Assembly: GCA_002841295.1 (NCBI GenBank)
Contig: PHEU01000020.1
Span: forward strand, 1 to 54,156
Direction: 5' to 3'
Length of the DNA: 54,156 nucleotides
From: Actinobacteria bacterium HGW-Actinobacteria-6
Lineage (GTDB): Bacteria > Actinomycetota > Coriobacteriia > Anaerosomatales > Anaerosomataceae
In this document: in pieces, positions 1 to 54,156 of the stretch
How the letters are laid out: every line of letters begins with the position of its first letter
Position numbering within the stretch: position 1 is the stretch's first letter
Program-made: the position numbers and the translations under genes
The notes under the pieces: model-generated
What the model saw: the letters and a program-made list of their open reading frames with translations, nothing else
Told to the model about the DNA's origin: nothing
The model's database searches: none

Positions 1-560
<560 letters not shown>

Positions 561-671
561 CGCAGGGCCGCATGCACGCAATTGCCCTCAAATGTCGTAC
601 GATGGTTCCGCACGGCTGGGGGCTGTGTGCGATCGTGCGATTCATTCGGCTATGCGTAGGGAGTTCTGCTA

Positions 672-2342
672 GTGGCGGAAGCAGGTCAGCGGCTAGGACA
701 GCTCCTCCAGCGCGCAGGTGTCATTACTGAGCGTCAGCTGAACGATGCCCTTGAAGTGCACAAGGCGACCGCTAGTCCGATAGGCCGCGTCCTCGTCGAC
801 CTAGGCTATGCGACGCAAGGCTCGATTCTCGCCGTGATGGCCCGGCAAATTGGGATTCCGTACATCGATTTCTCCGAGAAGCAGCCCGATCCACACGCAA
901 TTTCGATCGTCCCTCGTGATTTGGCCGCGCGGTATACCCTGATGCCGGTAGAGTTCGACGATGACAACCACCTCGTCGTTGCGATGGCCGACCCGCAGAA
1001 CGTACTCGCACTCGATGACCTGCGAATCATTACTGGTTATGAGATTCGTCCGGCGATATCGACGAAAGACGACATCCTTGCGGCGATCGAGGACTACTAC
1101 AAGGTCGCGACGCACGTCGACACTGACTTCCTTACCGGCGACGAGGGACTCAACCTCGATCTCGAAGCGCTCACCGAAGTCTCCGACGAAGCTCCCATCG
1201 TCAAGCTGGTTAACTACATCATCAACAAGGCGGTCACCGACCGGGCTTCTGACATCCACATCGAGCCACAGGAGAAGGATCTCCGTGTCCGCTATCGCGT
1301 TGACGGCGTGCTTCACGAGGTCATGAGAAGTCCCAAGGCAACCCAGCAGGCAATCATAAGTCGGTTCAAGATCATGTCCGACATGGACATCGCCGAGAAC
1401 CGCAAACCTCAGGACGGGCATACAGCGCTCACAGTTGCGGGGCACAAGCTGGACTTCCGTGTCTCCACGCTTCCGACGGTGTACGGAGAGCGAATCGTTC
1501 TTCGTATTCTGCGCAAAGACAGCATCATGCTCCGACTTGAAGATCTTGGCTTCTTGCCGGGAACCCTCGAGCGCTTTGAGTCGTCATTTCGTAAGCCCTA
1601 TGGCGCCATCCTTGTAACCGGTCCGACTGGTTCCGGCAAGTCGACCACCTTGTATGGTGCTGTGAACGTTCTCAACGATCCCGGCAAACATATCCTGACT
1701 GCCGAGGACCCGGTCGAGTACCGATTGCCTGGCGTCAACCAGATTCAGACCAATGCTCGAGCCGGCCTGACGTTCGCGAGGGCCCTCCGGTCGTTCCTGC
1801 GTTGTTCGCCCGACATCATTCTTGTCGGCGAGATCCGCGACCAGGAGACCGCCAAGATTGCAATTGAGTCCGCCCTCACGGGACACCTCGTGCTGTCCAC
1901 CCTGCACACGAACGACGCCCCTGGCGCTGTTACTCGCCTCACTGAAATGGGCGTTGAGCCTTTCTTGGTCGCGTCGGCCGTGGATTGCGTGTTGGCGCAG
2001 AGACTAGCACGCAGGTTGTGTTCGGAGTGCAAGGAGGAGTACGTTCCCATGGAGCAGGCTCTTCTGGACGCGGGATACGATCCCGAGAACCTTCCGGAGA
2101 AGCTCTTTCGCCCGGTGGGATGTAAGAAGTGCGGGGGAACCGGTTACAGAGGCAGAATGGGCCTTCACGAGGTTATGCTTGTGAGCGAGGAGATTGGGGA
2201 TCTCACCGTCAAAGAGGCTACTGCTGACGAAATCAAGCAAATGGCGGTAGCTCAGGGCATGCTCACGCTCAAGCAGGACGGGCTCGAGAAGGTACGCATG
2301 GGGATGACGTCAATTGAGGAGATCATGCGGGTCGTCGCCTAG
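672..2342 (+). CDS. pilB: Type IV pilus assembly ATPase PilB (GspE family)
   Basis: PilB is the cytoplasmic hexameric ATPase that powers pilus extension. The 556-residue protein has an N-terminal MshEN-type domain (about residues 5-150, with repeated RLGQLL and PIGRVL elements, a fold known to bind c-di-GMP in relatives). A linker follows, then the GspE ATPase core with Walker A GPTGSGKST at about 317 and the Asp box and Walker B region ILVGEIRDQET with the His box STLHTNDA. Two CxxC pairs (about 450 and 483) form the zinc site typical of PilB/GspE. The GTG start is preceded by GGGAG seven bases upstream. It opens a same-strand run pilB-pilT-pilC-pilA-pilD. The preceding 111-base gap holds only a weak TACGAT hexamer at 598 as a possible -10. 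Confidence 0.97.
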   Translation: MAEAGQRLGQLLQRAGVITERQLNDALEVHKATASPIGRVLVDLGYATQGSILAVMARQIGIPYIDFSEKQPDPHAISIVPRDLAARYTLMPVEFDDDNHLVVAMADPQNVLALDDLRIITGYEIRPAISTKDDILAAIEDYYKVATHVDTDFLTGDEGLNLDLEALTEVSDEAPIVKLVNYIINKAVTDRASDIHIEPQEKDLRVRYRVDGVLHEVMRSPKATQQAIISRFKIMSDMDIAENRKPQDGHTALTVAGHKLDFRVSTLPTVYGERIVLRILRKDSIMLRLEDLGFLPGTLERFESSFRKPYGAILVTGPTGSGKSTTLYGAVNVLNDPGKHILTAEDPVEYRLPGVNQIQTNARAGLTFARALRSFLRCSPDIILVGEIRDQETAKIAIESALTGHLVLSTLHTNDAPGAVTRLTEMGVEPFLVASAVDCVLAQRLARRLCSECKEEYVPMEQALLDAGYDPENLPEKLFRPVGCKKCGGTGYRGRMGLHEVMLVSEEIGDLTVKEATADEIKQMAVAQGMLTLKQDGLEKVRMGMTSIEEIMRVVA

Positions 2343-2390
2343 GTCTTGCGTTGAGGTACTGCCGCTAGTTCTCGGGGAGGGGTGCGGCCA

Positions 2391-3455
2391 GTGGTGGACT
2401 TGAACGAACTACTTGCGAAGCTCGTGGAGTTGAACGGCTCCGACCTGCATCTCACAGTTGGTATGCCGCCGGTCATGCGGATAAATGGGCTACTCGTCCC
2501 AACCGACAATCCACGTTTGACGCCGCGCGATACCAAAGAGATGGTCTACGCCATTCTGCGCCAAGAGCAACGAGAGAAGCTTGAGCGTGAGTGGGAGTTC
2601 GACTTCGCGTATGCGTTGCCCGGGGTAGCGAGATTCCGGGTGAACGGGTACTTCCAGAGAGATAGCCTTGGCGCGGCATTTCGTCACATCCCAGTGGGTA
2701 TCAAGCCATTCGATGAACTGGGACTCCCAAAGATCCTTCCTGAGTTGTGCAAGAAGCCGAGAGGCTTCGTGTTGGTCACCGGACCCACCGGATCTGGGAA
2801 GTCCACAACTCTTGCCTCGATGCTTGACTACGTGAACTCCACTCAGGAGCTCCACATCATCACGATCGAGGATCCTATCGAGTATCTGCATCAGCACCGC
2901 AAGTCGGTCATCAATCAGCGTGAAGTGGGGGCTGATACACACAGCTTCTCAAGCGCTCTCAAGTACATTCTCCGCCAAGATCCTGATGTGATCATGATCG
3001 GGGAGATGCGCGACCTCGAGACCGTAGCCGCTGCTCTAACAGCTGCCGAGACGGGGCACCTCGTGTTCGCGACTCTCCACACGCAAGACGCAGCGCAGAC
3101 AATCGATCGCGTGATTGATGTGTTCCCTCCGTACCAGCAACAACAGGTTCGCATACAGTTGGCCGGAACGCTTCAGGGCATCGTCAGCCAGCAGCTGCTC
3201 CCGACCGCTGACGGCGCGAGTCGGATCGTTGCCTGTGAGGTGCTTATTCCGACGTCCGGAATACGCAACATGATTCGAGAGGGCAAGACGCATCAGCTCA
3301 TGAGCGCGATGCAGGCAGGGCAGCAGTATGGTATGGTCACGATGGATCAGAGCCTTGCGGATCTTCATAAGCGAGGGCTTGTGACTCTGGACTACGCTCT
3401 TCAGAGAGCTATCGATCCGAACGTGCTTCGCGCACTGCTGGGTCATGCGCCGTAG
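2391..3455 (+). CDS. pilT: Type IV pilus retraction ATPase PilT
   Basis: PilT drives pilus depolymerisation and twitching. The protein opens with the family's DLNELL and SDLHLTVG elements and has Walker A GPTGSGKSTT near residue 131. It also has the Walker B region VIMIGEMRDLET, the His box ATLHTQDA, and SGIRNMIREGK near residue 290, a variant of the AIRNLIRE motif needed for retraction in known PilT proteins. It lacks the zinc CxxC pairs of PilB, as expected. Possible GTG starts lie at 2382, 2391 and 2394. I chose 2391 because GGAGG at 2376-2380 sits ten bases before it and only one base before 2382. The gene is 48 bases after pilB and 24 before pilC. Confidence 0.96.
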   Translation: MVDLNELLAKLVELNGSDLHLTVGMPPVMRINGLLVPTDNPRLTPRDTKEMVYAILRQEQREKLEREWEFDFAYALPGVARFRVNGYFQRDSLGAAFRHIPVGIKPFDELGLPKILPELCKKPRGFVLVTGPTGSGKSTTLASMLDYVNSTQELHIITIEDPIEYLHQHRKSVINQREVGADTHSFSSALKYILRQDPDVIMIGEMRDLETVAAALTAAETGHLVFATLHTQDAAQTIDRVIDVFPPYQQQQVRIQLAGTLQGIVSQQLLPTADGASRIVACEVLIPTSGIRNMIREGKTHQLMSAMQAGQQYGMVTMDQSLADLHKRGLVTLDYALQRAIDPNVLRALLGHAP

Positions 3456-3479
3456 GTAGGTCAGAAAGAAGGGGGCCTC

Positions 3480-4697
3480 GTGGCCACTACTGTCACCTTC
3501 AAGTACAGCGTTCGCGATAAGGCGGGCAAGGTCGTCACCGGCAAACTTGAGGGCGAGAGCCGAGAGGCTGTCGCGTCAAAGTTGCGGCAGATGGGCTACA
3601 TCATCCTCGATTTGAATGAGGACAGGTTTGCCGCGCTGAGCAAGATCCAATTCGGCACGACCATCAAGATGAAGGACATCACGATCTTCGCGCGCCAGTT
3701 CGCGACGATGATCAATGCGGGTCTCTCGCTGACCAAGTGCCTGAGCATTCTTGGCGGGCAGTCTGAGAGCAAGGAACTTCGTGAGGTCATCGGGCAAGTC
3801 GGGCGAGACGTGGAAGCGGGCCAGTCGCTTTCTGAGGCGATGGCAAAACACCCCAAGCCGTTCCCGCCGATTTTCATCAACATGGTTCGCGCCGGCGAGA
3901 CTGGCGGTGTCCTCGATGAGGTCCTACTGCGTGTAGCAGACCACTTCGAGCGCGACGCGTCACTGAAGGCAAAGATCAAGTCCGCGATGACGTACCCGGT
4001 CGCCATGGGATCGCTTGTCCTGATCGTCTTGGTAGCGATGATGGTTTTCGTTGTTCCGACGTTTCAGAAGATGTTCGCCGATATGGGCGGAACACTTCCG
4101 CTCCCAACCCAGATTCTCGTCTCGATTTCCGATGGTGTGCGCGGATGGCCCGGAGTCATCACTCTGGTAGCCAGCATCGGCTCGTACATCGCATTCAAGT
4201 TCTGGGTCGGCACCGAGTCCGGTCGGTTCATTTGGGACGGCATCAAGCTCAGACTGCCTGTGGTTGGTGGCATGGTTCGGAAGCTGGCTCTTGCTAGGTT
4301 CACGAGAACGTTCGGCACGCTGGTCGCTGCCGGAGTGCCGATTCTCTCGGCTCTGGATATTGTCTCAGAGACAGCCGGCAATGAAGTCGTTGCTCGGGCT
4401 GTGAAGAAGGTGCGCTCGGCTATCAAAGAGGGCGAGACCATCGCCAAGCCCCTGGGAGAGTCGCCGGTCTTTCCCTCGATGCTGGTTCAGATGATTGCAG
4501 TCGGCGAGGAGACCGGTGCCCTTGATGCGATGCTTTCCAAGATCGCGGACTTCTACGATGAGGAAGTCTCGACGGCAGTCGATGGCCTCACATCACTTAT
4601 CGAGCCGCTCATGATGGCGACTCTGGGTGTCATCGTCGGTGGTATCGTCATCGCGCTGTATATGCCGATGTTTCAGGTCATCACGCTCGTCAAGTGA
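3480..4697 (+). CDS. pilC: Type IV pilus inner-membrane platform protein PilC
   Basis: PilC is the integral membrane platform that couples the PilB and PilT motors to the growing pilus. The 405-residue protein has the two tandem T2SS-F (GspF) domains of the family, at about residues 70-190 and 275-395. Each carries the FARQFATMINAG / FTRTFGTLVAAG type opening and a matching GETGG/GEETG element. Three hydrophobic segments are visible (about 170-195, 220-240 and the C-terminal 370-400). The GTG start has an AAAGAAGGGG purine stretch just upstream. It follows pilT closely and precedes the major pilin. Confidence 0.96.
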   Translation: MATTVTFKYSVRDKAGKVVTGKLEGESREAVASKLRQMGYIILDLNEDRFAALSKIQFGTTIKMKDITIFARQFATMINAGLSLTKCLSILGGQSESKELREVIGQVGRDVEAGQSLSEAMAKHPKPFPPIFINMVRAGETGGVLDEVLLRVADHFERDASLKAKIKSAMTYPVAMGSLVLIVLVAMMVFVVPTFQKMFADMGGTLPLPTQILVSISDGVRGWPGVITLVASIGSYIAFKFWVGTESGRFIWDGIKLRLPVVGGMVRKLALARFTRTFGTLVAAGVPILSALDIVSETAGNEVVARAVKKVRSAIKEGETIAKPLGESPVFPSMLVQMIAVGEETGALDAMLSKIADFYDEEVSTAVDGLTSLIEPLMMATLGVIVGGIVIALYMPMFQVITLVK

Positions 4698-4810
4698 CGA
4701 GTCACACAGTTTTCCTAATGTTTTGCTAAAGCTGGGCCAAAGCACGCCGATACACAACTTGTAGGCCAGTGGGGGACGTGGTCCCCCGGAAACCAAGGAG
4801 GTGGGCATCC

Positions 4811-5218
4811 ATGCGGATGTTCAAGAAGGATGAGGGCTTTACCCTCGTCGAGCTCATGGTCGTCGTACTTATTATCGGTATTCTTGTTGCTATCGCGATC
4901 CCGGTCTTCAACTCAGCGTCTGAAAGTGCTCGGCTTCGCACCTGCCAGTCGAACCAGCGCACAATTGAAGGTGCTGTTCAGCAGTACCTGGCCTCGAACC
5001 CGACTCTCACGTGGGCTTCGTCCGTGATCAACACCACCAACACTCTGACTTCTGGCGCGGCGCCGTACATCAAGACCGCTCCCACCTGCCCGAGCGCGGT
5101 GGCGGGGACCAACTTCTACGGTGTTAATGCCAGCGGTACCGTAACTGCTGACAACCTTGCCACCGGTGGCACAGCTCCTGCCACCTGGACCACGACCACG
5201 GGTCACACGCACTTCTAA
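4811..5218 (+). CDS. pilA: Type IV major pilin (PilA-like)
   Basis: This is the likely main structural subunit of the pilus. It has a short charged leader ending in Gly9, then FTLVELMVVVLIIGILVAIA, the class III signal and hydrophobic spine; Glu14 is the conserved Glu5 of the mature protein. Cleavage after Gly9 would be by the PilD encoded next door. The mature chain is about 126 residues, with a Thr/Ala-rich globular part and two cysteines (in RTCQSN and APTCPS) that could form a disulphide. The ATG at 4811 follows AAGGAGG with nine bases of spacing; an upstream in-frame start at 4769 has no such site and would give an over-long leader. A strong hairpin just after the stop separates it from pilD, a usual way to let pilin mRNA exceed the rest. 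Confidence 0.93.
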   Translation: MRMFKKDEGFTLVELMVVVLIIGILVAIAIPVFNSASESARLRTCQSNQRTIEGAVQQYLASNPTLTWASSVINTTNTLTSGAAPYIKTAPTCPSAVAGTNFYGVNASGTVTADNLATGGTAPATWTTTTGHTHF

Positions 5219-5239
5219 GTCGATTCGATCTTCTTGAGC

Positions 5240-5276
5240 AAGGGCCGTCGGCATGTGCCGGCGGCCCTTAGCGTTT
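5240..5276 (+). terminator. Hairpin terminator after the pilin gene
   Basis: A 14-base arm at 5240-5253 and its partner at 5256-5269 match except for one G-T wobble, giving a long GC-rich stem starting 21 bases after the pilin stop. The following tract is only weakly T-rich (GCGTTTCC), so termination may be partial. It lies before the pilD promoter-like element. Confidence 0.75.
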
Positions 5277-5293
5277 CCTGCGGTCTTGTGAAC

Positions 5294-5302
5294 TGCTACC
5301 CT
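5294..5302 (+). promoter_or_regulatory. Extended -10 element before pilD
   Basis: TGCTACCCT matches the extended -10 pattern TGnTAnnnT and sits 34 bases before the pilD start, after the pilin terminator. No good -35 is visible, which extended -10 promoters can tolerate. The same pattern recurs before aroC, steA, murE, dxs and pilM in this window. Confidence 0.4.
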
Positions 5303-5335
5303 GTCGGAGTCAGATATCTCGGGAGGTATCACTTC

Positions 5336-6172
5336 GTGATCGTTATCCCTGATTGGTACTTTCAACTTTCTGTAGGACTCTTTGGGCTGCTCTTTGGGAG
5401 CCTTGCGAATGTCATCATCTGGCGCGTTCCTCGCGGCGAGTCAATCGTCTCTCCTGGCTCGCATTGTCCGTCGTGCGGGCGCGAGATTCGCTGGTACGAC
5501 AACGTTCCGATCATATCTTGGTTCGTTCTTCGTGCGCGGTGCAGGGCATGTGGGTCTCAGATTCCCGTCAGGTACCCGGTTGTTGAAACGATTTCCGGGC
5601 TGCTGTGGCTGCTTGCGGCGCTCCTCTGGGGGATGACGTTTCGTACCCTCTTCGGTATAGCCCTCTTCTACCTCCTGTTGGTGCTGACGTACATCGACCT
5701 TGATCACTTGCGGCTTCCCAATCCGATTGTCGCGACCTTGGCCGGAGTCGGGCTTGTCGGCACCGCAGCCTCTCAGCTGACGGGCGTACCCGTACTTCCT
5801 CTGTTCGAGGGAGCTGGACTTCTTGCAAACCCCGCGGTATATGCCGTTGTCGGCGTGGTAATCGGACTCGGAGTGAGCGCCATTATGGCGGGGACCTACG
5901 CGCTCATTCGAAAGACAGCGGGGCTCGGGATGGGGGATATCAAGCTGCTTGCGGTTCTCGGAATCTACTACGGACCGTATGTGCTCATGGTTCTTCTGAT
6001 TGGGAGTATCATCGGTGCCGTTGTAGGTGGAGTACTGATGGTCGGCAAGAAGGACTCAGACGAGCCAGCCCGAATCCCGTTCGGGCCATTCCTTGCGATT
6101 GCTGGCGTTCTTGTTGCCGCGTGGGGGCCGACGATATGGGCTTGGTACATGGGGATTGCTCACCTGGGATAG
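5336..6172 (+). CDS. pilD: Prepilin leader peptidase / N-methyltransferase PilD
   Basis: PilD cleaves prepilin leaders after glycine and N-methylates the new N-terminus; it is an aspartic protease of the A24 family in the membrane. The N-terminal methyltransferase domain shows the two zinc-binding CxxC pairs (HCPSCGREI near 43 and RCRACG near 68). The protease domain shows the catalytic aspartates in YIDLDH (near 120) and GMGDIK (near 200). About seven to eight hydrophobic segments fill the rest. The GTG start at 5336 has GGGAGG nine bases upstream; a longer frame from 5234 would run through the terminator hairpin and is rejected. Its substrates are the pilin and the three minor pilins encoded around it. 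Confidence 0.95.
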   Translation: MIVIPDWYFQLSVGLFGLLFGSLANVIIWRVPRGESIVSPGSHCPSCGREIRWYDNVPIISWFVLRARCRACGSQIPVRYPVVETISGLLWLLAALLWGMTFRTLFGIALFYLLLVLTYIDLDHLRLPNPIVATLAGVGLVGTAASQLTGVPVLPLFEGAGLLANPAVYAVVGVVIGLGVSAIMAGTYALIRKTAGLGMGDIKLLAVLGIYYGPYVLMVLLIGSIIGAVVGGVLMVGKKDSDEPARIPFGPFLAIAGVLVAAWGPTIWAWYMGIAHLG

Positions 6173-6336
6173 GTCACGTGAACCGGTGAGGGTACAATTA
6201 CCGCTGGGAGCGGTTTGTTGAGTTGCCGTGAATCCCGTCACATGTACTTCAAGTGGGTGTCAACAGCTGCCGATAACGACATTATGAGCGGTCTCGAGTA
6301 ATCCGCTCGATTCGGCTATGAGCCGACGACTGGGGC
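6173..6336 (+). promoter_or_regulatory. Leader region before the minor pilin genes
   Basis: This 164-base gap has a -10-like TACAAT at 6193-6198 and a perfect 6-bp hairpin at 6200-6214 followed by TTTGTT, which could act as a weak terminator after pilD. A second perfect 6-bp hairpin with a 3-base loop lies at 6312-6326, ten bases before the next gene. I looked for conserved c-di-GMP riboswitch sequence and did not find it. A 19-codon frame from 6244 lacks a ribosome binding site. Confidence 0.3.
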
Positions 6337-7902
6337 GTGAGGAAGATGATCCACACGATAGGCAAGGCAATTCGCCGAGACGACGGCATGTCGATCCTCG
6401 AGATCATGATCGCGGCCGTCATCCTGTTTATCATACTGACTGGCGTGCTCGGTCTAGTGGGGACGACCACACTGATGGGCGTCGATGCCAAGCAGCGCAA
6501 CGTCATGGTGAACGCGCTCAACGCGTATGTTGAGAAGGTCCAATCGCTGCCGTTCGCCTCCGTGGCGCTCACAACAGGGGGCGGCGCACTCGCCTCAGAG
6601 GAGACGACGACGGTTGGGGAGTTCACGGTCACCATCCGGCCAACCATTGCCGCTGGAAGCAACGACTCTCTCAAGAGCCTCACTGTGGTCATCGAGGTCA
6701 CCGCTCCCGGTCGCCGGAGTACGTCTTTCACGACGACGGTGCCCATACGTGACAGGGCACAGTTCCTCACGCAGGCGAATCGGACGCCCGAAACCGACCC
6801 GACCATCGCGTTCAATGATGCCTACACACCCGCTCAAGGCGCAGTGGTCTGGGGTACTTCGTGTACGGGCGCGACCGGGGTGCTCAAGATTGCCGCAGAT
6901 GCCACGGCCTCGGATGGCAGGCTTGTTAATGCCGTCTCGTTCTGGATTGACGACAGTTACTACGCCAAGGACTCCGCTGACGAGATTGCGTCATGGAGTC
7001 CCGCTTCGCAGACGTTCAGTGTCTCCGATTTCGTGTGGAACACGCTTCAGACAGAAGAGGTACTACAGGGCGACGGATCGTATCTTGCCGTTCCGATTAT
7101 CGCCGATGGTATGCGCTCGGTGGTTGCTCGTGTTGAGGATGACGAACAGATTGCAGTATTCACGGTGCGGCAACTTCTTGTTGATAACTACGCTCCAGGC
7201 ATACCGACAATCGACGGCACTACGACCGTCATCGCTGCGACTTCCATCACCAACACTTCGGCGACGCTCACATGGCCAGTTGCGAACGACGGCACCACGC
7301 CTGCGGATCACTATGAGGTTCGTTTGTTCAGACACCCGCTTGGTGACACTGGCCCGATGAATCCCTTTGAGCACTGGCCTGAGGTTTCAGTCGGAACGCC
7401 GACGGAGAATTCGCTCGCACTCACATCGCTCACGGCGTTCAGCCGGTACTACCCGGTGGTGCGTGCGTTGAGTCCGCGCAATCTCGCATCGGAGTACACC
7501 ACGGGCGCGCCCCTCTTCGTGACGCGTCCGCTCATCACTGGAACCTACAAGATAGAATCACCCAAGGTCGCTGGCACCGACCCGTATGTGTTCACATCGA
7601 CTCTGACTTGCTCCGTGCCAACGTTCCCGGCTTCAAACATCACCTATAAGTGGTATCGAGTGGATCCCACGAATCCGGGCGGCATCGAGGTCGTGGGAAC
7701 CGGCCAGACACTGACGGCCGATGTGTACTCGATACAGATGCCGAGAAGCACGGATCCTGCTCCTCCGGTTAAGTACTACTGTCGGGTGACATTCACGCCG
7801 CTCGGTGTGGCTGGCGGGCCGTCTGTCGTCTTGTCGAACACCGTCGTGACAACCGCGACGGGCGAAGTCGCCACGACTGCCTATGGCGTAGGGACGTGGT
7901 AG
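6337..7902 (+). CDS. Large PilV-like minor pilin with FN3- and Ig-like domains
   Basis: The N-terminus has a charged leader and the prepilin site G/MSILEIMIAAVILFIIL, with Met at mature position 1 and the conserved Glu at +5, so it should be processed by PilD and enter the pilus. At 521 residues it is far larger than a typical minor pilin. After a beta-rich middle part, residues about 290-395 resemble a fibronectin type III domain (NTSATLTWPVAN, HYEVRLFR, FSRYYPVVRAL). The C-terminal 110 residues look Ig-like, with paired cysteines in LTCSV and YYCRV and the KWYR core. A tip adhesin role is inferred from this layout. The GTG at 6337 is used; ATG at 6346 is an alternative. Confidence 0.75.
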   Translation: MRKMIHTIGKAIRRDDGMSILEIMIAAVILFIILTGVLGLVGTTTLMGVDAKQRNVMVNALNAYVEKVQSLPFASVALTTGGGALASEETTTVGEFTVTIRPTIAAGSNDSLKSLTVVIEVTAPGRRSTSFTTTVPIRDRAQFLTQANRTPETDPTIAFNDAYTPAQGAVVWGTSCTGATGVLKIAADATASDGRLVNAVSFWIDDSYYAKDSADEIASWSPASQTFSVSDFVWNTLQTEEVLQGDGSYLAVPIIADGMRSVVARVEDDEQIAVFTVRQLLVDNYAPGIPTIDGTTTVIAATSITNTSATLTWPVANDGTTPADHYEVRLFRHPLGDTGPMNPFEHWPEVSVGTPTENSLALTSLTAFSRYYPVVRALSPRNLASEYTTGAPLFVTRPLITGTYKIESPKVAGTDPYVFTSTLTCSVPTFPASNITYKWYRVDPTNPGGIEVVGTGQTLTADVYSIQMPRSTDPAPPVKYYCRVTFTPLGVAGGPSVVLSNTVVTTATGEVATTAYGVGTW

Positions 7903-7904
7903 GC

Positions 7905-8462
7905 ATGACCGCACGGACGCGACATGACGAAGGATTCACGCTCACGGAACTTATGGTCGTCGTGACTCTGCTCACCGTTATCCTTGGCGTTGCGTATCTC
8001 GGCTTCGACGTTGTACGCAATGGCAGCAATCTGAGCGACCGAATGGCCTACACCAGCCGAGAGGTTGGTTTTCCGCTCGATTATATGGAGCGGATACTTA
8101 TCCAGAACTACGGCTTCGACAACACGACCACCCCTACCAACTACAAAGTTACGGTGCTGACGGATCGTGACAACGATGACCACTCGGAGAGGTACATCTT
8201 CGAGGCTACCAGCGCAGGCACGCTGCGAGTCTTGTCCCTTGAAGAGCCTGAGACTGATTTAAAACCGTATGTGCTGTCGACCAAGAACAGTAACGTTGCG
8301 CAGGGCAAGTCGCTCTTCCGGTACTACGATGCGAACCTTACTGAGATCACGAACATGGGCAACGTCAGTAGCCAGGCTCGTAGCATGACGATGACGATCG
8401 TGACGACGTATGACGGACAGTCATTCTCCGATACGCGGCGGGTTTACTTCCGAAATCGGTAA
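7905..8462 (+). CDS. Prepilin-like minor pilin (PulG/PilW type)
   Basis: The short leader ends in Gly and is followed by FTLTELMVVVTLLTVILG, a class III prepilin signal with Glu at +5, then a hydrophobic helix and a roughly 150-residue soluble domain with no motif I can name. The protein of about 185 residues lies directly behind the large PilV-like gene (its ATG is two bases after that stop) and 24 bases before the next gene, so the three are likely co-translated. Position and size suit a PilW- or pseudopilin-like component of a tip complex. I chose ATG 7905 because AGGGA lies ten bases upstream; GTG 7896 would overlap the preceding gene. Confidence 0.8.
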   Translation: MTARTRHDEGFTLTELMVVVTLLTVILGVAYLGFDVVRNGSNLSDRMAYTSREVGFPLDYMERILIQNYGFDNTTTPTNYKVTVLTDRDNDDHSERYIFEATSAGTLRVLSLEEPETDLKPYVLSTKNSNVAQGKSLFRYYDANLTEITNMGNVSSQARSMTMTIVTTYDGQSFSDTRRVYFRNR

Positions 8463-8486
8463 ACGAAACACCAGGAGGTGTGCTTG

Positions 8487-10067
8487 ATGAACGCGAAGAT
8501 GCGCAGAATGCTCTCAGATGAGAGCGGCGTGGCGCTCATCACGGTGATTGGCGTGATGGTTGTCATCACGATTCTCGCAATCGGATCGTTCGTGCTGGCA
8601 CAGCAGACGTTACACGAGTCGAAGAAGATCGAGGATCAGACGAAGGCGTTTCGGTCAGCTAGTGGTGGGCTGGACATAGTGCTCACGACGTTCTCCGATG
8701 AGTCGACCGCCACTGACTTCCCGGTGTCGGGCTCCACACAGGATGGTTCTTACACGGTCACCCTCGAGGATCTAGGCGGGAGTGAGTACCGCCTGACTTC
8801 CACAGGCATCGGTACAGATGGCAGCGAAGAGAGGGTCAAGCAGCAGTTCTACTACATGAACCTGTGGAAGATGAACTTCGCCGGAACCGGCCCTCAATCC
8901 CTTATCAGTGGATCAGGCGGACTTGCTGGTACGTCCAACATCATCGGTCCCTTCTACATGAAGGGTAACCTTCCAATCGGGAACAACATGTCGTGCCTCG
9001 AAGGACCGTTCTTCGTCAAGGGTGGCAATATCACTGTAGGTTCCAGCGGGTCACTCGGGACGTCGAGCAAGTACGTCAAGGTGTACTGCGACGGCACCGG
9101 CAACCCGGCTGTTCCTGCGAACAACACGCAGGGCGGTGCCGGCGGGGTCTTTGTGACTTCAGTCTCACGCTCGGTTCCCGATATCACGTTGCCCACGATC
9201 GACGACGAGATGATGCTTCAGTACGCTTCGAAGGCGCAGGCGGAGTCGGTAGATAACCTGCTCGGAACACCAGAGAAGAACTTCGGCGCCAACCTGGAGA
9301 CCAGCAATGGCCAGGCGACCGACTACAGCATCATGAAGCCTCCCAGCACGACAACGTACACACGTGCGATGGCGCAGGCGACGCCGACGAACAGCAATTA
9401 CAAGTTCATAGGCAGTGCCGACGGTGTCATCTCGGCGCGAGGTGCGGGGACAACGGCGCTTACTATTGGTGGAAGGACATTCGGTGCGTGGGGCTCCGTA
9501 GTCACCACGAATGGCGTGTCGCTTGCCGCCGGGCCAGCTGGTGCCAACTACACACTGGCGAACGCATACGACGATTTTGCCTACGACAATGTGAACAAGC
9601 GCCTGTACATCTCCGGGACCGTGTTTGTAGATGGGCCGGTGACGATCGCTGAGAACATGACGTACGTCGGCAACGGAAGCATCGTCGCAAACGGTCCGAT
9701 CTATATCAACGGCACGCTCAAGCCATACGGCACGAACACTCAGGGCGAGCTGAACCAGTGGGCGCTTGGACTCGTCACGCCGGTTGACATGTATGTCAAC
9801 TTCACGAGCAACAACAACTACGCAAACAAGACAGCCGATGAAATCCGAGCGATTTCGCCAGACTTGGCCGGAGCGTTCTTCTGCCAGGGGACCGTGCACT
9901 TCGGCAACAACCCGCTTGTTCGCGGGTCGGTCATCGCTGGGAAGCTCGACTCCGGTGGTCCGAACATGTGTCTGGTCACTAACCCGATACTACCTACATA
10001 CTTGCCGGACTCGCTTCCGGGTGTTGACAAAGGGCTTCTCATGCCAGGATTGTGGACCCGTGGGTAG
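8487..10067 (+). CDS. PilX-like pilus assembly protein with long repetitive beta domain
   Basis: Residues near the start (ESGVALITVIGVMVVITILA) match the PilX-type N-terminus: a Gly before a hydrophobic helix, without the usual Glu at +5, as often seen in the PilX/GspK family. The rest of the 526-residue protein is Gly/Ser/Asn/Thr-rich. Its C-terminal half has short repeats of the style GTVFVDGPVTI, GSIVANGPIYI and GTVHFGNNPLV that suggest a beta-helix, comparable to bactofilin-like folds. It follows two prepilin-like genes and precedes pilM. ATG 8487 has CAGGAGGT about seven bases before it, better than GTG 8478. The function is inferred as a minor, possibly tip-located or surface-exposed, pilus component. 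Confidence 0.7.
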   Translation: MNAKMRRMLSDESGVALITVIGVMVVITILAIGSFVLAQQTLHESKKIEDQTKAFRSASGGLDIVLTTFSDESTATDFPVSGSTQDGSYTVTLEDLGGSEYRLTSTGIGTDGSEERVKQQFYYMNLWKMNFAGTGPQSLISGSGGLAGTSNIIGPFYMKGNLPIGNNMSCLEGPFFVKGGNITVGSSGSLGTSSKYVKVYCDGTGNPAVPANNTQGGAGGVFVTSVSRSVPDITLPTIDDEMMLQYASKAQAESVDNLLGTPEKNFGANLETSNGQATDYSIMKPPSTTTYTRAMAQATPTNSNYKFIGSADGVISARGAGTTALTIGGRTFGAWGSVVTTNGVSLAAGPAGANYTLANAYDDFAYDNVNKRLYISGTVFVDGPVTIAENMTYVGNGSIVANGPIYINGTLKPYGTNTQGELNQWALGLVTPVDMYVNFTSNNNYANKTADEIRAISPDLAGAFFCQGTVHFGNNPLVRGSVIAGKLDSGGPNMCLVTNPILPTYLPDSLPGVDKGLLMPGLWTRG

Positions 10068-10157
10068 GCTTGTATTGACAAAGAGTGTATGAGTGCGGTT
10101 CGATGATACGTGGTGTATGCACGGTTCGCGTGTGTAGTACTTGCGGCAGGCACTCTG

Positions 10158-10166
10158 TGCTATCCT
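10158..10166 (+). promoter_or_regulatory. Extended -10 element before pilM
   Basis: TGCTATCCT fits TGnTAnnnT, 75 bases before the pilM start, within the 173-base gap after the PilX-like gene. A separate perfect -35 hexamer TTGACA at 10075-10080 has no convincing -10 at 16-18 bases. Nothing else was recognised in this gap. Confidence 0.35.
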
Positions 10167-10240
10167 TGGCCTGGGGAAACGTCGCATAGCCACAGCAATA
10201 GTCGCAGTCTAGTCGTGACAGGGATTGAAGGAGGACTCCT

Positions 10241-11362
10241 TTGGGCTCGCTCTCCTTCGGCAGCAGTTCGTCGACAGTTGGCCTGGATATCGGAACCGAC
10301 CATGTGCGTGCCGTGCAGCTACGGCCCGCTGGCGCTGGTTTTGCGCTCACGGGTTATGGTGCGGTCGAAGTGCCCATGGGTGCGGTAGTCGAGGGCGAGA
10401 TTGTCGATATTGATGCCGTAACATCAGTTATACGCGAGGTCTGGCGTCGTTCCGGCATGCGGGGCAAGGACGTCTCTATCGGCGTGTCTAACCAGAAGGT
10501 TATCGTACGTCTGATTGACCTTCCGTTCATGGAGCGCGCGGAACTCGTCGGCGCCATTCAATATCAGGCGCAGGACTACATCCCGATGGCTATCGAGGAG
10601 TCGATTCTCGACTTCCAAATCATCGGCGACTATATGACGCCGAGCGACGAGCACATGATGGAAGTGCTGCTTGTGGCCGCGCATCGGGACATGATCAGCT
10701 CAACCGTTGCTGCCGTTGAGGGTGCAGGGCTGAGACTCAGTCAAATCGACGTGTCCTCGTTCGCAATCGTCCGATCGCTCATGGGACCTCATGGCATGTC
10801 CGATCTGGATGAATCTGGGTTTGCTACCGGTATCGTCCACATCTCATCAGGCATTACGAACATCGCGGTCGTCGAGAAGGGCGTTCCGCGGTTCAATCGC
10901 ATATCCTCGCTTGCAGGTAATCAATTCACGCAGGCGGTGGCTAACGTTCTCAACTTGACGTTCGACGAGGCGGAGCGTTTGAAGATTGCTGTTGGCCTAC
11001 CAGATATCGAGGGTGGAGCCTCTCAAGCTCTTCCTGACGTTGACCCTGCGATGGCTCCGATCGTCCAGGATTCACTGGAGCGCGAGGTCAATAAGTTCAT
11101 CGCTGAGGTTCGACGTTCACTCGATTATTACTTGACGCAGACATCGCAGGTTCGCACCATCCAGCGGATTCTTCTGACGGGGAGCGGTGCGCAGCTGAAG
11201 AACCTCGCAGGCTACCTCGAGAAGGGTCTGCAGGCGCAGGTTGTCATTGGAGATCCTCTCGCTCGGGTTCAGGTTCCCGCCAACCTCCAGCAGCAGGTGT
11301 TCGCCGATCGCATGGGTTGTGCAACCGCGATTGGCCTGGCGATGGGGGGGATTGAGCAATGA
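10241..11362 (+). CDS. pilM: Type IV pilus assembly protein PilM (actin-like ATPase)
   Basis: PilM is a cytoplasmic actin/FtsA-fold protein that binds the N-terminus of PilN and links the motor to the alignment complex. The 373-residue protein shows the first phosphate-binding loop GLDIGTDHVRAVQL, the YQAQDYIPM region typical of PilM, and a late nucleotide-binding loop ILLTGSGAQLKNL. The start is a TTG at 10241, supported by AAGGAGG six bases upstream; no ATG or GTG fits. It overlaps pilN by four bases and heads the pilM-pilN-pilO-pilP-like run. Confidence 0.93.
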   Translation: MGSLSFGSSSSTVGLDIGTDHVRAVQLRPAGAGFALTGYGAVEVPMGAVVEGEIVDIDAVTSVIREVWRRSGMRGKDVSIGVSNQKVIVRLIDLPFMERAELVGAIQYQAQDYIPMAIEESILDFQIIGDYMTPSDEHMMEVLLVAAHRDMISSTVAAVEGAGLRLSQIDVSSFAIVRSLMGPHGMSDLDESGFATGIVHISSGITNIAVVEKGVPRFNRISSLAGNQFTQAVANVLNLTFDEAERLKIAVGLPDIEGGASQALPDVDPAMAPIVQDSLEREVNKFIAEVRRSLDYYLTQTSQVRTIQRILLTGSGAQLKNLAGYLEKGLQAQVVIGDPLARVQVPANLQQQVFADRMGCATAIGLAMGGIEQ

Positions 11363-11955
11363 TGCGAATCAACCTTCTGCCCCCCGAGATACTCGAGAAG
11401 CGAAAGAGCGAACAGCGACTTGTCTATGTCGTCCTCGTTGCTGTGCTCGTCGTGATCGTCCTCGCGGGTGTGTTTGGATTCGCGAATCTACAGCTGAGCG
11501 AGAAGAATAAGCAGGTTGCAGCGCTTGAGCAAGACTTGGCTGAAAGGCAGACTCAAGCGCAAACGTTGGTCGTGTTCGAGTTGAATGCCGATGAGCTCGC
11601 GCGCCGAAAGGCGATTGCTGAGACCGCGCTTGCTGCGCGGATCAACTGGTCTCAGTTGTACGACGAGCTTTCGCTCGTCATGCCGACTGATATGTGGGTG
11701 ACAGTGATTGTTACTGACCAGACCGCCGGATTGCAGCTCGATGGCTACGCCGTGGACAGTGCCACCGACTCGCCGGATCTTGGGCACAAGTCAATCGCGA
11801 AGTTGCTCGTTCGGCTTGCTGATTTGGACCAACTCCAAGATGTGTGGCTCACGAACGCAGCCAAGACCACGCTGGCCGAGTCTTCTGCGATTCAATTCAG
11901 TGTTACCGCAGGCGTCGATGCGTCCATGTCCACGTCTTCGAGCGCCGGGAACTGA
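11359..11955 (+). CDS. pilN: Type IV pilus assembly protein PilN
   Basis: PilN is a bitopic membrane protein whose cytoplasmic tail docks in PilM and whose extracytoplasmic part pairs with PilO. The N-terminus MRINLLPPEI is the signature PilM-binding peptide. One transmembrane helix follows (about residues 21-43), then a coiled-coil-like stretch (about 47-75) and a ferredoxin-like domain to residue 198. The ATG at 11359 overlaps the pilM stop (ATGA), which implies translational coupling; a second ATG follows directly at 11362. Confidence 0.92.
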   Translation: MMRINLLPPEILEKRKSEQRLVYVVLVAVLVVIVLAGVFGFANLQLSEKNKQVAALEQDLAERQTQAQTLVVFELNADELARRKAIAETALAARINWSQLYDELSLVMPTDMWVTVIVTDQTAGLQLDGYAVDSATDSPDLGHKSIAKLLVRLADLDQLQDVWLTNAAKTTLAESSAIQFSVTAGVDASMSTSSSAGN

Positions 11956-11964
11956 GGTGGCAAG

Positions 11965-12609
11965 ATGAATCGAGTCTCAGCGCAGACACAGATGATTATC
12001 GCCGGTGTCGTCGTCGTATTGATCGTGGTCGCGGCGCTCTTCCTCGGCATACTGCCGACGTTTGAGAAGGCGGGCTCGGCCGGCACGCGTATCAACGAAT
12101 TGACCGCCAGCATTCAGGCGGAGCAGTCGGTGGTGGATCGTCGCCTGAGTTACAAGTCACAGTCTGCACAGACTGAGGTTGAATTGATCAGGGTAGCCGG
12201 CGAGGTTCCGGAAACTCCGGACCTGCCTTCGCTTATCATCAACTTGCAGGATACTGCCAATGACGCAGGTCTTGAATTCGCGCAAATCAGTCCTGAGGCA
12301 CCGAATGCGATCGTTGGTGCCGATGGACTACCGGCCGGCTACAGCTCGCTTCCGATCGTCGTCAGAGTCAAAGGCAAGTGGGCTGACGTCATCGAGTATG
12401 TTCGGCTGCTAGGCAAGTACACACGGGGCGTTCGAATCACGAATGCGACCATGACCTATGTCAGTGCGACCGAAAACACAGATGGGTACGTTGAAGCGAA
12501 CATCAAACTTGAGGTCTATACCATGTCCGTGATCAACGTGAGCCAGTCTGTCCCCGCCGTTCCGTCTGCGCCGGCAACGCCGTCCGCAGACGCGCAGCCC
12601 TCGCAGTAG
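11965..12609 (+). CDS. pilO: Type IV pilus assembly protein PilO
   Basis: PilO partners PilN in the membrane alignment complex. The 214-residue protein has one N-terminal transmembrane helix (about residues 8-30), a predicted coiled coil (about 35-75) and a globular ferredoxin-like domain with the PilO-like GKWADVIEYVRLLGKYTRGVR region. A Pro/Ala-rich tail of about 25 residues follows. It starts nine bases after pilN and ends 18 bases before the next gene. The assignment rests on position and layout plus weak family resemblance, as PilO sequences are poorly conserved. Confidence 0.85.
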   Translation: MNRVSAQTQMIIAGVVVVLIVVAALFLGILPTFEKAGSAGTRINELTASIQAEQSVVDRRLSYKSQSAQTEVELIRVAGEVPETPDLPSLIINLQDTANDAGLEFAQISPEAPNAIVGADGLPAGYSSLPIVVRVKGKWADVIEYVRLLGKYTRGVRITNATMTYVSATENTDGYVEANIKLEVYTMSVINVSQSVPAVPSAPATPSADAQPSQ

Positions 12610-12627
12610 CCGACGGAAGGGATCGCC

Positions 12628-13227
12628 GTGTCCGAAGAGTTTGTAGTTCCCGGGACTGAGCAGCCTCCTGTGGTGGCCGCTGAAGTGTCGTCGGCCAAGA
12701 AGACCAACAAGGGGCTACTCGTCGCGCTTGGAGCAGTGGCCGTTCTGGCGATAATCGCAGCGATTGTTGTGCTGCTCGTGTTACCGCTGTTTACGGTTGT
12801 CGACGAAGTCGAGGTACGGGTACCCGAGCAGGGTGCCCCGCAGAATCCGGTTGTCACTTCTGAAGAAATCGAGTCTACCGAGGCTGCGGACAGAGTCACC
12901 AATGATGAGGTCTTCACATTCCGCGATATCTTCAAGCCGTTGCTTGGGGCAGTAACGGTTGGAACAACCACTGCCACCGAGAGCACAACTGAAACGGTTG
13001 AGATTTCCGAGTACGCTGCTGGCACCTTGTATTTGACCGCAGTCGGCAGCGAGAACGGTGAGCAATTCGCGAGTTTCGTTTGGAATGGCGAGGATTATGT
13101 GCTCGGCGAAGGCGACATCATCGATGGCACACCCTGGAAAGTACTCGATATCCGGACGAGTGATGTCGTGATGCTCTATGGTGACCAGCAGGTGGTTCTC
13201 TCTGTCGGTCAAGGTATCAGCAAGTAG
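12628..13227 (+). CDS. PilP-like extracytoplasmic pilus protein
   Basis: The 199-residue protein has a short cytoplasmic N-terminus, one transmembrane helix (about residues 29-54), an acidic Thr/Glu-rich linker and a C-terminal beta domain. The domain is preceded by VFTFRDIFKPLL, reminiscent of the RDPFxPL motif of PilP. The end, with GEGDIIDGTPWKVLDI and VVLSVGQG, resembles the HQ/GspC-like fold of PilP. In diderms PilP contacts the PilQ secretin; no secretin gene is present here, so this protein would complete a PilMNO complex under a thick wall. The GTG start has GGAAGGGA nine bases upstream. It is the last gene before a terminator. The PilP name is tentative. Confidence 0.6.
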   Translation: MSEEFVVPGTEQPPVVAAEVSSAKKTNKGLLVALGAVAVLAIIAAIVVLLVLPLFTVVDEVEVRVPEQGAPQNPVVTSEEIESTEAADRVTNDEVFTFRDIFKPLLGAVTVGTTTATESTTETVEISEYAAGTLYLTAVGSENGEQFASFVWNGEDYVLGEGDIIDGTPWKVLDIRTSDVVMLYGDQQVVLSVGQGISK

Positions 13228-13269
13228 TCGTTTGCCCGGGTCCCCGCCCGGTACGAGATCTCCGTAGAG

Positions 13270-13290
13270 ACGCCGCTTAGCGCGGCGTTT
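13270..13290 (+). terminator. Terminator at the end of the pilus operon
   Basis: A perfect 7-bp GC-rich stem (13270-13276 with 13282-13288) and a 5-base loop are followed by a short TT tract, 42 bases after the PilP-like stop. The aroC extended -10 begins nine bases downstream. Confidence 0.65.
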
Positions 13291-13298
13291 CGCGTTCC

Positions 13299-13307
13299 TG
13301 CTAGAAT
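13299..13307 (+). promoter_or_regulatory. Extended -10 promoter of the aro operon
   Basis: TGCTAGAAT is a close match to the extended -10 consensus and lies 27 bases before the aroC ATG, giving a short leader. The -35 region falls inside the preceding terminator hairpin and shows no clear hexamer. Confidence 0.55.
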
Positions 13308-13334
13308 CTCACCATCCGATCGAGAGGCCGCACG

Positions 13335-14486
13335 ATGCGCTACACGACCGCCGGGGAATCACATGGACGCGCTTTGGTAACGATTGTTACCGATGTTCCA
13401 GCTGGAATTCTCTTGGATGGCGCCCGCATCGACGCTGATCTTGCTAGGCGTCAGGGCGGCTATGGGCGCGGTGGCCGGATGAAGATCGAGACGGACCGAG
13501 CGACGATTCTCTCGGGCGTTCGTTTTGGTCGCACTATCGGCACGCCAGTGGCTTTGACCATCGGCAATCGTGACTGGGACAACTGGACCGATGTCATGTC
13601 GGTATGGGGTGACCCCGTCGAGTCGGCCCGAGTGACAGCCCCTCGCCCCGGGCACGCTGATCTCGCAGGTATTCAGAAGACTGGTTCTCGGGATGTTCGA
13701 GACATTCTTGAGCGCGCGAGTGCACGGGAGACCGCTGCAAGGGTCGCCGCAGGCGCACTCGGAAAGGCGCTCCTGCGTGAACTCGGAGTTTCAGTCTCTT
13801 CATATGTTTCGCGTATCGGCGATGTCGCTCTGGATCCTGCGTTTGACGTATCTCAAGTCGACGTCGCGGCCGTTGAAGCCAGTGATGTGCGCTGCCCGGA
13901 CGAGACTGTCGCCTCAAGAATGCGGGCAGCGATTGATGACGCGCGCGATGCAGGAGAGAGCCTCGGTGGTGTGTTCGTTGTGACTGTCAGCGGTCTTGTG
14001 CCGGGACTTGGAAGCTATGCGCAGGCCGACCGACGGCTGGATGCTCGGCTCGGTGCGGCTGTTCTCTCGATACCCGCTATCAAGGGCGTGGAGTTTGGAG
14101 ACGGCTTCGCGCTTGCGGGAACGGCCGGATCCCTTGCTCATGATGCGATTCGCTACGAGGCCGGCCTCGGCTATGTTCGTGACACAAACCATGCGGGTGG
14201 CCTTGAGGGCGGAATGACGAATGGGGAAACGCTCGTTGTCCGTGCGGCGATGAAACCTATTCCCACGCTGATGACTCCGCTGGCAAGCGTGGACATCGAC
14301 TCTCACGACGCTGTTGATGCGTCGCGTGAGCGCTCCGATGTGTGCGCCGTGCCTGCTGCGGCAGTCGTTGCTGAAGCCGAGGTGGCGCTCGTGCTAGCGA
14401 CCGCATATATGGAGAAGTTCGGCGGAGACGCCGTTTGTGACATGAAGGTCGCGCTAGCCGCCTACGCTGATAGGCTATCGACGTGA
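13335..14486 (+). CDS. aroC: Chorismate synthase
   Basis: AroC makes chorismate from 5-enolpyruvylshikimate-3-phosphate by anti-1,4-elimination, using reduced FMN. The 383-residue protein has the N-terminal TAGESHGRAL signature with the active-site His, the TDRATILSGVRFGRTIG region, the ERASARETAARVAAGA motif, and the C-terminal HDAVDASRERSDVCAVPAAA segment. The length matches the Gram-positive form, which has extra loops relative to E. coli. The ATG at 13335 follows GAGAGG by eight bases. It opens an operon of chorismate genes and its stop overlaps the start of aroKB. Confidence 0.97.
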   Translation: MRYTTAGESHGRALVTIVTDVPAGILLDGARIDADLARRQGGYGRGGRMKIETDRATILSGVRFGRTIGTPVALTIGNRDWDNWTDVMSVWGDPVESARVTAPRPGHADLAGIQKTGSRDVRDILERASARETAARVAAGALGKALLRELGVSVSSYVSRIGDVALDPAFDVSQVDVAAVEASDVRCPDETVASRMRAAIDDARDAGESLGGVFVVTVSGLVPGLGSYAQADRRLDARLGAAVLSIPAIKGVEFGDGFALAGTAGSLAHDAIRYEAGLGYVRDTNHAGGLEGGMTNGETLVVRAAMKPIPTLMTPLASVDIDSHDAVDASRERSDVCAVPAAAVVAEAEVALVLATAYMEKFGGDAVCDMKVALAAYADRLST

Positions 14487-16078
14487 GCCACGTACTTCTC
14501 ATCGGTTTCATGGGAGCGGGGAAGTCCCGAGTAGGGGCTGCGCTTGCTGCGCGACTCGACCAGAAGTTCGTTGATCTCGACACGCTGATTGAGACGCGAG
14601 AAGGCATGTCTATTCCTGAGCTTTTTACGAGCGGCGAGGATGTGTTCCGAGACGCCGAGCATGAGGCGCTGCAATCGCTTATCGATGTACCGGACAGCGT
14701 TATCGCCTGCGGCGGTGGAATCGTCGTGCGCGGGGAGAATCGCGCCTTGCTCGGTCAGCTTGGACGCGTGGTCTATCTGTCGGTCTCCGCTGCCGAGGCG
14801 CTCGCCCGCATCGGCGACACCAGTGGCAGGCCACTCCTTGCTGGAGACGGCGCTCGCCTTGCACCGCAGATACTGAATGCCCGGCTGTCCTTGTACCGCG
14901 CGGCAGCTGATTTCATCGTGGACACGAGTGGTCGCGATGTTTCTGAAGTGCTGAAGGAAGTCGTGAGCGTGCTCGATGCGGCTACTGTAGGCCGCGTGCT
15001 GCATGTAGATGCGGCCGCAGGTTACGACGTTCGTATCGGCCCCGGAGCACTCGGGGGGCTCGCTGAGACGGTCAAATCAGCTACAGGTGCTGGGAAGGTC
15101 GTCGTTGTAAGTGACACGAATGTCGCTCCGCTGTACGGGACGCGTGTGGTCGAGTCACTCAGCGCCGCTAGCATCGAAGCGGATCTTATCGTGATCGAGG
15201 CGGGGGAGCCATCGAAGGACTGGGAGACCGCCGGTAGACTGGTTTGCGAGTTGGCTGATCGCCGTCTCGGACGCGATGGGGCGGTTGTCGCTCTCGGCGG
15301 AGGTGTCGTCGGTGATATCGCTGGCTTCGCTGCAGCGGTGTATGTGCGCGGCATTCCAGTAGTGCAGGTCCCGACGACCCTCCTGGCGCAGGTTGACAGC
15401 TCTCTCGGCGGCAAGACGGGCGTGGACCTGCCCGCTGGCAAGAATCTCGCCGGCGCGTTCTGGCAGCCATCGGCTGTCGTCTCTGACACGACCGTGCTGG
15501 CTACGCTTCCCGATGCCGAGTGGACAAGTGGGCTCGTCGAGGTCGCGAAGTCGGCACTCCTGGCAGGCGAGGCCGAGACTGCGCAGCTGGAGTCTGCTGC
15601 GCGGCATCTGCTCATGCGGGATCATGTTGCTGTGCAAGACGCGGTTCTCATGGCCGCCGGATTCAAGGCATCAGTCGTTGGCGGTGATGAGCGTGAATCC
15701 GGAGATCGTGAGTGTCTCAATCTCGGCCATACGCTCGGTCATGCGATCGAGCGCGTGCTCGGCTACGGGGTCGTATCGCACGGTATCGCCGTCGCGGCCG
15801 GTATGCGGTTTGCGGCGCGACTGGCCGAGGATGTCTTTGGTGCGGCGCCGGAGCTGACGTCACGAACCGAAGCGCTCCTCGACGCTCTCGGTGCCACGTA
15901 CACAGTGCCGGCGGATGTTGCAGCTGAGACTTTGTTTGATGCGATGTTGAGTGACAAGAAGACACGTGGTGGTGTCATCCGGTTTGTACTCTTACGAGCG
16001 CCGGGTGACTGGGCCGTGGTTCCGGTAGAAGCTGCAGTGGTTATGCGGCACCTGGAGCGGTTGCTCCGGGCCGAGTAG
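14483..16078 (+). CDS. aroKB: Fused shikimate kinase / 3-dehydroquinate synthase
   Basis: One 531-residue chain carries two shikimate-pathway enzymes. Residues about 1-165 are shikimate kinase: P-loop GFMGAGKS at 8-15, the DLDTLIE shikimate-binding segment, the CGGGIV motif, and an RPLL lid. Residues about 175-525 are 3-dehydroquinate synthase: NAD-binding GGGVVGDIAGFAA, the QVPTTLLAQVDSS segment, the KTGVDL motif, and zinc-site residues in GHTLGHAIE and SHGIAVAAGM. Kinase and synthase act at steps 5 and 2, so they do not hand over directly. Similar aroKB fusions are known in other bacteria such as Thermotoga. The GTG start overlaps aroC by four bases. No stop or frameshift lies between the domains. 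Confidence 0.96.
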   Translation: MSHVLLIGFMGAGKSRVGAALAARLDQKFVDLDTLIETREGMSIPELFTSGEDVFRDAEHEALQSLIDVPDSVIACGGGIVVRGENRALLGQLGRVVYLSVSAAEALARIGDTSGRPLLAGDGARLAPQILNARLSLYRAAADFIVDTSGRDVSEVLKEVVSVLDAATVGRVLHVDAAAGYDVRIGPGALGGLAETVKSATGAGKVVVVSDTNVAPLYGTRVVESLSAASIEADLIVIEAGEPSKDWETAGRLVCELADRRLGRDGAVVALGGGVVGDIAGFAAAVYVRGIPVVQVPTTLLAQVDSSLGGKTGVDLPAGKNLAGAFWQPSAVVSDTTVLATLPDAEWTSGLVEVAKSALLAGEAETAQLESAARHLLMRDHVAVQDAVLMAAGFKASVVGGDERESGDRECLNLGHTLGHAIERVLGYGVVSHGIAVAAGMRFAARLAEDVFGAAPELTSRTEALLDALGATYTVPADVAAETLFDAMLSDKKTRGGVIRFVLLRAPGDWAVVPVEAAVVMRHLERLLRAE

Positions 16079-16094
16079 GGCGGAAGTGGTCGGT

Positions 16095-16547
16095 ATGTTG
16101 CGAGTGCTCATCATGAACGGGCCGAACCTCAACCTGCTCGGCAGGCGGGAAACGGACGTGTACGGATCGAAGACGCTCGAGCAAATCGAAGCCGCCATCA
16201 TGCAAGTGGCTGATGAGATGGGCGTGACCGTCGTGTTCTTCCAGTCGAATCACGAAGGCGCAATCATCGACAAGCTGCATGAGGCGCTCGATGACTTCGA
16301 CGGTATCGTCATCAATCCGGGCGCGCTGACTCACTATTCCTACGCAGTGCGCGACGCCATCGCGGCGATTGCGATGCCGGTCGTTGAAGTCCACATGAGC
16401 AACATCCACGGGCGTGAGTCCTTCAGGGAACGCAGTGTTACCGCAGCGGCGTGCACTGGGCAGATCTCGGGCTTTGGCGCTGCTTCGTATGAGCATGGAA
16501 TCCGGGCGGTCGTCCAGTCGATTAAGGATGCAGCCGATGTACGCTGA
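16095..16547 (+). CDS. aroQ: Type II 3-dehydroquinate dehydratase
   Basis: AroQ dehydrates 3-dehydroquinate to 3-dehydroshikimate, step 3 of the pathway, as a dodecamer. The 150-residue protein has the opening IMNGPNLNLLGRRE with the catalytic Arg, the flexible lid Tyr in TDVYGS, the NPGALTHYSYAVRDAI segment, and VEVHMSNIHGRESFR with the catalytic His. The length is standard. ATG 16095 has GGAAG eight bases upstream and is preferred to GTG 16086. Together with aroC and aroKB this covers steps 2, 3, 5 and 7; aroE and aroA are not in the window. Confidence 0.96.
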   Translation: MLRVLIMNGPNLNLLGRRETDVYGSKTLEQIEAAIMQVADEMGVTVVFFQSNHEGAIIDKLHEALDDFDGIVINPGALTHYSYAVRDAIAAIAMPVVEVHMSNIHGRESFRERSVTAAACTGQISGFGAASYEHGIRAVVQSIKDAADVR

Positions 16548-17625
16548 GCCAAGACTCGCCGCGCTTCGCAAGAGGCTCTCTGATGACGGCATTCAAGCGG
16601 TTCTGCTAACGGGTGTCTCGAACATGCGCTATCTCACCGGATTCGATGACGTTTTCGACCCGATGATCAACGCGGCGTGTCTTGTGACCTCCGAGTTCGC
16701 TCGCTTCTACACCGACCACCGCTACAGCGAGGCCGCAGAGCAAGCAGCTGAGGGCACTCCGTGGAGCGTCCGTATTCCGGCGGAATCGCTCTACATCGAT
16801 GCGTGTGCCGAGTTGCACGAAGATGGCATCTCGGAACTCGGTCTTGAGGCGTCCGTACCTTACGGCCGGTTCAAGTTCATCTCCGAGCAGTTCGTGGGCG
16901 GCGTGCGAGTGCTCGATCATCTGGTGGAGGATTTGCGCCAGGTCAAGGAGTCGCACGAGCTCGATCGAGTGGAGGCTGCGGCGCGGCTTACTGATCGCGC
17001 ATTCGATCACATTCTTGGCTTTGTCGGACCCGGAAAGTCGGAGCGTGAGATTGCGCTTGAGCTTGAATTCTTCATGCGCACCAACGGCTCCGACGATGTC
17101 GCGTTTGACCCGATCGTTGCGAGTGGGCCGAACTCTGCCAGGCCGCACGCGAGCGTGAGTGACCGCATCATGGGGGATGGCGAGTTCCTGAAGCTTGACT
17201 TTGGCGCACGTATCGACGGGTACTGCTCGGACATGACCCGCACGATGGTCATCGGGAAGGCGAGCGATCGCCACCGTGAGATCTACTCGGCCGTGCTTGC
17301 GGCAAACAGGGCTGGCGTTGCTGCCGTGAGGGCGGGGGTTCCGTGCAAAGATGTCGATGCTGCGGCTCGAAGGGTGCTTGAGGACCTCGGATTTGCCGAG
17401 TATTTCACTCATGGTTTGGGCCACGGTGTGGGTCTCGACATACACGAGATGCCAACGCTGGGAAGGCGGAGTCACGACTCACTCAGGGTTGGCTCAGTCG
17501 TCACCATCGAGCCCGGTGTCTACATGCCGGGCTTCGGCGGTGTTAGAATTGAAGACTTACTAGCGGTCGAGGAGGCTGGCGGACGCGTTCTTTCTGCCTC
17601 ACCTCGTGAACTTATCGAGATCTAG
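16537..17625 (+). CDS. pepQ: M24B metallopeptidase (Xaa-Pro dipeptidase/aminopeptidase)
   Basis: This is a cytoplasmic proline-specific peptidase of the pita-bread fold. The 362-residue protein has a creatinase-like N-terminal domain (about 1-130) and an M24 catalytic domain. The metal ligands are visible as Asp in LKLDFGARIDGYCSDMTRT, His in HGLGHGVGLDIHE, Glu in IEPGVYMPG, and Glu in GVRIEDL. The start at 16537 lies inside the end of aroQ (11-base overlap) with AAGGA eight bases upstream; a longer frame from 16414 is contradicted by the overlap. It sits directly before efp, the common order in Gram-positives, where the pair may relate to proline-rich proteins. Dipeptidase versus aminopeptidase cannot be settled from sequence. 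Confidence 0.93.
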   Translation: MYAEPRLAALRKRLSDDGIQAVLLTGVSNMRYLTGFDDVFDPMINAACLVTSEFARFYTDHRYSEAAEQAAEGTPWSVRIPAESLYIDACAELHEDGISELGLEASVPYGRFKFISEQFVGGVRVLDHLVEDLRQVKESHELDRVEAAARLTDRAFDHILGFVGPGKSEREIALELEFFMRTNGSDDVAFDPIVASGPNSARPHASVSDRIMGDGEFLKLDFGARIDGYCSDMTRTMVIGKASDRHREIYSAVLAANRAGVAAVRAGVPCKDVDAAARRVLEDLGFAEYFTHGLGHGVGLDIHEMPTLGRRSHDSLRVGSVVTIEPGVYMPGFGGVRIEDLLAVEEAGGRVLSASPRELIEI

Positions 17626-17639
17626 AAAGGGTCTATCCC

Positions 17640-18200
17640 ATGTCAGTTACAACGAACAACTTCAAGAACGGCATGTGCATCATGTACGACAACAAGATGT
17701 GGATCATCGTCGACTTCCAGCATGTGAAGCCTGGAAAGGGCGGTGCGTTCGTTCGTACCAAGCTCAAGGAACTCAAGTCCGGACGTGTTGTGGACATCAC
17801 GTTCCGCGCTGGTGAGAAGCTTGACGACGTGCGGGTCGAGACGAAGCACATGCAGTACCTCTACAACGATGGCTCGGCGTTTCACTTCATGGATACCGGT
17901 ACGTACGAGCAGATCGAGCTCGGTGCGGACTTCGTCGGTGAGACGGCCAAGTGGCTCAAGGAGAACGACGAGGTTGACCTGATCGTCGCCGGCGGCGACT
18001 ACATCGGTGTCGAGCCTCCGATGTTCGTGGAACTTGAGGTCACCGAGACCGATCCTGGATTCAAGGGTGATACCGTGCAGGGCGGTACCAAGCCTGCGAC
18101 GCTCGAGACGGGTGCTGTTGTTCAGCTTCCGATGTTCATCAACGTTGGTGAGCGAGTGAAGATCGACACACGTGACGGGCGCTATATAACGCGCGTCTAA
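17640..18200 (+). CDS. efp: Translation elongation factor P
   Basis: EF-P enters the ribosomal E site and relieves stalling at consecutive prolines. The 186-residue protein has the three beta-barrel domains of the family, with the tip loop VKPGKGGAF whose Lys33 corresponds to the lysine modified in E. coli. No epmA, epmB or ymfI-like modification gene is in the window. The C-terminal GERVKIDTRDGRYITRV is standard. The start follows AGAAAGGG by about ten bases and lies 14 bases after pepQ, so it is likely co-transcribed. The Glu-Pro repeat at the window start and the Pro-rich linkers nearby would be typical clients. Confidence 0.97.
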   Translation: MSVTTNNFKNGMCIMYDNKMWIIVDFQHVKPGKGGAFVRTKLKELKSGRVVDITFRAGEKLDDVRVETKHMQYLYNDGSAFHFMDTGTYEQIELGADFVGETAKWLKENDEVDLIVAGGDYIGVEPPMFVELEVTETDPGFKGDTVQGGTKPATLETGAVVQLPMFINVGERVKIDTRDGRYITRV

Positions 18201-18215
18201 TGTCTTCGTTTTGCT

Positions 18216-18243
18216 TTGTCGCTACAGTGCCCTCCGCTATACT
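18216..18243 (+). promoter_or_regulatory. Promoter of the biotin carboxylase operon
   Basis: TTGTCG (18216-18221) and TATACT (18238-18243) are separated by 16 bases and match the consensus at four and five of six positions. The predicted start of transcription is near 18250, giving a leader of about 60 bases before the ATG at 18309. Confidence 0.6.
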
Positions 18244-18308
18244 ATTGCGACCACGAAGCACGATTGCCGCACGAGCAACGTCAGCCGCATGTCCCAGGGA
18301 TGGTGCCA

Positions 18309-20162
18309 ATGCGACCGGTTCACATTACTGACACCACACTACGCGATGCTCATCAGTCGCTATGGGCTACACGAATGAACCTAGCCGATATGCTGCCGAT
18401 TCTGCCGAAGATGGATTCGGTGGGGTACTGGTCGCTTGAGGTCTGGGGTGGCGCAACGTTTGATGCCGCACTGCGATTCTTGGATGAGAATCCCTGGGAC
18501 CGCCTGCGAATCATCAAGCACCATGCGCCGAAGACGCCATTGCAGATGCTGCTCCGCGGACAGAATCTTGTCGGCTATCGGCATTACAGCGATGACATCG
18601 TTCGCCGCTTCGTTCACGCAAGCAAGCGCAACGGCATCGATGTGTTCCGGATATTTGACGCACTCAATGACATCCGCAACGTCGAGGTGTCGGCTGCGGC
18701 CGTCAAGGAGTGCGGCGGTCACTTTGAAGGCGCCATAAGCTACACCGTGAGTCCCGTGCACACGCTCGATAGCTATCTCGAGTACGCGCAGGAGCTCAAG
18801 GACATCGGTGCGGACACCATCTGCATCAAGGATATGGCGGGAATGCTTACGCCGTTCCGTACCGCCAAGATGGTCAGCGCGCTCAAAGACGAGATCGGAC
18901 TGCCGGTTCACGTCCATTGCCACTACATCGGTGGCATGGCCCCGATGAACTACCTCAAGGGCGTCGAAGCTGGTGCCGACATCATCGACACGGCTGTCGT
19001 TGCACTCGCGTTCGGCAACAGCCAGCCAGCAGTCGAGATGATCGTCGCCGCGCTCAAGGAATCCGAGTACGACTCGGGCCTTGACCTTGACCTTCTGTTC
19101 GAGATCGCGGAGTACTGGGAAGGCGTGCGCGAGGCGAAGAAGCTCAAGCGCGGTGTCACGTCACTCATGCACATGGAAGTCTTCAGCCATCAAGTTCCGG
19201 GCGGCATGCTCAGCAACCTGGTCAGCCAGCTTGAGCTTCAGAATGCCAAGGACCGGCTGCCCGATGTGCTGAAGGAGATCCCTAAGGTCCGCGCCGAGGT
19301 CGGCTACCCGCCGCTCGTGACCCCGATGTCGCAGATCGTCGGCACTCAGGCTGTCATCAACGTCCTCACCGGAAAGCGGTGGGCCGTCGTTCCTCAGGAG
19401 ATGAAGGATTACCTGCGAGGCTACTACGGCAAGGCGCCGGGTCCGCTCGACCAGGAGATTGTAACCAAGGTTCTCGGTCAGGAAGTGCCGCTCGGGCCGG
19501 ATGTTCGACCTGGTTCGCTCGTGACAACCACGTATGAAGAAATGGCCGAGGAGATCGGCGATCTTGCTCACAGCGAAGAGGATGTGCTGATGTACGCCCT
19601 CTTCCCTAATGAAGCGCGCATATATCTTGAGAAACACAAAGAAGGCGCCGAGCGCGCCGTTTTCCTCATGGGTGAGGAAGCTAACACCGTCAGGGAGGCA
19701 GATTCTGTGGATGTAAATCAGATCAAGGAACTCGTGAAGCTCCTCGAAGCTTCCGATGTGAGCGAGATCATAATCGAAGAGGGCGACTCAAAAGTCATCG
19801 TCCGCAAGGCTGGAACGGCAGGAGCCGCTGCAGCGCCTGCTGCCGCACCCGCCTCTCCGGCACCGGCAGCTACCGCAGAGGGCTCACCTGCTCCGGCGGC
19901 GGGGGAGCGTCCCGCTTCCTGGAAGACGATCGTTGCTCCGATGGTGGGCACCATATACCGTGCCGGATCGCCTGGCGCCGCACCGTTCGTTGAGGTTGGC
20001 GATGCCGTCAGCGAAGGTCAGACCCTGTGCATCCTCGAAGCGATGAAGCTCATGAATGAGATCACCGCCGAGGAGAGCGGCGTCATCCGCGAGATTGTCG
20101 CGGACAACGCTCAGGCGGTTGAGTACGGCACGGTTCTGTTCTACTACGAGCCGGTGGTCTAG
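18309..20162 (+). CDS. pycB: Pyruvate carboxylase subunit B (carboxyltransferase fused to biotin carrier)
   Basis: The 617-residue protein is a biotin-dependent carboxyltransferase of the PycB/OadA/5S family. The barrel domain starts with ITDTTLRDAHQSLWATRM. It contains the catalytic Lys in CIKDMAGML (near 173) and the metal-site HVHCHY (near 200), followed by the PYC_OADA domain to about 440. From residue 467 the sequence looks like the start of AccB (VDVNQIKELVKLLEAS), then an Ala/Pro linker, then a biotinyl domain with EAMKLMNE, the biotinyl Lys near 580. With the biotin carboxylase next door it should form a two-subunit pyruvate carboxylase. No sodium-pump subunits are present, which argues against oxaloacetate decarboxylase. 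ATG 18309 has AGGGA eight bases before it. A strong internal start lies at 19707. Confidence 0.9.
   Translation: MRPVHITDTTLRDAHQSLWATRMNLADMLPILPKMDSVGYWSLEVWGGATFDAALRFLDENPWDRLRIIKHHAPKTPLQMLLRGQNLVGYRHYSDDIVRRFVHASKRNGIDVFRIFDALNDIRNVEVSAAAVKECGGHFEGAISYTVSPVHTLDSYLEYAQELKDIGADTICIKDMAGMLTPFRTAKMVSALKDEIGLPVHVHCHYIGGMAPMNYLKGVEAGADIIDTAVVALAFGNSQPAVEMIVAALKESEYDSGLDLDLLFEIAEYWEGVREAKKLKRGVTSLMHMEVFSHQVPGGMLSNLVSQLELQNAKDRLPDVLKEIPKVRAEVGYPPLVTPMSQIVGTQAVINVLTGKRWAVVPQEMKDYLRGYYGKAPGPLDQEIVTKVLGQEVPLGPDVRPGSLVTTTYEEMAEEIGDLAHSEEDVLMYALFPNEARIYLEKHKEGAERAVFLMGEEANTVREADSVDVNQIKELVKLLEASDVSEIIIEEGDSKVIVRKAGTAGAAAAPAAAPASPAPAATAEGSPAPAAGERPASWKTIVAPMVGTIYRAGSPGAAPFVEVGDAVSEGQTLCILEAMKLMNEITAEESGVIREIVADNAQAVEYGTVLFYYEPVV
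19693..19709 (+). promoter_or_regulatory. Internal ribosome binding site and in-frame GTG for a free biotin carrier
   Basis: GGGAGG at 19693-19698 is eight bases before an in-frame GTG at 19707. Translation from there would give a 151-residue protein beginning MDVNQIKELVKLLEAS and ending with the biotinyl domain, the normal size and start of AccB. In Bacillus the order is accB-accC-asp23-nusB, and here this segment stands exactly in the accB slot. It may be a working internal start or a relic of gene fusion. Confidence 0.5.
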
Positions 20163-20165
20163 CTC

Positions 20166-21569
20166 ATGTTCAGCAAGATTCTCATCGCCAATCGCGGCGA
20201 AGTCGCCCTTCGCGTGGTTCGTGCGTGCAAAGAGATGGGCGTTGCATCCGTTGCCGTCTTCTCCGAGGCTGACCGCGACTCGCTTCACGCCCGGATGGCC
20301 GATGAAGCCATCTGCATCGGTCCAGCTGCCTCAGCGATGTCGTACTTGAACATGCCCAATATCATCTCGGCAGCCCTTACGACAGGCGCCGAGGCGATTC
20401 ATCCCGGATATGGCTTCCTGGCCGAGAACGCGGCGTTTGCCCGCGCGGTCGCCGATTCCGGCCTCGTGTTCATCGGGCCTTCGCCGGACGCCATAGAGCG
20501 CATGGGCGACAAAGCGGTTGCGCGTCAGACGATGATGACGGCCGGCGTGCCGTGCGTTCCGGGCAGCAAGGGCGTCGTCGAAACCTCGGATGAAGCGCTC
20601 GAGTTCGCACGCGAAGTCGGATTCCCCGTCCTCATCAAGGCGTCTGCCGGTGGTGGCGGCAAGGGTATGCGCGTCGCTGCTGATGAGAAGGAGTTGCACG
20701 CCAACTTCACCGCTGCGAAGACCGAAGCAGCTGCGGCCTTCGGTAATGACGAGGTCTACATCGAGAAGTATCTCGCCCGTCCGCGCCACGTTGAGATGCA
20801 GATACTCGCAGACACTCACGGTAATGCAGTGTACTTGTACGAGCGCGATTGCTCCGTTCAGCGTCGGCACCAGAAGTTGATCGAAGAGGCGCCATCGCCC
20901 GCACTTTCTCCGGAGTTGCGTGCCGAGATGGGCGCTGCTGCGATGAAGGCCGTTCGCGCAGTCGATTACGTGAACGCCGGTACCGTCGAGTTCTTGCTCG
21001 ACACCGACGGCCGTTTCTACTTCATGGAAATGAATACGCGCGTGCAAGTTGAGCATCCCGTGACCGAGCAGGTCACCGGGGTCGACATCATCAAAGAGCA
21101 GCTGCGGATCGCTGCCGGTGAGCCGATGAAGCACGCACGTCAGGAAGATGTGCATCTCAGTGGACACGCAATCGAGTTTCGGATCAATGCCGAGGATCCG
21201 CTGCATAACTTCCGTCCGCATCCGGGCACGATTGATGTATTCAATCCACCCGGCGGTTTTGGCGTACGGATAGACAGCCACATCTACTCTGGCTACAGCG
21301 TCCCGCCGTACTACGACTCCCTGCTCGGCAAGCTGATCGTCTGGGGAGAGACCCGCGCTGAGGCTGTCGCCCGTGCCCGACGTGCGCTTGATGAGTTCAT
21401 AGTCGTGGGTATCCCGACGACTATTCCGTTCCACCAGTACGTGGTGGAGGAGGAGCACTTCATAAGCGGAGAGGTCTATACTGACTTCGTCGAACGATAT
21501 GCAACGACTGAGGACATCACGGCGTTCGTGAATGGTGTCCCGGTCCCCGAGAAGGAGGCGAGCGAATGA
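20166..21569 (+). CDS. accC: Biotin carboxylase (AccC/PycA)
   Basis: This enzyme carboxylates the biotin on its carrier using ATP and bicarbonate. The 467-residue protein has the N-terminal ILIANRGEVALRVVRACKEMG domain, an ATP-grasp domain with the SAGGGGKGMR loop, the FMEMNTRVQVEHPVTEQVTG active-site segment, and a biotin-carboxylase C-terminal domain. It has no carrier domain of its own, so it must use the carrier in the preceding gene. The ATG is four bases after that gene and the stop overlaps asp23, implying tight coupling. It may serve pyruvate carboxylase, acetyl-CoA carboxylase or both; sequence alone does not decide. Confidence 0.94.
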   Translation: MFSKILIANRGEVALRVVRACKEMGVASVAVFSEADRDSLHARMADEAICIGPAASAMSYLNMPNIISAALTTGAEAIHPGYGFLAENAAFARAVADSGLVFIGPSPDAIERMGDKAVARQTMMTAGVPCVPGSKGVVETSDEALEFAREVGFPVLIKASAGGGGKGMRVAADEKELHANFTAAKTEAAAAFGNDEVYIEKYLARPRHVEMQILADTHGNAVYLYERDCSVQRRHQKLIEEAPSPALSPELRAEMGAAAMKAVRAVDYVNAGTVEFLLDTDGRFYFMEMNTRVQVEHPVTEQVTGVDIIKEQLRIAAGEPMKHARQEDVHLSGHAIEFRINAEDPLHNFRPHPGTIDVFNPPGGFGVRIDSHIYSGYSVPPYYDSLLGKLIVWGETRAEAVARARRALDEFIVVGIPTTIPFHQYVVEEEHFISGEVYTDFVERYATTEDITAFVNGVPVPEKEASE

Positions 21570-21907
21570 GTGACGAGATCATGCTCGAGGGGCTCGGCGT
21601 AGCCCCCGGCGTCCTCGAAACGATTGCGACACTCGCTGCCGAGCAGGTTGAAGGTGTCGTTGCTGTGCTCACGCGTGGTGTCGCCGGTCTGGTTCAGAAG
21701 GGTCCGGGTCGTGGCATCGCTGTGACTGTGTGCGATGACAATACCTTCTCAGTGCAGCTTCATATTTCCGTCAAGTACGGCACTCCTTTGCGCACGGTCG
21801 CCACCGCGGTGCAGCGCTCAGTGAGTGACGCATTGCTTTCACAGACAGCTCAGCAGGTTTCGGCGGTTGATGTTTTCATCGACTCCATCGTCTTCCCTGA
21901 GCAGTGA
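21566..21907 (+). CDS. Asp23/Gls24 family protein (YqhY-like)
   Basis: The 113-residue protein matches the Asp23/Gls24 (DUF322) fold, with [20 protein letters not shown] and the C-terminal [13 protein letters not shown]. In Bacillota the homologue YqhY lies between accC and nusB, the same place as here, and genetic work there links it to control of acetyl-CoA carboxylase activity. That favours at least part of this biotin system working in fatty-acid synthesis. The start overlaps the accC stop by four bases (ATGA). No membrane segment or catalytic motif is visible. Confidence 0.88.
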
Positions 21908-21935
21908 CCGTGCCTGTTTCGCAAGGGGAGTACTA

Positions 21936-22373
21936 ATGCTTGAGCGCACTCGTGCACGCCGACAGGCGATGCAGATTCTCTATCAACGTGAGATCACCGG
22001 CGACACGGTTGGGCAGATTCTTGCCGAGAAGTCGTACAGCGAGGAGGACGGGATTCCGTCTGAGTACTGTCGTGAGTTGGCGCTCGGAACCGAACGGTTC
22101 CAATCTGAGATCGACACGCAGATCGAGTCGACCTCTGAGCACTGGGCGCTTTCCCGCATGCCCACAGTCGACAGGAACATCCTCCGCCTTGCAATCTACG
22201 AAATCGAGTATCAAGAGGCGATTCCGGACTCTGTCGCAATCAACGAGGCCGTCGAGATGGCCAAGGTGTACGGCGGACCCGACTCGTCGAAGTTCGTGAA
22301 CGGCGTTCTCGGTCGAATCGCTGAGTTGCATGGCGGCGTGCCGAATGAGCCCGCCGAGGATACGGAGGAGTAG
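21936..22373 (+). CDS. nusB: Transcription antitermination factor NusB
   Basis: NusB with NusE (S10) binds BoxA RNA and helps antitermination in rRNA operons. The 145-residue protein is all-helical, with the [12 protein letters not shown] opening, the [16 protein letters not shown] core and the [27 protein letters not shown] signature split across its C-terminal half. ATG 21936 follows AGGGGAG by five bases; a longer frame into asp23 is not supported. The stop overlaps the xseB start. Confidence 0.95.
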
Positions 22374-22672
22374 TGGCCGACGAGAAGTACACATTCGAGC
22401 AGGCTCGCATCCGCCTGGAGGAGATCGCCTCGCTTGCACGCAAGAAGGACACTTCACTGGAGAAGAGTCTGGACTTGCTCGAAGAGGGTGTTCGACTTGC
22501 AAACATATGCACAGAGCTGGTCGATCACACCGACATGAGTGCCACAGCCACCGTTGAGGTAGCTCCATCTGATGCCTCCAGCCATGCAACGCCCGACGCC
22601 GTCGCGCCGCTTGACGGCTCGGCTCCGGGAAGCAACGACGACGACACCACTGCAGTTGAGACGGCTGACTAA
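22373..22672 (+). CDS. xseB: Exodeoxyribonuclease VII small subunit
   Basis: XseB is the small, multi-copy subunit of exonuclease VII. The first 60 residues hold the family core (FEQARIRLEEIASLARK, SLEKSLDLLEEGVRLANIC), predicted as two helices. The C-terminal 40 residues are an acidic Asp/Ala/Thr-rich tail not usual in the family. The GTG start overlaps the nusB stop by one base. The large subunit xseA, often adjacent, is not in the window, nor is ispA, which commonly lies between xseB and dxs. Confidence 0.88.
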   Translation: MADEKYTFEQARIRLEEIASLARKKDTSLEKSLDLLEEGVRLANICTELVDHTDMSATATVEVAPSDASSHATPDAVAPLDGSAPGSNDDDTTAVETAD

Positions 22673-22735
22673 GGGTGGTCCTAGCTCCGCGCATCCTACG
22701 GCGCGGTGACCATGGGCGGCCTGTTCGCCTCGGAG

Positions 22736-22744
22736 TGGTACGAT
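22736..22744 (+). promoter_or_regulatory. Extended -10 element before dxs
   Basis: TGGTACGAT fits TGnTAnnnT and lies 64 bases before the dxs start in a 136-base gap. An upstream 6-bp GC hairpin (from 22687, CCGCGC with its partner GCGCGG) lacks a T tract and is at best a weak terminator. Confidence 0.35.
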
Positions 22745-22808
22745 TCTGTTCAATGGGTGGATGGCACCCGGTGAGTAGAGCCCCGTACGGCAGGAGAAGG
22801 AATCCTCT

Positions 22809-24731
22809 GTGTGCGCCGAGCGCATCCTTGATCGCATAGACTCACCGGCTGACCTCAAGGACCTTGATGTCGTCCAGCTCGAGCAGCTGGCGCAAGAGAT
22901 CCGACAGGAGCTCGTCTCGACGGTCGCAGACACCGGGGGACATCTCGCGCCTAACCTCGGCGTGGTCGAACTCACGCTCGGTCTTCACCGTGCCCTCGAC
23001 TGCCCTGACGATAAGATCGTTTGGGATGTCGGGCATCAATCGTATGTCCACAAGCTCATCACGGGGCGTCGTGATCGGTTCTCGACCCTTCGAACCTATG
23101 GTGGCGTCTGCGGCTTCCCAAAGCGCACCGAGAGCCCGTATGACGTACATGACACCGGGCACGCCTCAACCTCGATATCTGTGGCGCTCGGTCTGGCGTG
23201 TGCGCGTGACACCGTCGGGGGTCGCGAGACTGTGGTCGCGTTCATCGGCGATGGCTCACTAACGGGCGGCATGGCTTTCGAAGCCCTCAATCATCTAGGG
23301 CATCTGCAGAAGCGCATGATCGTTTTGCTCAACGACAACGAGATGTCTATCTCGGCGAATGTTGGAGCTCTCTCTGGCTACCTGGCACGCGTGCGACTCG
23401 ACCGGCGTTATCGGCGGCTGCGCGACGACGTTGAGTCAGCCCTCGGGCGCACCAAGCTTGGTGCCGCGATGGTTGCGGCTGGCGAAGCTGCCAAGGAATC
23501 CGTGAAGCAGCTGCTGGTGCCGGGCATGCTCTTCGAAGAACTCGGTCTGAAGTATGTCGGCCCGATTGACGGGCACGATGTGGCGCAAGTTGAACGCGCG
23601 ATTCGGCTTGCAAAGGATGTTGACGGACCGGTTCTCGTTCACGTGGTCACTCGAAAGGGTCTGGGCTACTCGCATGCCGAGGACCACCCCGATACGTTCC
23701 ACGGAATCAGTCCGTTCTCGATCGAGAGCGGTAAGGTCAACGGTTCATCTGGTCATATGTCATACACGGAGGCGTTTGGCAGAGCGCTTCTCGCTGAAGC
23801 GGAATCAGACAATCGTATCGTCGCCATCACCGCAGCCATGCCGTCAGGCACCGGACTCGCGGGATTCGCGGAGCAGTATCCTGAGCGCTTCTTCGACGTT
23901 GGTATCGCTGAGGAGCATGCGGTCGGCCTTGCGGCCGGACTCGCCGCAGGTGGCTGCGTTCCAATCGTCGCCATGTACTCGACTTTCATGCAGCGCGCCT
24001 ACGATCAGCTCATCATGGATGTCGCGCTTCAGGGCCACCATGTCATCTTCTGTCTGGACAGGGCGGGGCTGGTAGGCGAGGACGGTCCGACGCATCACGG
24101 GGTCTTCGACCTGTCGTTCCTGCGCACTGTACCTGGTCTGAGCATCATGGCTCCGGCTGACGAGAGTGAGCTCGTGAACATGCTCCACACGGCGGTTCAT
24201 TCAAGCGGTCCGGTTGCTATCCGTTATCCGCGTGGGTCAGGTGAGGGAACCGGGCTGCCTGCCGAGCCGATCGTGCTGGAAGCAGGGCGTGCCGAGGTGC
24301 GTAGAACGGGGAGTGAGGTCGCGATTCTCGGCATTGGGCGCATGGTCGGTGTTGCTGAGCGTGCTGCGGATCTCCTTGCCGAGGATGGAATCAAGCCGAG
24401 CCTCGTGAACGTGCGCTGGCTCAAACCCCTGGATCTGGAAGCGGTCTCCTGGGCGGCGGAGCATTCGCTCATCGTGACCGTTGAGGAGAACACCACCGTA
24501 GGCGGACTCGGCGGGGCCGTGCTTGAGGCGCTTGCCGACCTCGGGAGCGCAACTCCGGTCCTGCGGTTGGCGGTCCCCGATTGCTTTGTGACGCATGGAG
24601 CGACAGACACGCTACTTGCCGAGATCGGCCTCACGCCTGAAGCGGTGCGAGGTGCGATTCTCGGCAGGCTCATGGGTATCCGTGGTGGAGACGAGGAGCG
24701 CAGCGATGGCAGGACGCCGGGCAGACGTTGA
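22809..24731 (+). CDS. dxs: 1-deoxy-D-xylulose-5-phosphate synthase
   Basis: Dxs condenses pyruvate and glyceraldehyde-3-phosphate, the first step of the non-mevalonate isoprenoid pathway, using thiamine diphosphate. The 640-residue protein shows the N-terminal STVADTGGHLAPNLGVVELT segment, the thiamine diphosphate-binding GDGSLTGGMAFEALN motif, and the transketolase-type DVGIAEEHAVGLAAGLA motif. It also shows DRAGLVGEDGPTHHG, characteristic of Dxs. The length is standard. The GTG start at 22809 has an AGGAGAAGGAA stretch upstream. The end overlaps tlyA by 26 bases. Confidence 0.97.
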   Translation: MCAERILDRIDSPADLKDLDVVQLEQLAQEIRQELVSTVADTGGHLAPNLGVVELTLGLHRALDCPDDKIVWDVGHQSYVHKLITGRRDRFSTLRTYGGVCGFPKRTESPYDVHDTGHASTSISVALGLACARDTVGGRETVVAFIGDGSLTGGMAFEALNHLGHLQKRMIVLLNDNEMSISANVGALSGYLARVRLDRRYRRLRDDVESALGRTKLGAAMVAAGEAAKESVKQLLVPGMLFEELGLKYVGPIDGHDVAQVERAIRLAKDVDGPVLVHVVTRKGLGYSHAEDHPDTFHGISPFSIESGKVNGSSGHMSYTEAFGRALLAEAESDNRIVAITAAMPSGTGLAGFAEQYPERFFDVGIAEEHAVGLAAGLAAGGCVPIVAMYSTFMQRAYDQLIMDVALQGHHVIFCLDRAGLVGEDGPTHHGVFDLSFLRTVPGLSIMAPADESELVNMLHTAVHSSGPVAIRYPRGSGEGTGLPAEPIVLEAGRAEVRRTGSEVAILGIGRMVGVAERAADLLAEDGIKPSLVNVRWLKPLDLEAVSWAAEHSLIVTVEENTTVGGLGGAVLEALADLGSATPVLRLAVPDCFVTHGATDTLLAEIGLTPEAVRGAILGRLMGIRGGDEERSDGRTPGRR

Positions 24732-25500
24732 GCTTGTTGAGCGAGGGCTGTTCACCTCGCGCGAGCGTGCTCGCGCAGCCATCCTCGCAGGTGAAGTGAA
24801 GGCTGACGGTGTCCGGATTGAGAAAGCGGGACATCCGCTCTCGGCTGAAGCTGTCGTTGAAGTTGCTGAGCGCCAGCGCTTCGTCTCTCGAGGCGGCCAC
24901 AAACTAGAGGCGGCACTCGATGCGTTTGGTGTTGATGTTGCCGGACTGCGCGCAATCGATGTTGGCGCATCCACCGGCGGGTTCACCGATTGCCTGCTTC
25001 AGCATGGGGCATCTTCGGTCGTCGCGCTCGATGTGGGGTACGGCCAGCTTGCATGGTCCTTGCGCACGGATCCCCGGGTCACCGTCGTTGAGCGTACGAA
25101 CGTGCGCGCTGCAGATATGGAGGCGCTCGGGGCGCCATTCGATATCGCCGTTATCGATGTCTCCTTCATCGCACTCGATAGAGTTCTGCCAAAGCTGCTT
25201 GAGGCGGTGGGCGACGACGGTCAGGTGATAGCCCTGGTTAAGCCTCAGTTTGAGGCCGGTAAAGGCAGAGTTGGTAAAAAGGGAGTAGTTCGGGACGCAG
25301 TGGTCCATGAGGACGTCCTGAGTGGCGTCGTGGCTGCCATCGAGGGCGCGGGGCGCATCGTCTTAGGTGCGACCTTCTCGCCGCTCAAGGGACCTGAGGG
25401 TAACATTGAATTCTTGGTCTGGTTCGGTCTGCAGGGTGAGCCTGCGCGCGTTACGCCGGCAGACGTCGTGCGTGCGGCGCATGAAGCGTTAGGGGTCTAG
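24706..25500 (+). CDS. tlyA: TlyA family 2'-O-methyltransferase
   Basis: TlyA methylates ribose in 16S and, in some lineages, 23S rRNA; in Mycobacterium this makes ribosomes capreomycin-sensitive. The 264-residue protein has an N-terminal S4 RNA-binding domain (about 4-62, with RADVELVERGLFTSRERARA) and an FtsJ-like methyltransferase domain. The latter has the SAM motif IDVGASTGGFTDCLLQ and the VKPQFEAG and GNIEFLVW signatures. The hemolysin label often given to this family is probably misleading. The ATG at 24706 has GAGGAG about nine bases upstream and lies inside the end of dxs. It precedes nadK and recN, as in Actinomycetota. Confidence 0.95.
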   Translation: MAGRRADVELVERGLFTSRERARAAILAGEVKADGVRIEKAGHPLSAEAVVEVAERQRFVSRGGHKLEAALDAFGVDVAGLRAIDVGASTGGFTDCLLQHGASSVVALDVGYGQLAWSLRTDPRVTVVERTNVRAADMEALGAPFDIAVIDVSFIALDRVLPKLLEAVGDDGQVIALVKPQFEAGKGRVGKKGVVRDAVVHEDVLSGVVAAIEGAGRIVLGATFSPLKGPEGNIEFLVWFGLQGEPARVTPADVVRAAHEALGV

Positions 25501-25502
25501 AG

Positions 25503-26351
25503 GTGCGAGTACTGCTGGTTCCAAACCCGATTAACGAACGCTCGACGAGTGCAGCCCGCGAGGTCGCTGCATGGCTGAGCGCTCATGGTCGCGAAGCGGT
25601 GCTGGTTTCTGGAGATGCCGAGGCCTGTGGTCTGCCGCTGAGTGGTGTATCGCGTTCAGAGATCGGTCAACCAGAGCTTGCAGTTGCGCTGGGTGGCGAC
25701 GGAACGATCCTCAAGGCAGTGCACATCCTTGCCGGCGCAGATGTTCCCATTCTCGGCGTGAACTTGGGTCGGCTCGGCTTCTTGTCCGGTGCCGAGGAGC
25801 CCGCGCTGATAGATGCGCTTGAGACCGCGCTAGCCGGTGAGGCGCGTGTTGAGCGGCGGGCGACTCTGCAAGCGCGCGTGGATGTTGGCGGCCGAGAAGC
25901 AGGCCATTACCATGCGCTTAACGAGATCTTCGTCGGCCGTGGCGGCGGCGCCAGAGTCGTCCAGCTTCAGGTTCGCGTGAACGACGTCTTGCTCTGGGAT
26001 TTCGCGTGTGACGGCGTTATCGTGGCAACCCCGACAGGCTCAACGGCGTACGCGCTCTCTGCAGGTGGACCGATAGTATCCCCTGAAGTCCGCGGTATCG
26101 TCTTGGTGCCTGTTGCGCCGCACACGCTCGAGTCGCGTCCGATAGTGCTCGGCCCGTCTGACCGCGTTGACATCACATGCCCCAATCCGGCGCGTGCCGA
26201 TGCATGTATTACTGTTGACGGCGATCAGGTTCCTTGCCGCAGGGCGCTCGATTCTGTGAGCATCTGGGCAGGAGAGTACGACGTCAAACTCCTCAAGCCA
26301 GACGGCAAGAGCTTCGCTGAAGTGCTTGCCGATAAGTTCCTCGGAGAGTGA
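25503..26351 (+). CDS. nadK: NAD kinase
   Basis: NadK phosphorylates NAD to NADP. The 282-residue protein has the GGDGT motif near residue 64, the NLGRLGFLS segment, the conserved LNEIFVGRG, and the CDGVIVATPTGSTAYALSAGGPI signature region seen in two parts. It starts two bases after tlyA with GTG and ends one base before recN. The tlyA-nadK-recN triad is typical of Actinomycetota. Confidence 0.97.
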   Translation: MRVLLVPNPINERSTSAAREVAAWLSAHGREAVLVSGDAEACGLPLSGVSRSEIGQPELAVALGGDGTILKAVHILAGADVPILGVNLGRLGFLSGAEEPALIDALETALAGEARVERRATLQARVDVGGREAGHYHALNEIFVGRGGGARVVQLQVRVNDVLLWDFACDGVIVATPTGSTAYALSAGGPIVSPEVRGIVLVPVAPHTLESRPIVLGPSDRVDITCPNPARADACITVDGDQVPCRRALDSVSIWAGEYDVKLLKPDGKSFAEVLADKFLGE

Positions 26352-26352
26352 C

Positions 26353-27978
26353 ATGCTGCTTGAACTGCATGTCAAGAATCTGGCGCTCGTTGAAGAGGTC
26401 TGGCTGGAGTTCAGCGAAGGCCTGACAGTGCTCACCGGCGAGACGGGTGCAGGAAAGACCGTTCTCGTGAGCGCTCTGCAGCTTCTGCTCGGCGATCGTG
26501 CCGATACGACGCTTGTGCGTTCTGGAGCCGACGAAGCGTTGATCGAGGGACGATTCCTCATCGATGGCAAGGAGCGACTCGTACGCCGCCGTATCGGCGC
26601 AGAGGGCCGCTCCCGTTGCACGATCGACGATGCCATGGCAACGGTCGGTGCTCTCGGCGAACTGCTTGAGGATGTTGTTGATCTGCACGGTCAGCATGAT
26701 CACCAGGCTCTGTTGTCAGTGTCGAGGCACGCCGGGTATCTCGACCGCTTCATCGGTGATCCTGCCTTAGATGCATTGGCGGCATATCGCGAAGCGCTTT
26801 CTGCACGCCGCAACGCTCGCACCGTGCTGTCTGCGCTAGAGGAATCCCTGGCAGATCGCGAGCGCAGGATCGACTACCTGCAGTTCCAGATCTCGGACAT
26901 CGATGCTGCAGCGGCCTACCCCGGGGAGGATGTTGAGATTGAGGAATCCCTCCCCAGGATGCGACACGGTGACAAGCTCACAAACGCAGCCGGATCTGCG
27001 TGGGGTGCTCTTCAGGATGAAGGGGCTGCTACCGAGCGGCTCGGCGAGGCTCTGACTGCACTCGGGCGGGCAGCAGGTCTTGACCCGGCCCTCGACAGCA
27101 TCGCGGCAGAGCTTGATGCGGCGCTCGCGTCCGCTGACGACATCGCTTCGCGTTTGCGCCAGTACGCAGAGTCGGTCGCGCATGACCCGCGAGCGTTGGA
27201 TGCTGCTGAAGAACGTCTCGGTGTACTGACCGCGCTGAAGAAGAAGTATGGCGACTCCCTTGAGGCGGTCCTCGCGGTTCGCGGTGAGGCAGCCGATGAA
27301 CTTGCCACTCTCGGTGAGGGTGAGGCGGGGCTGGCGCGCGCACGGGATGAGCTTGCGGCTGCCGAGGCCGAGCTGCGTGCACGTGCGAGCACTTTCGCTG
27401 CCGTACGGCGCAACGCTTGCGACGCATTTGAAGTCGCACTCACTGAGGCGGCCAAGAGTCTCGCATTCGCCGATGCGAGTTTCGTCGTGCAGCTAGAGGA
27501 CCTTCCCGCGGACTCATGGGGCGCAGATGGTCCGCAGCGAGTAGAGTTCATGTTCTCGTCCGGTGTGGGAGACGCCCCGCGTCCGCTTGCCAAGATCGCT
27601 TCCGGTGGTGAGATATCGCGAGTCATGCTTGCGCTGAAGGATGTTCTCGGCCAGGCAGACCACACGCCCGTACTCGTGTTCGATGAGGTCGATGCGGGTA
27701 TCGGCGGCGCGACTGCTATTGATGTTGGTCGTCGACTTGCATCGCTTGCGACCACGCATCAGGTGTTGGTCGTGACGCACTTGGCACAAGTCGCCGCGTT
27801 CGCTTCCACGCAAGTCGTCGTCGAGAAGGCGTCAGCTGACGGCAGAAGTGTCACGGTGGCACGCAGGGTTGGCCCCGAGGAGCGAATCGTTGAGATAGCA
27901 CGGATGCTTTCCGGCGGAACGACTCAGACCGGGCTGGATCATGCGCGTGAGCTTCTCGCTATGGCAACGCACGCGTAG
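26353..27978 (+). CDS. recN: DNA repair protein RecN
   Basis: RecN is an SMC-like ATPase that acts early in double-strand break repair. The 541-residue protein has Walker A GETGAGKT at 29-36, the LHGQHDHQAL segment of the RecN Q-loop, a long Ala/Glu-rich coiled-coil middle (about 150-360), an ABC-type signature GGEISRVMLALK, and Walker B PVLVFDEVDAGIGG. ATG 26353 follows GGAGAG by four bases; a longer frame into nadK is unlikely. No LexA-type operator was recognised upstream. Confidence 0.96.
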   Translation: MLLELHVKNLALVEEVWLEFSEGLTVLTGETGAGKTVLVSALQLLLGDRADTTLVRSGADEALIEGRFLIDGKERLVRRRIGAEGRSRCTIDDAMATVGALGELLEDVVDLHGQHDHQALLSVSRHAGYLDRFIGDPALDALAAYREALSARRNARTVLSALEESLADRERRIDYLQFQISDIDAAAAYPGEDVEIEESLPRMRHGDKLTNAAGSAWGALQDEGAATERLGEALTALGRAAGLDPALDSIAAELDAALASADDIASRLRQYAESVAHDPRALDAAEERLGVLTALKKKYGDSLEAVLAVRGEAADELATLGEGEAGLARARDELAAAEAELRARASTFAAVRRNACDAFEVALTEAAKSLAFADASFVVQLEDLPADSWGADGPQRVEFMFSSGVGDAPRPLAKIASGGEISRVMLALKDVLGQADHTPVLVFDEVDAGIGGATAIDVGRRLASLATTHQVLVVTHLAQVAAFASTQVVVEKASADGRSVTVARRVGPEERIVEIARMLSGGTTQTGLDHARELLAMATHA

Positions 27979-27994
27979 GGGCTGCGACCTGGTC

Positions 27995-28003
27995 TGCTAG
28001 ACT
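27995..28003 (+). promoter_or_regulatory. Extended -10 promoter of steA-steB
   Basis: TGCTAGACT matches TGnTAnnnT, 32 bases before the steA ATG and 17 bases after the recN stop. It would give a leader of about 25 bases containing a GAAAGGG ribosome site. Confidence 0.5.
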
Positions 28004-28034
28004 TGGGCGTCAGGCTGGATCCGAAAGGGACTAT

Positions 28035-29156
28035 ATGCGGTTTCAGGGCATTGCCCGGCTAGACAGGCGTACAAAAGACCTCGTGAAGCGCCTCGGCCGT
28101 AATGACATTGCGATCATCGATCATGTCGACATGGACCGCGTGAGCGCCGAGTCGCTGCTTGAGAGCGGCGTCGAGGTGGTCGTGAACGCGTCGCGGTCCA
28201 TCTCCGGCACGTACCCAAACCTCGGTCCGCTGCTGCTGGTGCGTGGGGGCGTGCGCTTACTTGACGACGCAGGCGAAGGCGTCTTTGAAAACGTCAAAGA
28301 GGGTGATGTCGTCGAGGTCGTTGGCGACGACATCCTTATTGACGGCAAGGTTGTCGCATCGGGTAGCCGGTTGACCGTCGATATCGTCGAGCGGGCTATG
28401 GAAGATGCAAAGTCCGGCCTTGACCAGCAACTCGAGAACTTCGCGCGCAACACGCTTGAGTACATCTCCCGCGAGAAGGCGCTGCTGACTGAGGGCGTCT
28501 CGGTCCCGGTCACACGGACGCTGATCGCGGGTCGACAGGCGCTCGTAGTTGTCCGCGGATACGACTACAAAAAGGATTTGCAGGCGCTTCTTCCGTATAT
28601 CCGAGAGGTCAAGCCTGTTCTTATCGGTGTTGACGGCGGAGCAGACGCGATCCGTGATTTTGGCATGAAGCCCGACATCATCGTCGGAGATATGGATTCG
28701 GTGAGCGACGAGGCTCTCAAGAGTGGTGCAGAACTCATCGTGCATGCGTATACCGATGGCCGCGCACCGGGCGAGAGTAGGCTTGATGAGCTGGGCGTCG
28801 CCGGAGTCGCCTGGGCGATGGCGGGCACCAGTGAGGACCTCGCGCTTCTGCTCGCGTACGAGTCGGGCGCCGAGTTGATCGTTGCTGTCGGTACCCACGC
28901 CAATCTGATCGAACATCTAGATAAGGGTCGAAAGGGCATGGCTTCGACGTTCCTCGTCAGGCTCAAGGTCGGCCCCAAGCTCGTAGACGCCAAGGGCGTG
29001 AACAAGCTCTACCGCGCGTCGGTCAAGCCTTCGCAGCTCGTCGTGCTGGTCGCGGCCGCGCTGACCGTTGTTTCTACCGCTATCATGATTTCACCGCAGG
29101 CCAGGAACCTCGTGTCGTTGCTGCTACTCAAGCTGCGCGCGACGGTCGGCCTCTAG
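28035..29156 (+). CDS. steA: SteA-like cytokinetic ring protein
   Basis: The 373-residue protein belongs to the actinobacterial SteA family, which has a thiamin-pyrophosphokinase-like fold without that enzyme's role. In Corynebacterium SteA and SteB form a complex at the division site that promotes daughter-cell separation. The motif IGVDGGADAIRDFGMKPDII and GDMDSVSDEAL mark the TPK-like catalytic-fold domain (about 175-300). One hydrophobic helix near 335-355 likely anchors it to the membrane, facing the cytoplasm. Position after recN and before steB matches Mycobacterium (Rv1697) and Corynebacterium. Naming it thiamin pyrophosphokinase would be an error. Confidence 0.85.
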   Translation: MRFQGIARLDRRTKDLVKRLGRNDIAIIDHVDMDRVSAESLLESGVEVVVNASRSISGTYPNLGPLLLVRGGVRLLDDAGEGVFENVKEGDVVEVVGDDILIDGKVVASGSRLTVDIVERAMEDAKSGLDQQLENFARNTLEYISREKALLTEGVSVPVTRTLIAGRQALVVVRGYDYKKDLQALLPYIREVKPVLIGVDGGADAIRDFGMKPDIIVGDMDSVSDEALKSGAELIVHAYTDGRAPGESRLDELGVAGVAWAMAGTSEDLALLLAYESGAELIVAVGTHANLIEHLDKGRKGMASTFLVRLKVGPKLVDAKGVNKLYRASVKPSQLVVLVAAALTVVSTAIMISPQARNLVSLLLLKLRATVGL

Positions 29157-29169
29157 TCCGGGAGGACGC

Positions 29170-30042
29170 ATGTACAACATCAGATACCATCTCGCATCGC
29201 TGGTGGCGGTCTTTCTGGCGCTGACCGTGGGACTCGTGCTGGGAACCGTGGTTGCCGAGCGGGGCACCCTCGACAACCAGTCGACTACGCTTGTTGATGA
29301 CCTCCAGCAGCAGTTTGCCCAGATTCAAACGGATAACAACGCGCTGCGTGACGGGCTGGAGCGGGATCGCGCGTTTGCCGACGACGTTGTACCTGCGTTG
29401 ACGTCCAATGCTCTCGCGGGCAAGAACATCGCGATTCTCGTTAACGGCGGCCGGAGCAATGGCCTGAATGCGACCATGGCTGCGATCGAGGAAGCGGGCG
29501 GCAGTCCAATCGTCTTCACGTTCGCAAGCTCTGATCTAGGTTTTGACTTGCATGTACCCGAGGGCATTTCGGAGCTCCTCGGCGAGGGGTTCACTGAGTC
29601 GACATCGGCACCGGCCACAGTAGCGTTCAAGAACGCGATTGCCGATGCCCTGGCTGCTGAGCTCCGGCAGTCGGGACCGCGACCGATACTCGACTTGCTT
29701 GCGAAGAGCGCCGCATTGAGCCTCAGTTCGCCGACAGACTTCGGTGCCGTGGATGCGTGCGTGCTCATGGCGTCGTTTGACGGTCAGCCTGATGAGATTT
29801 CCTCGAAGATCGCTGGCGCGCTTGATGTTCGCGGTGCGGTCGTGGTTGGTGCGGAGGCGACGAATCAGGCGACCGGAATTGCCGTTGAAACAGTCGACCT
29901 GGGCTTCTCTGCAGTGGATCACGTAGATACGCCTCAGGGAGCATACTCGCTCGTGTGGCTGCTCTCTGGTCGCGCAAGCGGCTACTACGGGATCGGTGCC
30001 GGTGCTGACGCGGTTTACCCGACGATTTCAAAGCAGGGCTAG
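29170..30042 (+). CDS. steB: SteB/MctB-like envelope protein
   Basis: The 290-residue protein has one N-terminal transmembrane helix (about residues 10-27), then a coiled-coil stretch (about 38-65) and an extracytoplasmic domain, the layout of the DUF3186 family. Members are called MctB (proposed copper transport, Mycobacterium Rv1698) and SteB (SteA partner in division, Corynebacterium). Adjacency to steA favours the SteB role; no copper-binding Cys/His cluster is obvious. The ATG has GGGAGG six bases upstream. Its stop overlaps that of the convergent glycosyltransferase by four bases (CTAG). Confidence 0.85.
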   Translation: MYNIRYHLASLVAVFLALTVGLVLGTVVAERGTLDNQSTTLVDDLQQQFAQIQTDNNALRDGLERDRAFADDVVPALTSNALAGKNIAILVNGGRSNGLNATMAAIEEAGGSPIVFTFASSDLGFDLHVPEGISELLGEGFTESTSAPATVAFKNAIADALAAELRQSGPRPILDLLAKSAALSLSSPTDFGAVDACVLMASFDGQPDEISSKIAGALDVRGAVVVGAEATNQATGIAVETVDLGFSAVDHVDTPQGAYSLVWLLSGRASGYYGIGAGADAVYPTISKQG

Positions 30043-30719
30043 CGGCGCTCCACCCCGAGTCGCACGAGGGCAATGAGAACGTGTACGAACTGGCGTCCGC
30101 GGTGCATGAAGCCCGCGAGGTCCTTCCCTGTGGCCGCATGCGACATTGTGGCGGGCACCTCGAGCAGCCGAAGCTTCGCTCGAAGCACGCGGACACTCAG
30201 CGCTACTTCCGCGCCGTAACCTGGGGCAAACGGTTCGGCCGCTACCCATGCCCGACGGTTGAGGGCGCGCTGTCCCGAGAGTGGGGCCGTGGCCTGGAAT
30301 CCTCCGCCGAGAACTGCGATTCCGTGCCGGGCGAGGCCTTTGACGAGGCCGAATCCCCCGGAGCCTGCAGGGCGGGGAAGGACAGCAACCGTCATGTCGG
30401 CGGTATCCGACAGCACCGGGCCCAGCAGTGCATCGGCTTCGCTCGCGCTGCTTGCGAGGTCTGCATCCAGCAGCAAGACGATGTCGGCATATGCTCGAAC
30501 TGCGTCGAGACCTGCTTGAAGTGCTCCGCCCTTGCCGACGTTTCCGGGCAGCGCGATCACCTCGGCACCGGCATCGCCGGCGAGTCGTGCGGTGTCGTCG
30601 TCAGATCCGTCGTCGATAACGACCACTCGCGTCACTCCCGCAACGCCCAGCGCCGCCTCTACTGTGGCCGAGATGCGCTCGGCTTCGTTGTGGGCGGGGA
30701 TGAGTGCGATGACGTTCAT
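30039..30719 (-). CDS. GT2 family glycosyltransferase
   Basis: The 226-residue protein is a GT-A fold glycosyltransferase: IALIPAHNEAERI at the start, VVVIDDGSDDDT, VGKGGALQAGL, and the metal-binding ILLLDADL. No transmembrane segment follows the catalytic part, unlike DPMS-type enzymes with C-terminal helices, although HVLIALVRLGV at the end may touch the membrane. The donor and acceptor cannot be told. Its start overlaps the murJ stop (ATGA), so it is probably made from the murJ transcript, which suggests a lipid-linked envelope glycan. A longer frame to 31232 is antisense-like extension into murJ and is rejected. Confidence 0.85.
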   Translation of the reverse strand: MNVIALIPAHNEAERISATVEAALGVAGVTRVVVIDDGSDDDTARLAGDAGAEVIALPGNVGKGGALQAGLDAVRAYADIVLLLDADLASSASEADALLGPVLSDTADMTVAVLPRPAGSGGFGLVKGLARHGIAVLGGGFQATAPLSGQRALNRRAWVAAEPFAPGYGAEVALSVRVLRAKLRLLEVPATMSHAATGKDLAGFMHRGRQFVHVLIALVRLGVERR

Positions 30720-32314
30720 CGCGCGCTCCGGGCGCGACCGATGATGCGAGAGAATCGCTTCGCGCCGGTCTTGACCTCGGTCACACCCGCGAGCGCGGCA
30801 AGTCCGTACGTCGTGCCGAGCCCGGCCAGGCCGGCGAGCGCAAGCTGAAGCAAGAATCCGGCGCCGAGCGCCAGAGGAGACGTTAGCGCGACAACACCGA
30901 GAGCGACCGCTGCGCCAGCGAGAGATGCCGCGAGCACGCGTGCCACGGTCCACGCGATTCCGCGGATATCGTATCCGCCTATGTGGCGGCGGAGTAGCAG
31001 CCCGAGTATCGTCAGGTGGACGATGAAGAAGACGCCGTCGGCGATCGGGATGCCCTTCAGGCCTATGCCCGCCCAGCCTGCGATGCCACCTGTGAGAATC
31101 GCGTAGAGGCTTATCTGCAGTATCGACGCCCCGATGTTCGTGAACATAGGGGTTCGAGTGTCCTGTAGTGAGTAGAACGTCTTGAGGACGAACATGTAGC
31201 CGGCAAAGAAGAAGAGCCCGGCCGCCCACCATATGAGAACGTCTGCGACTACCGGCACATCCGTTGCCTTGAAGCTGCCCGCGCGGTAAAGCCGGATGAC
31301 CGGCTCGGCAAGCACCACCAGGAGCGTCGCCAGCGGGATGATGAGTACGGCTGTGGAGCGGAATCCGCTCGAGAACATCGCCTTGAATGCGGGCCAGTCG
31401 CGTTTCTCGGCAAGCGCGGAGAGTTCAGGGAAGACTGCCGTTGCCAGCGCGACCGCAAAGATGCCGTAGGGGAGCTGATAGAACATCCAGGCGTAGGCGA
31501 GCACGGCTGGACCCTTGTCGCTTGCCTGGAAGGCGTACGCGTTACGGAACGAGATGGTCACGAGGTTCGTGATCGTGTAGATCAGCAGCGGTCCCATCTT
31601 GTGCGCGATAGTACGCAGCGCCGGGTGCTTCCAGTCGATTCTCGGCGTGTAGCGAATCCCGAGCTTGATGAGGCTTGGGATCTGCACGACGGTCATCGCA
31701 ACGACGCCGAGTGTTGTGCCCACGGCCAGACCGGTAATCGCAAGCTGCGGGTTGCTGTCTTTGAGCGGCACGTAGAAGCCGAGTAGCGTCACAATGACGA
31801 CGAGGTTGTTGAAGATCGGGGCAACTGCCGGCCAGAAGAACTTCCGGTACGAGTTCAGGATGCCCGTCGTGACCATACCCGCGCCGTAGAAGACAACCTG
31901 GATAGCGAAGAAGCGGAAGAGGTACACCGCAAGCTGCGCTTTCTCGGGGGAGATGCGGAACGTTTGTGTGCGCACGAACGGCTCGGCCCAGATGGTGCCG
32001 ATGAATGCGACGATGCCGAGGACGAGCACGGTGATGTTGAAGACGTAACTCGCGAACTTCCATGCCTCATCCTCGCCGTCGCGCTGCATCCGCTCGATGA
32101 ACAGCGGGATGAACACTGATGAGAGGACCCCGCCGGCGGCGAGTTCGAAGATCATATTCGGGATGTTGTTGGCGACGCTGTAAGAAGCCGAGAGAGCAGT
32201 CACACCGAGTGCGACGGCCATCGCCCATGTGCGCACGAACCCGGTGATGCGCGATGCTGCAGTGGAGATCGACATGATCGCGGTGGAGCGCGCTATCGAA
32301 GGCTGAGCGGCGAT
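30716..32314 (-). CDS. murJ: Lipid II flippase MurJ (MviN family)
   Basis: MurJ moves lipid II across the membrane. The protein has about 14 hydrophobic segments, the N-terminal SRITGFVRTWAMAVALG region, the NNIPNMIFELAAGGVLSSVFIP motif and the FYSLQDTRTPMFTNI motif of the family. The start is a puzzle: the conserved SIARSTAIMS N-terminus begins upstream of the first ATG (32275), and no ATG, GTG or TTG fits. GAGGAGGG at 32318-32325 is followed after ACC by ATC at 32312-32314, used here as a likely non-AUG start giving 532 residues. A GTG at 32428 would lie upstream of the likely promoter. Its stop overlaps the glycosyltransferase start. Confidence 0.88.
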   Translation of the reverse strand: MAAQPSIARSTAIMSISTAASRITGFVRTWAMAVALGVTALSASYSVANNIPNMIFELAAGGVLSSVFIPLFIERMQRDGEDEAWKFASYVFNITVLVLGIVAFIGTIWAEPFVRTQTFRISPEKAQLAVYLFRFFAIQVVFYGAGMVTTGILNSYRKFFWPAVAPIFNNLVVIVTLLGFYVPLKDSNPQLAITGLAVGTTLGVVAMTVVQIPSLIKLGIRYTPRIDWKHPALRTIAHKMGPLLIYTITNLVTISFRNAYAFQASDKGPAVLAYAWMFYQLPYGIFAVALATAVFPELSALAEKRDWPAFKAMFSSGFRSTAVLIIPLATLLVVLAEPVIRLYRAGSFKATDVPVVADVLIWWAAGLFFFAGYMFVLKTFYSLQDTRTPMFTNIGASILQISLYAILTGGIAGWAGIGLKGIPIADGVFFIVHLTILGLLLRRHIGGYDIRGIAWTVARVLAASLAGAAVALGVVALTSPLALGAGFLLQLALAGLAGLGTTYGLAALAGVTEVKTGAKRFSRIIGRARSAR

Positions 32315-32352
32315 GGTCCCTCCTCGGCAGAGTGTTGAGTGGTGCCGGGTCG

Positions 32353-32358
32353 ATTGTA
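32353..32358 (-). promoter_or_regulatory. Possible -10 of murJ
   Basis: On the minus strand TACAAT lies about 39 bases before the proposed murJ start. No clear -35 is present. If used, transcription starts near 32346, downstream of the alternative GTG at 32428. Confidence 0.35.
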
Positions 32359-32409
32359 GCTGAGAGATGCCGCTTACCGCTCGGCCAACACGAGCGCGTT
32401 GTGTTCCGG

Positions 32410-32415
32410 TATACT
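32410..32415 (+). promoter_or_regulatory. Possible -10 of the polytopic lipoprotein operon
   Basis: TATACT matches the -10 consensus at five of six positions, about 100 bases before the GTG at 32518 and divergent from the murJ element. No clear -35 is seen. Confidence 0.35.
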
Positions 32416-32517
32416 GGCGGTCGGGCACCCCGAAACGCGAATCGCGGCGGGTGCAGCTCCCTGAGCCGGTAGTTCCGGCTTAACGCATGTCCGAAAACGA
32501 CCGACAGGGAGGTGAGC

Positions 32518-34245
32518 GTGAAGCAAAGAACCGTCATCGCGGTGGTCCTACTCGCGATCATGCTCGCAGCCCTCAGCGGCTGTGCCAGCGTCCCTGTTGC
32601 TCCCTCGACGACCGCACATCCGGTCGTCTTCATCGTTACGCCTCCACTCACGTGGAGCGATATCTCGTCTGATGAGACGCCCGCCCTCACGCGCATGGCC
32701 GAGGATGCGGCTATCGGTGCGGTCGTGTCGAAGGACCCTGCGTCGTCTGTAGCCACACTGTCCGATCAAGGAGCAGGCACCGCTCAGCCGATCACTACCA
32801 TCACAGTGACAGGAAGTCCCGCCACTATCGATCGCGCAATCGCAGAGCAGGTCTCGAGCGCGCCCGCAGGAGCCGCGATAGTCGTCGTCTCGGCGGCCGG
32901 CGCCGCGACTCCGGGGCATGGTGCCTCAGCGGGGATCGTGCTCGTTTCGGGCGGTGGCTACGGATCCGGACTACTGACGAGCGTTTCGACCCGTCGCGGG
33001 GGCCTTGTGACCGATTCTGACGTCGCCGCGACTGTCGGGGCTATCGCAGGCGCCACTGACGCGCTGAAGGCCGGAATCGCAGCCTCGGTCCTTGATGATG
33101 GTCGGATGGCGGCAGATAGAGTCGCATGGCTAGCGCGGGTTTCGGTATTCCTCACTGCGGTCGAGAAGATTCGCGTCCCCATCTTCAACGTCTACACGGC
33201 CGCCATGGTCGTGCTACTGCTCGGCGGATGGTTCGTAGCCGAGCGATACCGCACTGCAGCGAAGTATGCGTACTGGTCGCTCGTTCTCAGGCGTTTCATC
33301 GTGCTCGGGCTTGTGTTTCCCGTCGGTGGCACGCTCCTGCACGTGGCCGATCGGCTCCCCGACACACCACAACGGGTCGTGTCGCTGCTTCTCGCTGCCT
33401 CCGGCCTCCTCTGGATATTCGCCGAGTTCGCCTGGCACAAGTGGGGGACGGCCGGTGCGATCGCCTTCTCCGGTCTCGCTGCGGCGCTCATACTCGGCAT
33501 CGATCAGCTGGCCGGGGCGACACTTTCGCTCTCAAGCATCTTTTCGTATTCGCCGCTCATCGGCTTCCGCTTCTTCGGCATCGGCAATGAAGGCGCTGCG
33601 ATCCTGTTCGGTGGCGCGCTCGTCGGATTGTCACTTGAACTTGATGCCGCCAAGAGCTCCGCGCGCGTTCGCCGTATCTCGATCGCTGGTGTCGGCGCAG
33701 CTGCCGTCATCGTGTGTGCTGCACCATTCTTCGGCGCGAACGTCATCGTCGCCGTATGGGGCACGGCGACCTTCGCCGCGTTCTGGCTTGCTGCCGAGAG
33801 ACGCCGCATCCGCACAGCAGACATGCTTTTCGCGCTCGCGCTCGTGGGCGCAGCGTTTGCCGCGATGGTCGCGCTCGACCGCTACACGGGTGGAACGCAC
33901 ATCGGGCGCGCCGTTGGCGAGGTCGCTGGTGGCGGGCTTGGGGCGTTGCTTGCCGAGCGGTTCGCGACGAGCCTCAGGATCTTCATGGACTCGCCGTTGC
34001 CTGCCATCGTGCTCATCATTGCTACCATTCTCGCGTACATGCGCCTGCGTCCCCGCGGGCGTATGGCGGTCGTGCTCGGCAGGTACCCGGTATTCGCCGC
34101 AGCTATGACTGCAGGCCTCCTTGGCGGCTTCATCGGAGCGCTGACCGAGGACTCGGGCGTTGTCGTGCTGGCGCTCGTTATCACCTACCTGGTTGGTGGA
34201 CTGGTGGCGCTCATGCTTGAGCCAGACGGGAGTGTGGTCGCATGA
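32518..34245 (+). CDS. Polytopic membrane lipoprotein of unknown function, possible degenerate AlkP-like domain
   Basis: The 575-residue protein begins with a signal sequence ending in a lipobox (AALSGC), so it may be lipid-anchored after cleavage. Residues about 35-200 look like a small extracytoplasmic domain; its opening HPVVFIVTPPLTWSDI recalls alkaline-phosphatase-like folds, but catalytic metal ligands are not evident. From residue 215 on there are about ten transmembrane segments, with conserved-looking loops FRFFGIGNEGA and ALTEDSGVVVLAL. I recognise this layout from uncharacterised actinobacterial proteins but know no function. The GTG at 32518 has AGGGAGG five bases upstream. Its stop overlaps the next gene, an MraY/WecA-type transferase, suggesting a joint role in a lipid-linked glycan pathway (inference). 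Confidence 0.65.
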   Translation: MKQRTVIAVVLLAIMLAALSGCASVPVAPSTTAHPVVFIVTPPLTWSDISSDETPALTRMAEDAAIGAVVSKDPASSVATLSDQGAGTAQPITTITVTGSPATIDRAIAEQVSSAPAGAAIVVVSAAGAATPGHGASAGIVLVSGGGYGSGLLTSVSTRRGGLVTDSDVAATVGAIAGATDALKAGIAASVLDDGRMAADRVAWLARVSVFLTAVEKIRVPIFNVYTAAMVVLLLGGWFVAERYRTAAKYAYWSLVLRRFIVLGLVFPVGGTLLHVADRLPDTPQRVVSLLLAASGLLWIFAEFAWHKWGTAGAIAFSGLAAALILGIDQLAGATLSLSSIFSYSPLIGFRFFGIGNEGAAILFGGALVGLSLELDAAKSSARVRRISIAGVGAAAVIVCAAPFFGANVIVAVWGTATFAAFWLAAERRRIRTADMLFALALVGAAFAAMVALDRYTGGTHIGRAVGEVAGGGLGALLAERFATSLRIFMDSPLPAIVLIIATILAYMRLRPRGRMAVVLGRYPVFAAAMTAGLLGGFIGALTEDSGVVVLALVITYLVGGLVALMLEPDGSVVA

Positions 34246-35282
34246 CCGACGCCCTTCAGGCACTGCTAGTGCCCATGCTCTCACTCGTCGGATGCGTGGT
34301 TGTTCCGACACTCTTCATGAAGATGCTGGTGCCCTCCCTCGAGCGGGGACGCAGCGTCTTGAACTTCCGCGGTCGCGAGGTCTTTCCCGGGCTCGGCATC
34401 GTCTGGATCATCTGGGCGGGCTGCGCGATCATCACGGGCGTGGGGTCAGCGGCACTTGGAACTCAGTCGGTGATGATGATGCTCACCCTGCTCGGTCCGC
34501 TCGCGCTCGTTGCGGCGGCACTCGGCCTGATCGACGACGCGTACGGCACTTCCGCCGATCGCGGTTTCCGCGGCCACTTCCGCGCGCTAGGTCATGGACG
34601 AGTGACCACCGGCATGCTGAAGCTCATCGGTATCGGCGCGGCATCACTCGTGGTTGCAGCGATTCTCGGCCAGATAGCGCTTTGGGGTGTCGGGGCCTCG
34701 ATTCTCGGCAGGGTCGTGGGCACCTTACTTGCCGCCGCGGCGATAGCGTTCACGGCGAACCTCGTGAACCTGACCGATCTGAGGCCGGGTCGCGCTCTCA
34801 AGGTGTATTTGATCCTCGTGACGCTCGGCAGCGCGCTCGTGCTCAGGGCCGTGTTTGTAGGCTTCGAGCTGGGCTCAAGTGACGCTTCGCTCGCGGTCAT
34901 CTTCACTGGCTCGCTCTACTTGGCGCTCATCGGCCCGGTTCTTGCGGTATGGCGATTCGACCTCGGGGAGCGCGGGATGCTTGGCGATGCCGGAGCCAAC
35001 GCCATGGGGGCTGTTGCTGGTGCGCTTATCGTCATCGCCATGCCGATGTGGACGCTCATCATCTACGCAATCGTCTTGCTCGGTCTGAATCTAGCTGCCG
35101 AGAGGGTTTCATTCTCGGTGGTTATCGAGCGAACGCGGGTGCTGAGGTGGTTCGACATACTCGGCCGACTGCCGGAAGACGCGTCCGGAGCACATAATGC
35201 GGAATCGTCCGCAGGTTCACCGTCTGATGTCGGTGACTCGCGGTATCATCTTGAAGAAGACCACGAGACAAGGGAAGTATGA
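34242..35282 (+). CDS. MraY/WecA-type polyprenyl-phosphate sugar phosphotransferase
   Basis: The 346-residue protein is a PNPT-superfamily enzyme, which moves a sugar-1-phosphate from UDP to a polyprenyl phosphate on the cytoplasmic face. Family motifs are visible: LGLIDDAYG with the Asp pair near 98-99, [24 protein letters not shown] near 175, and [11 protein letters not shown] near 248. About nine to ten transmembrane segments are present. It is distinct from the true MraY whose gene starts at 53884, lacks that protein's HxGTPTMGG element, and has a 35-residue hydrophilic tail. The substrate is unknown. The start overlaps the preceding gene by four bases; the end overlaps an alternative pyrG start. 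Confidence 0.85.
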
Positions 35283-35290
35283 GGGACAGT

Positions 35291-36904
35291 ATGGCGACAA
35301 AGCACATCTTCGTGACTGGTGGCGTGGTCTCATCGCTCGGCAAGGGAATCACGGCGGCTTCACTCGGCCGACTCCTGAAGTCGCGCGGACTCAAAGTAAC
35401 CATCCAGAAGCTCGATCCGTACTTGAACGTGGACCCGGGTACGATGAGTCCGTTCCAGCACGGCGAGGTCTTTGTGACCGACGACGGGGGAGAGACCGAC
35501 CTCGACTTGGGCCACTACGAGCGGTTCATCGATGAGTCACTTTCGCGTGACTGCAACGTCACAGCTGGTTCGGTCTATCAGACGCTTATCGCCAAAGAGC
35601 GCCGTGGCGATTTCCTCGGTGGCACCGTGCAGGTCATCCCGCACGTCACCAACGAGATCAAGGATCGCATCAATCGCCTGGCCGAGCAGACGAAGCCCGA
35701 CGTTATCATCACCGAAGTCGGCGGCACTGTCGGCGACATCGAGTCCCTGCCGTTCATCGAAGCGATTCGTCAGCTTCGCAAGGACAAAGGCCGCGACAAC
35801 GTCATCTACATCCACGTGACACTTGTGCCGTACATCGCGGCATCATCCGAGCTCAAGACGAAACCAACCCAGCACTCGGTCAAGGAACTGCGCTCGATAG
35901 GTATCCAGCCCGACTTCATCGTGTGCCGTTCAGACAGGCCTATTGATGCGGGTATCCGACGCAAGATCGGCCTGTTCTGCGACGTGGAGCCATCCGCGGT
36001 CATCTCGGCCATGGACGCTGCCTCGATCTATGAAGTTCCGCTGACGCTGCGTGGGCAGGGTCTCGATGCGATGGTCATCGAGCGGCTCGGCCTCGAGTGC
36101 GGCGAGCCTGACATCACCGAGTGGCAGGCGTTCGTGGACCATCGCCGTTCGATCGTCGATGAGGTCGACATCGCACTCGTTGGCAAGTACGTACAGCTCC
36201 CGGATGCCTATCTCTCGGTCACCGAGGCGCTCAGTCACGCTGGAATCTTCCACGACAACAAGGTGAACGTACACTGGGTGGATGCCGAGAGTCTCACACC
36301 AGAAGAGGTGGATGAGGTTCTTGCAGACTTCGATGGCATCCTCGTACCGGGTGGATTCGGCATCCGAGGCATCGAGGGCAAGATTCGCGCTGCTCGGTAT
36401 GCTCGAGAGAACCTGGTGCCGTATTTCGGTATTTGCCTGGGAATGCAGGTGGCTGTTGCCGAGTTTGCCCGTCACGTCGCGGGACTTGAGGGTGCCAACT
36501 CGGGCGAATTCGACCCGGTCACACCTCACCCGGTCATCGACCTGATGCGTGAGCAGGTCGACGTCAGTGACATGGGAGGTACGATGCGTCTCGGCGCGTA
36601 CCCATGCACGGTCGTTCCGGGCACCAAGGGCTACGAGGCGTACGGTGAAGAAGTAATCTACGAGCGCCATCGTCACCGCTATGAGGTCAACAACGCATAT
36701 CGTCAGCAGCTCGTTGATGCCGGCATGATTGTGAGCGGCGTGTCGCCCGATGGAAAGCTCGTCGAAATGATCGAGCTGCCGGAGCATCCATGGTTTCTTG
36801 GCCATCAGGGCCATCCAGAATTCAAGAGCCGCCCAACGCGGCCCGCACCGCTGTTCAGGGGTTTTGTTGGCGCCGCAGTGGCGTACCGCAAGGCGCGCGG
36901 GTAG
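35291..36904 (+). CDS. pyrG: CTP synthase
   Basis: PyrG aminates UTP to CTP with glutamine and ATP. The 537-residue protein opens with [20 protein letters not shown]. It carries the synthetase domain (to about 265) with [20 protein letters not shown] seen in order, and a class I glutamine amidotransferase domain with the nucleophile Cys near 382 in [10 protein letters not shown] and a C-terminal His-Glu pair in HPEF. ATG 35291 with GAGGGA close upstream gives the standard start; ATG 35279 overlapping the preceding stop is also possible. A TATCAT at about 35244 could be an internal -10. Position between steAB and xerD is the actinobacterial order. Confidence 0.97.
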
Positions 36905-36928
36905 CGTCACGGCCAGGCGGAGCATCAT

Positions 36929-37399
36929 ATGAGACTGGTCTGGGCCGAGGTCGTATGTATTACGAGCGTTCGCGCCGGTGTGCAGCGGCTCGGCGTTGTG
37001 CTTGACGACGGAACAACAGGCGATGCGCTGCTGTACACGACGCTTTGTGCGTCGTGCACATCCGGAGATCGAGTGCTGCTGAACGCTACTGCCGTCGACT
37101 TGTCCCTTGGTACCGGCGGGCTGCACTTCGTGGTTGCGAAGGCTGGATGCGGAGTCTCTTTTGATGAGGCGTCTCGACGTACTGGCTGTCGAAGAGGCCG
37201 AGAGTCCGCATGCCTCGGTCATGGCGACTGCCGTTTCACTGGAAGGGATGCCCGTCGTGTGCTGCGGGCTTCACTCTCAAGTGCTTCCTGTTGCTGCTGC
37301 TATCAAGCAGTCCGACCCCGGGTTGCGCATTGTGTACGTGATGACAGATGGCGCGTCTTTGCCGCTGGCGTTCTCAGATCTCGTTCCGGGCATGCTTGA
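36929..37399 (+). CDS. DUF3866-like protein, 5' part (frameshifted)
   Basis: The first ~75 residues match the start of DUF3866 proteins as I recall them: WAEVVCITSV, RLGVVLDDG, DRVLLNATAVDLSLGTGG and LHFVVAKAG. After about codon 76 (near 37157) this frame turns into Arg/Cys-rich sequence that looks non-coding, while the homology continues in the +1 frame from about 37158. The open frame runs on to 37399 by chance. The ATG has GCGGAG eight bases upstream and lies 24 bases after pyrG. It should be read together with the next entry as one gene split by a +1 shift. Confidence 0.6.
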   Translation: MRLVWAEVVCITSVRAGVQRLGVVLDDGTTGDALLYTTLCASCTSGDRVLLNATAVDLSLGTGGLHFVVAKAGCGVSFDEASRRTGCRRGRESACLGHGDCRFTGRDARRVLRASLSSASCCCCYQAVRPRVAHCVRDDRWRVFAAGVLRSRSGHA

Positions 37400-37958
37400 A
37401 GCGGGACTTATCGGTGAGACGATTTCTGCCGGTCAAGCGTTCGGCGGTGGACTTGAAGCGGTCACGCTTCACTCGGCACTCCTTGCAGCGCGTCATGTGT
37501 GTGACGCCGATGTCGCGATTGTGGCGCTTGGCCCGGGAATCACGGGAACCTCAACGCCGTTTGGCCATGGGGGCATAGCGCAAGGCGAAGCGATCAATGC
37601 GGTCTGCGCGCTCGGCGGCCGTGCCGTGGCTGTACTGAGGCTGTCATTCGCCGATTCGAGAGTGCGGCATCGCGGCGTGAGCCACCACTCCCTGGCTGCG
37701 CTGGCGACTATTGCGCTGGGAAGCGCGACCATTGCGGTGCCAACGCTGCCACAGCCTCAGTCTGCTGAAGTCGACAACGCGCTACAGGAGTCAGGCGTGT
37801 GGAGCAGGCACGCCCGCGTCGATGTGCCTGCGGCGATTCTACCCGACACTGGCGAGCTCCGAATGCGCTCCATGGGACGTTCGCCTGATGACGATCCTGC
37901 GTTCTTCCTGGCCGCTGCCGCTGCCGGCACTGTTGCAGCAGACCTATGCGGTCGCTGA
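37164..37958 (+). CDS. DUF3866-like protein, 3' part
   Basis: This frame carries the main body of a DUF3866-type protein: MRRLDVLAVEEAESPHASV, LEGMPVVCCGLHSQV, IVYVMTDGASLPLAFSD, GQAFGGGLEAVTLHS, VAIVALGPGITGTSTPFGHG, and RHRGVSHHSLAAL. The enzymatic role of the family is not known to me. ATG 37164 is the first start near where homology resumes, but it has no ribosome site, and the proper N-terminus is in the preceding frame. A run of T at 37159-37162 (CTCTTTTG) marks the likely shift point. Independent translation, a programmed shift, a true mutation and a sequencing error are all possible. The frame is otherwise intact to its stop. Confidence 0.75.
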   Translation: MRRLDVLAVEEAESPHASVMATAVSLEGMPVVCCGLHSQVLPVAAAIKQSDPGLRIVYVMTDGASLPLAFSDLVPGMLEAGLIGETISAGQAFGGGLEAVTLHSALLAARHVCDADVAIVALGPGITGTSTPFGHGGIAQGEAINAVCALGGRAVAVLRLSFADSRVRHRGVSHHSLAALATIALGSATIAVPTLPQPQSAEVDNALQESGVWSRHARVDVPAAILPDTGELRMRSMGRSPDDDPAFFLAAAAAGTVAADLCGR

Positions 37959-37959
37959 G

Positions 37960-37974
37960 CCTCGTTCTACGAGG
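37960..37974 (+). terminator. Short hairpin after the DUF3866-like gene
   Basis: A perfect 6-bp stem with a 3-base loop lies one base after the stop. The nearest T tract (GTTTTC) is about 13 bases further on, so termination is doubtful. Confidence 0.25.
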
Positions 37975-38023
37975 TCATGCTATGCCGTTTTCGCGCGCAT
38001 TCACGCCGTCTAGCGATAGGCAC

Positions 38024-38051
38024 TTGCACCATGCCTGACCTGCGATACACT
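38024..38051 (+). promoter_or_regulatory. Possible ald promoter
   Basis: TTGCAC (38024-38029) and TACACT (38046-38051) are 16 bases apart, matching consensus at three and four positions. They lie about 100 bases before the ald start in a 196-base gap in which nothing else is recognised. Confidence 0.35.
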
Positions 38052-38154
38052 GGTCGAAGCCTCCGGCGGTTGGACCATGCAACTTCCACTGAAGCATCGT
38101 GCTTAGGCTATGCATGCAGATCGGGTTTATACCCACGGCAGGAAGGATACGACG

Positions 38155-39267
38155 GTGATAATCGGCGTACCCAAGGAGATCAAAAACAATGAGTTCCGCG
38201 TTGGCATGACCCCTGGTGGTGCTCGCGAATTCGTCGAGTATGGCCACACTGTCGTTGTCGAGAAATCTGCCGGCGACGGCTCTTCATTCACCGATAGTGA
38301 GTATGCAGCGGCCGGCGCCAAGCTCGTCGACACGGCTGACGAGGTATTCGCTACTGCTGAGATGATCGTCAAAGTGAAGGAGCCGCAAGCGGCCGAGATC
38401 GCGCGCCTGCGCCCCGGCCAGATCCTGTACACGTATCTCCACCTCGCTCCCGATCTCGCGCAGACCCAGGGCCTCATCAAGTCAGGTGCCGTTTGCATCG
38501 CGTACGAGACCGTTGAGCTTCCCAACCGTTCGTTGCCGCTCTTGGCACCGATGTCCGAGGTTGCCGGTCGCATGGCCTCCCAGGTTGGCGCTGCGTATCT
38601 GCAGAAGCCGAACGGTGGCCGTGGTGTACTTATGGGCGGCGTTCCAGGAACGTATCCGGCCAAGGTCGTCGTTCTCGGTGGTGGAGTCGTTGGTACCAAT
38701 GCGGCGTATGTAGCAATGGGTATGGGCGCCGACGTCACGATCATGGACGTCAACCTCGACCGGCTTCGCTACCTGGATGACATCTGGGGCAACCGCATCC
38801 GCACGATCTACTCAAGCAAGCACAATGTCGAGGAAGCCGTATATGCTGCCGACCTCGTGATCGGTGCTGTGCTCCTCCCCGGTGCCAAGACGCCGTACCT
38901 CATCACCAAGGACATGCTGCCGGGAATGAAGACCGGTTCGGTCGTGGTTGACGTCTCAGTCGACCAGGGCGGCTGCATCGAGACCACGCACGCGACCACG
39001 CACGCCGACCCCATCTACTTCGTTGACGGCGTTCTGCACTACGGCGTGGCGAACATGCCCGGCGCTGTGCCCAACACTTCGACGCTCGCGCTCACGAACG
39101 CGACGCTGCGCTACGGCCTCGCAATCGCGAACAAGGGCTGGAAGCAAGCCGTCGTCGACGATGGCGCGCTCGCCAAGGGTGTCAACGTGCTCGACGGCAA
39201 GATCACATACAAGCCCGTTGCTGATGCACATGGCATGAACTACACAGCGCTGGAGAAGCTTCTCTAG
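38155..39267 (+). CDS. ald: Alanine dehydrogenase
   Basis: Ald interconverts L-alanine and pyruvate plus ammonia with NAD. The 370-residue protein shows the N-terminal [20 protein letters not shown], the catalytic Lys in [10 protein letters not shown], the His in YTYLHLAPD, the NAD-binding [20 protein letters not shown], and the C-terminal [14 protein letters not shown]. The length matches the family. The GTG at 38155 follows GGAAGGA by seven bases; a longer frame from 38110 lacks such a site. It stands alone between a likely promoter and a strong terminator. Confidence 0.96.
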
Positions 39268-39290
39268 TATCAGTTGCACATGGGTTGTAC

Positions 39291-39320
39291 GCGAGGGCGA
39301 CCAACAGGTCGCCCTCGCTC
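39291..39320 (+). terminator. Strong terminator after ald
   Basis: A perfect 12-bp stem (39291-39302 with 39307-39318) and an AACA loop lie 23 bases after the ald stop. The following tract is short (TCTATAAT) and doubles as the xerD -10. Confidence 0.85.
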
Positions 39321-39326
39321 TATAAT
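39321..39326 (+). promoter_or_regulatory. xerD promoter -10, likely leaderless
   Basis: A perfect TATAAT ends six bases before the xerD ATG at 39333, so transcription should begin at or next to the A of the start codon. No ribosome site is present. The -35 region is inside the terminator and poor. Confidence 0.6.
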
Positions 39327-39332
39327 CGGGTC

Positions 39333-40238
39333 ATGGAAGCTAGCATCAATGAGTTCCTCACGTACCTCGCTGTAGAGAGAGGCGCATCGCCGCATACGAT
39401 CTCGGCGTATCGTCGCGACTTGCTGGAGTATTCGAACACGCTCGAATCGCGCGGCGTTCGATCGCCGAACGGTGTTGTCAGAGATGATGTCACTGCGCAT
39501 ATTGCTGCGCTTAGGACGAAGGGTCTGGCTCCGAGCTCGATAGAGCGAAAGGTTGCCGCGATCAAATCCTTCCATCGCTTCTGCGTGCGCGAGGGTATCG
39601 CTGAGGAGCAGCCGACGGCAAGGATCCCTCTCCCTAAGGTTCCCGACAGACTACCGGATGTTATCTCCATCGACGACGCTGAGCGTCTGCTCGGCCAGCC
39701 GTTTCCCGAGGGTCCTGTGGGATGCCGAGACCGAACGCTGCTTGAGACGTTGTATGGGTGCGGGCTGCGCGTCAGCGAGGCCACTGGTCTCGACGTGGAG
39801 AATCTTGATCTTGACGGCGGTTTCGTGAGGGTTTTTGGCAAGGGAAGCAAGGAGCGCCTCGTACCGGTGAGCGGTGCAGCCGAGCGGAGCATGCGCGAGT
39901 ATCTTGCGCATGGTCGACCGTTCCTCCGCACCAAGAAGGCGAGCGTGCGACAGGATCCGTCCGCGGTCTTCCTGAACCAGCGGGGCCAGCGTATTTCCCG
40001 TCAGGCTGTCTTCGGAATCGTGCGAACGTATGGTGGCCGAGCCGGTCTTGAGCTACACCCGCATTCGCTGCGGCATTCGTTTGCGACTCACATGTTGGAA
40101 GGGGGAGCGGATCTACGTGCGCTGCAAGAGATGCTCGGCCATGCTGATATCTCGACGACGCAGGTGTACACACATGTCGATAGGGCACATATCCGAGAAG
40201 AGTACCTTTCCACGCATCCTCGCGCTCGTCTGCGATAG
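39333..40238 (+). CDS. xerD: Tyrosine recombinase XerD-like
   Basis: XerD acts with XerC at dif to resolve chromosome dimers. The 301-residue protein has the N-terminal SAM-like core-binding domain (about 1-85, with YLAVERGASPHTISAYRRDL) and a catalytic domain. The pentad is visible: Arg in GLRVSEATGL, Lys in GKGSKERLVP, HxxR in HPHSLRHSFATHM, a later His in LGHADISTTQ, and the nucleophile Tyr in VYTHVD. The length is standard. ATG 39333 is supported by the -10 spacing; a frame from 39285 would run through the terminator. Position after pyrG fits xerD of Actinomycetota, but XerC versus XerD is not certain. Confidence 0.92.
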   Translation: MEASINEFLTYLAVERGASPHTISAYRRDLLEYSNTLESRGVRSPNGVVRDDVTAHIAALRTKGLAPSSIERKVAAIKSFHRFCVREGIAEEQPTARIPLPKVPDRLPDVISIDDAERLLGQPFPEGPVGCRDRTLLETLYGCGLRVSEATGLDVENLDLDGGFVRVFGKGSKERLVPVSGAAERSMREYLAHGRPFLRTKKASVRQDPSAVFLNQRGQRISRQAVFGIVRTYGGRAGLELHPHSLRHSFATHMLEGGADLRALQEMLGHADISTTQVYTHVDRAHIREEYLSTHPRARLR

Positions 40239-40284
40239 CGTACGGGGGGCTGGAAAATATCGTGCTACTCGTGCTCTGTGGGAG

Positions 40285-40290
40285 TAGAAT
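40285..40290 (+). promoter_or_regulatory. Possible -10 of the nucleoside transporter operon
   Basis: TAGAAT matches five of six -10 positions and lies 45 bases before the bmpA-like start in a 97-base gap. No clear -35 or riboswitch is seen. Confidence 0.4.
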
Positions 40291-40335
40291 GTATCAGGTG
40301 TTTGGGTTCCGGAATAATGAGGAGGCGGATCGAGC

Positions 40336-41406
40336 GTGGACAGTAAACGAATCAAGATTATCTCGGTAGTGCTCGCACTGATGTTGCTCGTGGCGTTCGT
40401 ACCTGGTTGCGCTGCAAAGACGGATGAGACTCCTGCAGACAGTGGTACGGAAACTCCGGAAGTCACCATCAAGGCGGCAATGGTCACCGACGTCGGTGGA
40501 CTTGGCGACAAGTCGTTCAACGATGGTGCCTACTCGGGTCTTCAGCGCGCGGAGTCTGAGCTCGGCGTGGAGATCAAGGTTCTTGAGTCCAAAGAGATCA
40601 CCGACTACGAGTCGAACATCGACCAGTTGGCAAATGCGGGCTATTCGCCCATATTCGCCGTCGGCTTCCTGATGACCGACACGGTCGCGAAGATGGCTGT
40701 GGATTTCCCGGACACGCAGTTCGGTGGCGTCGATGAGTGGTTCGAGACGGTTCCTGCAAATGTTGTCGGTCTGAACTTCAAGGAGGAGGAAGGCAGCTAC
40801 CTCGCAGGTGTCGTCGCTGGTCTCGCCACCAAGGATTCGTTCGACAGCAAGCTTAACAAGGACAATGTCATCGGCTTCGTCGGCGGCATGGATATCCCGC
40901 TGATCCAGAAGTTCGAAGCTGGCTTCATCGCTGGCGCGAAGTCGGTCAACCCCGACGTCAAGGTCATCTCGCTCTACGCGGGTAACTTCACCGACCAGGC
41001 GAAGGGCAAGGAGCTCGGCTATTCGCTCATCGAGCAGAAGGCCGACGTCATCTACGCTGCTGCAGGCCAGGTCGGCCTGGGCACCGTTGAGGCATGCAAG
41101 GACAAGGGCGCCCTCTTCATCGGCGTCGACGTGGACCAGTACGAGACTGTCGCCAACAGCGGCGACGTCATGCTGACCTCCATGATCAAGCGCGTTGACA
41201 ACGCTGTCTTCGAGACCATCAAGGCAGTCGTTGACGGTACCTTCCCGGGTGGAACCATCCAGGTCTTCGGACTTGCCGAGGAGGGCGTGGGTCTTGCTCC
41301 GTTCCACGATTTCGAGACCAAGATTCCGCAGGCAATCAAGGACGCGGTTGAGAAGGCTCGCACCGATATCACCGCCGGTACGATCACTGTTCCGACTGCT
41401 CCGTAG
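40336..41406 (+). CDS. BmpA-family nucleoside-binding lipoprotein
   Basis: This is the substrate-binding protein of a BmpA/NupN-type ABC importer. The 356-residue protein has a signal sequence with a lipobox-like end (VPGCAAK), so it should be lipid-anchored outside the membrane. The mature part shows MVTDVGGLGDKSFNDGAYSGL, FAVGFLMTD, GGVDEWF, NFKEEEGSYLAGVVAG, and GFVGGMDIPLIQKFEAGF, all typical of the family. Known members bind purine nucleosides. The GTG start has GAGGAGG about ten bases upstream. A hairpin after the gene would let it be made in excess over the ATPase and permeases. Confidence 0.93.
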   Translation: MDSKRIKIISVVLALMLLVAFVPGCAAKTDETPADSGTETPEVTIKAAMVTDVGGLGDKSFNDGAYSGLQRAESELGVEIKVLESKEITDYESNIDQLANAGYSPIFAVGFLMTDTVAKMAVDFPDTQFGGVDEWFETVPANVVGLNFKEEEGSYLAGVVAGLATKDSFDSKLNKDNVIGFVGGMDIPLIQKFEAGFIAGAKSVNPDVKVISLYAGNFTDQAKGKELGYSLIEQKADVIYAAAGQVGLGTVEACKDKGALFIGVDVDQYETVANSGDVMLTSMIKRVDNAVFETIKAVVDGTFPGGTIQVFGLAEEGVGLAPFHDFETKIPQAIKDAVEKARTDITAGTITVPTAP

Positions 41407-41454
41407 GTAGCAACGTGATGGACGCGCTCTGTCGCGACCATCTAGGGTAGACTG

Positions 41455-41490
41455 AGAGGGGCGGCCGGCATCGTCCGGGCGCCCCTCTTT
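41455..41490 (+). terminator. Partial terminator between binding protein and ABC genes
   Basis: A perfect 9-bp stem (41455-41463 with 41480-41488) encloses a 16-base loop that can pair further, followed by TTT. It lies between the binding-protein stop and the ATPase start, a common place for read-through control in ABC operons. Confidence 0.65.
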
Positions 41491-41524
41491 GATGGATTCG
41501 TCGGGCACGACCCGGGAGGGCTGG

Positions 41525-43093
41525 ATGCCACTACTCGAGCTGCGTGAGATCACAAAGGCGTTTCCAGGAGTACTCGCGAACGATCGCGTGTCGATGAAGT
41601 TGGACAAAGGTGAGATAGTCGCCTTGCTCGGCGAGAATGGCGCGGGCAAGTCCACGCTCATGAACGTCGTCTACGGTCTCCTGACGGCGGACGACGGAGA
41701 GATTCTGGTCGACGAGAAACATGTCAAGATCAAGTCTCCCCGGCACGCCATCGACCTTGGCATAGGTATGGTCCATCAGCACTTCATGCTGGTCGAGCCA
41801 CTCACCGTCACCGAGAACATCGTTCTTGGCCGAGAGCCCGGACGCTTTGGCGTCATCGATTTCGCAACTGCGCGCCAGCGCGTGCGTGAGATCTCCGATC
41901 GTTATAGCCTCAAGGTCGATCCTGATGCCAAGATCATCGATCTCTCTGTGGGTATGCAGCAGCGAGTCGAGATACTGAAGGCACTCTATCAGGGCGCCAG
42001 GGTCCTCATTCTTGACGAACCCACTGCGGTGCTCACCCCACAAGAAGTGACCGAACTGTTCAGAGTCGTACGCTCGCTCGTGGACGAAGGTCTCTCGGCG
42101 GTTTTCATCACGCATAAGCTCGAGGAGGTCATCGCTATCGCGGATCGGATCCTCGTCATGCGTGACGGGGCGGTCGTGGGGGAGACTACCCCGAGCGCAA
42201 CTGATGAGATCGGGCTCGCACGGATGATGGTAGGGCGAGATGTCGTCCTCAGCGTCGAAAAGGGCGTTTCGCAGTGCGGGGATGTGGTCTTGTCCGTCAA
42301 CGATGTTCATATCGAAGACGATCGTTCCCTTGAGGCCGTTAAGGGAGTCAGTTTTGCGATTTGCGGTGGAGAGATTCTCGCAATTGCTGGGGTTGACGGA
42401 AACGGGCAGCGTGAGCTGGTTGAATCAATCGTCGGTCTCCGGCGTCCGACACGTGGCACGATCGAGCTGAAGGGCAACGACATCACTCGCGCCAACGCGC
42501 GCGCGTCGATTGAGGCCGGTGTTTCGCACATTCCCGAGGACAGGCAACGGCGAGGACTCGTCCTCGAATTCAACATTGCCGAGAACATCATCCTCGGCGA
42601 TCACCGCGAACCGCCAGCAGCCGACCATGGCATCATGCATCCCAAAGCCATCGCCGAGTTGGCACGCAAGCGTATTGCCGACTATGACATCAGAACCCCT
42701 TCCGAGCGCGTGCTTGCCGACAGTCTCTCGGGCGGGAATCAGCAGAAGGTCGTTGTTGCTCGCGAGATCGGGCGAAATCCTGAGCTGCTCGTTGCGGCAC
42801 AACCGACTCGCGGACTCGATGTAGGTGCTATTGAGTTCGTCCATACTCAGATCATTCGCGAGCGCGACTCTGGCAAGGCAGTTCTGCTTGTCACGTTCGA
42901 GTTGGAAGAAGTCCTGTCGCTCGCAGACCGAATACTCGTTATCTATGAAGGACGGATCGTGAAGGAGTTCGCAGTCGCTGATGCCGATGCAGAAACACTC
43001 GGCTATTTTATGACCGGAGGCGGAGGTTCGAAGCTCGCCGAGGAGCAGGAATCGAAGCCTGTCGAGTCATCTGTGGCTGGAGGTGACAAGTGA
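41525..43093 (+). CDS. Nucleoside ABC transporter ATP-binding protein (NupO-like)
   Basis: The 522-residue protein holds two ABC domains in one chain, as in simple-sugar and nucleoside importers of the RbsA/NupO type. Domain 1 has Walker A LGENGAGKST near 36, signature LSVGMQQRVEIL, and Walker B VLILDEPTAVLTP. Domain 2 lacks a canonical Walker A (AIAGVDGNGQREL), keeps the signature LSGGNQQKVVVARE, and has a changed Walker B (ELLVAAQPTRGLDVG), the usual asymmetry of the family. ATG 41525 has GGGAGGG four bases upstream. Its stop overlaps the first permease. Confidence 0.94.
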   Translation: MPLLELREITKAFPGVLANDRVSMKLDKGEIVALLGENGAGKSTLMNVVYGLLTADDGEILVDEKHVKIKSPRHAIDLGIGMVHQHFMLVEPLTVTENIVLGREPGRFGVIDFATARQRVREISDRYSLKVDPDAKIIDLSVGMQQRVEILKALYQGARVLILDEPTAVLTPQEVTELFRVVRSLVDEGLSAVFITHKLEEVIAIADRILVMRDGAVVGETTPSATDEIGLARMMVGRDVVLSVEKGVSQCGDVVLSVNDVHIEDDRSLEAVKGVSFAICGGEILAIAGVDGNGQRELVESIVGLRRPTRGTIELKGNDITRANARASIEAGVSHIPEDRQRRGLVLEFNIAENIILGDHREPPAADHGIMHPKAIAELARKRIADYDIRTPSERVLADSLSGGNQQKVVVAREIGRNPELLVAAQPTRGLDVGAIEFVHTQIIRERDSGKAVLLVTFELEEVLSLADRILVIYEGRIVKEFAVADADAETLGYFMTGGGGSKLAEEQESKPVESSVAGGDK

Positions 43094-44217
43094 ACACCTC
43101 GAAGGCGAAGTCATCCGAGGGTCTTGATTGGATTGCGATCACCCAGAAGATCGGGACGCCTGTCGCGTCGGTCATACTGGCCATATTGATCGGGTCGTTC
43201 ATCATGTGGGTGTCGGGCTACAATCCCGTCGCAGCGTTTTCGGCGCTGTACCAGGGGTCGTTCGGAAGCCCCAAGGCGTTTGGGGATACGCTGCTTCGCT
43301 CGACGCCGCTCATCCTCGCCGGTCTCGGATTGGCGTATGGCTTCAAGGCCAACCTGTTCAACATCGGGGCCGAAGGACAGCTCTTCATGGGTGGTCTTGC
43401 GGCAGCGGCACTCGGGCTCGCGCTCGCGGGCCAGCCGTGGTATCTCGCTATCCCGCTGCTTCTGATCGCCGCGATGCTTGCCGGAGCGGCGTGGGCGTTC
43501 ATTCCCGCCATCCTCAAGGCTCGTATCGGTGCGCATGAGGTCATCACCACGATGATGTTCACGTACATTGCTCGGTATGTCGTTTCTTGGTTAGTGGTTG
43601 GACCACTCAAAGACCCCGGGCAGATCCCGCAGACGCGGCTGCTACCTGTGGAGTCTCAGTTGCCGCGTATTCAGTCGCTCTTCTCGGATGCGACACTCCA
43701 GGCGATGCCATTCCTGAAGTTTGGTCGGGCGCACATGGGTATACTCGTGGCGCTCATCGCTGCAGTCGTTCTGTGGCTGGTTCTCAAGTACACGACCCTC
43801 GGGTATGAGAACCGCGCCGTAGGTTTCAATCCGTTCGCCGCCGAGACTGGCGGTATCTCGGTGCAGTGGACGACGGTCAAGTCGCTGTGCATTTCTGGGG
43901 CACTCGCCGGCCTGGCTGGAGCGGTCGAGGTAATGGGAGTGCATCATCGGTTGTTCGACCAGTTCTCGTCCGGGTTCGGCTTCACGGGTATCGCGGTCGC
44001 ACTGCTCGCCAAGAATCATCCGCTGGCCGTGATTCCCGCCGCACTTCTGTTCGGTGCCATGTCGGCCGGTGCTGGTACGATGCAGCTGGTTGCCGATGTT
44101 CCCCAGAAGATCATTCTCATCGTGCAGGCGTTGGTCATCTTCTTCGTCGCCGCCGAGGGGATCATCACGTACTTCTTAAAGCAGCGTCAGAAGGAGGTGC
44201 CGAGCCATGTTGGGTGA
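43090..44217 (+). CDS. Nucleoside ABC transporter permease (NupP-like)
   Basis: The 375-residue protein is a BPD_transp_2 family permease with about ten transmembrane helices. Family features are FKANLFNIGAEGQLFMGGLA near residue 95, IPAILKARIGAHEVITTMM, and GFTGIAVALLAKNHPLAV. The GTG start has GGAGGT five bases upstream and overlaps the ATPase stop; its end overlaps the second permease by 11 bases. It pairs with the next gene to form a heterodimeric channel. Confidence 0.93.
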   Translation: MNTSKAKSSEGLDWIAITQKIGTPVASVILAILIGSFIMWVSGYNPVAAFSALYQGSFGSPKAFGDTLLRSTPLILAGLGLAYGFKANLFNIGAEGQLFMGGLAAAALGLALAGQPWYLAIPLLLIAAMLAGAAWAFIPAILKARIGAHEVITTMMFTYIARYVVSWLVVGPLKDPGQIPQTRLLPVESQLPRIQSLFSDATLQAMPFLKFGRAHMGILVALIAAVVLWLVLKYTTLGYENRAVGFNPFAAETGGISVQWTTVKSLCISGALAGLAGAVEVMGVHHRLFDQFSSGFGFTGIAVALLAKNHPLAVIPAALLFGAMSAGAGTMQLVADVPQKIILIVQALVIFFVAAEGIITYFLKQRQKEVPSHVG

Positions 44218-45166
44218 CATCATCACACCGGATCTGTTTGCCTCCGCGTTCCGTATGGCCACGCCTCTCGCGCTTGCTGCTATAGGCGGTACGATCTGTG
44301 AGCGTTCAGGGGTTGTGAACATTGCCCTTGAGGGCATCATGTTGGTCGGTGCCTTCGCGGGTGTTGCGGTGACGCTCGCCTTCGGGAGTCCGTGGCTCGG
44401 CGTGGTGGCTGCTGTGCTGGCCGGAGTTGCTATCGCCGCGATCCACGCGTTCACGTCGATCAACCTGCGTTCCGATCAGGTGGTCTCCGGTACAGCGATC
44501 AATATTCTCGCGCTCGGTCTCACAGGTTTCTTGATGGAGATCATGTACGGGCATCCGGGAACGACCGAAGCGATTATCACCATCAAGCCGGTATTCAGGT
44601 TCGCCACGGAGCGCGGTTCTGGGACGTTCTTCGGCGTCATCTGGAATTGGTTCAACACGATTGTCTTGTCCCACACGCCGATCGTGTATGGCGCCATCAT
44701 CATTGCGGTCGTTGCGCAGTGGGCCATGTACAACACGCGCTGGGGACTCCATCTTCGCGCTCTTGGCGAGCATCCGCGGGCTGTCGACACTGTCGGCGTG
44801 AGCGTTGTTCGCGGCAGGTGGATCGCTGTGCTCATGAGTGGCGCGCTTGCCGGGCTTGCAGGTGCGAACCTCACGCTGGAGCAGGTTGGTTCGTTCACCG
44901 AGAACATGACGAACGGCCGAGGATTCATCGCGCTTGCTGCTAACATCTTCGGTCGGTGGACGCCGGTCGGCTCATACAGCGCATCTCTATTGTTCGGCTT
45001 CTTTGATGCGCTGCAGATCAAACTGCAGATCTTCCGAGGCGAGATCAACATTCCGCCTCAGTTCTTCCTGATGATGCCGTACGTACTCACGGTTGTCGTT
45101 CTTGCTGGTGTCGTAGGCCGAGCAGTCGGGCCTGCAGCAGTAGGTAAGCCGTACAAGAAGGGATAG
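44207..45166 (+). CDS. Nucleoside ABC transporter permease (NupQ-like)
   Basis: The 319-residue second permease has about eight transmembrane helices and the family elements ICERSGVVNIALEGIMLVGA, INLRSDQVVSGTAINILALG, and GRGFIALAANIFGRWTPVG. It follows the usual binding protein-ATPase-permease-permease order of YufNOPQ-type importers. AGAAGGAGGTG precedes the ATG. No nucleosidase or deaminase gene lies nearby to refine the substrate. Confidence 0.93.
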   Translation: MLGDIITPDLFASAFRMATPLALAAIGGTICERSGVVNIALEGIMLVGAFAGVAVTLAFGSPWLGVVAAVLAGVAIAAIHAFTSINLRSDQVVSGTAINILALGLTGFLMEIMYGHPGTTEAIITIKPVFRFATERGSGTFFGVIWNWFNTIVLSHTPIVYGAIIIAVVAQWAMYNTRWGLHLRALGEHPRAVDTVGVSVVRGRWIAVLMSGALAGLAGANLTLEQVGSFTENMTNGRGFIALAANIFGRWTPVGSYSASLLFGFFDALQIKLQIFRGEINIPPQFFLMMPYVLTVVVLAGVVGRAVGPAAVGKPYKKG

Positions 45167-45170
45167 CTGC

Positions 45171-45464
45171 GTGCTGCTCTCCCGTGATGGTGGGCCGCTC
45201 AAGCTCATGTCCGCGCTCGGTTGGGCGCTGACGTGGGCGCTCGGCGCTGCAATCGGTGTTGCCCTCGGGGGATACCTGACACTCGTGAGCGGCTCCGGAG
45301 CACCCGGCCAAACAGCACTCGACCCAACGACTGATCTCTTCGTGCTACCGCTCGTTGCGTTCGGTATCGTGCTGGTCGTCCACCTCGTGGGGCAGACCAT
45401 CGCCGGTTTCGTCAGGGCCCACCGAGCGTCGAGTCCAGGCGACGACCGCGATCAAGGCGAGTAG
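45171..45464 (+). CDS. Small two-helix membrane protein
   Basis: The 97-residue protein has two hydrophobic segments (about 13-40 and 56-82), with a short polar C-terminus. I recognise no family. It begins with GTG four bases after the second permease and has AAGGGA upstream, so it may be the last gene of the transporter operon. The 3' 120 bases overlap a convergent gene of similar type on the minus strand, so one of the two may have a wrong end or both may be real. Confidence 0.55.
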   Translation: MLLSRDGGPLKLMSALGWALTWALGAAIGVALGGYLTLVSGSGAPGQTALDPTTDLFVLPLVAFGIVLVVHLVGQTIAGFVRAHRASSPGDDRDQGE

Positions 45465-45599
45465 CAGCAGCCCGACCACGGTATCCTGAGGCAGATCCGG
45501 GCGGAAGCTCCAGCCTCGGTTCGCTGATCGCAGCACGTAGGCGGCGACCGGAAGACCGGCCGCCGCCCAAAGCGGGATTCGCAGTGTCGGCCTGAGCAC
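45345..45599 (-). CDS. Small membrane protein downstream of the DUF4349 gene
   Basis: The 84-residue protein has two hydrophobic segments (LWAAAGLPVAAYVL and TVVGLLLLALIAVVAW) and a charged tail. Its GTG start at 45599 lies one base after the stop of the DUF4349-type gene, with GAGGAG about six bases before it, so coupled translation is likely. The family is not recognised. It overlaps the convergent small membrane gene by 120 bases. Confidence 0.5.
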   Translation of the reverse strand: MLRPTLRIPLWAAAGLPVAAYVLRSANRGWSFRPDLPQDTVVGLLLLALIAVVAWTRRSVGPDETGDGLPHEVDDQHDTERNER

Positions 45600-45600
45600 G

Positions 45601-46626
45601 TTACTCCTCATCGAGCGGTGTAGGGAACTCATCACTCTCGGTCGCCGCGCGCTTGGCGCGACGCGAGCGGACGATCGTGCGACCGACGAAGAAGAGAATC
45701 GCCATGAGCACCAGGTACGGTGCCAGCGTGATCGTCACGATGATGAGCAGTTGGATGGCGCCGGCCGCACCCCTGAATCCGGTGGTGACGGCGTCTCCGA
45801 AGCCCCAGTCCTGGCCGCTCGGCCGAACTACCGACTGCGGCTCGGAAAGGTCTATCGTGACCGTAGCCATCGCTGCCTGTCGCTCCAGGTACTTGACCTG
45901 TGCATCCATGCTTTCGATCTCGCCGCGCACGCGGGAGAGCTCTTGTTCGATCGACAGCATGTCCTTGACGTCCTTGGCAGCGTCGAAGAACTCGCGCAGT
46001 CGCTTTTCCTCGGCACGCAGGTTCTCCAGTCGCGCCTTCATGTCCACGTGCTGCTGAGTGACGTCGTCGCTTGTCTCGGCCTGATACCGGACGGTCCCGA
46101 TTGTGGAGACCTCATCAACGAACGCCGAGAACGAATCAGCGGGAACGCGCACGGTGATATAGCCGAGCAGAGGTGCGCCGTCTGACGGCGAGCCGGTGTC
46201 TTCGTAGCGGTAGATCGGGGAACCGTTGTCACTGGCTACCTGCATGTTTGTGATGACCGCATCATGCGTCTTTGCTGCGGCTTTGATCTGATCGACGGCG
46301 ACGGCGACCTTCTGTACTTCGATACGGAGCGACTTGTTGCGGATGATGAGTCGATCTGTTGTTGAGATGATTGCTGCGTCCCCAGCGGCATACGGAGCGG
46401 TCATATCTGACTCGTTCACCGCCAGATCCTGCGCGATCTCGTCCTTCGCAGCGTCTGTGTAGATGCCAGGTGCGCCCATTGATGGGCTGCTAGTGCTGGC
46501 CTCACGCCCTGAGTCAGTGAGTGAGTCGATTGCTCCGCATCCTGCGATGCTTAGAGCGAGCGCGAGGAGCGTCACGATCGCAGCAAGCCTGAGTACGGTT
46601 GCGCCTTTGTGCTGTTGAGCCAACAT
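45601..46626 (-). CDS. DUF4349 family lipoprotein
   Basis: The 341-residue protein has a signal sequence with a lipobox (LSIAGC), an extracytoplasmic domain with RNKSLRIEVQKVAVAVDQIK, GYITVRVPADSFSAFVDEV, and QHVDMKARLENLRAEEKRL. A coiled coil follows (about 215-255), then a C-terminal transmembrane helix near residues 295-320 and a basic cytoplasmic tail. This layout is that of DUF4349 proteins, common in Gram-positives and of unknown role. Start ATG 46626 has GGAGG five bases upstream. It is followed by a small membrane-protein gene. Confidence 0.85.
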   Translation of the reverse strand: MLAQQHKGATVLRLAAIVTLLALALSIAGCGAIDSLTDSGREASTSSPSMGAPGIYTDAAKDEIAQDLAVNESDMTAPYAAGDAAIISTTDRLIIRNKSLRIEVQKVAVAVDQIKAAAKTHDAVITNMQVASDNGSPIYRYEDTGSPSDGAPLLGYITVRVPADSFSAFVDEVSTIGTVRYQAETSDDVTQQHVDMKARLENLRAEEKRLREFFDAAKDVKDMLSIEQELSRVRGEIESMDAQVKYLERQAAMATVTIDLSEPQSVVRPSGQDWGFGDAVTTGFRGAAGAIQLLIIVTITLAPYLVLMAILFFVGRTIVRSRRAKRAATESDEFPTPLDEE

Positions 46627-46675
46627 CGTGGCCTCCTTCGCGTTGAGCCTTCGTTCGGTCTGTTCCCGAAACGAG

Positions 46676-46717
46676 GACGTCCCGGTTTACCTGACAGAGC
46701 AGGCGAACCGGGACGTC
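46676..46717 (-). terminator. Inverted repeat between two minus-strand genes
   Basis: Perfect 12-base arms at 46676-46687 and 46706-46717 enclose an 18-base loop with a further 4-bp inner pair. On the minus strand it follows the 47-residue gene by 22 bases, with a weak T tract. It probably terminates that gene before the DUF4349 gene. Confidence 0.65.
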
Positions 46718-46739
46718 GATACTTCAGACAGCGTACGGG

Positions 46740-46883
46740 TTATTCGCCCGTGCCGATCTCGCGCTTCTTCATTTCCTTGGCAGCGTACGCCAAGAAGCCG
46801 ATGCCGATCGCGACGACCGCAAAGAAGGCGACTGCAAGCATGTTGACCACGATGCTCGCAACGTTGTAGCCGAGTGGTGCCAT
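46740..46883 (-). CDS. 47-residue single-helix membrane protein
   Basis: A short frame encodes MAPLGYNVASIVVNMLAVAF at its start, then a hydrophobic helix (about residues 9-34) and a charged end (KEMKKREIGTGE), typical of a small membrane peptide. GGAGGTGA lies nine bases before the ATG, a promoter lies upstream and a terminator downstream, so it looks like a real independent gene. No family is recognised. It is divergent from mraZ across a 346-base gap. Confidence 0.6.
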   Translation of the reverse strand: MAPLGYNVASIVVNMLAVAFFAVVAIGIGFLAYAAKEMKKREIGTGE

Positions 46884-46926
46884 AAGGGTGGTTCACCTCC
46901 ATCGCGCCCCGCGAATGTTACTGCTG

Positions 46927-46956
46927 ATTCTAACGTTCGACCCACTGAATGGGCAA
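46927..46956 (-). promoter_or_regulatory. Promoter of the 47-residue gene
   Basis: On the minus strand TTGCCC (46951-46956) and TAGAAT (46927-46932) are 18 bases apart and match consensus at four and five positions. Transcription would start near 46920, about 37 bases before the ATG. Confidence 0.5.
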
Positions 46957-47103
46957 CACCGGGACTTCAATTCCGGCTACTCCTTCTATTCCGCTGTCAA
47001 CGTCCGAATCCTGCCTGTCACATTTAAGACGCGCTCAATCAGGTGTGGGTTCACAGCGAGTCATGTCGAGATTCGGGGCCGAGAGGGGATGCCGTGTCAC
47101 ATT

Positions 47104-47150
47104 GGTGTGCCACGGTGGGAAACTTGCCCATAAAGTGTTGCAAAGTGGGA
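47104..47150 (+). promoter_or_regulatory. MraZ-type operator boxes
   Basis: Similar units GGTGTGC (47104), GGTGGGA (47114), AGTGTTG (47134) and AGTGGGA (47144) lie at exact multiples of 10 bases, two of them within AAAGTG. MraZ is known to bind arrays of short GTGGG/AAAGTG-type repeats upstream of its own gene. The array covers the -35 of the mraZ promoter, which suits autorepression. The rest of the gap from 46957 to 47100 shows nothing I can name. Confidence 0.65.
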
Positions 47151-47166
47151 TAGAGAGGAATAGAGT
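47138..47166 (+). promoter_or_regulatory. mraZ promoter
   Basis: TTGCAA (47138-47143) and TAGAGT (47161-47166) are 17 bases apart and each match consensus at four positions. The start would be near 47173, leaving a leader of about 57 bases. Confidence 0.5.
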
Positions 47167-47229
47167 TGTGCCATCGGGGCACCGATGGGTGCAGATATGG
47201 GTCCCGGAAAAGTGAAGGGGAGGGACAAG

Positions 47230-47664
47230 ATGTTTCTAGGCGAACACCAGCACACGCTGGACGCCAAGGGTCGTCTGTCGCTGCCCGCGAAGTTCCGGGG
47301 TGAGATGACCGGAAGGCTCGTCATCTCGAAGGGACTCGAAAGTTGTTTGTACGTTCACTCCGCTGATGACTACTCAGGATTCCTCGCCCGCTTGACCGAT
47401 AGGGGCGACTTCGATCCAAAGTTCCGGGAGGTCCGGAGGTTCTTCACATCGGGCGCCACGGACACTGAGCTGGATTCGGCGGGCCGCGTTTCTGTCTCGT
47501 TGAATCTGCGCGAGTATGCGGGACTCGACAAGGATGTCGCGGTCATCGGCAACGGTGATCGTATCGAGCTGTGGGATGCGGCCAAGTGGGCTGCCTACAA
47601 CGGTGAGACGACCGCGCGCATCGAGGATGTAACCAGGGAACTCGCCGAACTCGGCATTCTGTAG
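47230..47664 (+). CDS. mraZ: Transcriptional regulator MraZ
   Basis: MraZ is an AbrB-fold DNA-binding ring protein that controls the division and cell-wall cluster. The 144-residue protein has two MraZ half-domains, with MFLGEHQHTLDAKGRLSLPA first and DSAGRVSVSLNLREYAGL second. ATG 47230 follows GGGGAGGGA by about six bases; a longer frame from 47185 is not supported. It is ten bases before rsmH and opens the dcw cluster. Confidence 0.96.
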   Translation: MFLGEHQHTLDAKGRLSLPAKFRGEMTGRLVISKGLESCLYVHSADDYSGFLARLTDRGDFDPKFREVRRFFTSGATDTELDSAGRVSVSLNLREYAGLDKDVAVIGNGDRIELWDAAKWAAYNGETTARIEDVTRELAELGIL

Positions 47665-47674
47665 GGCCTTGATA

Positions 47675-48619
47675 ATGGAATACCGGCACATCCCAGTTTT
47701 GTTGGCCGAGGTGACGCAGCAACTTTCGTTGCACGACGGCTCTATCATCGTCGATTGCACTTTGGGCGGGGCAGGACACGCTAAGCGGGTAGCACAGCTT
47801 ATCGCGCCTACGGGGATTCTCGTGGGAATCGATCAAGATGACGCCGCTCTCGCCGCAGCAGCAGACACACTACCCCTCGGCCAGCATGTTGTTCTTCTCA
47901 AAGGGAATTTCGGCGACCTCGATCGGTTGCTCGCAGAAGCGAGTATTCCGTACGTCGATGGATTCCTGTTCGACCTCGGCGTTTCGTCGCCGCAATTGGA
48001 TGTAGCCGGCCGCGGTTTTACGTACCAGGAGGACGTTCCCCTCGACATGAGGATGGACTCGTCATCATCGCAGCTTACCGCGGCCGACATCATCAACACC
48101 TACAGCGAACAAGACCTCACCAGGGTCATTCGCGAGTACGGTGAGGAACGGTGGGCCTCGCGCATCGCAGCATTCATCGTAGCCGCGCGGGGCCGCCACC
48201 AGGTGACGACGACCGGAGAGCTTGTCGAGCTCATCAAGAACGCGATTCCTGCGGCAGCACGCCGAACAGGACCGCACCCTGCCCGTAGGACCTTCCAGGC
48301 GCTCCGCATGGAAGTGAATCACGAGCTTGACGTTCTGGAGCACGGGCTCCGCTCGGCAATCAAGTGGCTCTCTCCGGGTGGGCGAATCGTTGTGATCAGC
48401 TATCACTCGCTTGAAGATGGCGTGGTCAAGCGTGTTTTCGCTGAGGAGTCTGTGGGGTGTATATGTCCGCCTGATATGCCCATTTGCAGGTGCGGACAGG
48501 AGCCGGTACTCCGATTGATCACGAGAAAACCCGTCGTACCAACGGCGGAAGAGATTGAAGGCAACCAGCGGGCGCGAAGTGCACGCCTGAGGGTGGCCGA
48601 GAAGCAAAAGGCGCAGTAG
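47675..48619 (+). CDS. rsmH: 16S rRNA (cytosine-1402-N4)-methyltransferase
   Basis: RsmH (MraW) methylates C1402 of 16S rRNA. The 314-residue protein has the HIPVLLAEV opening, SAM motif DCTLGGAGHAKRV, the DLGVSSPQLDVAGRGFTY segment, and the C-terminal VISYHSLEDGVVKRVF motif. A Cys-rich stretch (CICPPDMPICRCG) is typical of Gram-positive members. ATG 47675 with AGGG eight bases upstream is preferred over TTG 47669. Confidence 0.97.
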   Translation: MEYRHIPVLLAEVTQQLSLHDGSIIVDCTLGGAGHAKRVAQLIAPTGILVGIDQDDAALAAAADTLPLGQHVVLLKGNFGDLDRLLAEASIPYVDGFLFDLGVSSPQLDVAGRGFTYQEDVPLDMRMDSSSSQLTAADIINTYSEQDLTRVIREYGEERWASRIAAFIVAARGRHQVTTTGELVELIKNAIPAAARRTGPHPARRTFQALRMEVNHELDVLEHGLRSAIKWLSPGGRIVVISYHSLEDGVVKRVFAEESVGCICPPDMPICRCGQEPVLRLITRKPVVPTAEEIEGNQRARSARLRVAEKQKAQ

Positions 48620-48641
48620 GTGTCGTAGTAGAGGAGGCAGT

Positions 48642-49181
48642 ATGGGAGCGGCGGCGCGCAAGATGGCCGACGACAGGCGCACGTCTGTCGCCCGCCCGCA
48701 CCTCCGCCTCGTTCCGGCATCCTCGACCAAGTCGAAGAGTCGCTCTCGCTCGCGTGCGGCCAGTCACTCTGCTGGTCTGTTCCGCGCCTGCTGCCTCGTA
48801 ATGGTCGCTCTTGCCTGCGTTGGCATGCTGCGGGTCGCATTCGCCGTTCAGGCGGAAGAAGCCGCTATCGATGCCATGACGCTGCGCGCGGACATCCGCT
48901 CAGAGGAGCTTGCGGGCAAGACGCTTGAGGCTGACGCAAGCGCGCTCAAATCGCCGTCGCGAATCGAAGCTATCGCCGGCTCGGCACTCAACATGACCGA
49001 GGCGCAGAAGGTTCGGTACATCGACATCCCGAGTGGGAATCAGACGGCCGAGCAGGTTGAGGTCGCTTCCCTGGCGTCTGACAGCTCCGGTGTGTCCAGC
49101 ATGCTCGCCAAGGTGATGGATATGGCGGCCGGCGAGGCTCAGGTGCTGCTCGTCGGCGACGTTGGTCTATCTTCGCGGTGA
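48642..49181 (+). CDS. ftsL: FtsL-like division protein
   Basis: The 179-residue protein has the FtsL layout: a basic cytoplasmic N-terminus of about 45 residues, one transmembrane helix (about 46-68), a short heptad-like region with EEAAIDAMTLRADIRSEEL, and a C-terminal extension of about 90 residues beyond a usual FtsL. It is in the ftsL position between rsmH and ftsI, and AGAGGAGG precedes the ATG. FtsL forms a complex with FtsB and FtsQ that activates septal synthesis. The name rests mainly on position and layout. Confidence 0.75.
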   Translation: MGAAARKMADDRRTSVARPHLRLVPASSTKSKSRSRSRAASHSAGLFRACCLVMVALACVGMLRVAFAVQAEEAAIDAMTLRADIRSEELAGKTLEADASALKSPSRIEAIAGSALNMTEAQKVRYIDIPSGNQTAEQVEVASLASDSSGVSSMLAKVMDMAAGEAQVLLVGDVGLSSR

Positions 49182-49213
49182 AGAAGGCTGTGACGCGCTC
49201 GCGGGAGGCCACA

Positions 49214-50977
49214 ATGAACGGCAAACGACGGCCGCAGCGCTCCAAGCGCTATGTGCTGCTGCTTGCCCTATTCGTGCTCCTGATGTTGGGTGTTGGCGTC
49301 CGACTCGTCCATTTGCAGGTTGTCGCCGGTCCGGCATACGCCTCCATGGCGTATGACCAGAGGAATCGCGAGATGGATGTGCCGGCTCGTCGTGGCTCCA
49401 TCTACGATCGCGAGGGTGAGCCGCTTGCGGTGAGCATGGAAGCACGCGATGTCTATGCCGTTCCGGCTCTTGTGGTAGACAAAGAGAGCGCGGCCAAGGC
49501 GATCGCGGGCGTGCTCGGTGGAGTGGAGAAGGATTATCTCGCGAAGTTGAAGAAGGATGCGTCCTTCGTCTATCTTGCGCGCAAGGTCGAGGTTGAGAAG
49601 GCTGATGCCATCAAGCAACTCGACCTGGCCGGTATCGGGTTCCAGGATGATGCGCGTCGCGTGTATCCCTCGAACGAGCTTGCCTGTCAGATACTCGGCT
49701 TCGTTGGTGTTGATGATGTGGGTCTGGCGGGTCTCGAAAAGTACTACGACGAGATCCTAGCCGGGATGCCGGGCAAAGTGATTGCCGAGAAGGGCACACA
49801 CGGAATTCCGATCCCTGGTGGAGTCTCGGTCCAAGAGGACGCGGTAGACGGCGAGAACATCGTGCTCACCGTCGACAAGGATATCCAGTATCAGGCGCAT
49901 GTGGAGCTCCAGGCTGCAGTTGAGAAGTGGGGCGCCAAGGGAGGCTCCGTGCTCATCATGGACCCGTCGACCGGCGCCATCCTTGCCATGGCATCCACTC
50001 CGACCTTCGACCCTAACAAGTTCGCGCAGGCTGACGAACAAGCGTTCCGAAATCGACCGATCGCCGATACATATGAGCCCGGCTCCACCATCAAGTCGCT
50101 TACGGCTGCCGCAGTCATCGAAGAGGGACTGTTCAAGCCTACAAGCATGTTCAAGCTTCCGCCGACGCTCAAGATCGGTGGGCGGACCATCCATGAGTCA
50201 CACCCCAGAGGCACTGTCGAGTGGTCCCTTACCGACATAGTCACGAACTCCTCGAACGTTGGCGCTGTCAAACTGGGCATCGCACTCGGAGAGGACCGTC
50301 TCTACAGCTACTTCGCGCAGTTTGGGCTGACTGAGAAGAGCGGTGTGGATTTCCCCGGGGAGGCCACGGGCTGGTTGCCGCCGCCCTCGCAGTGGTCGGC
50401 TTCGTCAATCGGCACGATCCCGTTCGGGCAAGGCATCAGCGTGACGCCGTTGCAGCTTGCACGAGCGCTCGGAGCGATAGCAAACGGCGGCGAGCTTGTT
50501 ACCCCGCATTTTCTAGAGTCGCTGCCTGACTCTCCCGAGACGACGCTCATATGGCCAAAGAAACGAGCGATCTCCGAGAAGACCGCCGAGGAGATGCGGG
50601 TGGTTCTTGGGGCGGTAGTCGACGAGGGAACGGGCGCTGAAGCCCGCGTGAGCGGCTACACGGTCGCCGGGAAGACTGGGACAGCCCAGAAGGCGCGAAC
50701 CGACGGCAAGGCCGGATACGCGGCAGGTAAGTACATAGGGTCATTCTCGGGATTCTTGCCTGTCAACGATCCAGCTGTACTCATCATCGTCACGATCGAC
50801 GAGCCCTCGAACTCGATCTACGGCGGCACCGTGGCCGCTCCAACGTTCTCCAGGCTGGCGGCGTATTGCATGGAGCACCTGAAGATTCCTCCGGCTCAGA
50901 AGAAGTCAGCTTCACAGGATGCGTCAAAGACAGCTAGTGGCGCGGTAACGGACGAGTCACAAAGCGACGGGAACTGA
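49214..50977 (+). CDS. ftsI: Penicillin-binding protein FtsI (class B transpeptidase)
   Basis: FtsI cross-links septal peptidoglycan. The 587-residue protein has one N-terminal transmembrane helix (about 13-33), a dimerisation domain starting MDVPARRGSIYDREGEPLAV, and a transpeptidase domain with the serine motif STIK near 291, SSN near 345, and KTGTAQ near 487. There is no C-terminal PASTA domain. ATG 49214 has GGGAGG five bases before it and is preferred over GTG 49178, which overlaps the FtsL-like stop but has no ribosome site. The C-terminal tail is Ser/Ala/Thr-rich. Confidence 0.95.
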   Translation: MNGKRRPQRSKRYVLLLALFVLLMLGVGVRLVHLQVVAGPAYASMAYDQRNREMDVPARRGSIYDREGEPLAVSMEARDVYAVPALVVDKESAAKAIAGVLGGVEKDYLAKLKKDASFVYLARKVEVEKADAIKQLDLAGIGFQDDARRVYPSNELACQILGFVGVDDVGLAGLEKYYDEILAGMPGKVIAEKGTHGIPIPGGVSVQEDAVDGENIVLTVDKDIQYQAHVELQAAVEKWGAKGGSVLIMDPSTGAILAMASTPTFDPNKFAQADEQAFRNRPIADTYEPGSTIKSLTAAAVIEEGLFKPTSMFKLPPTLKIGGRTIHESHPRGTVEWSLTDIVTNSSNVGAVKLGIALGEDRLYSYFAQFGLTEKSGVDFPGEATGWLPPPSQWSASSIGTIPFGQGISVTPLQLARALGAIANGGELVTPHFLESLPDSPETTLIWPKKRAISEKTAEEMRVVLGAVVDEGTGAEARVSGYTVAGKTGTAQKARTDGKAGYAAGKYIGSFSGFLPVNDPAVLIIVTIDEPSNSIYGGTVAAPTFSRLAAYCMEHLKIPPAQKKSASQDASKTASGAVTDESQSDGN

Positions 50978-50997
50978 ACAGGAGAGAGGTACCGCTA

Positions 50998-51006
50998 TGC
51001 TAAAAT
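50998..51006 (+). promoter_or_regulatory. Extended -10 promoter before murE
   Basis: TGCTAAAAT is a good extended -10, 25 bases before the murE ATG, in the 53-base gap after ftsI. It suggests that murE and genes after it have a promoter of their own inside the cluster. Confidence 0.5.
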
Positions 51007-51030
51007 CGGTGCTCTCCCGAGCGGTAGGCG

Positions 51031-52485
51031 ATGATGAACAAAACGACGCTATCTGTGCTGCTCAATGACATAGAAACGACCTCAATGACGGGCGCTGAGA
51101 CGCCCGTCTCCGGTGTCGCGTACCGTGCCGACGCAGTGCGTCCCGGCGATGCCTTCTTCTGCATTCCCGGGTTTCGCCACGACGGGCATGATTTCGCCAC
51201 TGATGCTGTGGATCGTGGCGCGTCGGCAGTAGTCTCAGAACGTCCAGTCAACGCGGGAGTGGCTGAGGCTATCGTTCCGAGCACGCGAGCCGCTTTGGCG
51301 CTGGCCGCTTCCAGGATTCATGGGTTTCCATCTCGGCACATCGGCGTCGTCGGAGTCACGGGAACGAATGGCAAAACGACGACCACATACCTGATCGACA
51401 GCATCATGCGCGCTGCAGGGCGTAGGACCGGAGTCATCGGCACGGTCGAGACACGCATAGCAGGAGAGCGTCAGGCGGCGTCGCGGACGACACCTGAGTC
51501 AGCTGACTTGCAGGCGCTCTTCGCTCAAATGCGGGACGCGGGTGTAACAGGCGTAGCGATGGAGGTTTCCAGCCACGCCATCGATCTCCACCGGGTCGAT
51601 GGCACGCGCTTCTCTGTCGCTGCTTTCACGAACCTCACGCAGGACCACCTTGATTACCATCACACCCTCGAGGAGTACTGGTCCGTCAAGCGGCGTCTGT
51701 TCACTGAACTCGACGTCGCCGAGCGGGTTCTCAATATCGATGACCCCGCAGGCGCTGAGCTCGCCTCGATGTTTCCGTCTGCCATAACCGTCGGTCGTTC
51801 CGAGTCAGCGCTGGTGCGGGCCGAGAGCGAAGATCCCGGTCCGATTTCGACCCGGTTCACGCTTGTCATTCGCGGCGAGGCGTGGCCCATGCTTCTGCCG
51901 CTGGCAGGCGCGTATAACGTTGAGAACGCGCTTGTTGCCGCAGGTTCGGCGTTGGGTCTGGGTATTTCGGTCGAAGATATCGTTTCCGGGCTTGAGAACG
52001 CTCCTCAGGTTCCGGGACGCCTTGAGCGTATTGATGAAGGGCAGTCTTTCGCTGTGCTCGTTGACTATGCACACACGCCCGATTCGCTCACAAAGGCGCT
52101 CGCTGCCGTGAAGTCGGTGACGCCCGGGCGGGTTATCGTCGTGTTTGGCTGCGGAGGGGACAGGGATCCAGACAAGCGATCGCTGATGGGTGCCGCCGCC
52201 GCAGTGGGTGCGGATGACGTCATCATCACGAGTGATAATCCGAGGAGCGAGGATCCGGTTGGCATCATCTTGCAGGTTGAAGACGGGGTACGCGATGCCG
52301 GCGGCCGGTACACGGTAGAGGTCGATCGCCGCAGGGCTATCGCCAGTGCGGTGAGGATGGCCGGGGCTGGCGATGCCGTGCTGATCGCTGGAAAGGGTCA
52401 CGAGGATTATCAGATCTTCTCGGATCGTACTGTCCACTTCGATGATCGCGAAGTCGTGGCGGAGGAGTTGAGGTCGCTATGCTGA
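51031..52485 (+). CDS. murE: UDP-MurNAc-tripeptide synthetase (meso-DAP adding)
   Basis: MurE adds the third residue to the peptidoglycan stem peptide. The 484-residue protein has the three Mur-ligase domains, with P-loop GVTGTNGKTTTTYLID near 110, the AMEVSSHAIDLHRVDG motif, and C-terminal DNPRSEDP near 400. DNPR is the motif linked to meso-diaminopimelate. The ATG at 51031 is followed by a second ATG; the ribosome site is weak. It overlaps murF by seven bases. Confidence 0.96.
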   Translation: MMNKTTLSVLLNDIETTSMTGAETPVSGVAYRADAVRPGDAFFCIPGFRHDGHDFATDAVDRGASAVVSERPVNAGVAEAIVPSTRAALALAASRIHGFPSRHIGVVGVTGTNGKTTTTYLIDSIMRAAGRRTGVIGTVETRIAGERQAASRTTPESADLQALFAQMRDAGVTGVAMEVSSHAIDLHRVDGTRFSVAAFTNLTQDHLDYHHTLEEYWSVKRRLFTELDVAERVLNIDDPAGAELASMFPSAITVGRSESALVRAESEDPGPISTRFTLVIRGEAWPMLLPLAGAYNVENALVAAGSALGLGISVEDIVSGLENAPQVPGRLERIDEGQSFAVLVDYAHTPDSLTKALAAVKSVTPGRVIVVFGCGGDRDPDKRSLMGAAAAVGADDVIITSDNPRSEDPVGIILQVEDGVRDAGGRYTVEVDRRRAIASAVRMAGAGDAVLIAGKGHEDYQIFSDRTVHFDDREVVAEELRSLC

Positions 52486-53891
52486 CACTCTCGGTCAAGA
52501 GGCTGATAGAGGTCGTCGGAGGCAAGTTGCTCACCGGTGATGAGAACACGATGGTCAACGGGCTTGCCATAGATTCGCGAGACGTAGGCCCGGGCGCTGC
52601 TTTCGTCGCGTTCGCCGGTGAGCACGTTGACGGACATGAGTTTGTTGCTCAGGTACTCTCCGCCGGAGCTCGGGCGATCATCGTAACCAAGGACGACGAG
52701 ACCATCCGAGAGACGATTGCACACTCGCGTCGACATGATGTTGCCCTCGTCCTGGTCGATGATGCAACAGCCGCCGTGCAGGAGCTTGCTGCGTATCACC
52801 GTGAGCGCCTGATGTGTCCCGTGATCGGCGTGACCGGTTCAACGGGTAAGACGACGACTAAGGACTTCCTGCGCTCTGTCCTCGGCATGAAGATGCGTGT
52901 TGTTGCGACCGAGGCAAACATGAACAATGAGCTTGGCGTTCCGCTGACGATCATGCGGGCCGGTGCGGATACGGGTGTTCTCGTCGTCGAGATGGCGATG
53001 CGGGGTGCCGGTCAAATAGCCCGACTTACTGAAATCGCCCGACCGACTGCCGGTCTTGTGACGAACGTCGGCGTGAGCCACATCGAGATACTCGGCAGCG
53101 AGGAAGCAATCGCCTCGGCAAAGGGCGAGCTGGTTGAAGCCATACCTCAGTCGGGCAGGGTCTTCTTGAACGGTGACGACGCATGGTCGGCCACGCTCTT
53201 TGACCGTACAGGCGCAGCGATCACCACGTATGGCCTCGCCGAGACGTGCGATGTTCGTGCGACTGAAGTGACGCTTTCTGAGACAGGGACACCGGTATTC
53301 AAGCTCTGCACTGAACAGGGCAGTGCACGCGTTGAGCTGCCCATACCGGGTCGGCACAATGTCTACAATGCACTTTCGGCTGCGGCTGTGAGTCTCTACC
53401 TCGAGGTTAGTCTTGAAGATGTCGTTCGCGGTTTAGAGCAGGCGACGTTCACCGCAATGCGGATGGAAGTGTTCCAAACCGCCACGCGCGTGACCGTCGT
53501 GAATGATGCATACAACGCCAACCCCACGTCGATGCGTGCTGCGCTCGATGCGCTCGTCGATCTTCCCGCTGAAGGCAGGCGAATTGCGGTACTCGGTGAC
53601 ATGGCCGAGCTTGGCTCGCTTGAGGAGCTCGCTCATTTCCGGATGGGGGAGTATGCCGCGAGTTTGCGACTTGATGCCCTTGTGACGGTTGGGCCCCGTG
53701 CGAAGCGAATCGCGGACGGTGCGCTGGCGGTTGGCATGGTTGCTGAGGCAGTTCGTCCCTGCCTCAGTGCTGATGAAGCGAGTGAGGTACTGGATGATCT
53801 CCTCCAGCCCGGCGATGTGGTGCTCGTGAAGGCATCCCGGGTCATGGGGCTGGAGCGCGTCGTAGATGGGATAACTAACCCTCATGTTTAG
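52479..53891 (+). CDS. murF: UDP-MurNAc-pentapeptide synthetase
   Basis: MurF adds D-Ala-D-Ala to the stem peptide. The 470-residue protein has the N-terminal substrate domain with AIDSRDVGPGAAFVAF, P-loop GVTGSTGKTTTKDFL near 120, NMNNELGVPLTIMR, and the C-terminal NDAYNANPTSMRAALD. The start overlaps murE and the end overlaps mraY by eight bases, so the three are coupled. Confidence 0.96.
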   Translation: MLTLSVKRLIEVVGGKLLTGDENTMVNGLAIDSRDVGPGAAFVAFAGEHVDGHEFVAQVLSAGARAIIVTKDDETIRETIAHSRRHDVALVLVDDATAAVQELAAYHRERLMCPVIGVTGSTGKTTTKDFLRSVLGMKMRVVATEANMNNELGVPLTIMRAGADTGVLVVEMAMRGAGQIARLTEIARPTAGLVTNVGVSHIEILGSEEAIASAKGELVEAIPQSGRVFLNGDDAWSATLFDRTGAAITTYGLAETCDVRATEVTLSETGTPVFKLCTEQGSARVELPIPGRHNVYNALSAAAVSLYLEVSLEDVVRGLEQATFTAMRMEVFQTATRVTVVNDAYNANPTSMRAALDALVDLPAEGRRIAVLGDMAELGSLEELAHFRMGEYAASLRLDALVTVGPRAKRIADGALAVGMVAEAVRPCLSADEASEVLDDLLQPGDVVLVKASRVMGLERVVDGITNPHV

Positions 53892-54156
53892 CCTTATACC
53901 TGCAATAGCTCAGTATCCTACGTACCAGGTGTTCCTGGCCGCGGTGCTTGCTCTTGTGCTCTCGGGGGCGCTGTTTCCGTTCTGGATTCGGTTGCTGCGT
54001 TATCGCAACATCGGACAGCAAGTGCGTGCTGACGGGCCGCAGGGCCATTTGGTGAAGCAGGGAACGCCCACCATGGGTGGCGTTCTGATACTGATCGTTG
54101 TCGGTGTGGTCTACCTGAGTGGTGGTGTGGTCGGCAAGCGAGGCATCATCGTCCTG
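53884..54156 (+). CDS. mraY: Phospho-MurNAc-pentapeptide-transferase MraY (5' part)
   Basis: MraY makes lipid I from UDP-MurNAc-pentapeptide and undecaprenyl phosphate. The 91 visible codons show the first transmembrane helix (about 15-35), the QQVRADGPQGHLVKQGTPTM opening motif with its GG continuation, and the start of the second helix. The gene runs past the window edge. It completes the order mraZ-rsmH-ftsL-ftsI-murE-murF-mraY. Confidence 0.95.
   Translation, partial: MFSLIPAIAQYPTYQVFLAAVLALVLSGALFPFWIRLLRYRNIGQQVRADGPQGHLVKQGTPTMGGVLILIVVGVVYLSGGVVGKRGIIVL

Follow-up and report, generated by a model that had tools for sequence, protein, structure and literature searches.

A modular minor prepilin with fibronectin type III and likely Ig-like modules in a monoderm-type pilus operon of Anaerosomatales, and a minor-pilin trio that may be exchanged as one cassette

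The window analysed here is a stretch of 54,156 nucleotides from Actinobacteria bacterium HGW-Actinobacteria-6 (contig PHEU01000020.1; order Anaerosomatales, class Coriobacteriia). It carries a type IV pilus operon whose genes, on the forward strand from pilB to the PilP-like gene, are arranged as pilB, pilT, pilC, a pilin, pilD, a modular prepilin, a 188-aa prepilin, a 529-aa prepilin, pilM, pilN, a pilO-like gene, a PilP-like gene and aroC. The pilB (672-2342), pilT (2382-3455) and pilC (3480-4697) block was recognised by Pfam (T2SSE, MshEN and T2SSF, over 672-4697). It is followed by a candidate major pilin (4769-5218; N_methyl E 1.7e-8) with a GspG/ComGC-like N-terminus and by the prepilin peptidase PilD (5234-6172), whose methylase and peptidase parts were both matched (A24_N_bact 5.2e-34, Peptidase_A24 8.8e-14). 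Beyond pilD lie three minor prepilin genes: the modular prepilin (6337-7902); a second of 188 aa (7896-8462; N_methyl E 7.3e-7), which overlaps the first by its GTG start and has an alternative ATG at 7905; and a third of 529 aa (8478-10067), a conserved neighbour as is the second, which is GspK-like (NCBIfam GspK N-terminal E 5.7e-4, far under the cut-off). In this last product threonine replaces glutamate at +5, such that the cleavage site reads G/VALIT. The operon continues with pilM (10241-11362; PilM_2 1.5e-58), pilN (11359-11955; PilN 1.6e-5), a pilO-like gene assigned by position (11965-12609) and a PilP-like gene (12628-13227; TIGR03021 E 8.8e-6, under the cut-off).

The assembly genes pilB, pilT, pilC, pilD, pilM and pilN occur here without a secretin, the composition of a monoderm type IVa pilus. 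A secretin was found in none of the 69 genomes of the order, whereas the same search was positive in 6 of 14 control genomes; the absence in 69/69 indicates a filament of the kind made by cells lacking an outer membrane. PilY1 gave no match in the 69 genomes, and since the controls gave no signal either, this result does not establish its absence. The PilP-like gene is present despite the lack of a secretin, the usual partner of PilP, in all 69 genomes. The pil operon is followed by aroC in the window (13335-16078) and in several relatives (L056-L063, L081, L082, L084-L086), genomes of other classes included, and the pil-aro neighbourhood also occurs in other bacteria. Some relatives carry two or three major-pilin-like genes in series (L079 at 2136 and 2625; L081 at 5053, 5596 and 6270), and in others pilT does not adjoin pilB (e.g. 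G012, G013, G017).

The modular prepilin gene is present as one copy in its own genome and encodes 521 aa from a GTG at 6337; an ATG at 6346 would give 518 aa. Its N-terminus reads RRDDG/MSILEIMIAAVILFIILTG, with Gly17 at -1, a hydrophobic stretch and Glu22 at +5, as in class III signals. The leader peptide (residues 1-17, 6337-6387) is predicted to be cleaved by PilD after Gly17; Pfam N_methyl matches residues 13-38 (E 0.0047, under the curated cut-off). In an alignment with 51 relatives, Gly17 and Glu22 are the only invariant columns, present in 51/51, confirming the prepilin signal proposed in a first-pass annotation of this reading frame. The leader precedes the long N-terminal pilin helix (residues 18-70, 6388-6546), the best conserved part of the protein, and a short segment (residues 71-143, 6547-6765; boundary set by inspection of the alignment) that, from its position and conservation and with no solved relative, probably constitutes the pilin's own head. 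The annotation had placed about 480 extra residues behind the signal. This was an overcount, and in place of a single extension of that length we find a head followed by three predicted beta-sandwich modules, which would span residues ~148-521, or about 375 residues.

The central module, a fibronectin type III (FN3) domain at residues 288-396 (7198-7524), can be assigned securely from the family. Domain profiles built from 37 relatives were compared with solved structures (A4, residues 148-288; A5, 286-398; A6, 394-521). Although the window protein alone stays below threshold (Pfam fn3 PF00041, residues 300-379, E 2e-4, scoring 21.9 bits where the cut-off is 25), profile A5 matched the single-domain FN3 structure of ROBO2, 1uem, with E 1.2e-9; its match to titin (E 9e-29) is a sum over many repeats. 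Two relatives from other classes exceed the PF00041 cut-off (L084, 33.2 bits; L085, 44.0 bits), and just 7 of 51 relatives give fn3 matches at E 0.1 or better. In the single-sequence Pfam scan of the window protein N_methyl, fn3 and Ig_2 all fell under their curated cut-offs, and a solved-structure search with the same single sequence gave no match.

The two modules flanking the FN3 domain are likely to adopt Ig-like folds. For the first (residues ~148-287, 6778-7197), which the annotation had missed, profile A4 matched the bacterial Ig-like structure 2yn3 (E 4.2e-4), which we take to be SiiE BIg domains, followed by 4l9d (0.03) and the PKD domain 6aem (0.05); these matches weakly support a BIg/PKD-like module. 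For the C-terminal module (residues 397-521, 7525-7899), the single-sequence Ig_2 match is at chance level (E 0.14), whereas profile A6 matched a cytokine receptor FN3 domain (E 0.003) and sybodies or nanobodies (~0.01). A model of residues 286-521 built from two sequences had a mean pLDDT of 58, mostly 60-84 over residues ~396-485. Its best Foldseek matches were FN3 tandems (E 2.5e-5, TM-scores only ~0.3), and VIA likewise returned an FN3 tandem (Z 9.1, 171 residues, 5.5 A). With the C-terminal part alone, VIA returned the Ig-like PECAM-1 (Z 8.2, 91 residues, rmsd 2.9 A). Because by the tool's own note a Z near 8 may reflect a common arrangement, we regard the Ig-like call as likely rather than proven, with moderate support from profile and fold. 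The full-length AlphaFold model, also from two sequences, was unusable (pLDDT 38). A tandem repeat of one domain was rejected, as profile comparison found no link between FN3 and the two flanking domains. The profile and structure searches thus returned FN3 and, likely, Ig-like folds where the annotation had allowed that neither might appear; its FN3 domain held, and its Ig-like C-terminus fared better with the family profile and the model than with the single sequence. With FN3, by the family profile, lying C-terminal to the pilin moiety as a non-pilus domain, the product fits the published modular-pilin class; neither a vWA nor a lectin module was found in it.

Conservation differs along the protein. 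Within the genus, identity is 89-92% in the helix, 60-70% in the other modules and 54-55% in the C-terminal domain, which is the least conserved part, leader aside. For within-genus pairs, dN/dS ranged from 0.02 to 0.29 over the parts where it was computable and was highest in the C-terminal domain; in pairs involving the window the modules gave 0.05-0.29 (2 of 15 values were not computable), and all of these values are rough because synonymous sites are almost saturated (pS 0.55-0.79). Hypervariability of the modules among close relatives, considered as a candidate, was not seen at dN/dS 0.05-0.29, and these estimates point to purifying rather than diversifying selection on the modules.

Queried with the window protein, 47 of 61 genomes drawn as relatives gave matches, as did 53 of 197 genomes of the class, all 53 of them within the window's order. 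Two alignments were prepared, A1 with 37 rows and A2 with 51, the latter adding 14 divergent relatives; both exclude duplicates or repeated stretches (L001, L003, L056-L063), as well as members that are truncated or short (L019, L039, L047). With profile A1, 62 of the 69 genomes of the order matched, many of the additional matches being short and covering only the pilin or FN3 part. Near-full-length relatives, defined as A1 matches from position <=12 to >=486, occur in 45 of the 69, in addition to one gene cut by a contig end (G025). Across the phylum sample, 137 of 296 genomes matched at E 0.001, mostly through the pilin helix alone, and long matches outside the order are few and come from other classes (e.g. 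G420, positions 10-472; G323, 4-424; G274, 7-461). The order pilin, pilD, modular prepilin, 188-aa prepilin, 529-aa prepilin is kept in relatives with contigs of sufficient extent, and the segment from pilM to aroC recurs where longer flanks were covered, in genomes of other classes too.

In every completely read cassette the three minor-pilin genes are adjacent and keep one order. They appear to behave as one cassette with two forms, type A with the Ig-FN3-Ig array and type B with CarboxypepD_reg-like repeats. Among 56 PilM-positive genomes, 45 have a near-full type A gene (cut in G025), and one further genome (G141) has a type A gene and no PilM match. The remaining 11 (G002, G041, G050, G054, G019, G051, G014, G040, G049, G029, G055) fall into several groups. 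Four have a contig end close to the pilD-pilM slot (G002, G041, G050, G054; in G050 judged by PilM position only). Two, G019 and G051, have in this slot a large prepilin that matches CarboxypepD_reg (1.8e-29 and 1.6e-16, respectively) instead of Ig-FN3-Ig; G019 shares genus group g9 with G012 and G025, both of which carry the Ig-FN3-Ig form. In four others type B lies elsewhere than in the slot (G014, G040, G049, G029): G014 has pilD adjoining pilM and its CarboxypepD_reg trio on another contig, and in G040 and G049 the trio follows aroC. G055 has an empty slot, and the search for a cassette gave none. Two members of the window's genus, G001 and G003, combine the Ig-FN3-Ig gene in the operon with a second trio of the CarboxypepD_reg type away from it (L090, 3465-6863, and L091, 4370-7771, respectively). 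That the CarboxypepD_reg relatives are unrelated prepilins was considered and is countered by their trio structure and by their occupation of the slot in G019 and G051. A type A-like trio in G059 (L047, 3071-6001) has a large prepilin of only ~227-269 aa, without Ig-FN3-Ig; this may reflect genuine loss or an error of assembly. The annotation had suggested asking whether the domains vary between close relatives: the type A array itself is conserved, and in some relatives the whole trio is swapped for one with other modules.

Trees of the partner pilins divide cleanly by cassette type, with a single A/B change in the K tree (42 rows, support 100) and in the J tree (43 rows, support 96). A core tree of PilM and PilC (30 rows, in which G420 is a long branch) requires four A/B changes, and a single B clade is rejected on it (AU p 1.3e-9); G019 adjoins G012 with full support, and PilM alone gives four changes as well. 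Each locus contributed one cassette to the trees, which excluded a second one of G059 (L092). Type A labels come from full or long A1 matches, except for G059C39, whose large prepilin matches only positions 12-139. Type B labels come from Pfam scans of the large prepilin, weakly so for G037, in all twelve B rows other than G134C67, which was labelled B without a scan and kept in the J tree, and dropped from the K tree as its row is not a K gene. Since the partner trees split by type and the core tree does not, the three genes are moved or lost together, independently of the machine. These data fit transfer and equally fit differential loss of a pair already present in an ancestor.

The best described counterpart is in Streptococcus sanguinis, where, in the accessible parts of the reports, large modular pilins and a partner lacking Glu5 form a tip complex, start assembly and present binding modules (PMC9934059, PMC8179133, PMC10191384); the tip-capping K subunit and PilA are described as lacking Glu5 (PMC9934059, PMC10191384). 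Its PilB (vWA) and PilC (Ig-like and lectin) are likewise large minor prepilins with Glu5, a short pilin moiety and C-terminal non-pilus modules; their monoderm T4aP operon encodes three minor pilins, and one partner lacks Glu5 (PMC8179133, PMC9934059). The present system differs in its Ig-FN3-Ig modules, without vWA or lectin, and in the order and sizes of the partners. The 529-aa product supplies the linked pilin without Glu5 expected of a tip cap. This anatomy fits the model published for S. sanguinis. We favour with good confidence a reading in which the 6337-7902 product is a minor pilin of the modular kind in a monoderm-type T4a pilus, most likely forming a tip complex with the 188-aa and GspK-like prepilins, as PilA, PilB and PilC do in that species. 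In such a model PilD would cleave after Gly17, the helix and short head would seat the protein in the filament, and the string of Ig-like, FN3 and Ig-like modules would project outward as a stalk, a ligand-binding part or both, while the complex of the three prepilins would start assembly and contact surfaces. The annotation had proposed adhesin-like domains at the pilus tip or along the shaft; adhesion and tip position, like PilD cleavage, are suggested here by analogy with published modular pilins.

FN3 and Ig-like domains are often mere spacers, and a possible, though less probable, reading is that the three modules form a passive stalk that braces the tip complex or crosses the thick cell wall, while another part, such as the 529-aa K-like pilin, does the binding. 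The purifying selection on the array, which is not diversified, would suit a stalk, as would S. sanguinis PilC, whose Ig-like module is, in the available text, without known function while its lectin binds (PMC9934059). Yet the C-terminal domain is the module that varies most within the genus, as an exposed face predicts, and in related cassettes the corresponding gene carries other modules, for which a simple stalk would have no need. We think it quite improbable that the protein instead serves as a pseudopilin-like subunit in a filament for secretion or DNA uptake. T2SS and Com filaments are built from the same parts, and the best NCBIfam N-terminal matches are ComGE-like, at chance level (E 0.11); the operon nonetheless includes pilT and pilM-pilN, and the missing secretin argues against a T2SS.

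Returning to the two cassette types, the chances are close to balanced, if slightly adverse, that the ancestor held both and that lineages lost one or the other rather than exchanging them. G001 and G003, which hold both, and G014, with its empty slot and a type B trio on another contig, suit such a history, whereas the type B trios sitting exactly between pilD and pilM in G019 and G051 imply local replacement at least. A comparable arrangement, as far as the available text goes, exists in Myxococcus xanthus, which has three minor pilin/PilY1 clusters, alternative minor-pilin units on one machine, one of them thought to be horizontally acquired; that system is diderm and combines four minor pilins with the non-pilin PilY1, whereas here there are three and the effector module is fused to the pilin (PMC13190605).

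The entry IPR003961 is one we take to denote FN3. Raynaud et al. (2021) catalogued >1,200 modular pilins, which they sorted into 264 architectures; those with IPR003961 and with PF13620 rank in the 15 commonest, and the combinations IPR012902-IPR003961 and IPR012902-PF13620 contain the same kinds of module as types A and B; their listing gives architectures only, and its accessible passages are silent on cassettes and on the window's lineage (PMC8179133). A 2019 review assigns the actinobacterial type IV pili that have been studied to the Tad/Flp type (PMC6916266). A literature search of partial coverage, on minor and modular pilins, FN3 or carboxypeptidase-like modules, transfer of tip clusters and pili of Actinobacteria, Coriobacteriia or OPB41, found no account of the A/B cassettes and no report of a minor pilin with FN3 in this lineage. 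What is new is the minor-pilin trio as one cassette in two forms, FN3 modular pilins having already been listed.

For the order as a whole, we put forward, as an evenly balanced proposal, that three genes form an exchangeable cassette for the pilus tip, Ig-FN3-Ig or CarboxypepD_reg-like, each form with its own partner pilins. The cassette would be swapped whole, in one slot of an otherwise fixed machine, and sometimes both forms would be kept. If this is true, lineages change what the pilus binds without altering the machine. Modular pilins have so far been mostly a list of architectures and one worked-out species. The A/B family offers a large natural series, in which a conserved monoderm operon and slot are combined with two module sets tied to their own partners, and makes it possible to test whether the tip modules set binding and whether minor pilins need to be swapped jointly for compatibility.

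Follow-up and report, generated by a model that had tools for sequence, protein, structure and literature searches.

A conserved gene block beside steAB hints at an undescribed lipid-linked sugar

A block of envelope genes that travels with the cell-separation regulator genes steA and steB, from Clostridia to Actinomycetota, suggests the existence of an undescribed lipid-linked sugar. The block lies in the window (the whole 54,156-nucleotide stretch of DNA analysed here) and its conservation far exceeds chance, with the same gene set and neighbourhood retained in 20 of 20 genomes spread across the class. We favour, with a probability of roughly 0.58, an explanation in which a divergent transferase-like protein (P6) and a GT2-family glycosyltransferase (GT2) make an undecaprenyl-linked saccharide that is coupled to SteAB-controlled separation, and in which an outer-face membrane protein (P5) handles this saccharide outside the cell. 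The direct basis of this explanation is folds, families, synteny, co-occurrence and gene fusions.

The genes are arranged as recN-steA-steB-<GT2<murJ-P5>P6>pyrG, and all were confirmed as present (Table 1; P5 and P6 are working labels). Overlaps of 4 nt (ATGA) join GT2 to murJ, P5 to P6 and P6 to pyrG. No promoter consensus was matched in the 236-bp murJ/P5 intergenic region, and a scan of the region found no sigma-70-like promoter above chance level. The murJ open reading frame extends to 32428, and relatives of 519-524 aa favour the start at 32275. The adjacent steA and steB genes encode proteins above the cut-offs of NF040608 and PF11382, respectively; SteA combines a TPK-like domain with a C-terminal membrane helix, and SteB has a single N-terminal helix.

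Table 1 Features of the steAB-pyrG block in the window.
Feature	Coordinates	Strand	Basis or detail
steA, for the cytoplasmic half of SteAB, which regulates cell separation	28035..29156	+	NF040608 487 bits, PF12555, PF04263
steB (MctB family)	29170..30042	+	PF11382 120 bits
GT2-family glycosyltransferase, 226 aa, GpgS/DPMS-like	30039..30719	-	PF00535 64 bits, 2e-17
murJ, 519 aa from likely ATG	30716..32275	-	TIGR01695 311.9 bits (cut-off 235.55)
Intergenic region between divergent murJ-GT2 and P5-P6-pyrG units	32276..32511	.	236 bp
P5, with lipobox-bearing signal peptide, a shortened AlkP-like ectodomain and a ~10-helix membrane domain	32512..34245	+	Sequence; weak AlkP-superfamily matches in full-ectodomain homologs
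P5 lipobox LSGC, residues 21-24	32572..32583	+	Sequence
P6, predicted divergent MraY/WecA-fold (PNPT) transferase	34242..35282	+	AlphaFold2 pLDDT 88.2; VIA Z 21.6 to MraY
P6 DD motif, D98-D99, retained	34533..34538	+	Aligned with MraY and the TagO-like protein of this genome; invariant in 61 sequences
P6 N173-K187, NxxNLxDLRPGRAxK (canonical NxxNLxDGLDGLA)	34758..34802	+	Alignment
P6 G248-N253, GDxGxN, GD-G motif retained	34983..35000	+	Alignment
pyrG	35279..36904	+	NF003792 870 bits; 4-nt overlap with P6

The initial annotation had regarded the two strands as linked by proximity only. Conserved synteny and gene fusions lead us to reject that restriction, and together with co-occurrence they bear out its grouping of an undescribed PNPT-type transferase, a GT2, an unfamiliar outer-face protein and division proteins. 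Of the 64 loci in which the upstream sequence was long enough, 59 had the order steA-steB-GT2-P6; most of these were Clostridial (including C. difficile), with others from Armatimonadota and Actinomycetota. Co-occurrence of the genes, proposed as a check, held for part of the set: every GT2-bearing genome also had P6 and SteA (84/84), and SteA accompanied P6 in 111 of 116 genomes, whereas P5 and GT2 varied independently, with 17 genomes carrying P6 and GT2 without P5, and 26 carrying P6 and P5 without GT2. The tallied genomes are related, and Fisher p values for co-occurrence overstate their independence. P5 was rejected as a constant member of the block, as it is located elsewhere in most Clostridia; when 12 genomes with P6 were sampled by way of loci from Clostridia and Armatimonadota, all had P5, usually unlinked. 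GT2 and P6 are fused in three genomes (G213 and G227, of one genus, and G299), and the G213 protein exceeds the cut-offs of both PF00535 and PF00953. A fusion of GT2 to P5 was found in one further genome, and in three others GT2 adjoins P5 away from steAB.

P6 has no named family in Pfam or NCBIfam, PF00953 gives no match in P6 itself, and PHROGs matched neither P6 nor P5. Profiles of the window-class P5 and P6 proteins likewise matched no solved structure with a useful E-value. The structural model of P6 aligned with MraY over 272 residues (rmsd 4.2) and with DPAGT1 at a VIA Z of 19.7, the next unrelated fold scoring 6.3; as modelled, the P6 fold belongs to the PNPT superfamily. Most Clostridial P6 homologs pass the PF00953 cut-off, as does one fused homolog (28.5 bits, cut-off 27); of the 12 genomes reached by way of Clostridial or Armatimonadota loci, 10 have the additional weak PF00953 match above the cut-off. 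Residues D98, D99, G248, D249 and G251 are invariant across 61 sequences, and the N..N..D motif is also kept. The MraY and the TagO-like protein of this genome have both the DGLDGLA-type and the histidine motifs, but P6 has neither and so does not show the NxxNxxDGLDGLA and HHH/HIHH motifs of the MraY or WecA/TagO subfamily. Catalysis could be altered or lost, given that P6 has no histidine motif and that DGLDG is without its second Asp. Although first described as a second MraY/WecA-type transferase, P6 is the product of the third PNPT gene of the genome, which elsewhere encodes MraY (adjoining murD) and a TagO/WecA-type protein (adjoining upp).

GT2, which lacks a membrane helix, exceeds the PF00535 cut-off and reaches no cut-off in NCBIfam. 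Its DxD motif is conserved, with D85 and D87 invariant, and it shares 36-53% identity with the P6-adjacent GT2s of Clostridia and Actinomycetota. Its profile matched GpgS (1.7e-21), DPMS (1.1e-18) and GtrB sll0501 (7e-14) in the PDB, and profile comparison also revealed a resemblance to ArnC.

P5 was as originally described in carrying a lipobox, in having about ten membrane helices (some ten hydrophobic segments beyond residue 220) and in its coupling to P6. No family for P5 was found in Pfam, NCBIfam or PHROG. Its membrane domain contains conserved R-x-x-G-x-GNE, GAN, H and EDSG motifs (conserved columns R353, G356, G358, N359, E360, G408, A409, N410, H463, E546, D547 and S548). The lipobox was rejected as a defining feature of P5, being found in a minority of relatives, mostly those with an ectodomain that is likewise shortened. 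An AlkP-like domain had also been suggested, and here profiles and residues diverge. PDB matches of homologs with a full ectodomain were nearly all to the AlkP superfamily, but weak (best 0.0031), and the best Pfam value (4e-5) came from one homolog. The AlkP DH motif is absent throughout the P5 alignment, the first-motif Asp is present in outgroups but replaced in the window class, and the ectodomain lacks the two-metal AlkP ligand set, most clearly in the window lineage. A full-length AlphaFold2 model of a P5 homolog, built from a 5-row alignment, reached a pLDDT of 49.6 and was unusable for fold search. Because the metal ligands are missing and this model failed, calling P5 a transferase would be a guess. 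Elsewhere, P5 adjoins murJ, GT4, ddl, murA or a gene for a VTT/DedA-domain protein.

In Corynebacterium and Mycobacterium, SteAB acts as a regulator of daughter-cell separation (PMC6705760, PMC12977500), and SteA binds UDP/GDP (PMC12977500). A 2026 paper on SteAB notes Clostridial steAB, and a glycosyltransferase appears nowhere in its text. Our search of the openly accessible literature, main texts only, found papers on SteAB but none tying it to this GT2 or to a PNPT. In Mycobacteriales-like genomes, the gap between steB and pyrG is empty, and P6, GT2 and P5 are jointly absent from an otherwise intact neighbourhood. As these genomes keep steAB in place, SteAB can work without the three.

In the explanation that we favour, P6 and GT2 would form a two-enzyme module at the inner membrane face, in which P6 would move a sugar-phosphate from a nucleotide sugar to undecaprenyl phosphate, and GT2 would add a second sugar to the product. 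SteA may read the nucleotide sugar of the pathway or the released nucleotide, and its state would pass through SteB to a cell-separation hydrolase. P5, with its putative AlkP-derived ectodomain and conserved polar residues in a core of about ten helices, may handle the flipped lipid, either by transferring the glycan or as a receptor. By inference, the product would be a glycan carrier acting at the septum. No complete teichoic acid or arabinogalactan cluster adjoins P6 in the loci examined. The role of pathway flippase that the initial annotation gave to MurJ is unsupported, as the genome has no other full-length MurJ and many steA-steB-GT2-P6 loci lack murJ; MurJ would be the ordinary lipid II flippase beside P5, and may or may not move the P6/GT2 lipid.

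The single MurJ, which adjoins P5 in many lineages, also fits an account that we consider unlikely, namely that GT2, P6 and P5 act on or near lipid I/II, flipped by this MurJ, with SteAB providing a coupling to wall hydrolysis and with no separate glycan. Unlinked copies of P5 beside ddl, murA or parB are consistent with such a role. However, the genome has a MraY besides P6, and P6, as a further PNPT, should therefore start its own lipid; moreover, many steA-steB-GT2-P6 loci have no murJ or P5 nearby. Still less probable, in our judgement, is that P6, as a PNPT relative, has a regulatory or non-catalytic role, in which it binds a lipid carrier or nucleotide and serves with GT2 and SteA as a sensor and not as a pathway. 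Throughout the P6 family the histidine motif is lost and DGLDG lacks its second Asp, SteA binds nucleotides (PMC12977500) and the P5 ectodomain resembles a degenerate AlkP domain, all of which would suit a sensor. Yet the DD, N..N..D and GD-G motifs are invariant across three phyla, and this, with the conserved DxD of the partner GT2, suggests selection for catalysis. That an old, conserved recN-pyrG-xerD neighbourhood holds functionally unlinked genes together is very improbable and already disfavoured: the surrounding genes are conserved as well, and murJ and P5 come and go, but this account is at odds with the fusions, with GT2 never being found without P6, with P5-GT2 pairs at distant loci and with the joint absence of the block in Mycobacteriales-like genomes.

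An undecaprenyl-linked saccharide made by P6 and GT2 would tie SteAB, from Clostridia to Actinomycetota, to a pair of enzymes that use nucleotide sugars, providing concrete candidates for the SteA ligand and a testable source of its signal. A bolder version, which we put forward tentatively as possible but rather unlikely, is that SteAB is the ancestral sensor of this dedicated saccharide, a hitherto undescribed lipid which, handled by P5 outside, licenses separation in Clostridia, Armatimonadota and Actinomycetota, and that Mycobacteriales have since lost the lipid while retaining its sensor. P5 and P6, the latter predicted to have an MraY-like fold but a changed active site, also add two widely conserved, unnamed envelope families that are found in well-studied bacteria, Clostridioides difficile and Thermoanaerobacterium among them.

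Compared with MraY, WecA, TagO and DPAGT1 (PF00953), P6 has in common the predicted fold and the DD, N..N..D and GD-G motifs, but has DLRPGRA, with invariant Arg/Lys, in place of DGLDGLA and lacks the HHH/HIHH motif. P5 homologs resemble AlkP-superfamily membrane proteins such as LtaS and the GPI ethanolamine-phosphate transferases in joining a putative extracellular AlkP-like domain to several membrane helices; in P5, however, the metal ligands (for example, DHG) are not conserved, the membrane domain is without a match and the ectodomain is shortened in the window genus. The best solved relatives of GT2 by profile are glucosyl-3-phosphoglycerate synthase, archaeal DPM synthase and GtrB-type GT2s, from which it is set apart by a conserved motif of its own at the C-terminus, H-x-[EA]TGR-x-x-x-GF-x-HRG-x-Q, as well as by always being accompanied by P6 and SteA. 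With the SteAB system of Corynebacterium and Mycobacterium, the block shares orthologous steA and steB genes and the recN-steA-steB-...-pyrG neighbourhood, whereas in the window, as in Clostridia, GT2 and P6 accompany steA and steB.

The block between steA-steB and pyrG, comprising genes for a family-2 glycosyltransferase (GT2), MurJ, an unnamed membrane protein (P5) and a divergent MraY/WecA-fold protein (P6), was retained, neighbourhood included, in all 20 of the relatives taken from across the class. Among 296 Actinomycetota genomes, which are not phylogenetically independent, 116 encode P6, 126 have a SteA scoring above cut-off, 103 encode P5 and 84 a GT2 orthologue. Co-occurrence, as expected if the block were the lipid-linked glycan pathway initially proposed, was strict for GT2, which was always accompanied by P6 and SteA, and looser elsewhere: of the 111 genomes with both P6 and SteA, 67 had GT2 and P5, 17 lacked P5, 26 lacked GT2, and one, an incomplete genome, had neither.

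Features of the window
Feature	Position	Strand	Remarks
Pilus-like run	672-13227		resembles type IV pilus cluster (pilB/T/C, pilins, pilM-O-like); candidate judged by eye
recN			upstream of steA
steA	28035-29156		clear orthologue of cell-separation regulator SteA
steB	29170-30042		clear orthologue of cell-separation regulator SteB
GT2	30039-30719	minus	4-nt overlap with murJ
P5	32512-34245	plus	4-nt overlap with P6
P6	34242-35282	plus	4-nt overlap with pyrG
pyrG	start 35279	plus
DUF3866 gene	36929-37958		3' of pyrG; two frames, 36929-37399 and 37107-37958

The broken DUF3866 gene reflects either a frameshift or a sequencing error; its homologue is unbroken in class relatives, with a length of some 355 aa or above.

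Screening 85,000 species to look beyond the phylum returned 80 loci, mostly from Clostridia (including Clostridioides difficile, Desulforamulus, Thermoanaerobacterium, Tepidanaerobacter and Romboutsia), plus Armatimonadota and Actinomycetota. The order steA-steB-GT2-P6 was present in 59 of the 64 loci with enough upstream sequence, and P5 was found in 12 of 12 genomes sampled via such loci, usually elsewhere in the genome and at times in two copies. In Mycobacteriales-like genomes and one other, pyrG directly follows steB; the block is missing and the rest of the neighbourhood is unchanged. The order steA-steB-P6-pyrG occurs on CAMDCC010000299.1, a metagenomic contig whose title names Bifidobacterium breve. 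SteAB is reportedly absent from Bifidobacterium (PMC12977500), and the contig is probably mis-binned.

GT2 and P6 form a single protein in three genomes (G213 and G227, of one genus, and G299), with a shared joining point and the first P6 helix gone; the G213 protein exceeds both the PF00535 and PF00953 cut-offs. In G447, GT2 and P5 are joined in frame as one 802-aa protein (locus L251, 7611-10019) with a reduced P5 ectodomain, a useful construct for studying the GT2-P5 link. All genomes compared are assemblies, many from metagenomes, and an assembly error might in principle account for any one fusion, but three independent cases make this unlikely. GT2 also lies beside P5, far from steAB, in three genomes (G255, G276 and G325). 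Other P5 neighbours include murJ, GT4, ddl, parB, murA and a VTT/DedA-domain gene, and at two loci, L245 and L246, a pair of divergent P5 paralogues sits between GT2 and P6, with a GT4 gene alongside in L245. The initial annotation linked the two strands by proximity only; synteny, co-occurrence, fusions, distant GT2-P5 pairs and joint block absence together indicate a closer link, of which murJ, the sole full-length MurJ gene in the genome, is the weakest part.

SteAB controls hydrolysis of the wall when cells separate (PMC6705760, PMC12977500). In Corynebacterium, GDP or UDP stabilises SteA whereas ADP and triphosphates do not, the ligand of SteA is reported as unidentified, and clostridial steAB lies downstream of spo0A (PMC12977500, 2026); the word 'glycosyltransferase' does not occur in that text. 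Our searches of the open-access literature turned up no description of P6, this GT2 or P5. In the most likely mechanism (probability about 0.58), with chemistry, flippase and direction of control as we infer them, P6 would start a saccharide linked to undecaprenyl at the inner membrane face, GT2 would extend it there, SteA would read the nucleotide sugars consumed or nucleotides released, and P5 may handle the flipped product or act as its receptor. Alternatively, the module could modify peptidoglycan precursors, or it could be a non-catalytic sensor. A plain conserved neighbourhood is now an unlikely explanation for the grouping, given the fusions and distant GT2-P5 pairs.

P5 matched no Pfam or NCBIfam family in profile searches. 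Its homologues are mostly 700-850 aa; loss of ~200 residues has shortened the ectodomain in the window genus and in a few relatives. Outgroup homologues begin with VILIVIDG-like motifs, in which the Asp is replaced in the window class (VVLAPY or similar). The intact ectodomain profile weakly matched PDB chains almost all of the AlkP superfamily (phosphonate monoester hydrolase best among those listed, 0.0031; also iPGM, sulfatases and LtaS) and, in Pfam, SGSH_C, Sulfatase, Metalloenzyme and Phosphodiest, although the superfamily's DH metal motif is not conserved in P5 homologues. The membrane domain, for which a search found no known match, conserves R-x-x-G-x-GNE, GAN, H and [EN]DSG. One class relative (G004, locus L242, 7310-9316) encodes P5 without detectable P6 or GT2, or SteA above the family cut-off; P5 possibly functions on its own there.

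P6 also matched no Pfam or NCBIfam family, PF00953 included, in profile searches. Its confident AlphaFold2 model (pLDDT 88.2; 61 input sequences), also compared using Foldseek, has the MraY/DPAGT1 fold (Z 21.6 for MraY and 19.7 for DPAGT1; next unrelated entry 6.3). The fold type assigned initially therefore stands, whereas 'second' such transferase does not: the genome already encodes MraY (contig C69, adjoining murD) and a TagO/WecA-like protein (contig C27, adjoining upp), making P6 the third. Aligned with these two, P6 retains the DD, N..NL.D and GD.G motifs but carries DLRPGRA and a following Lys in place of the canonical DGLDGLA, and lacks HHH/HIHH. These changes are kept from Actinomycetota through Clostridia, and one fused and most clostridial P6 homologues pass the PF00953 cut-off. 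On the basis of fold, kept and changed motifs and these matches, P6 is a PNPT-superfamily member distinct from both MraY and WecA/TagO.
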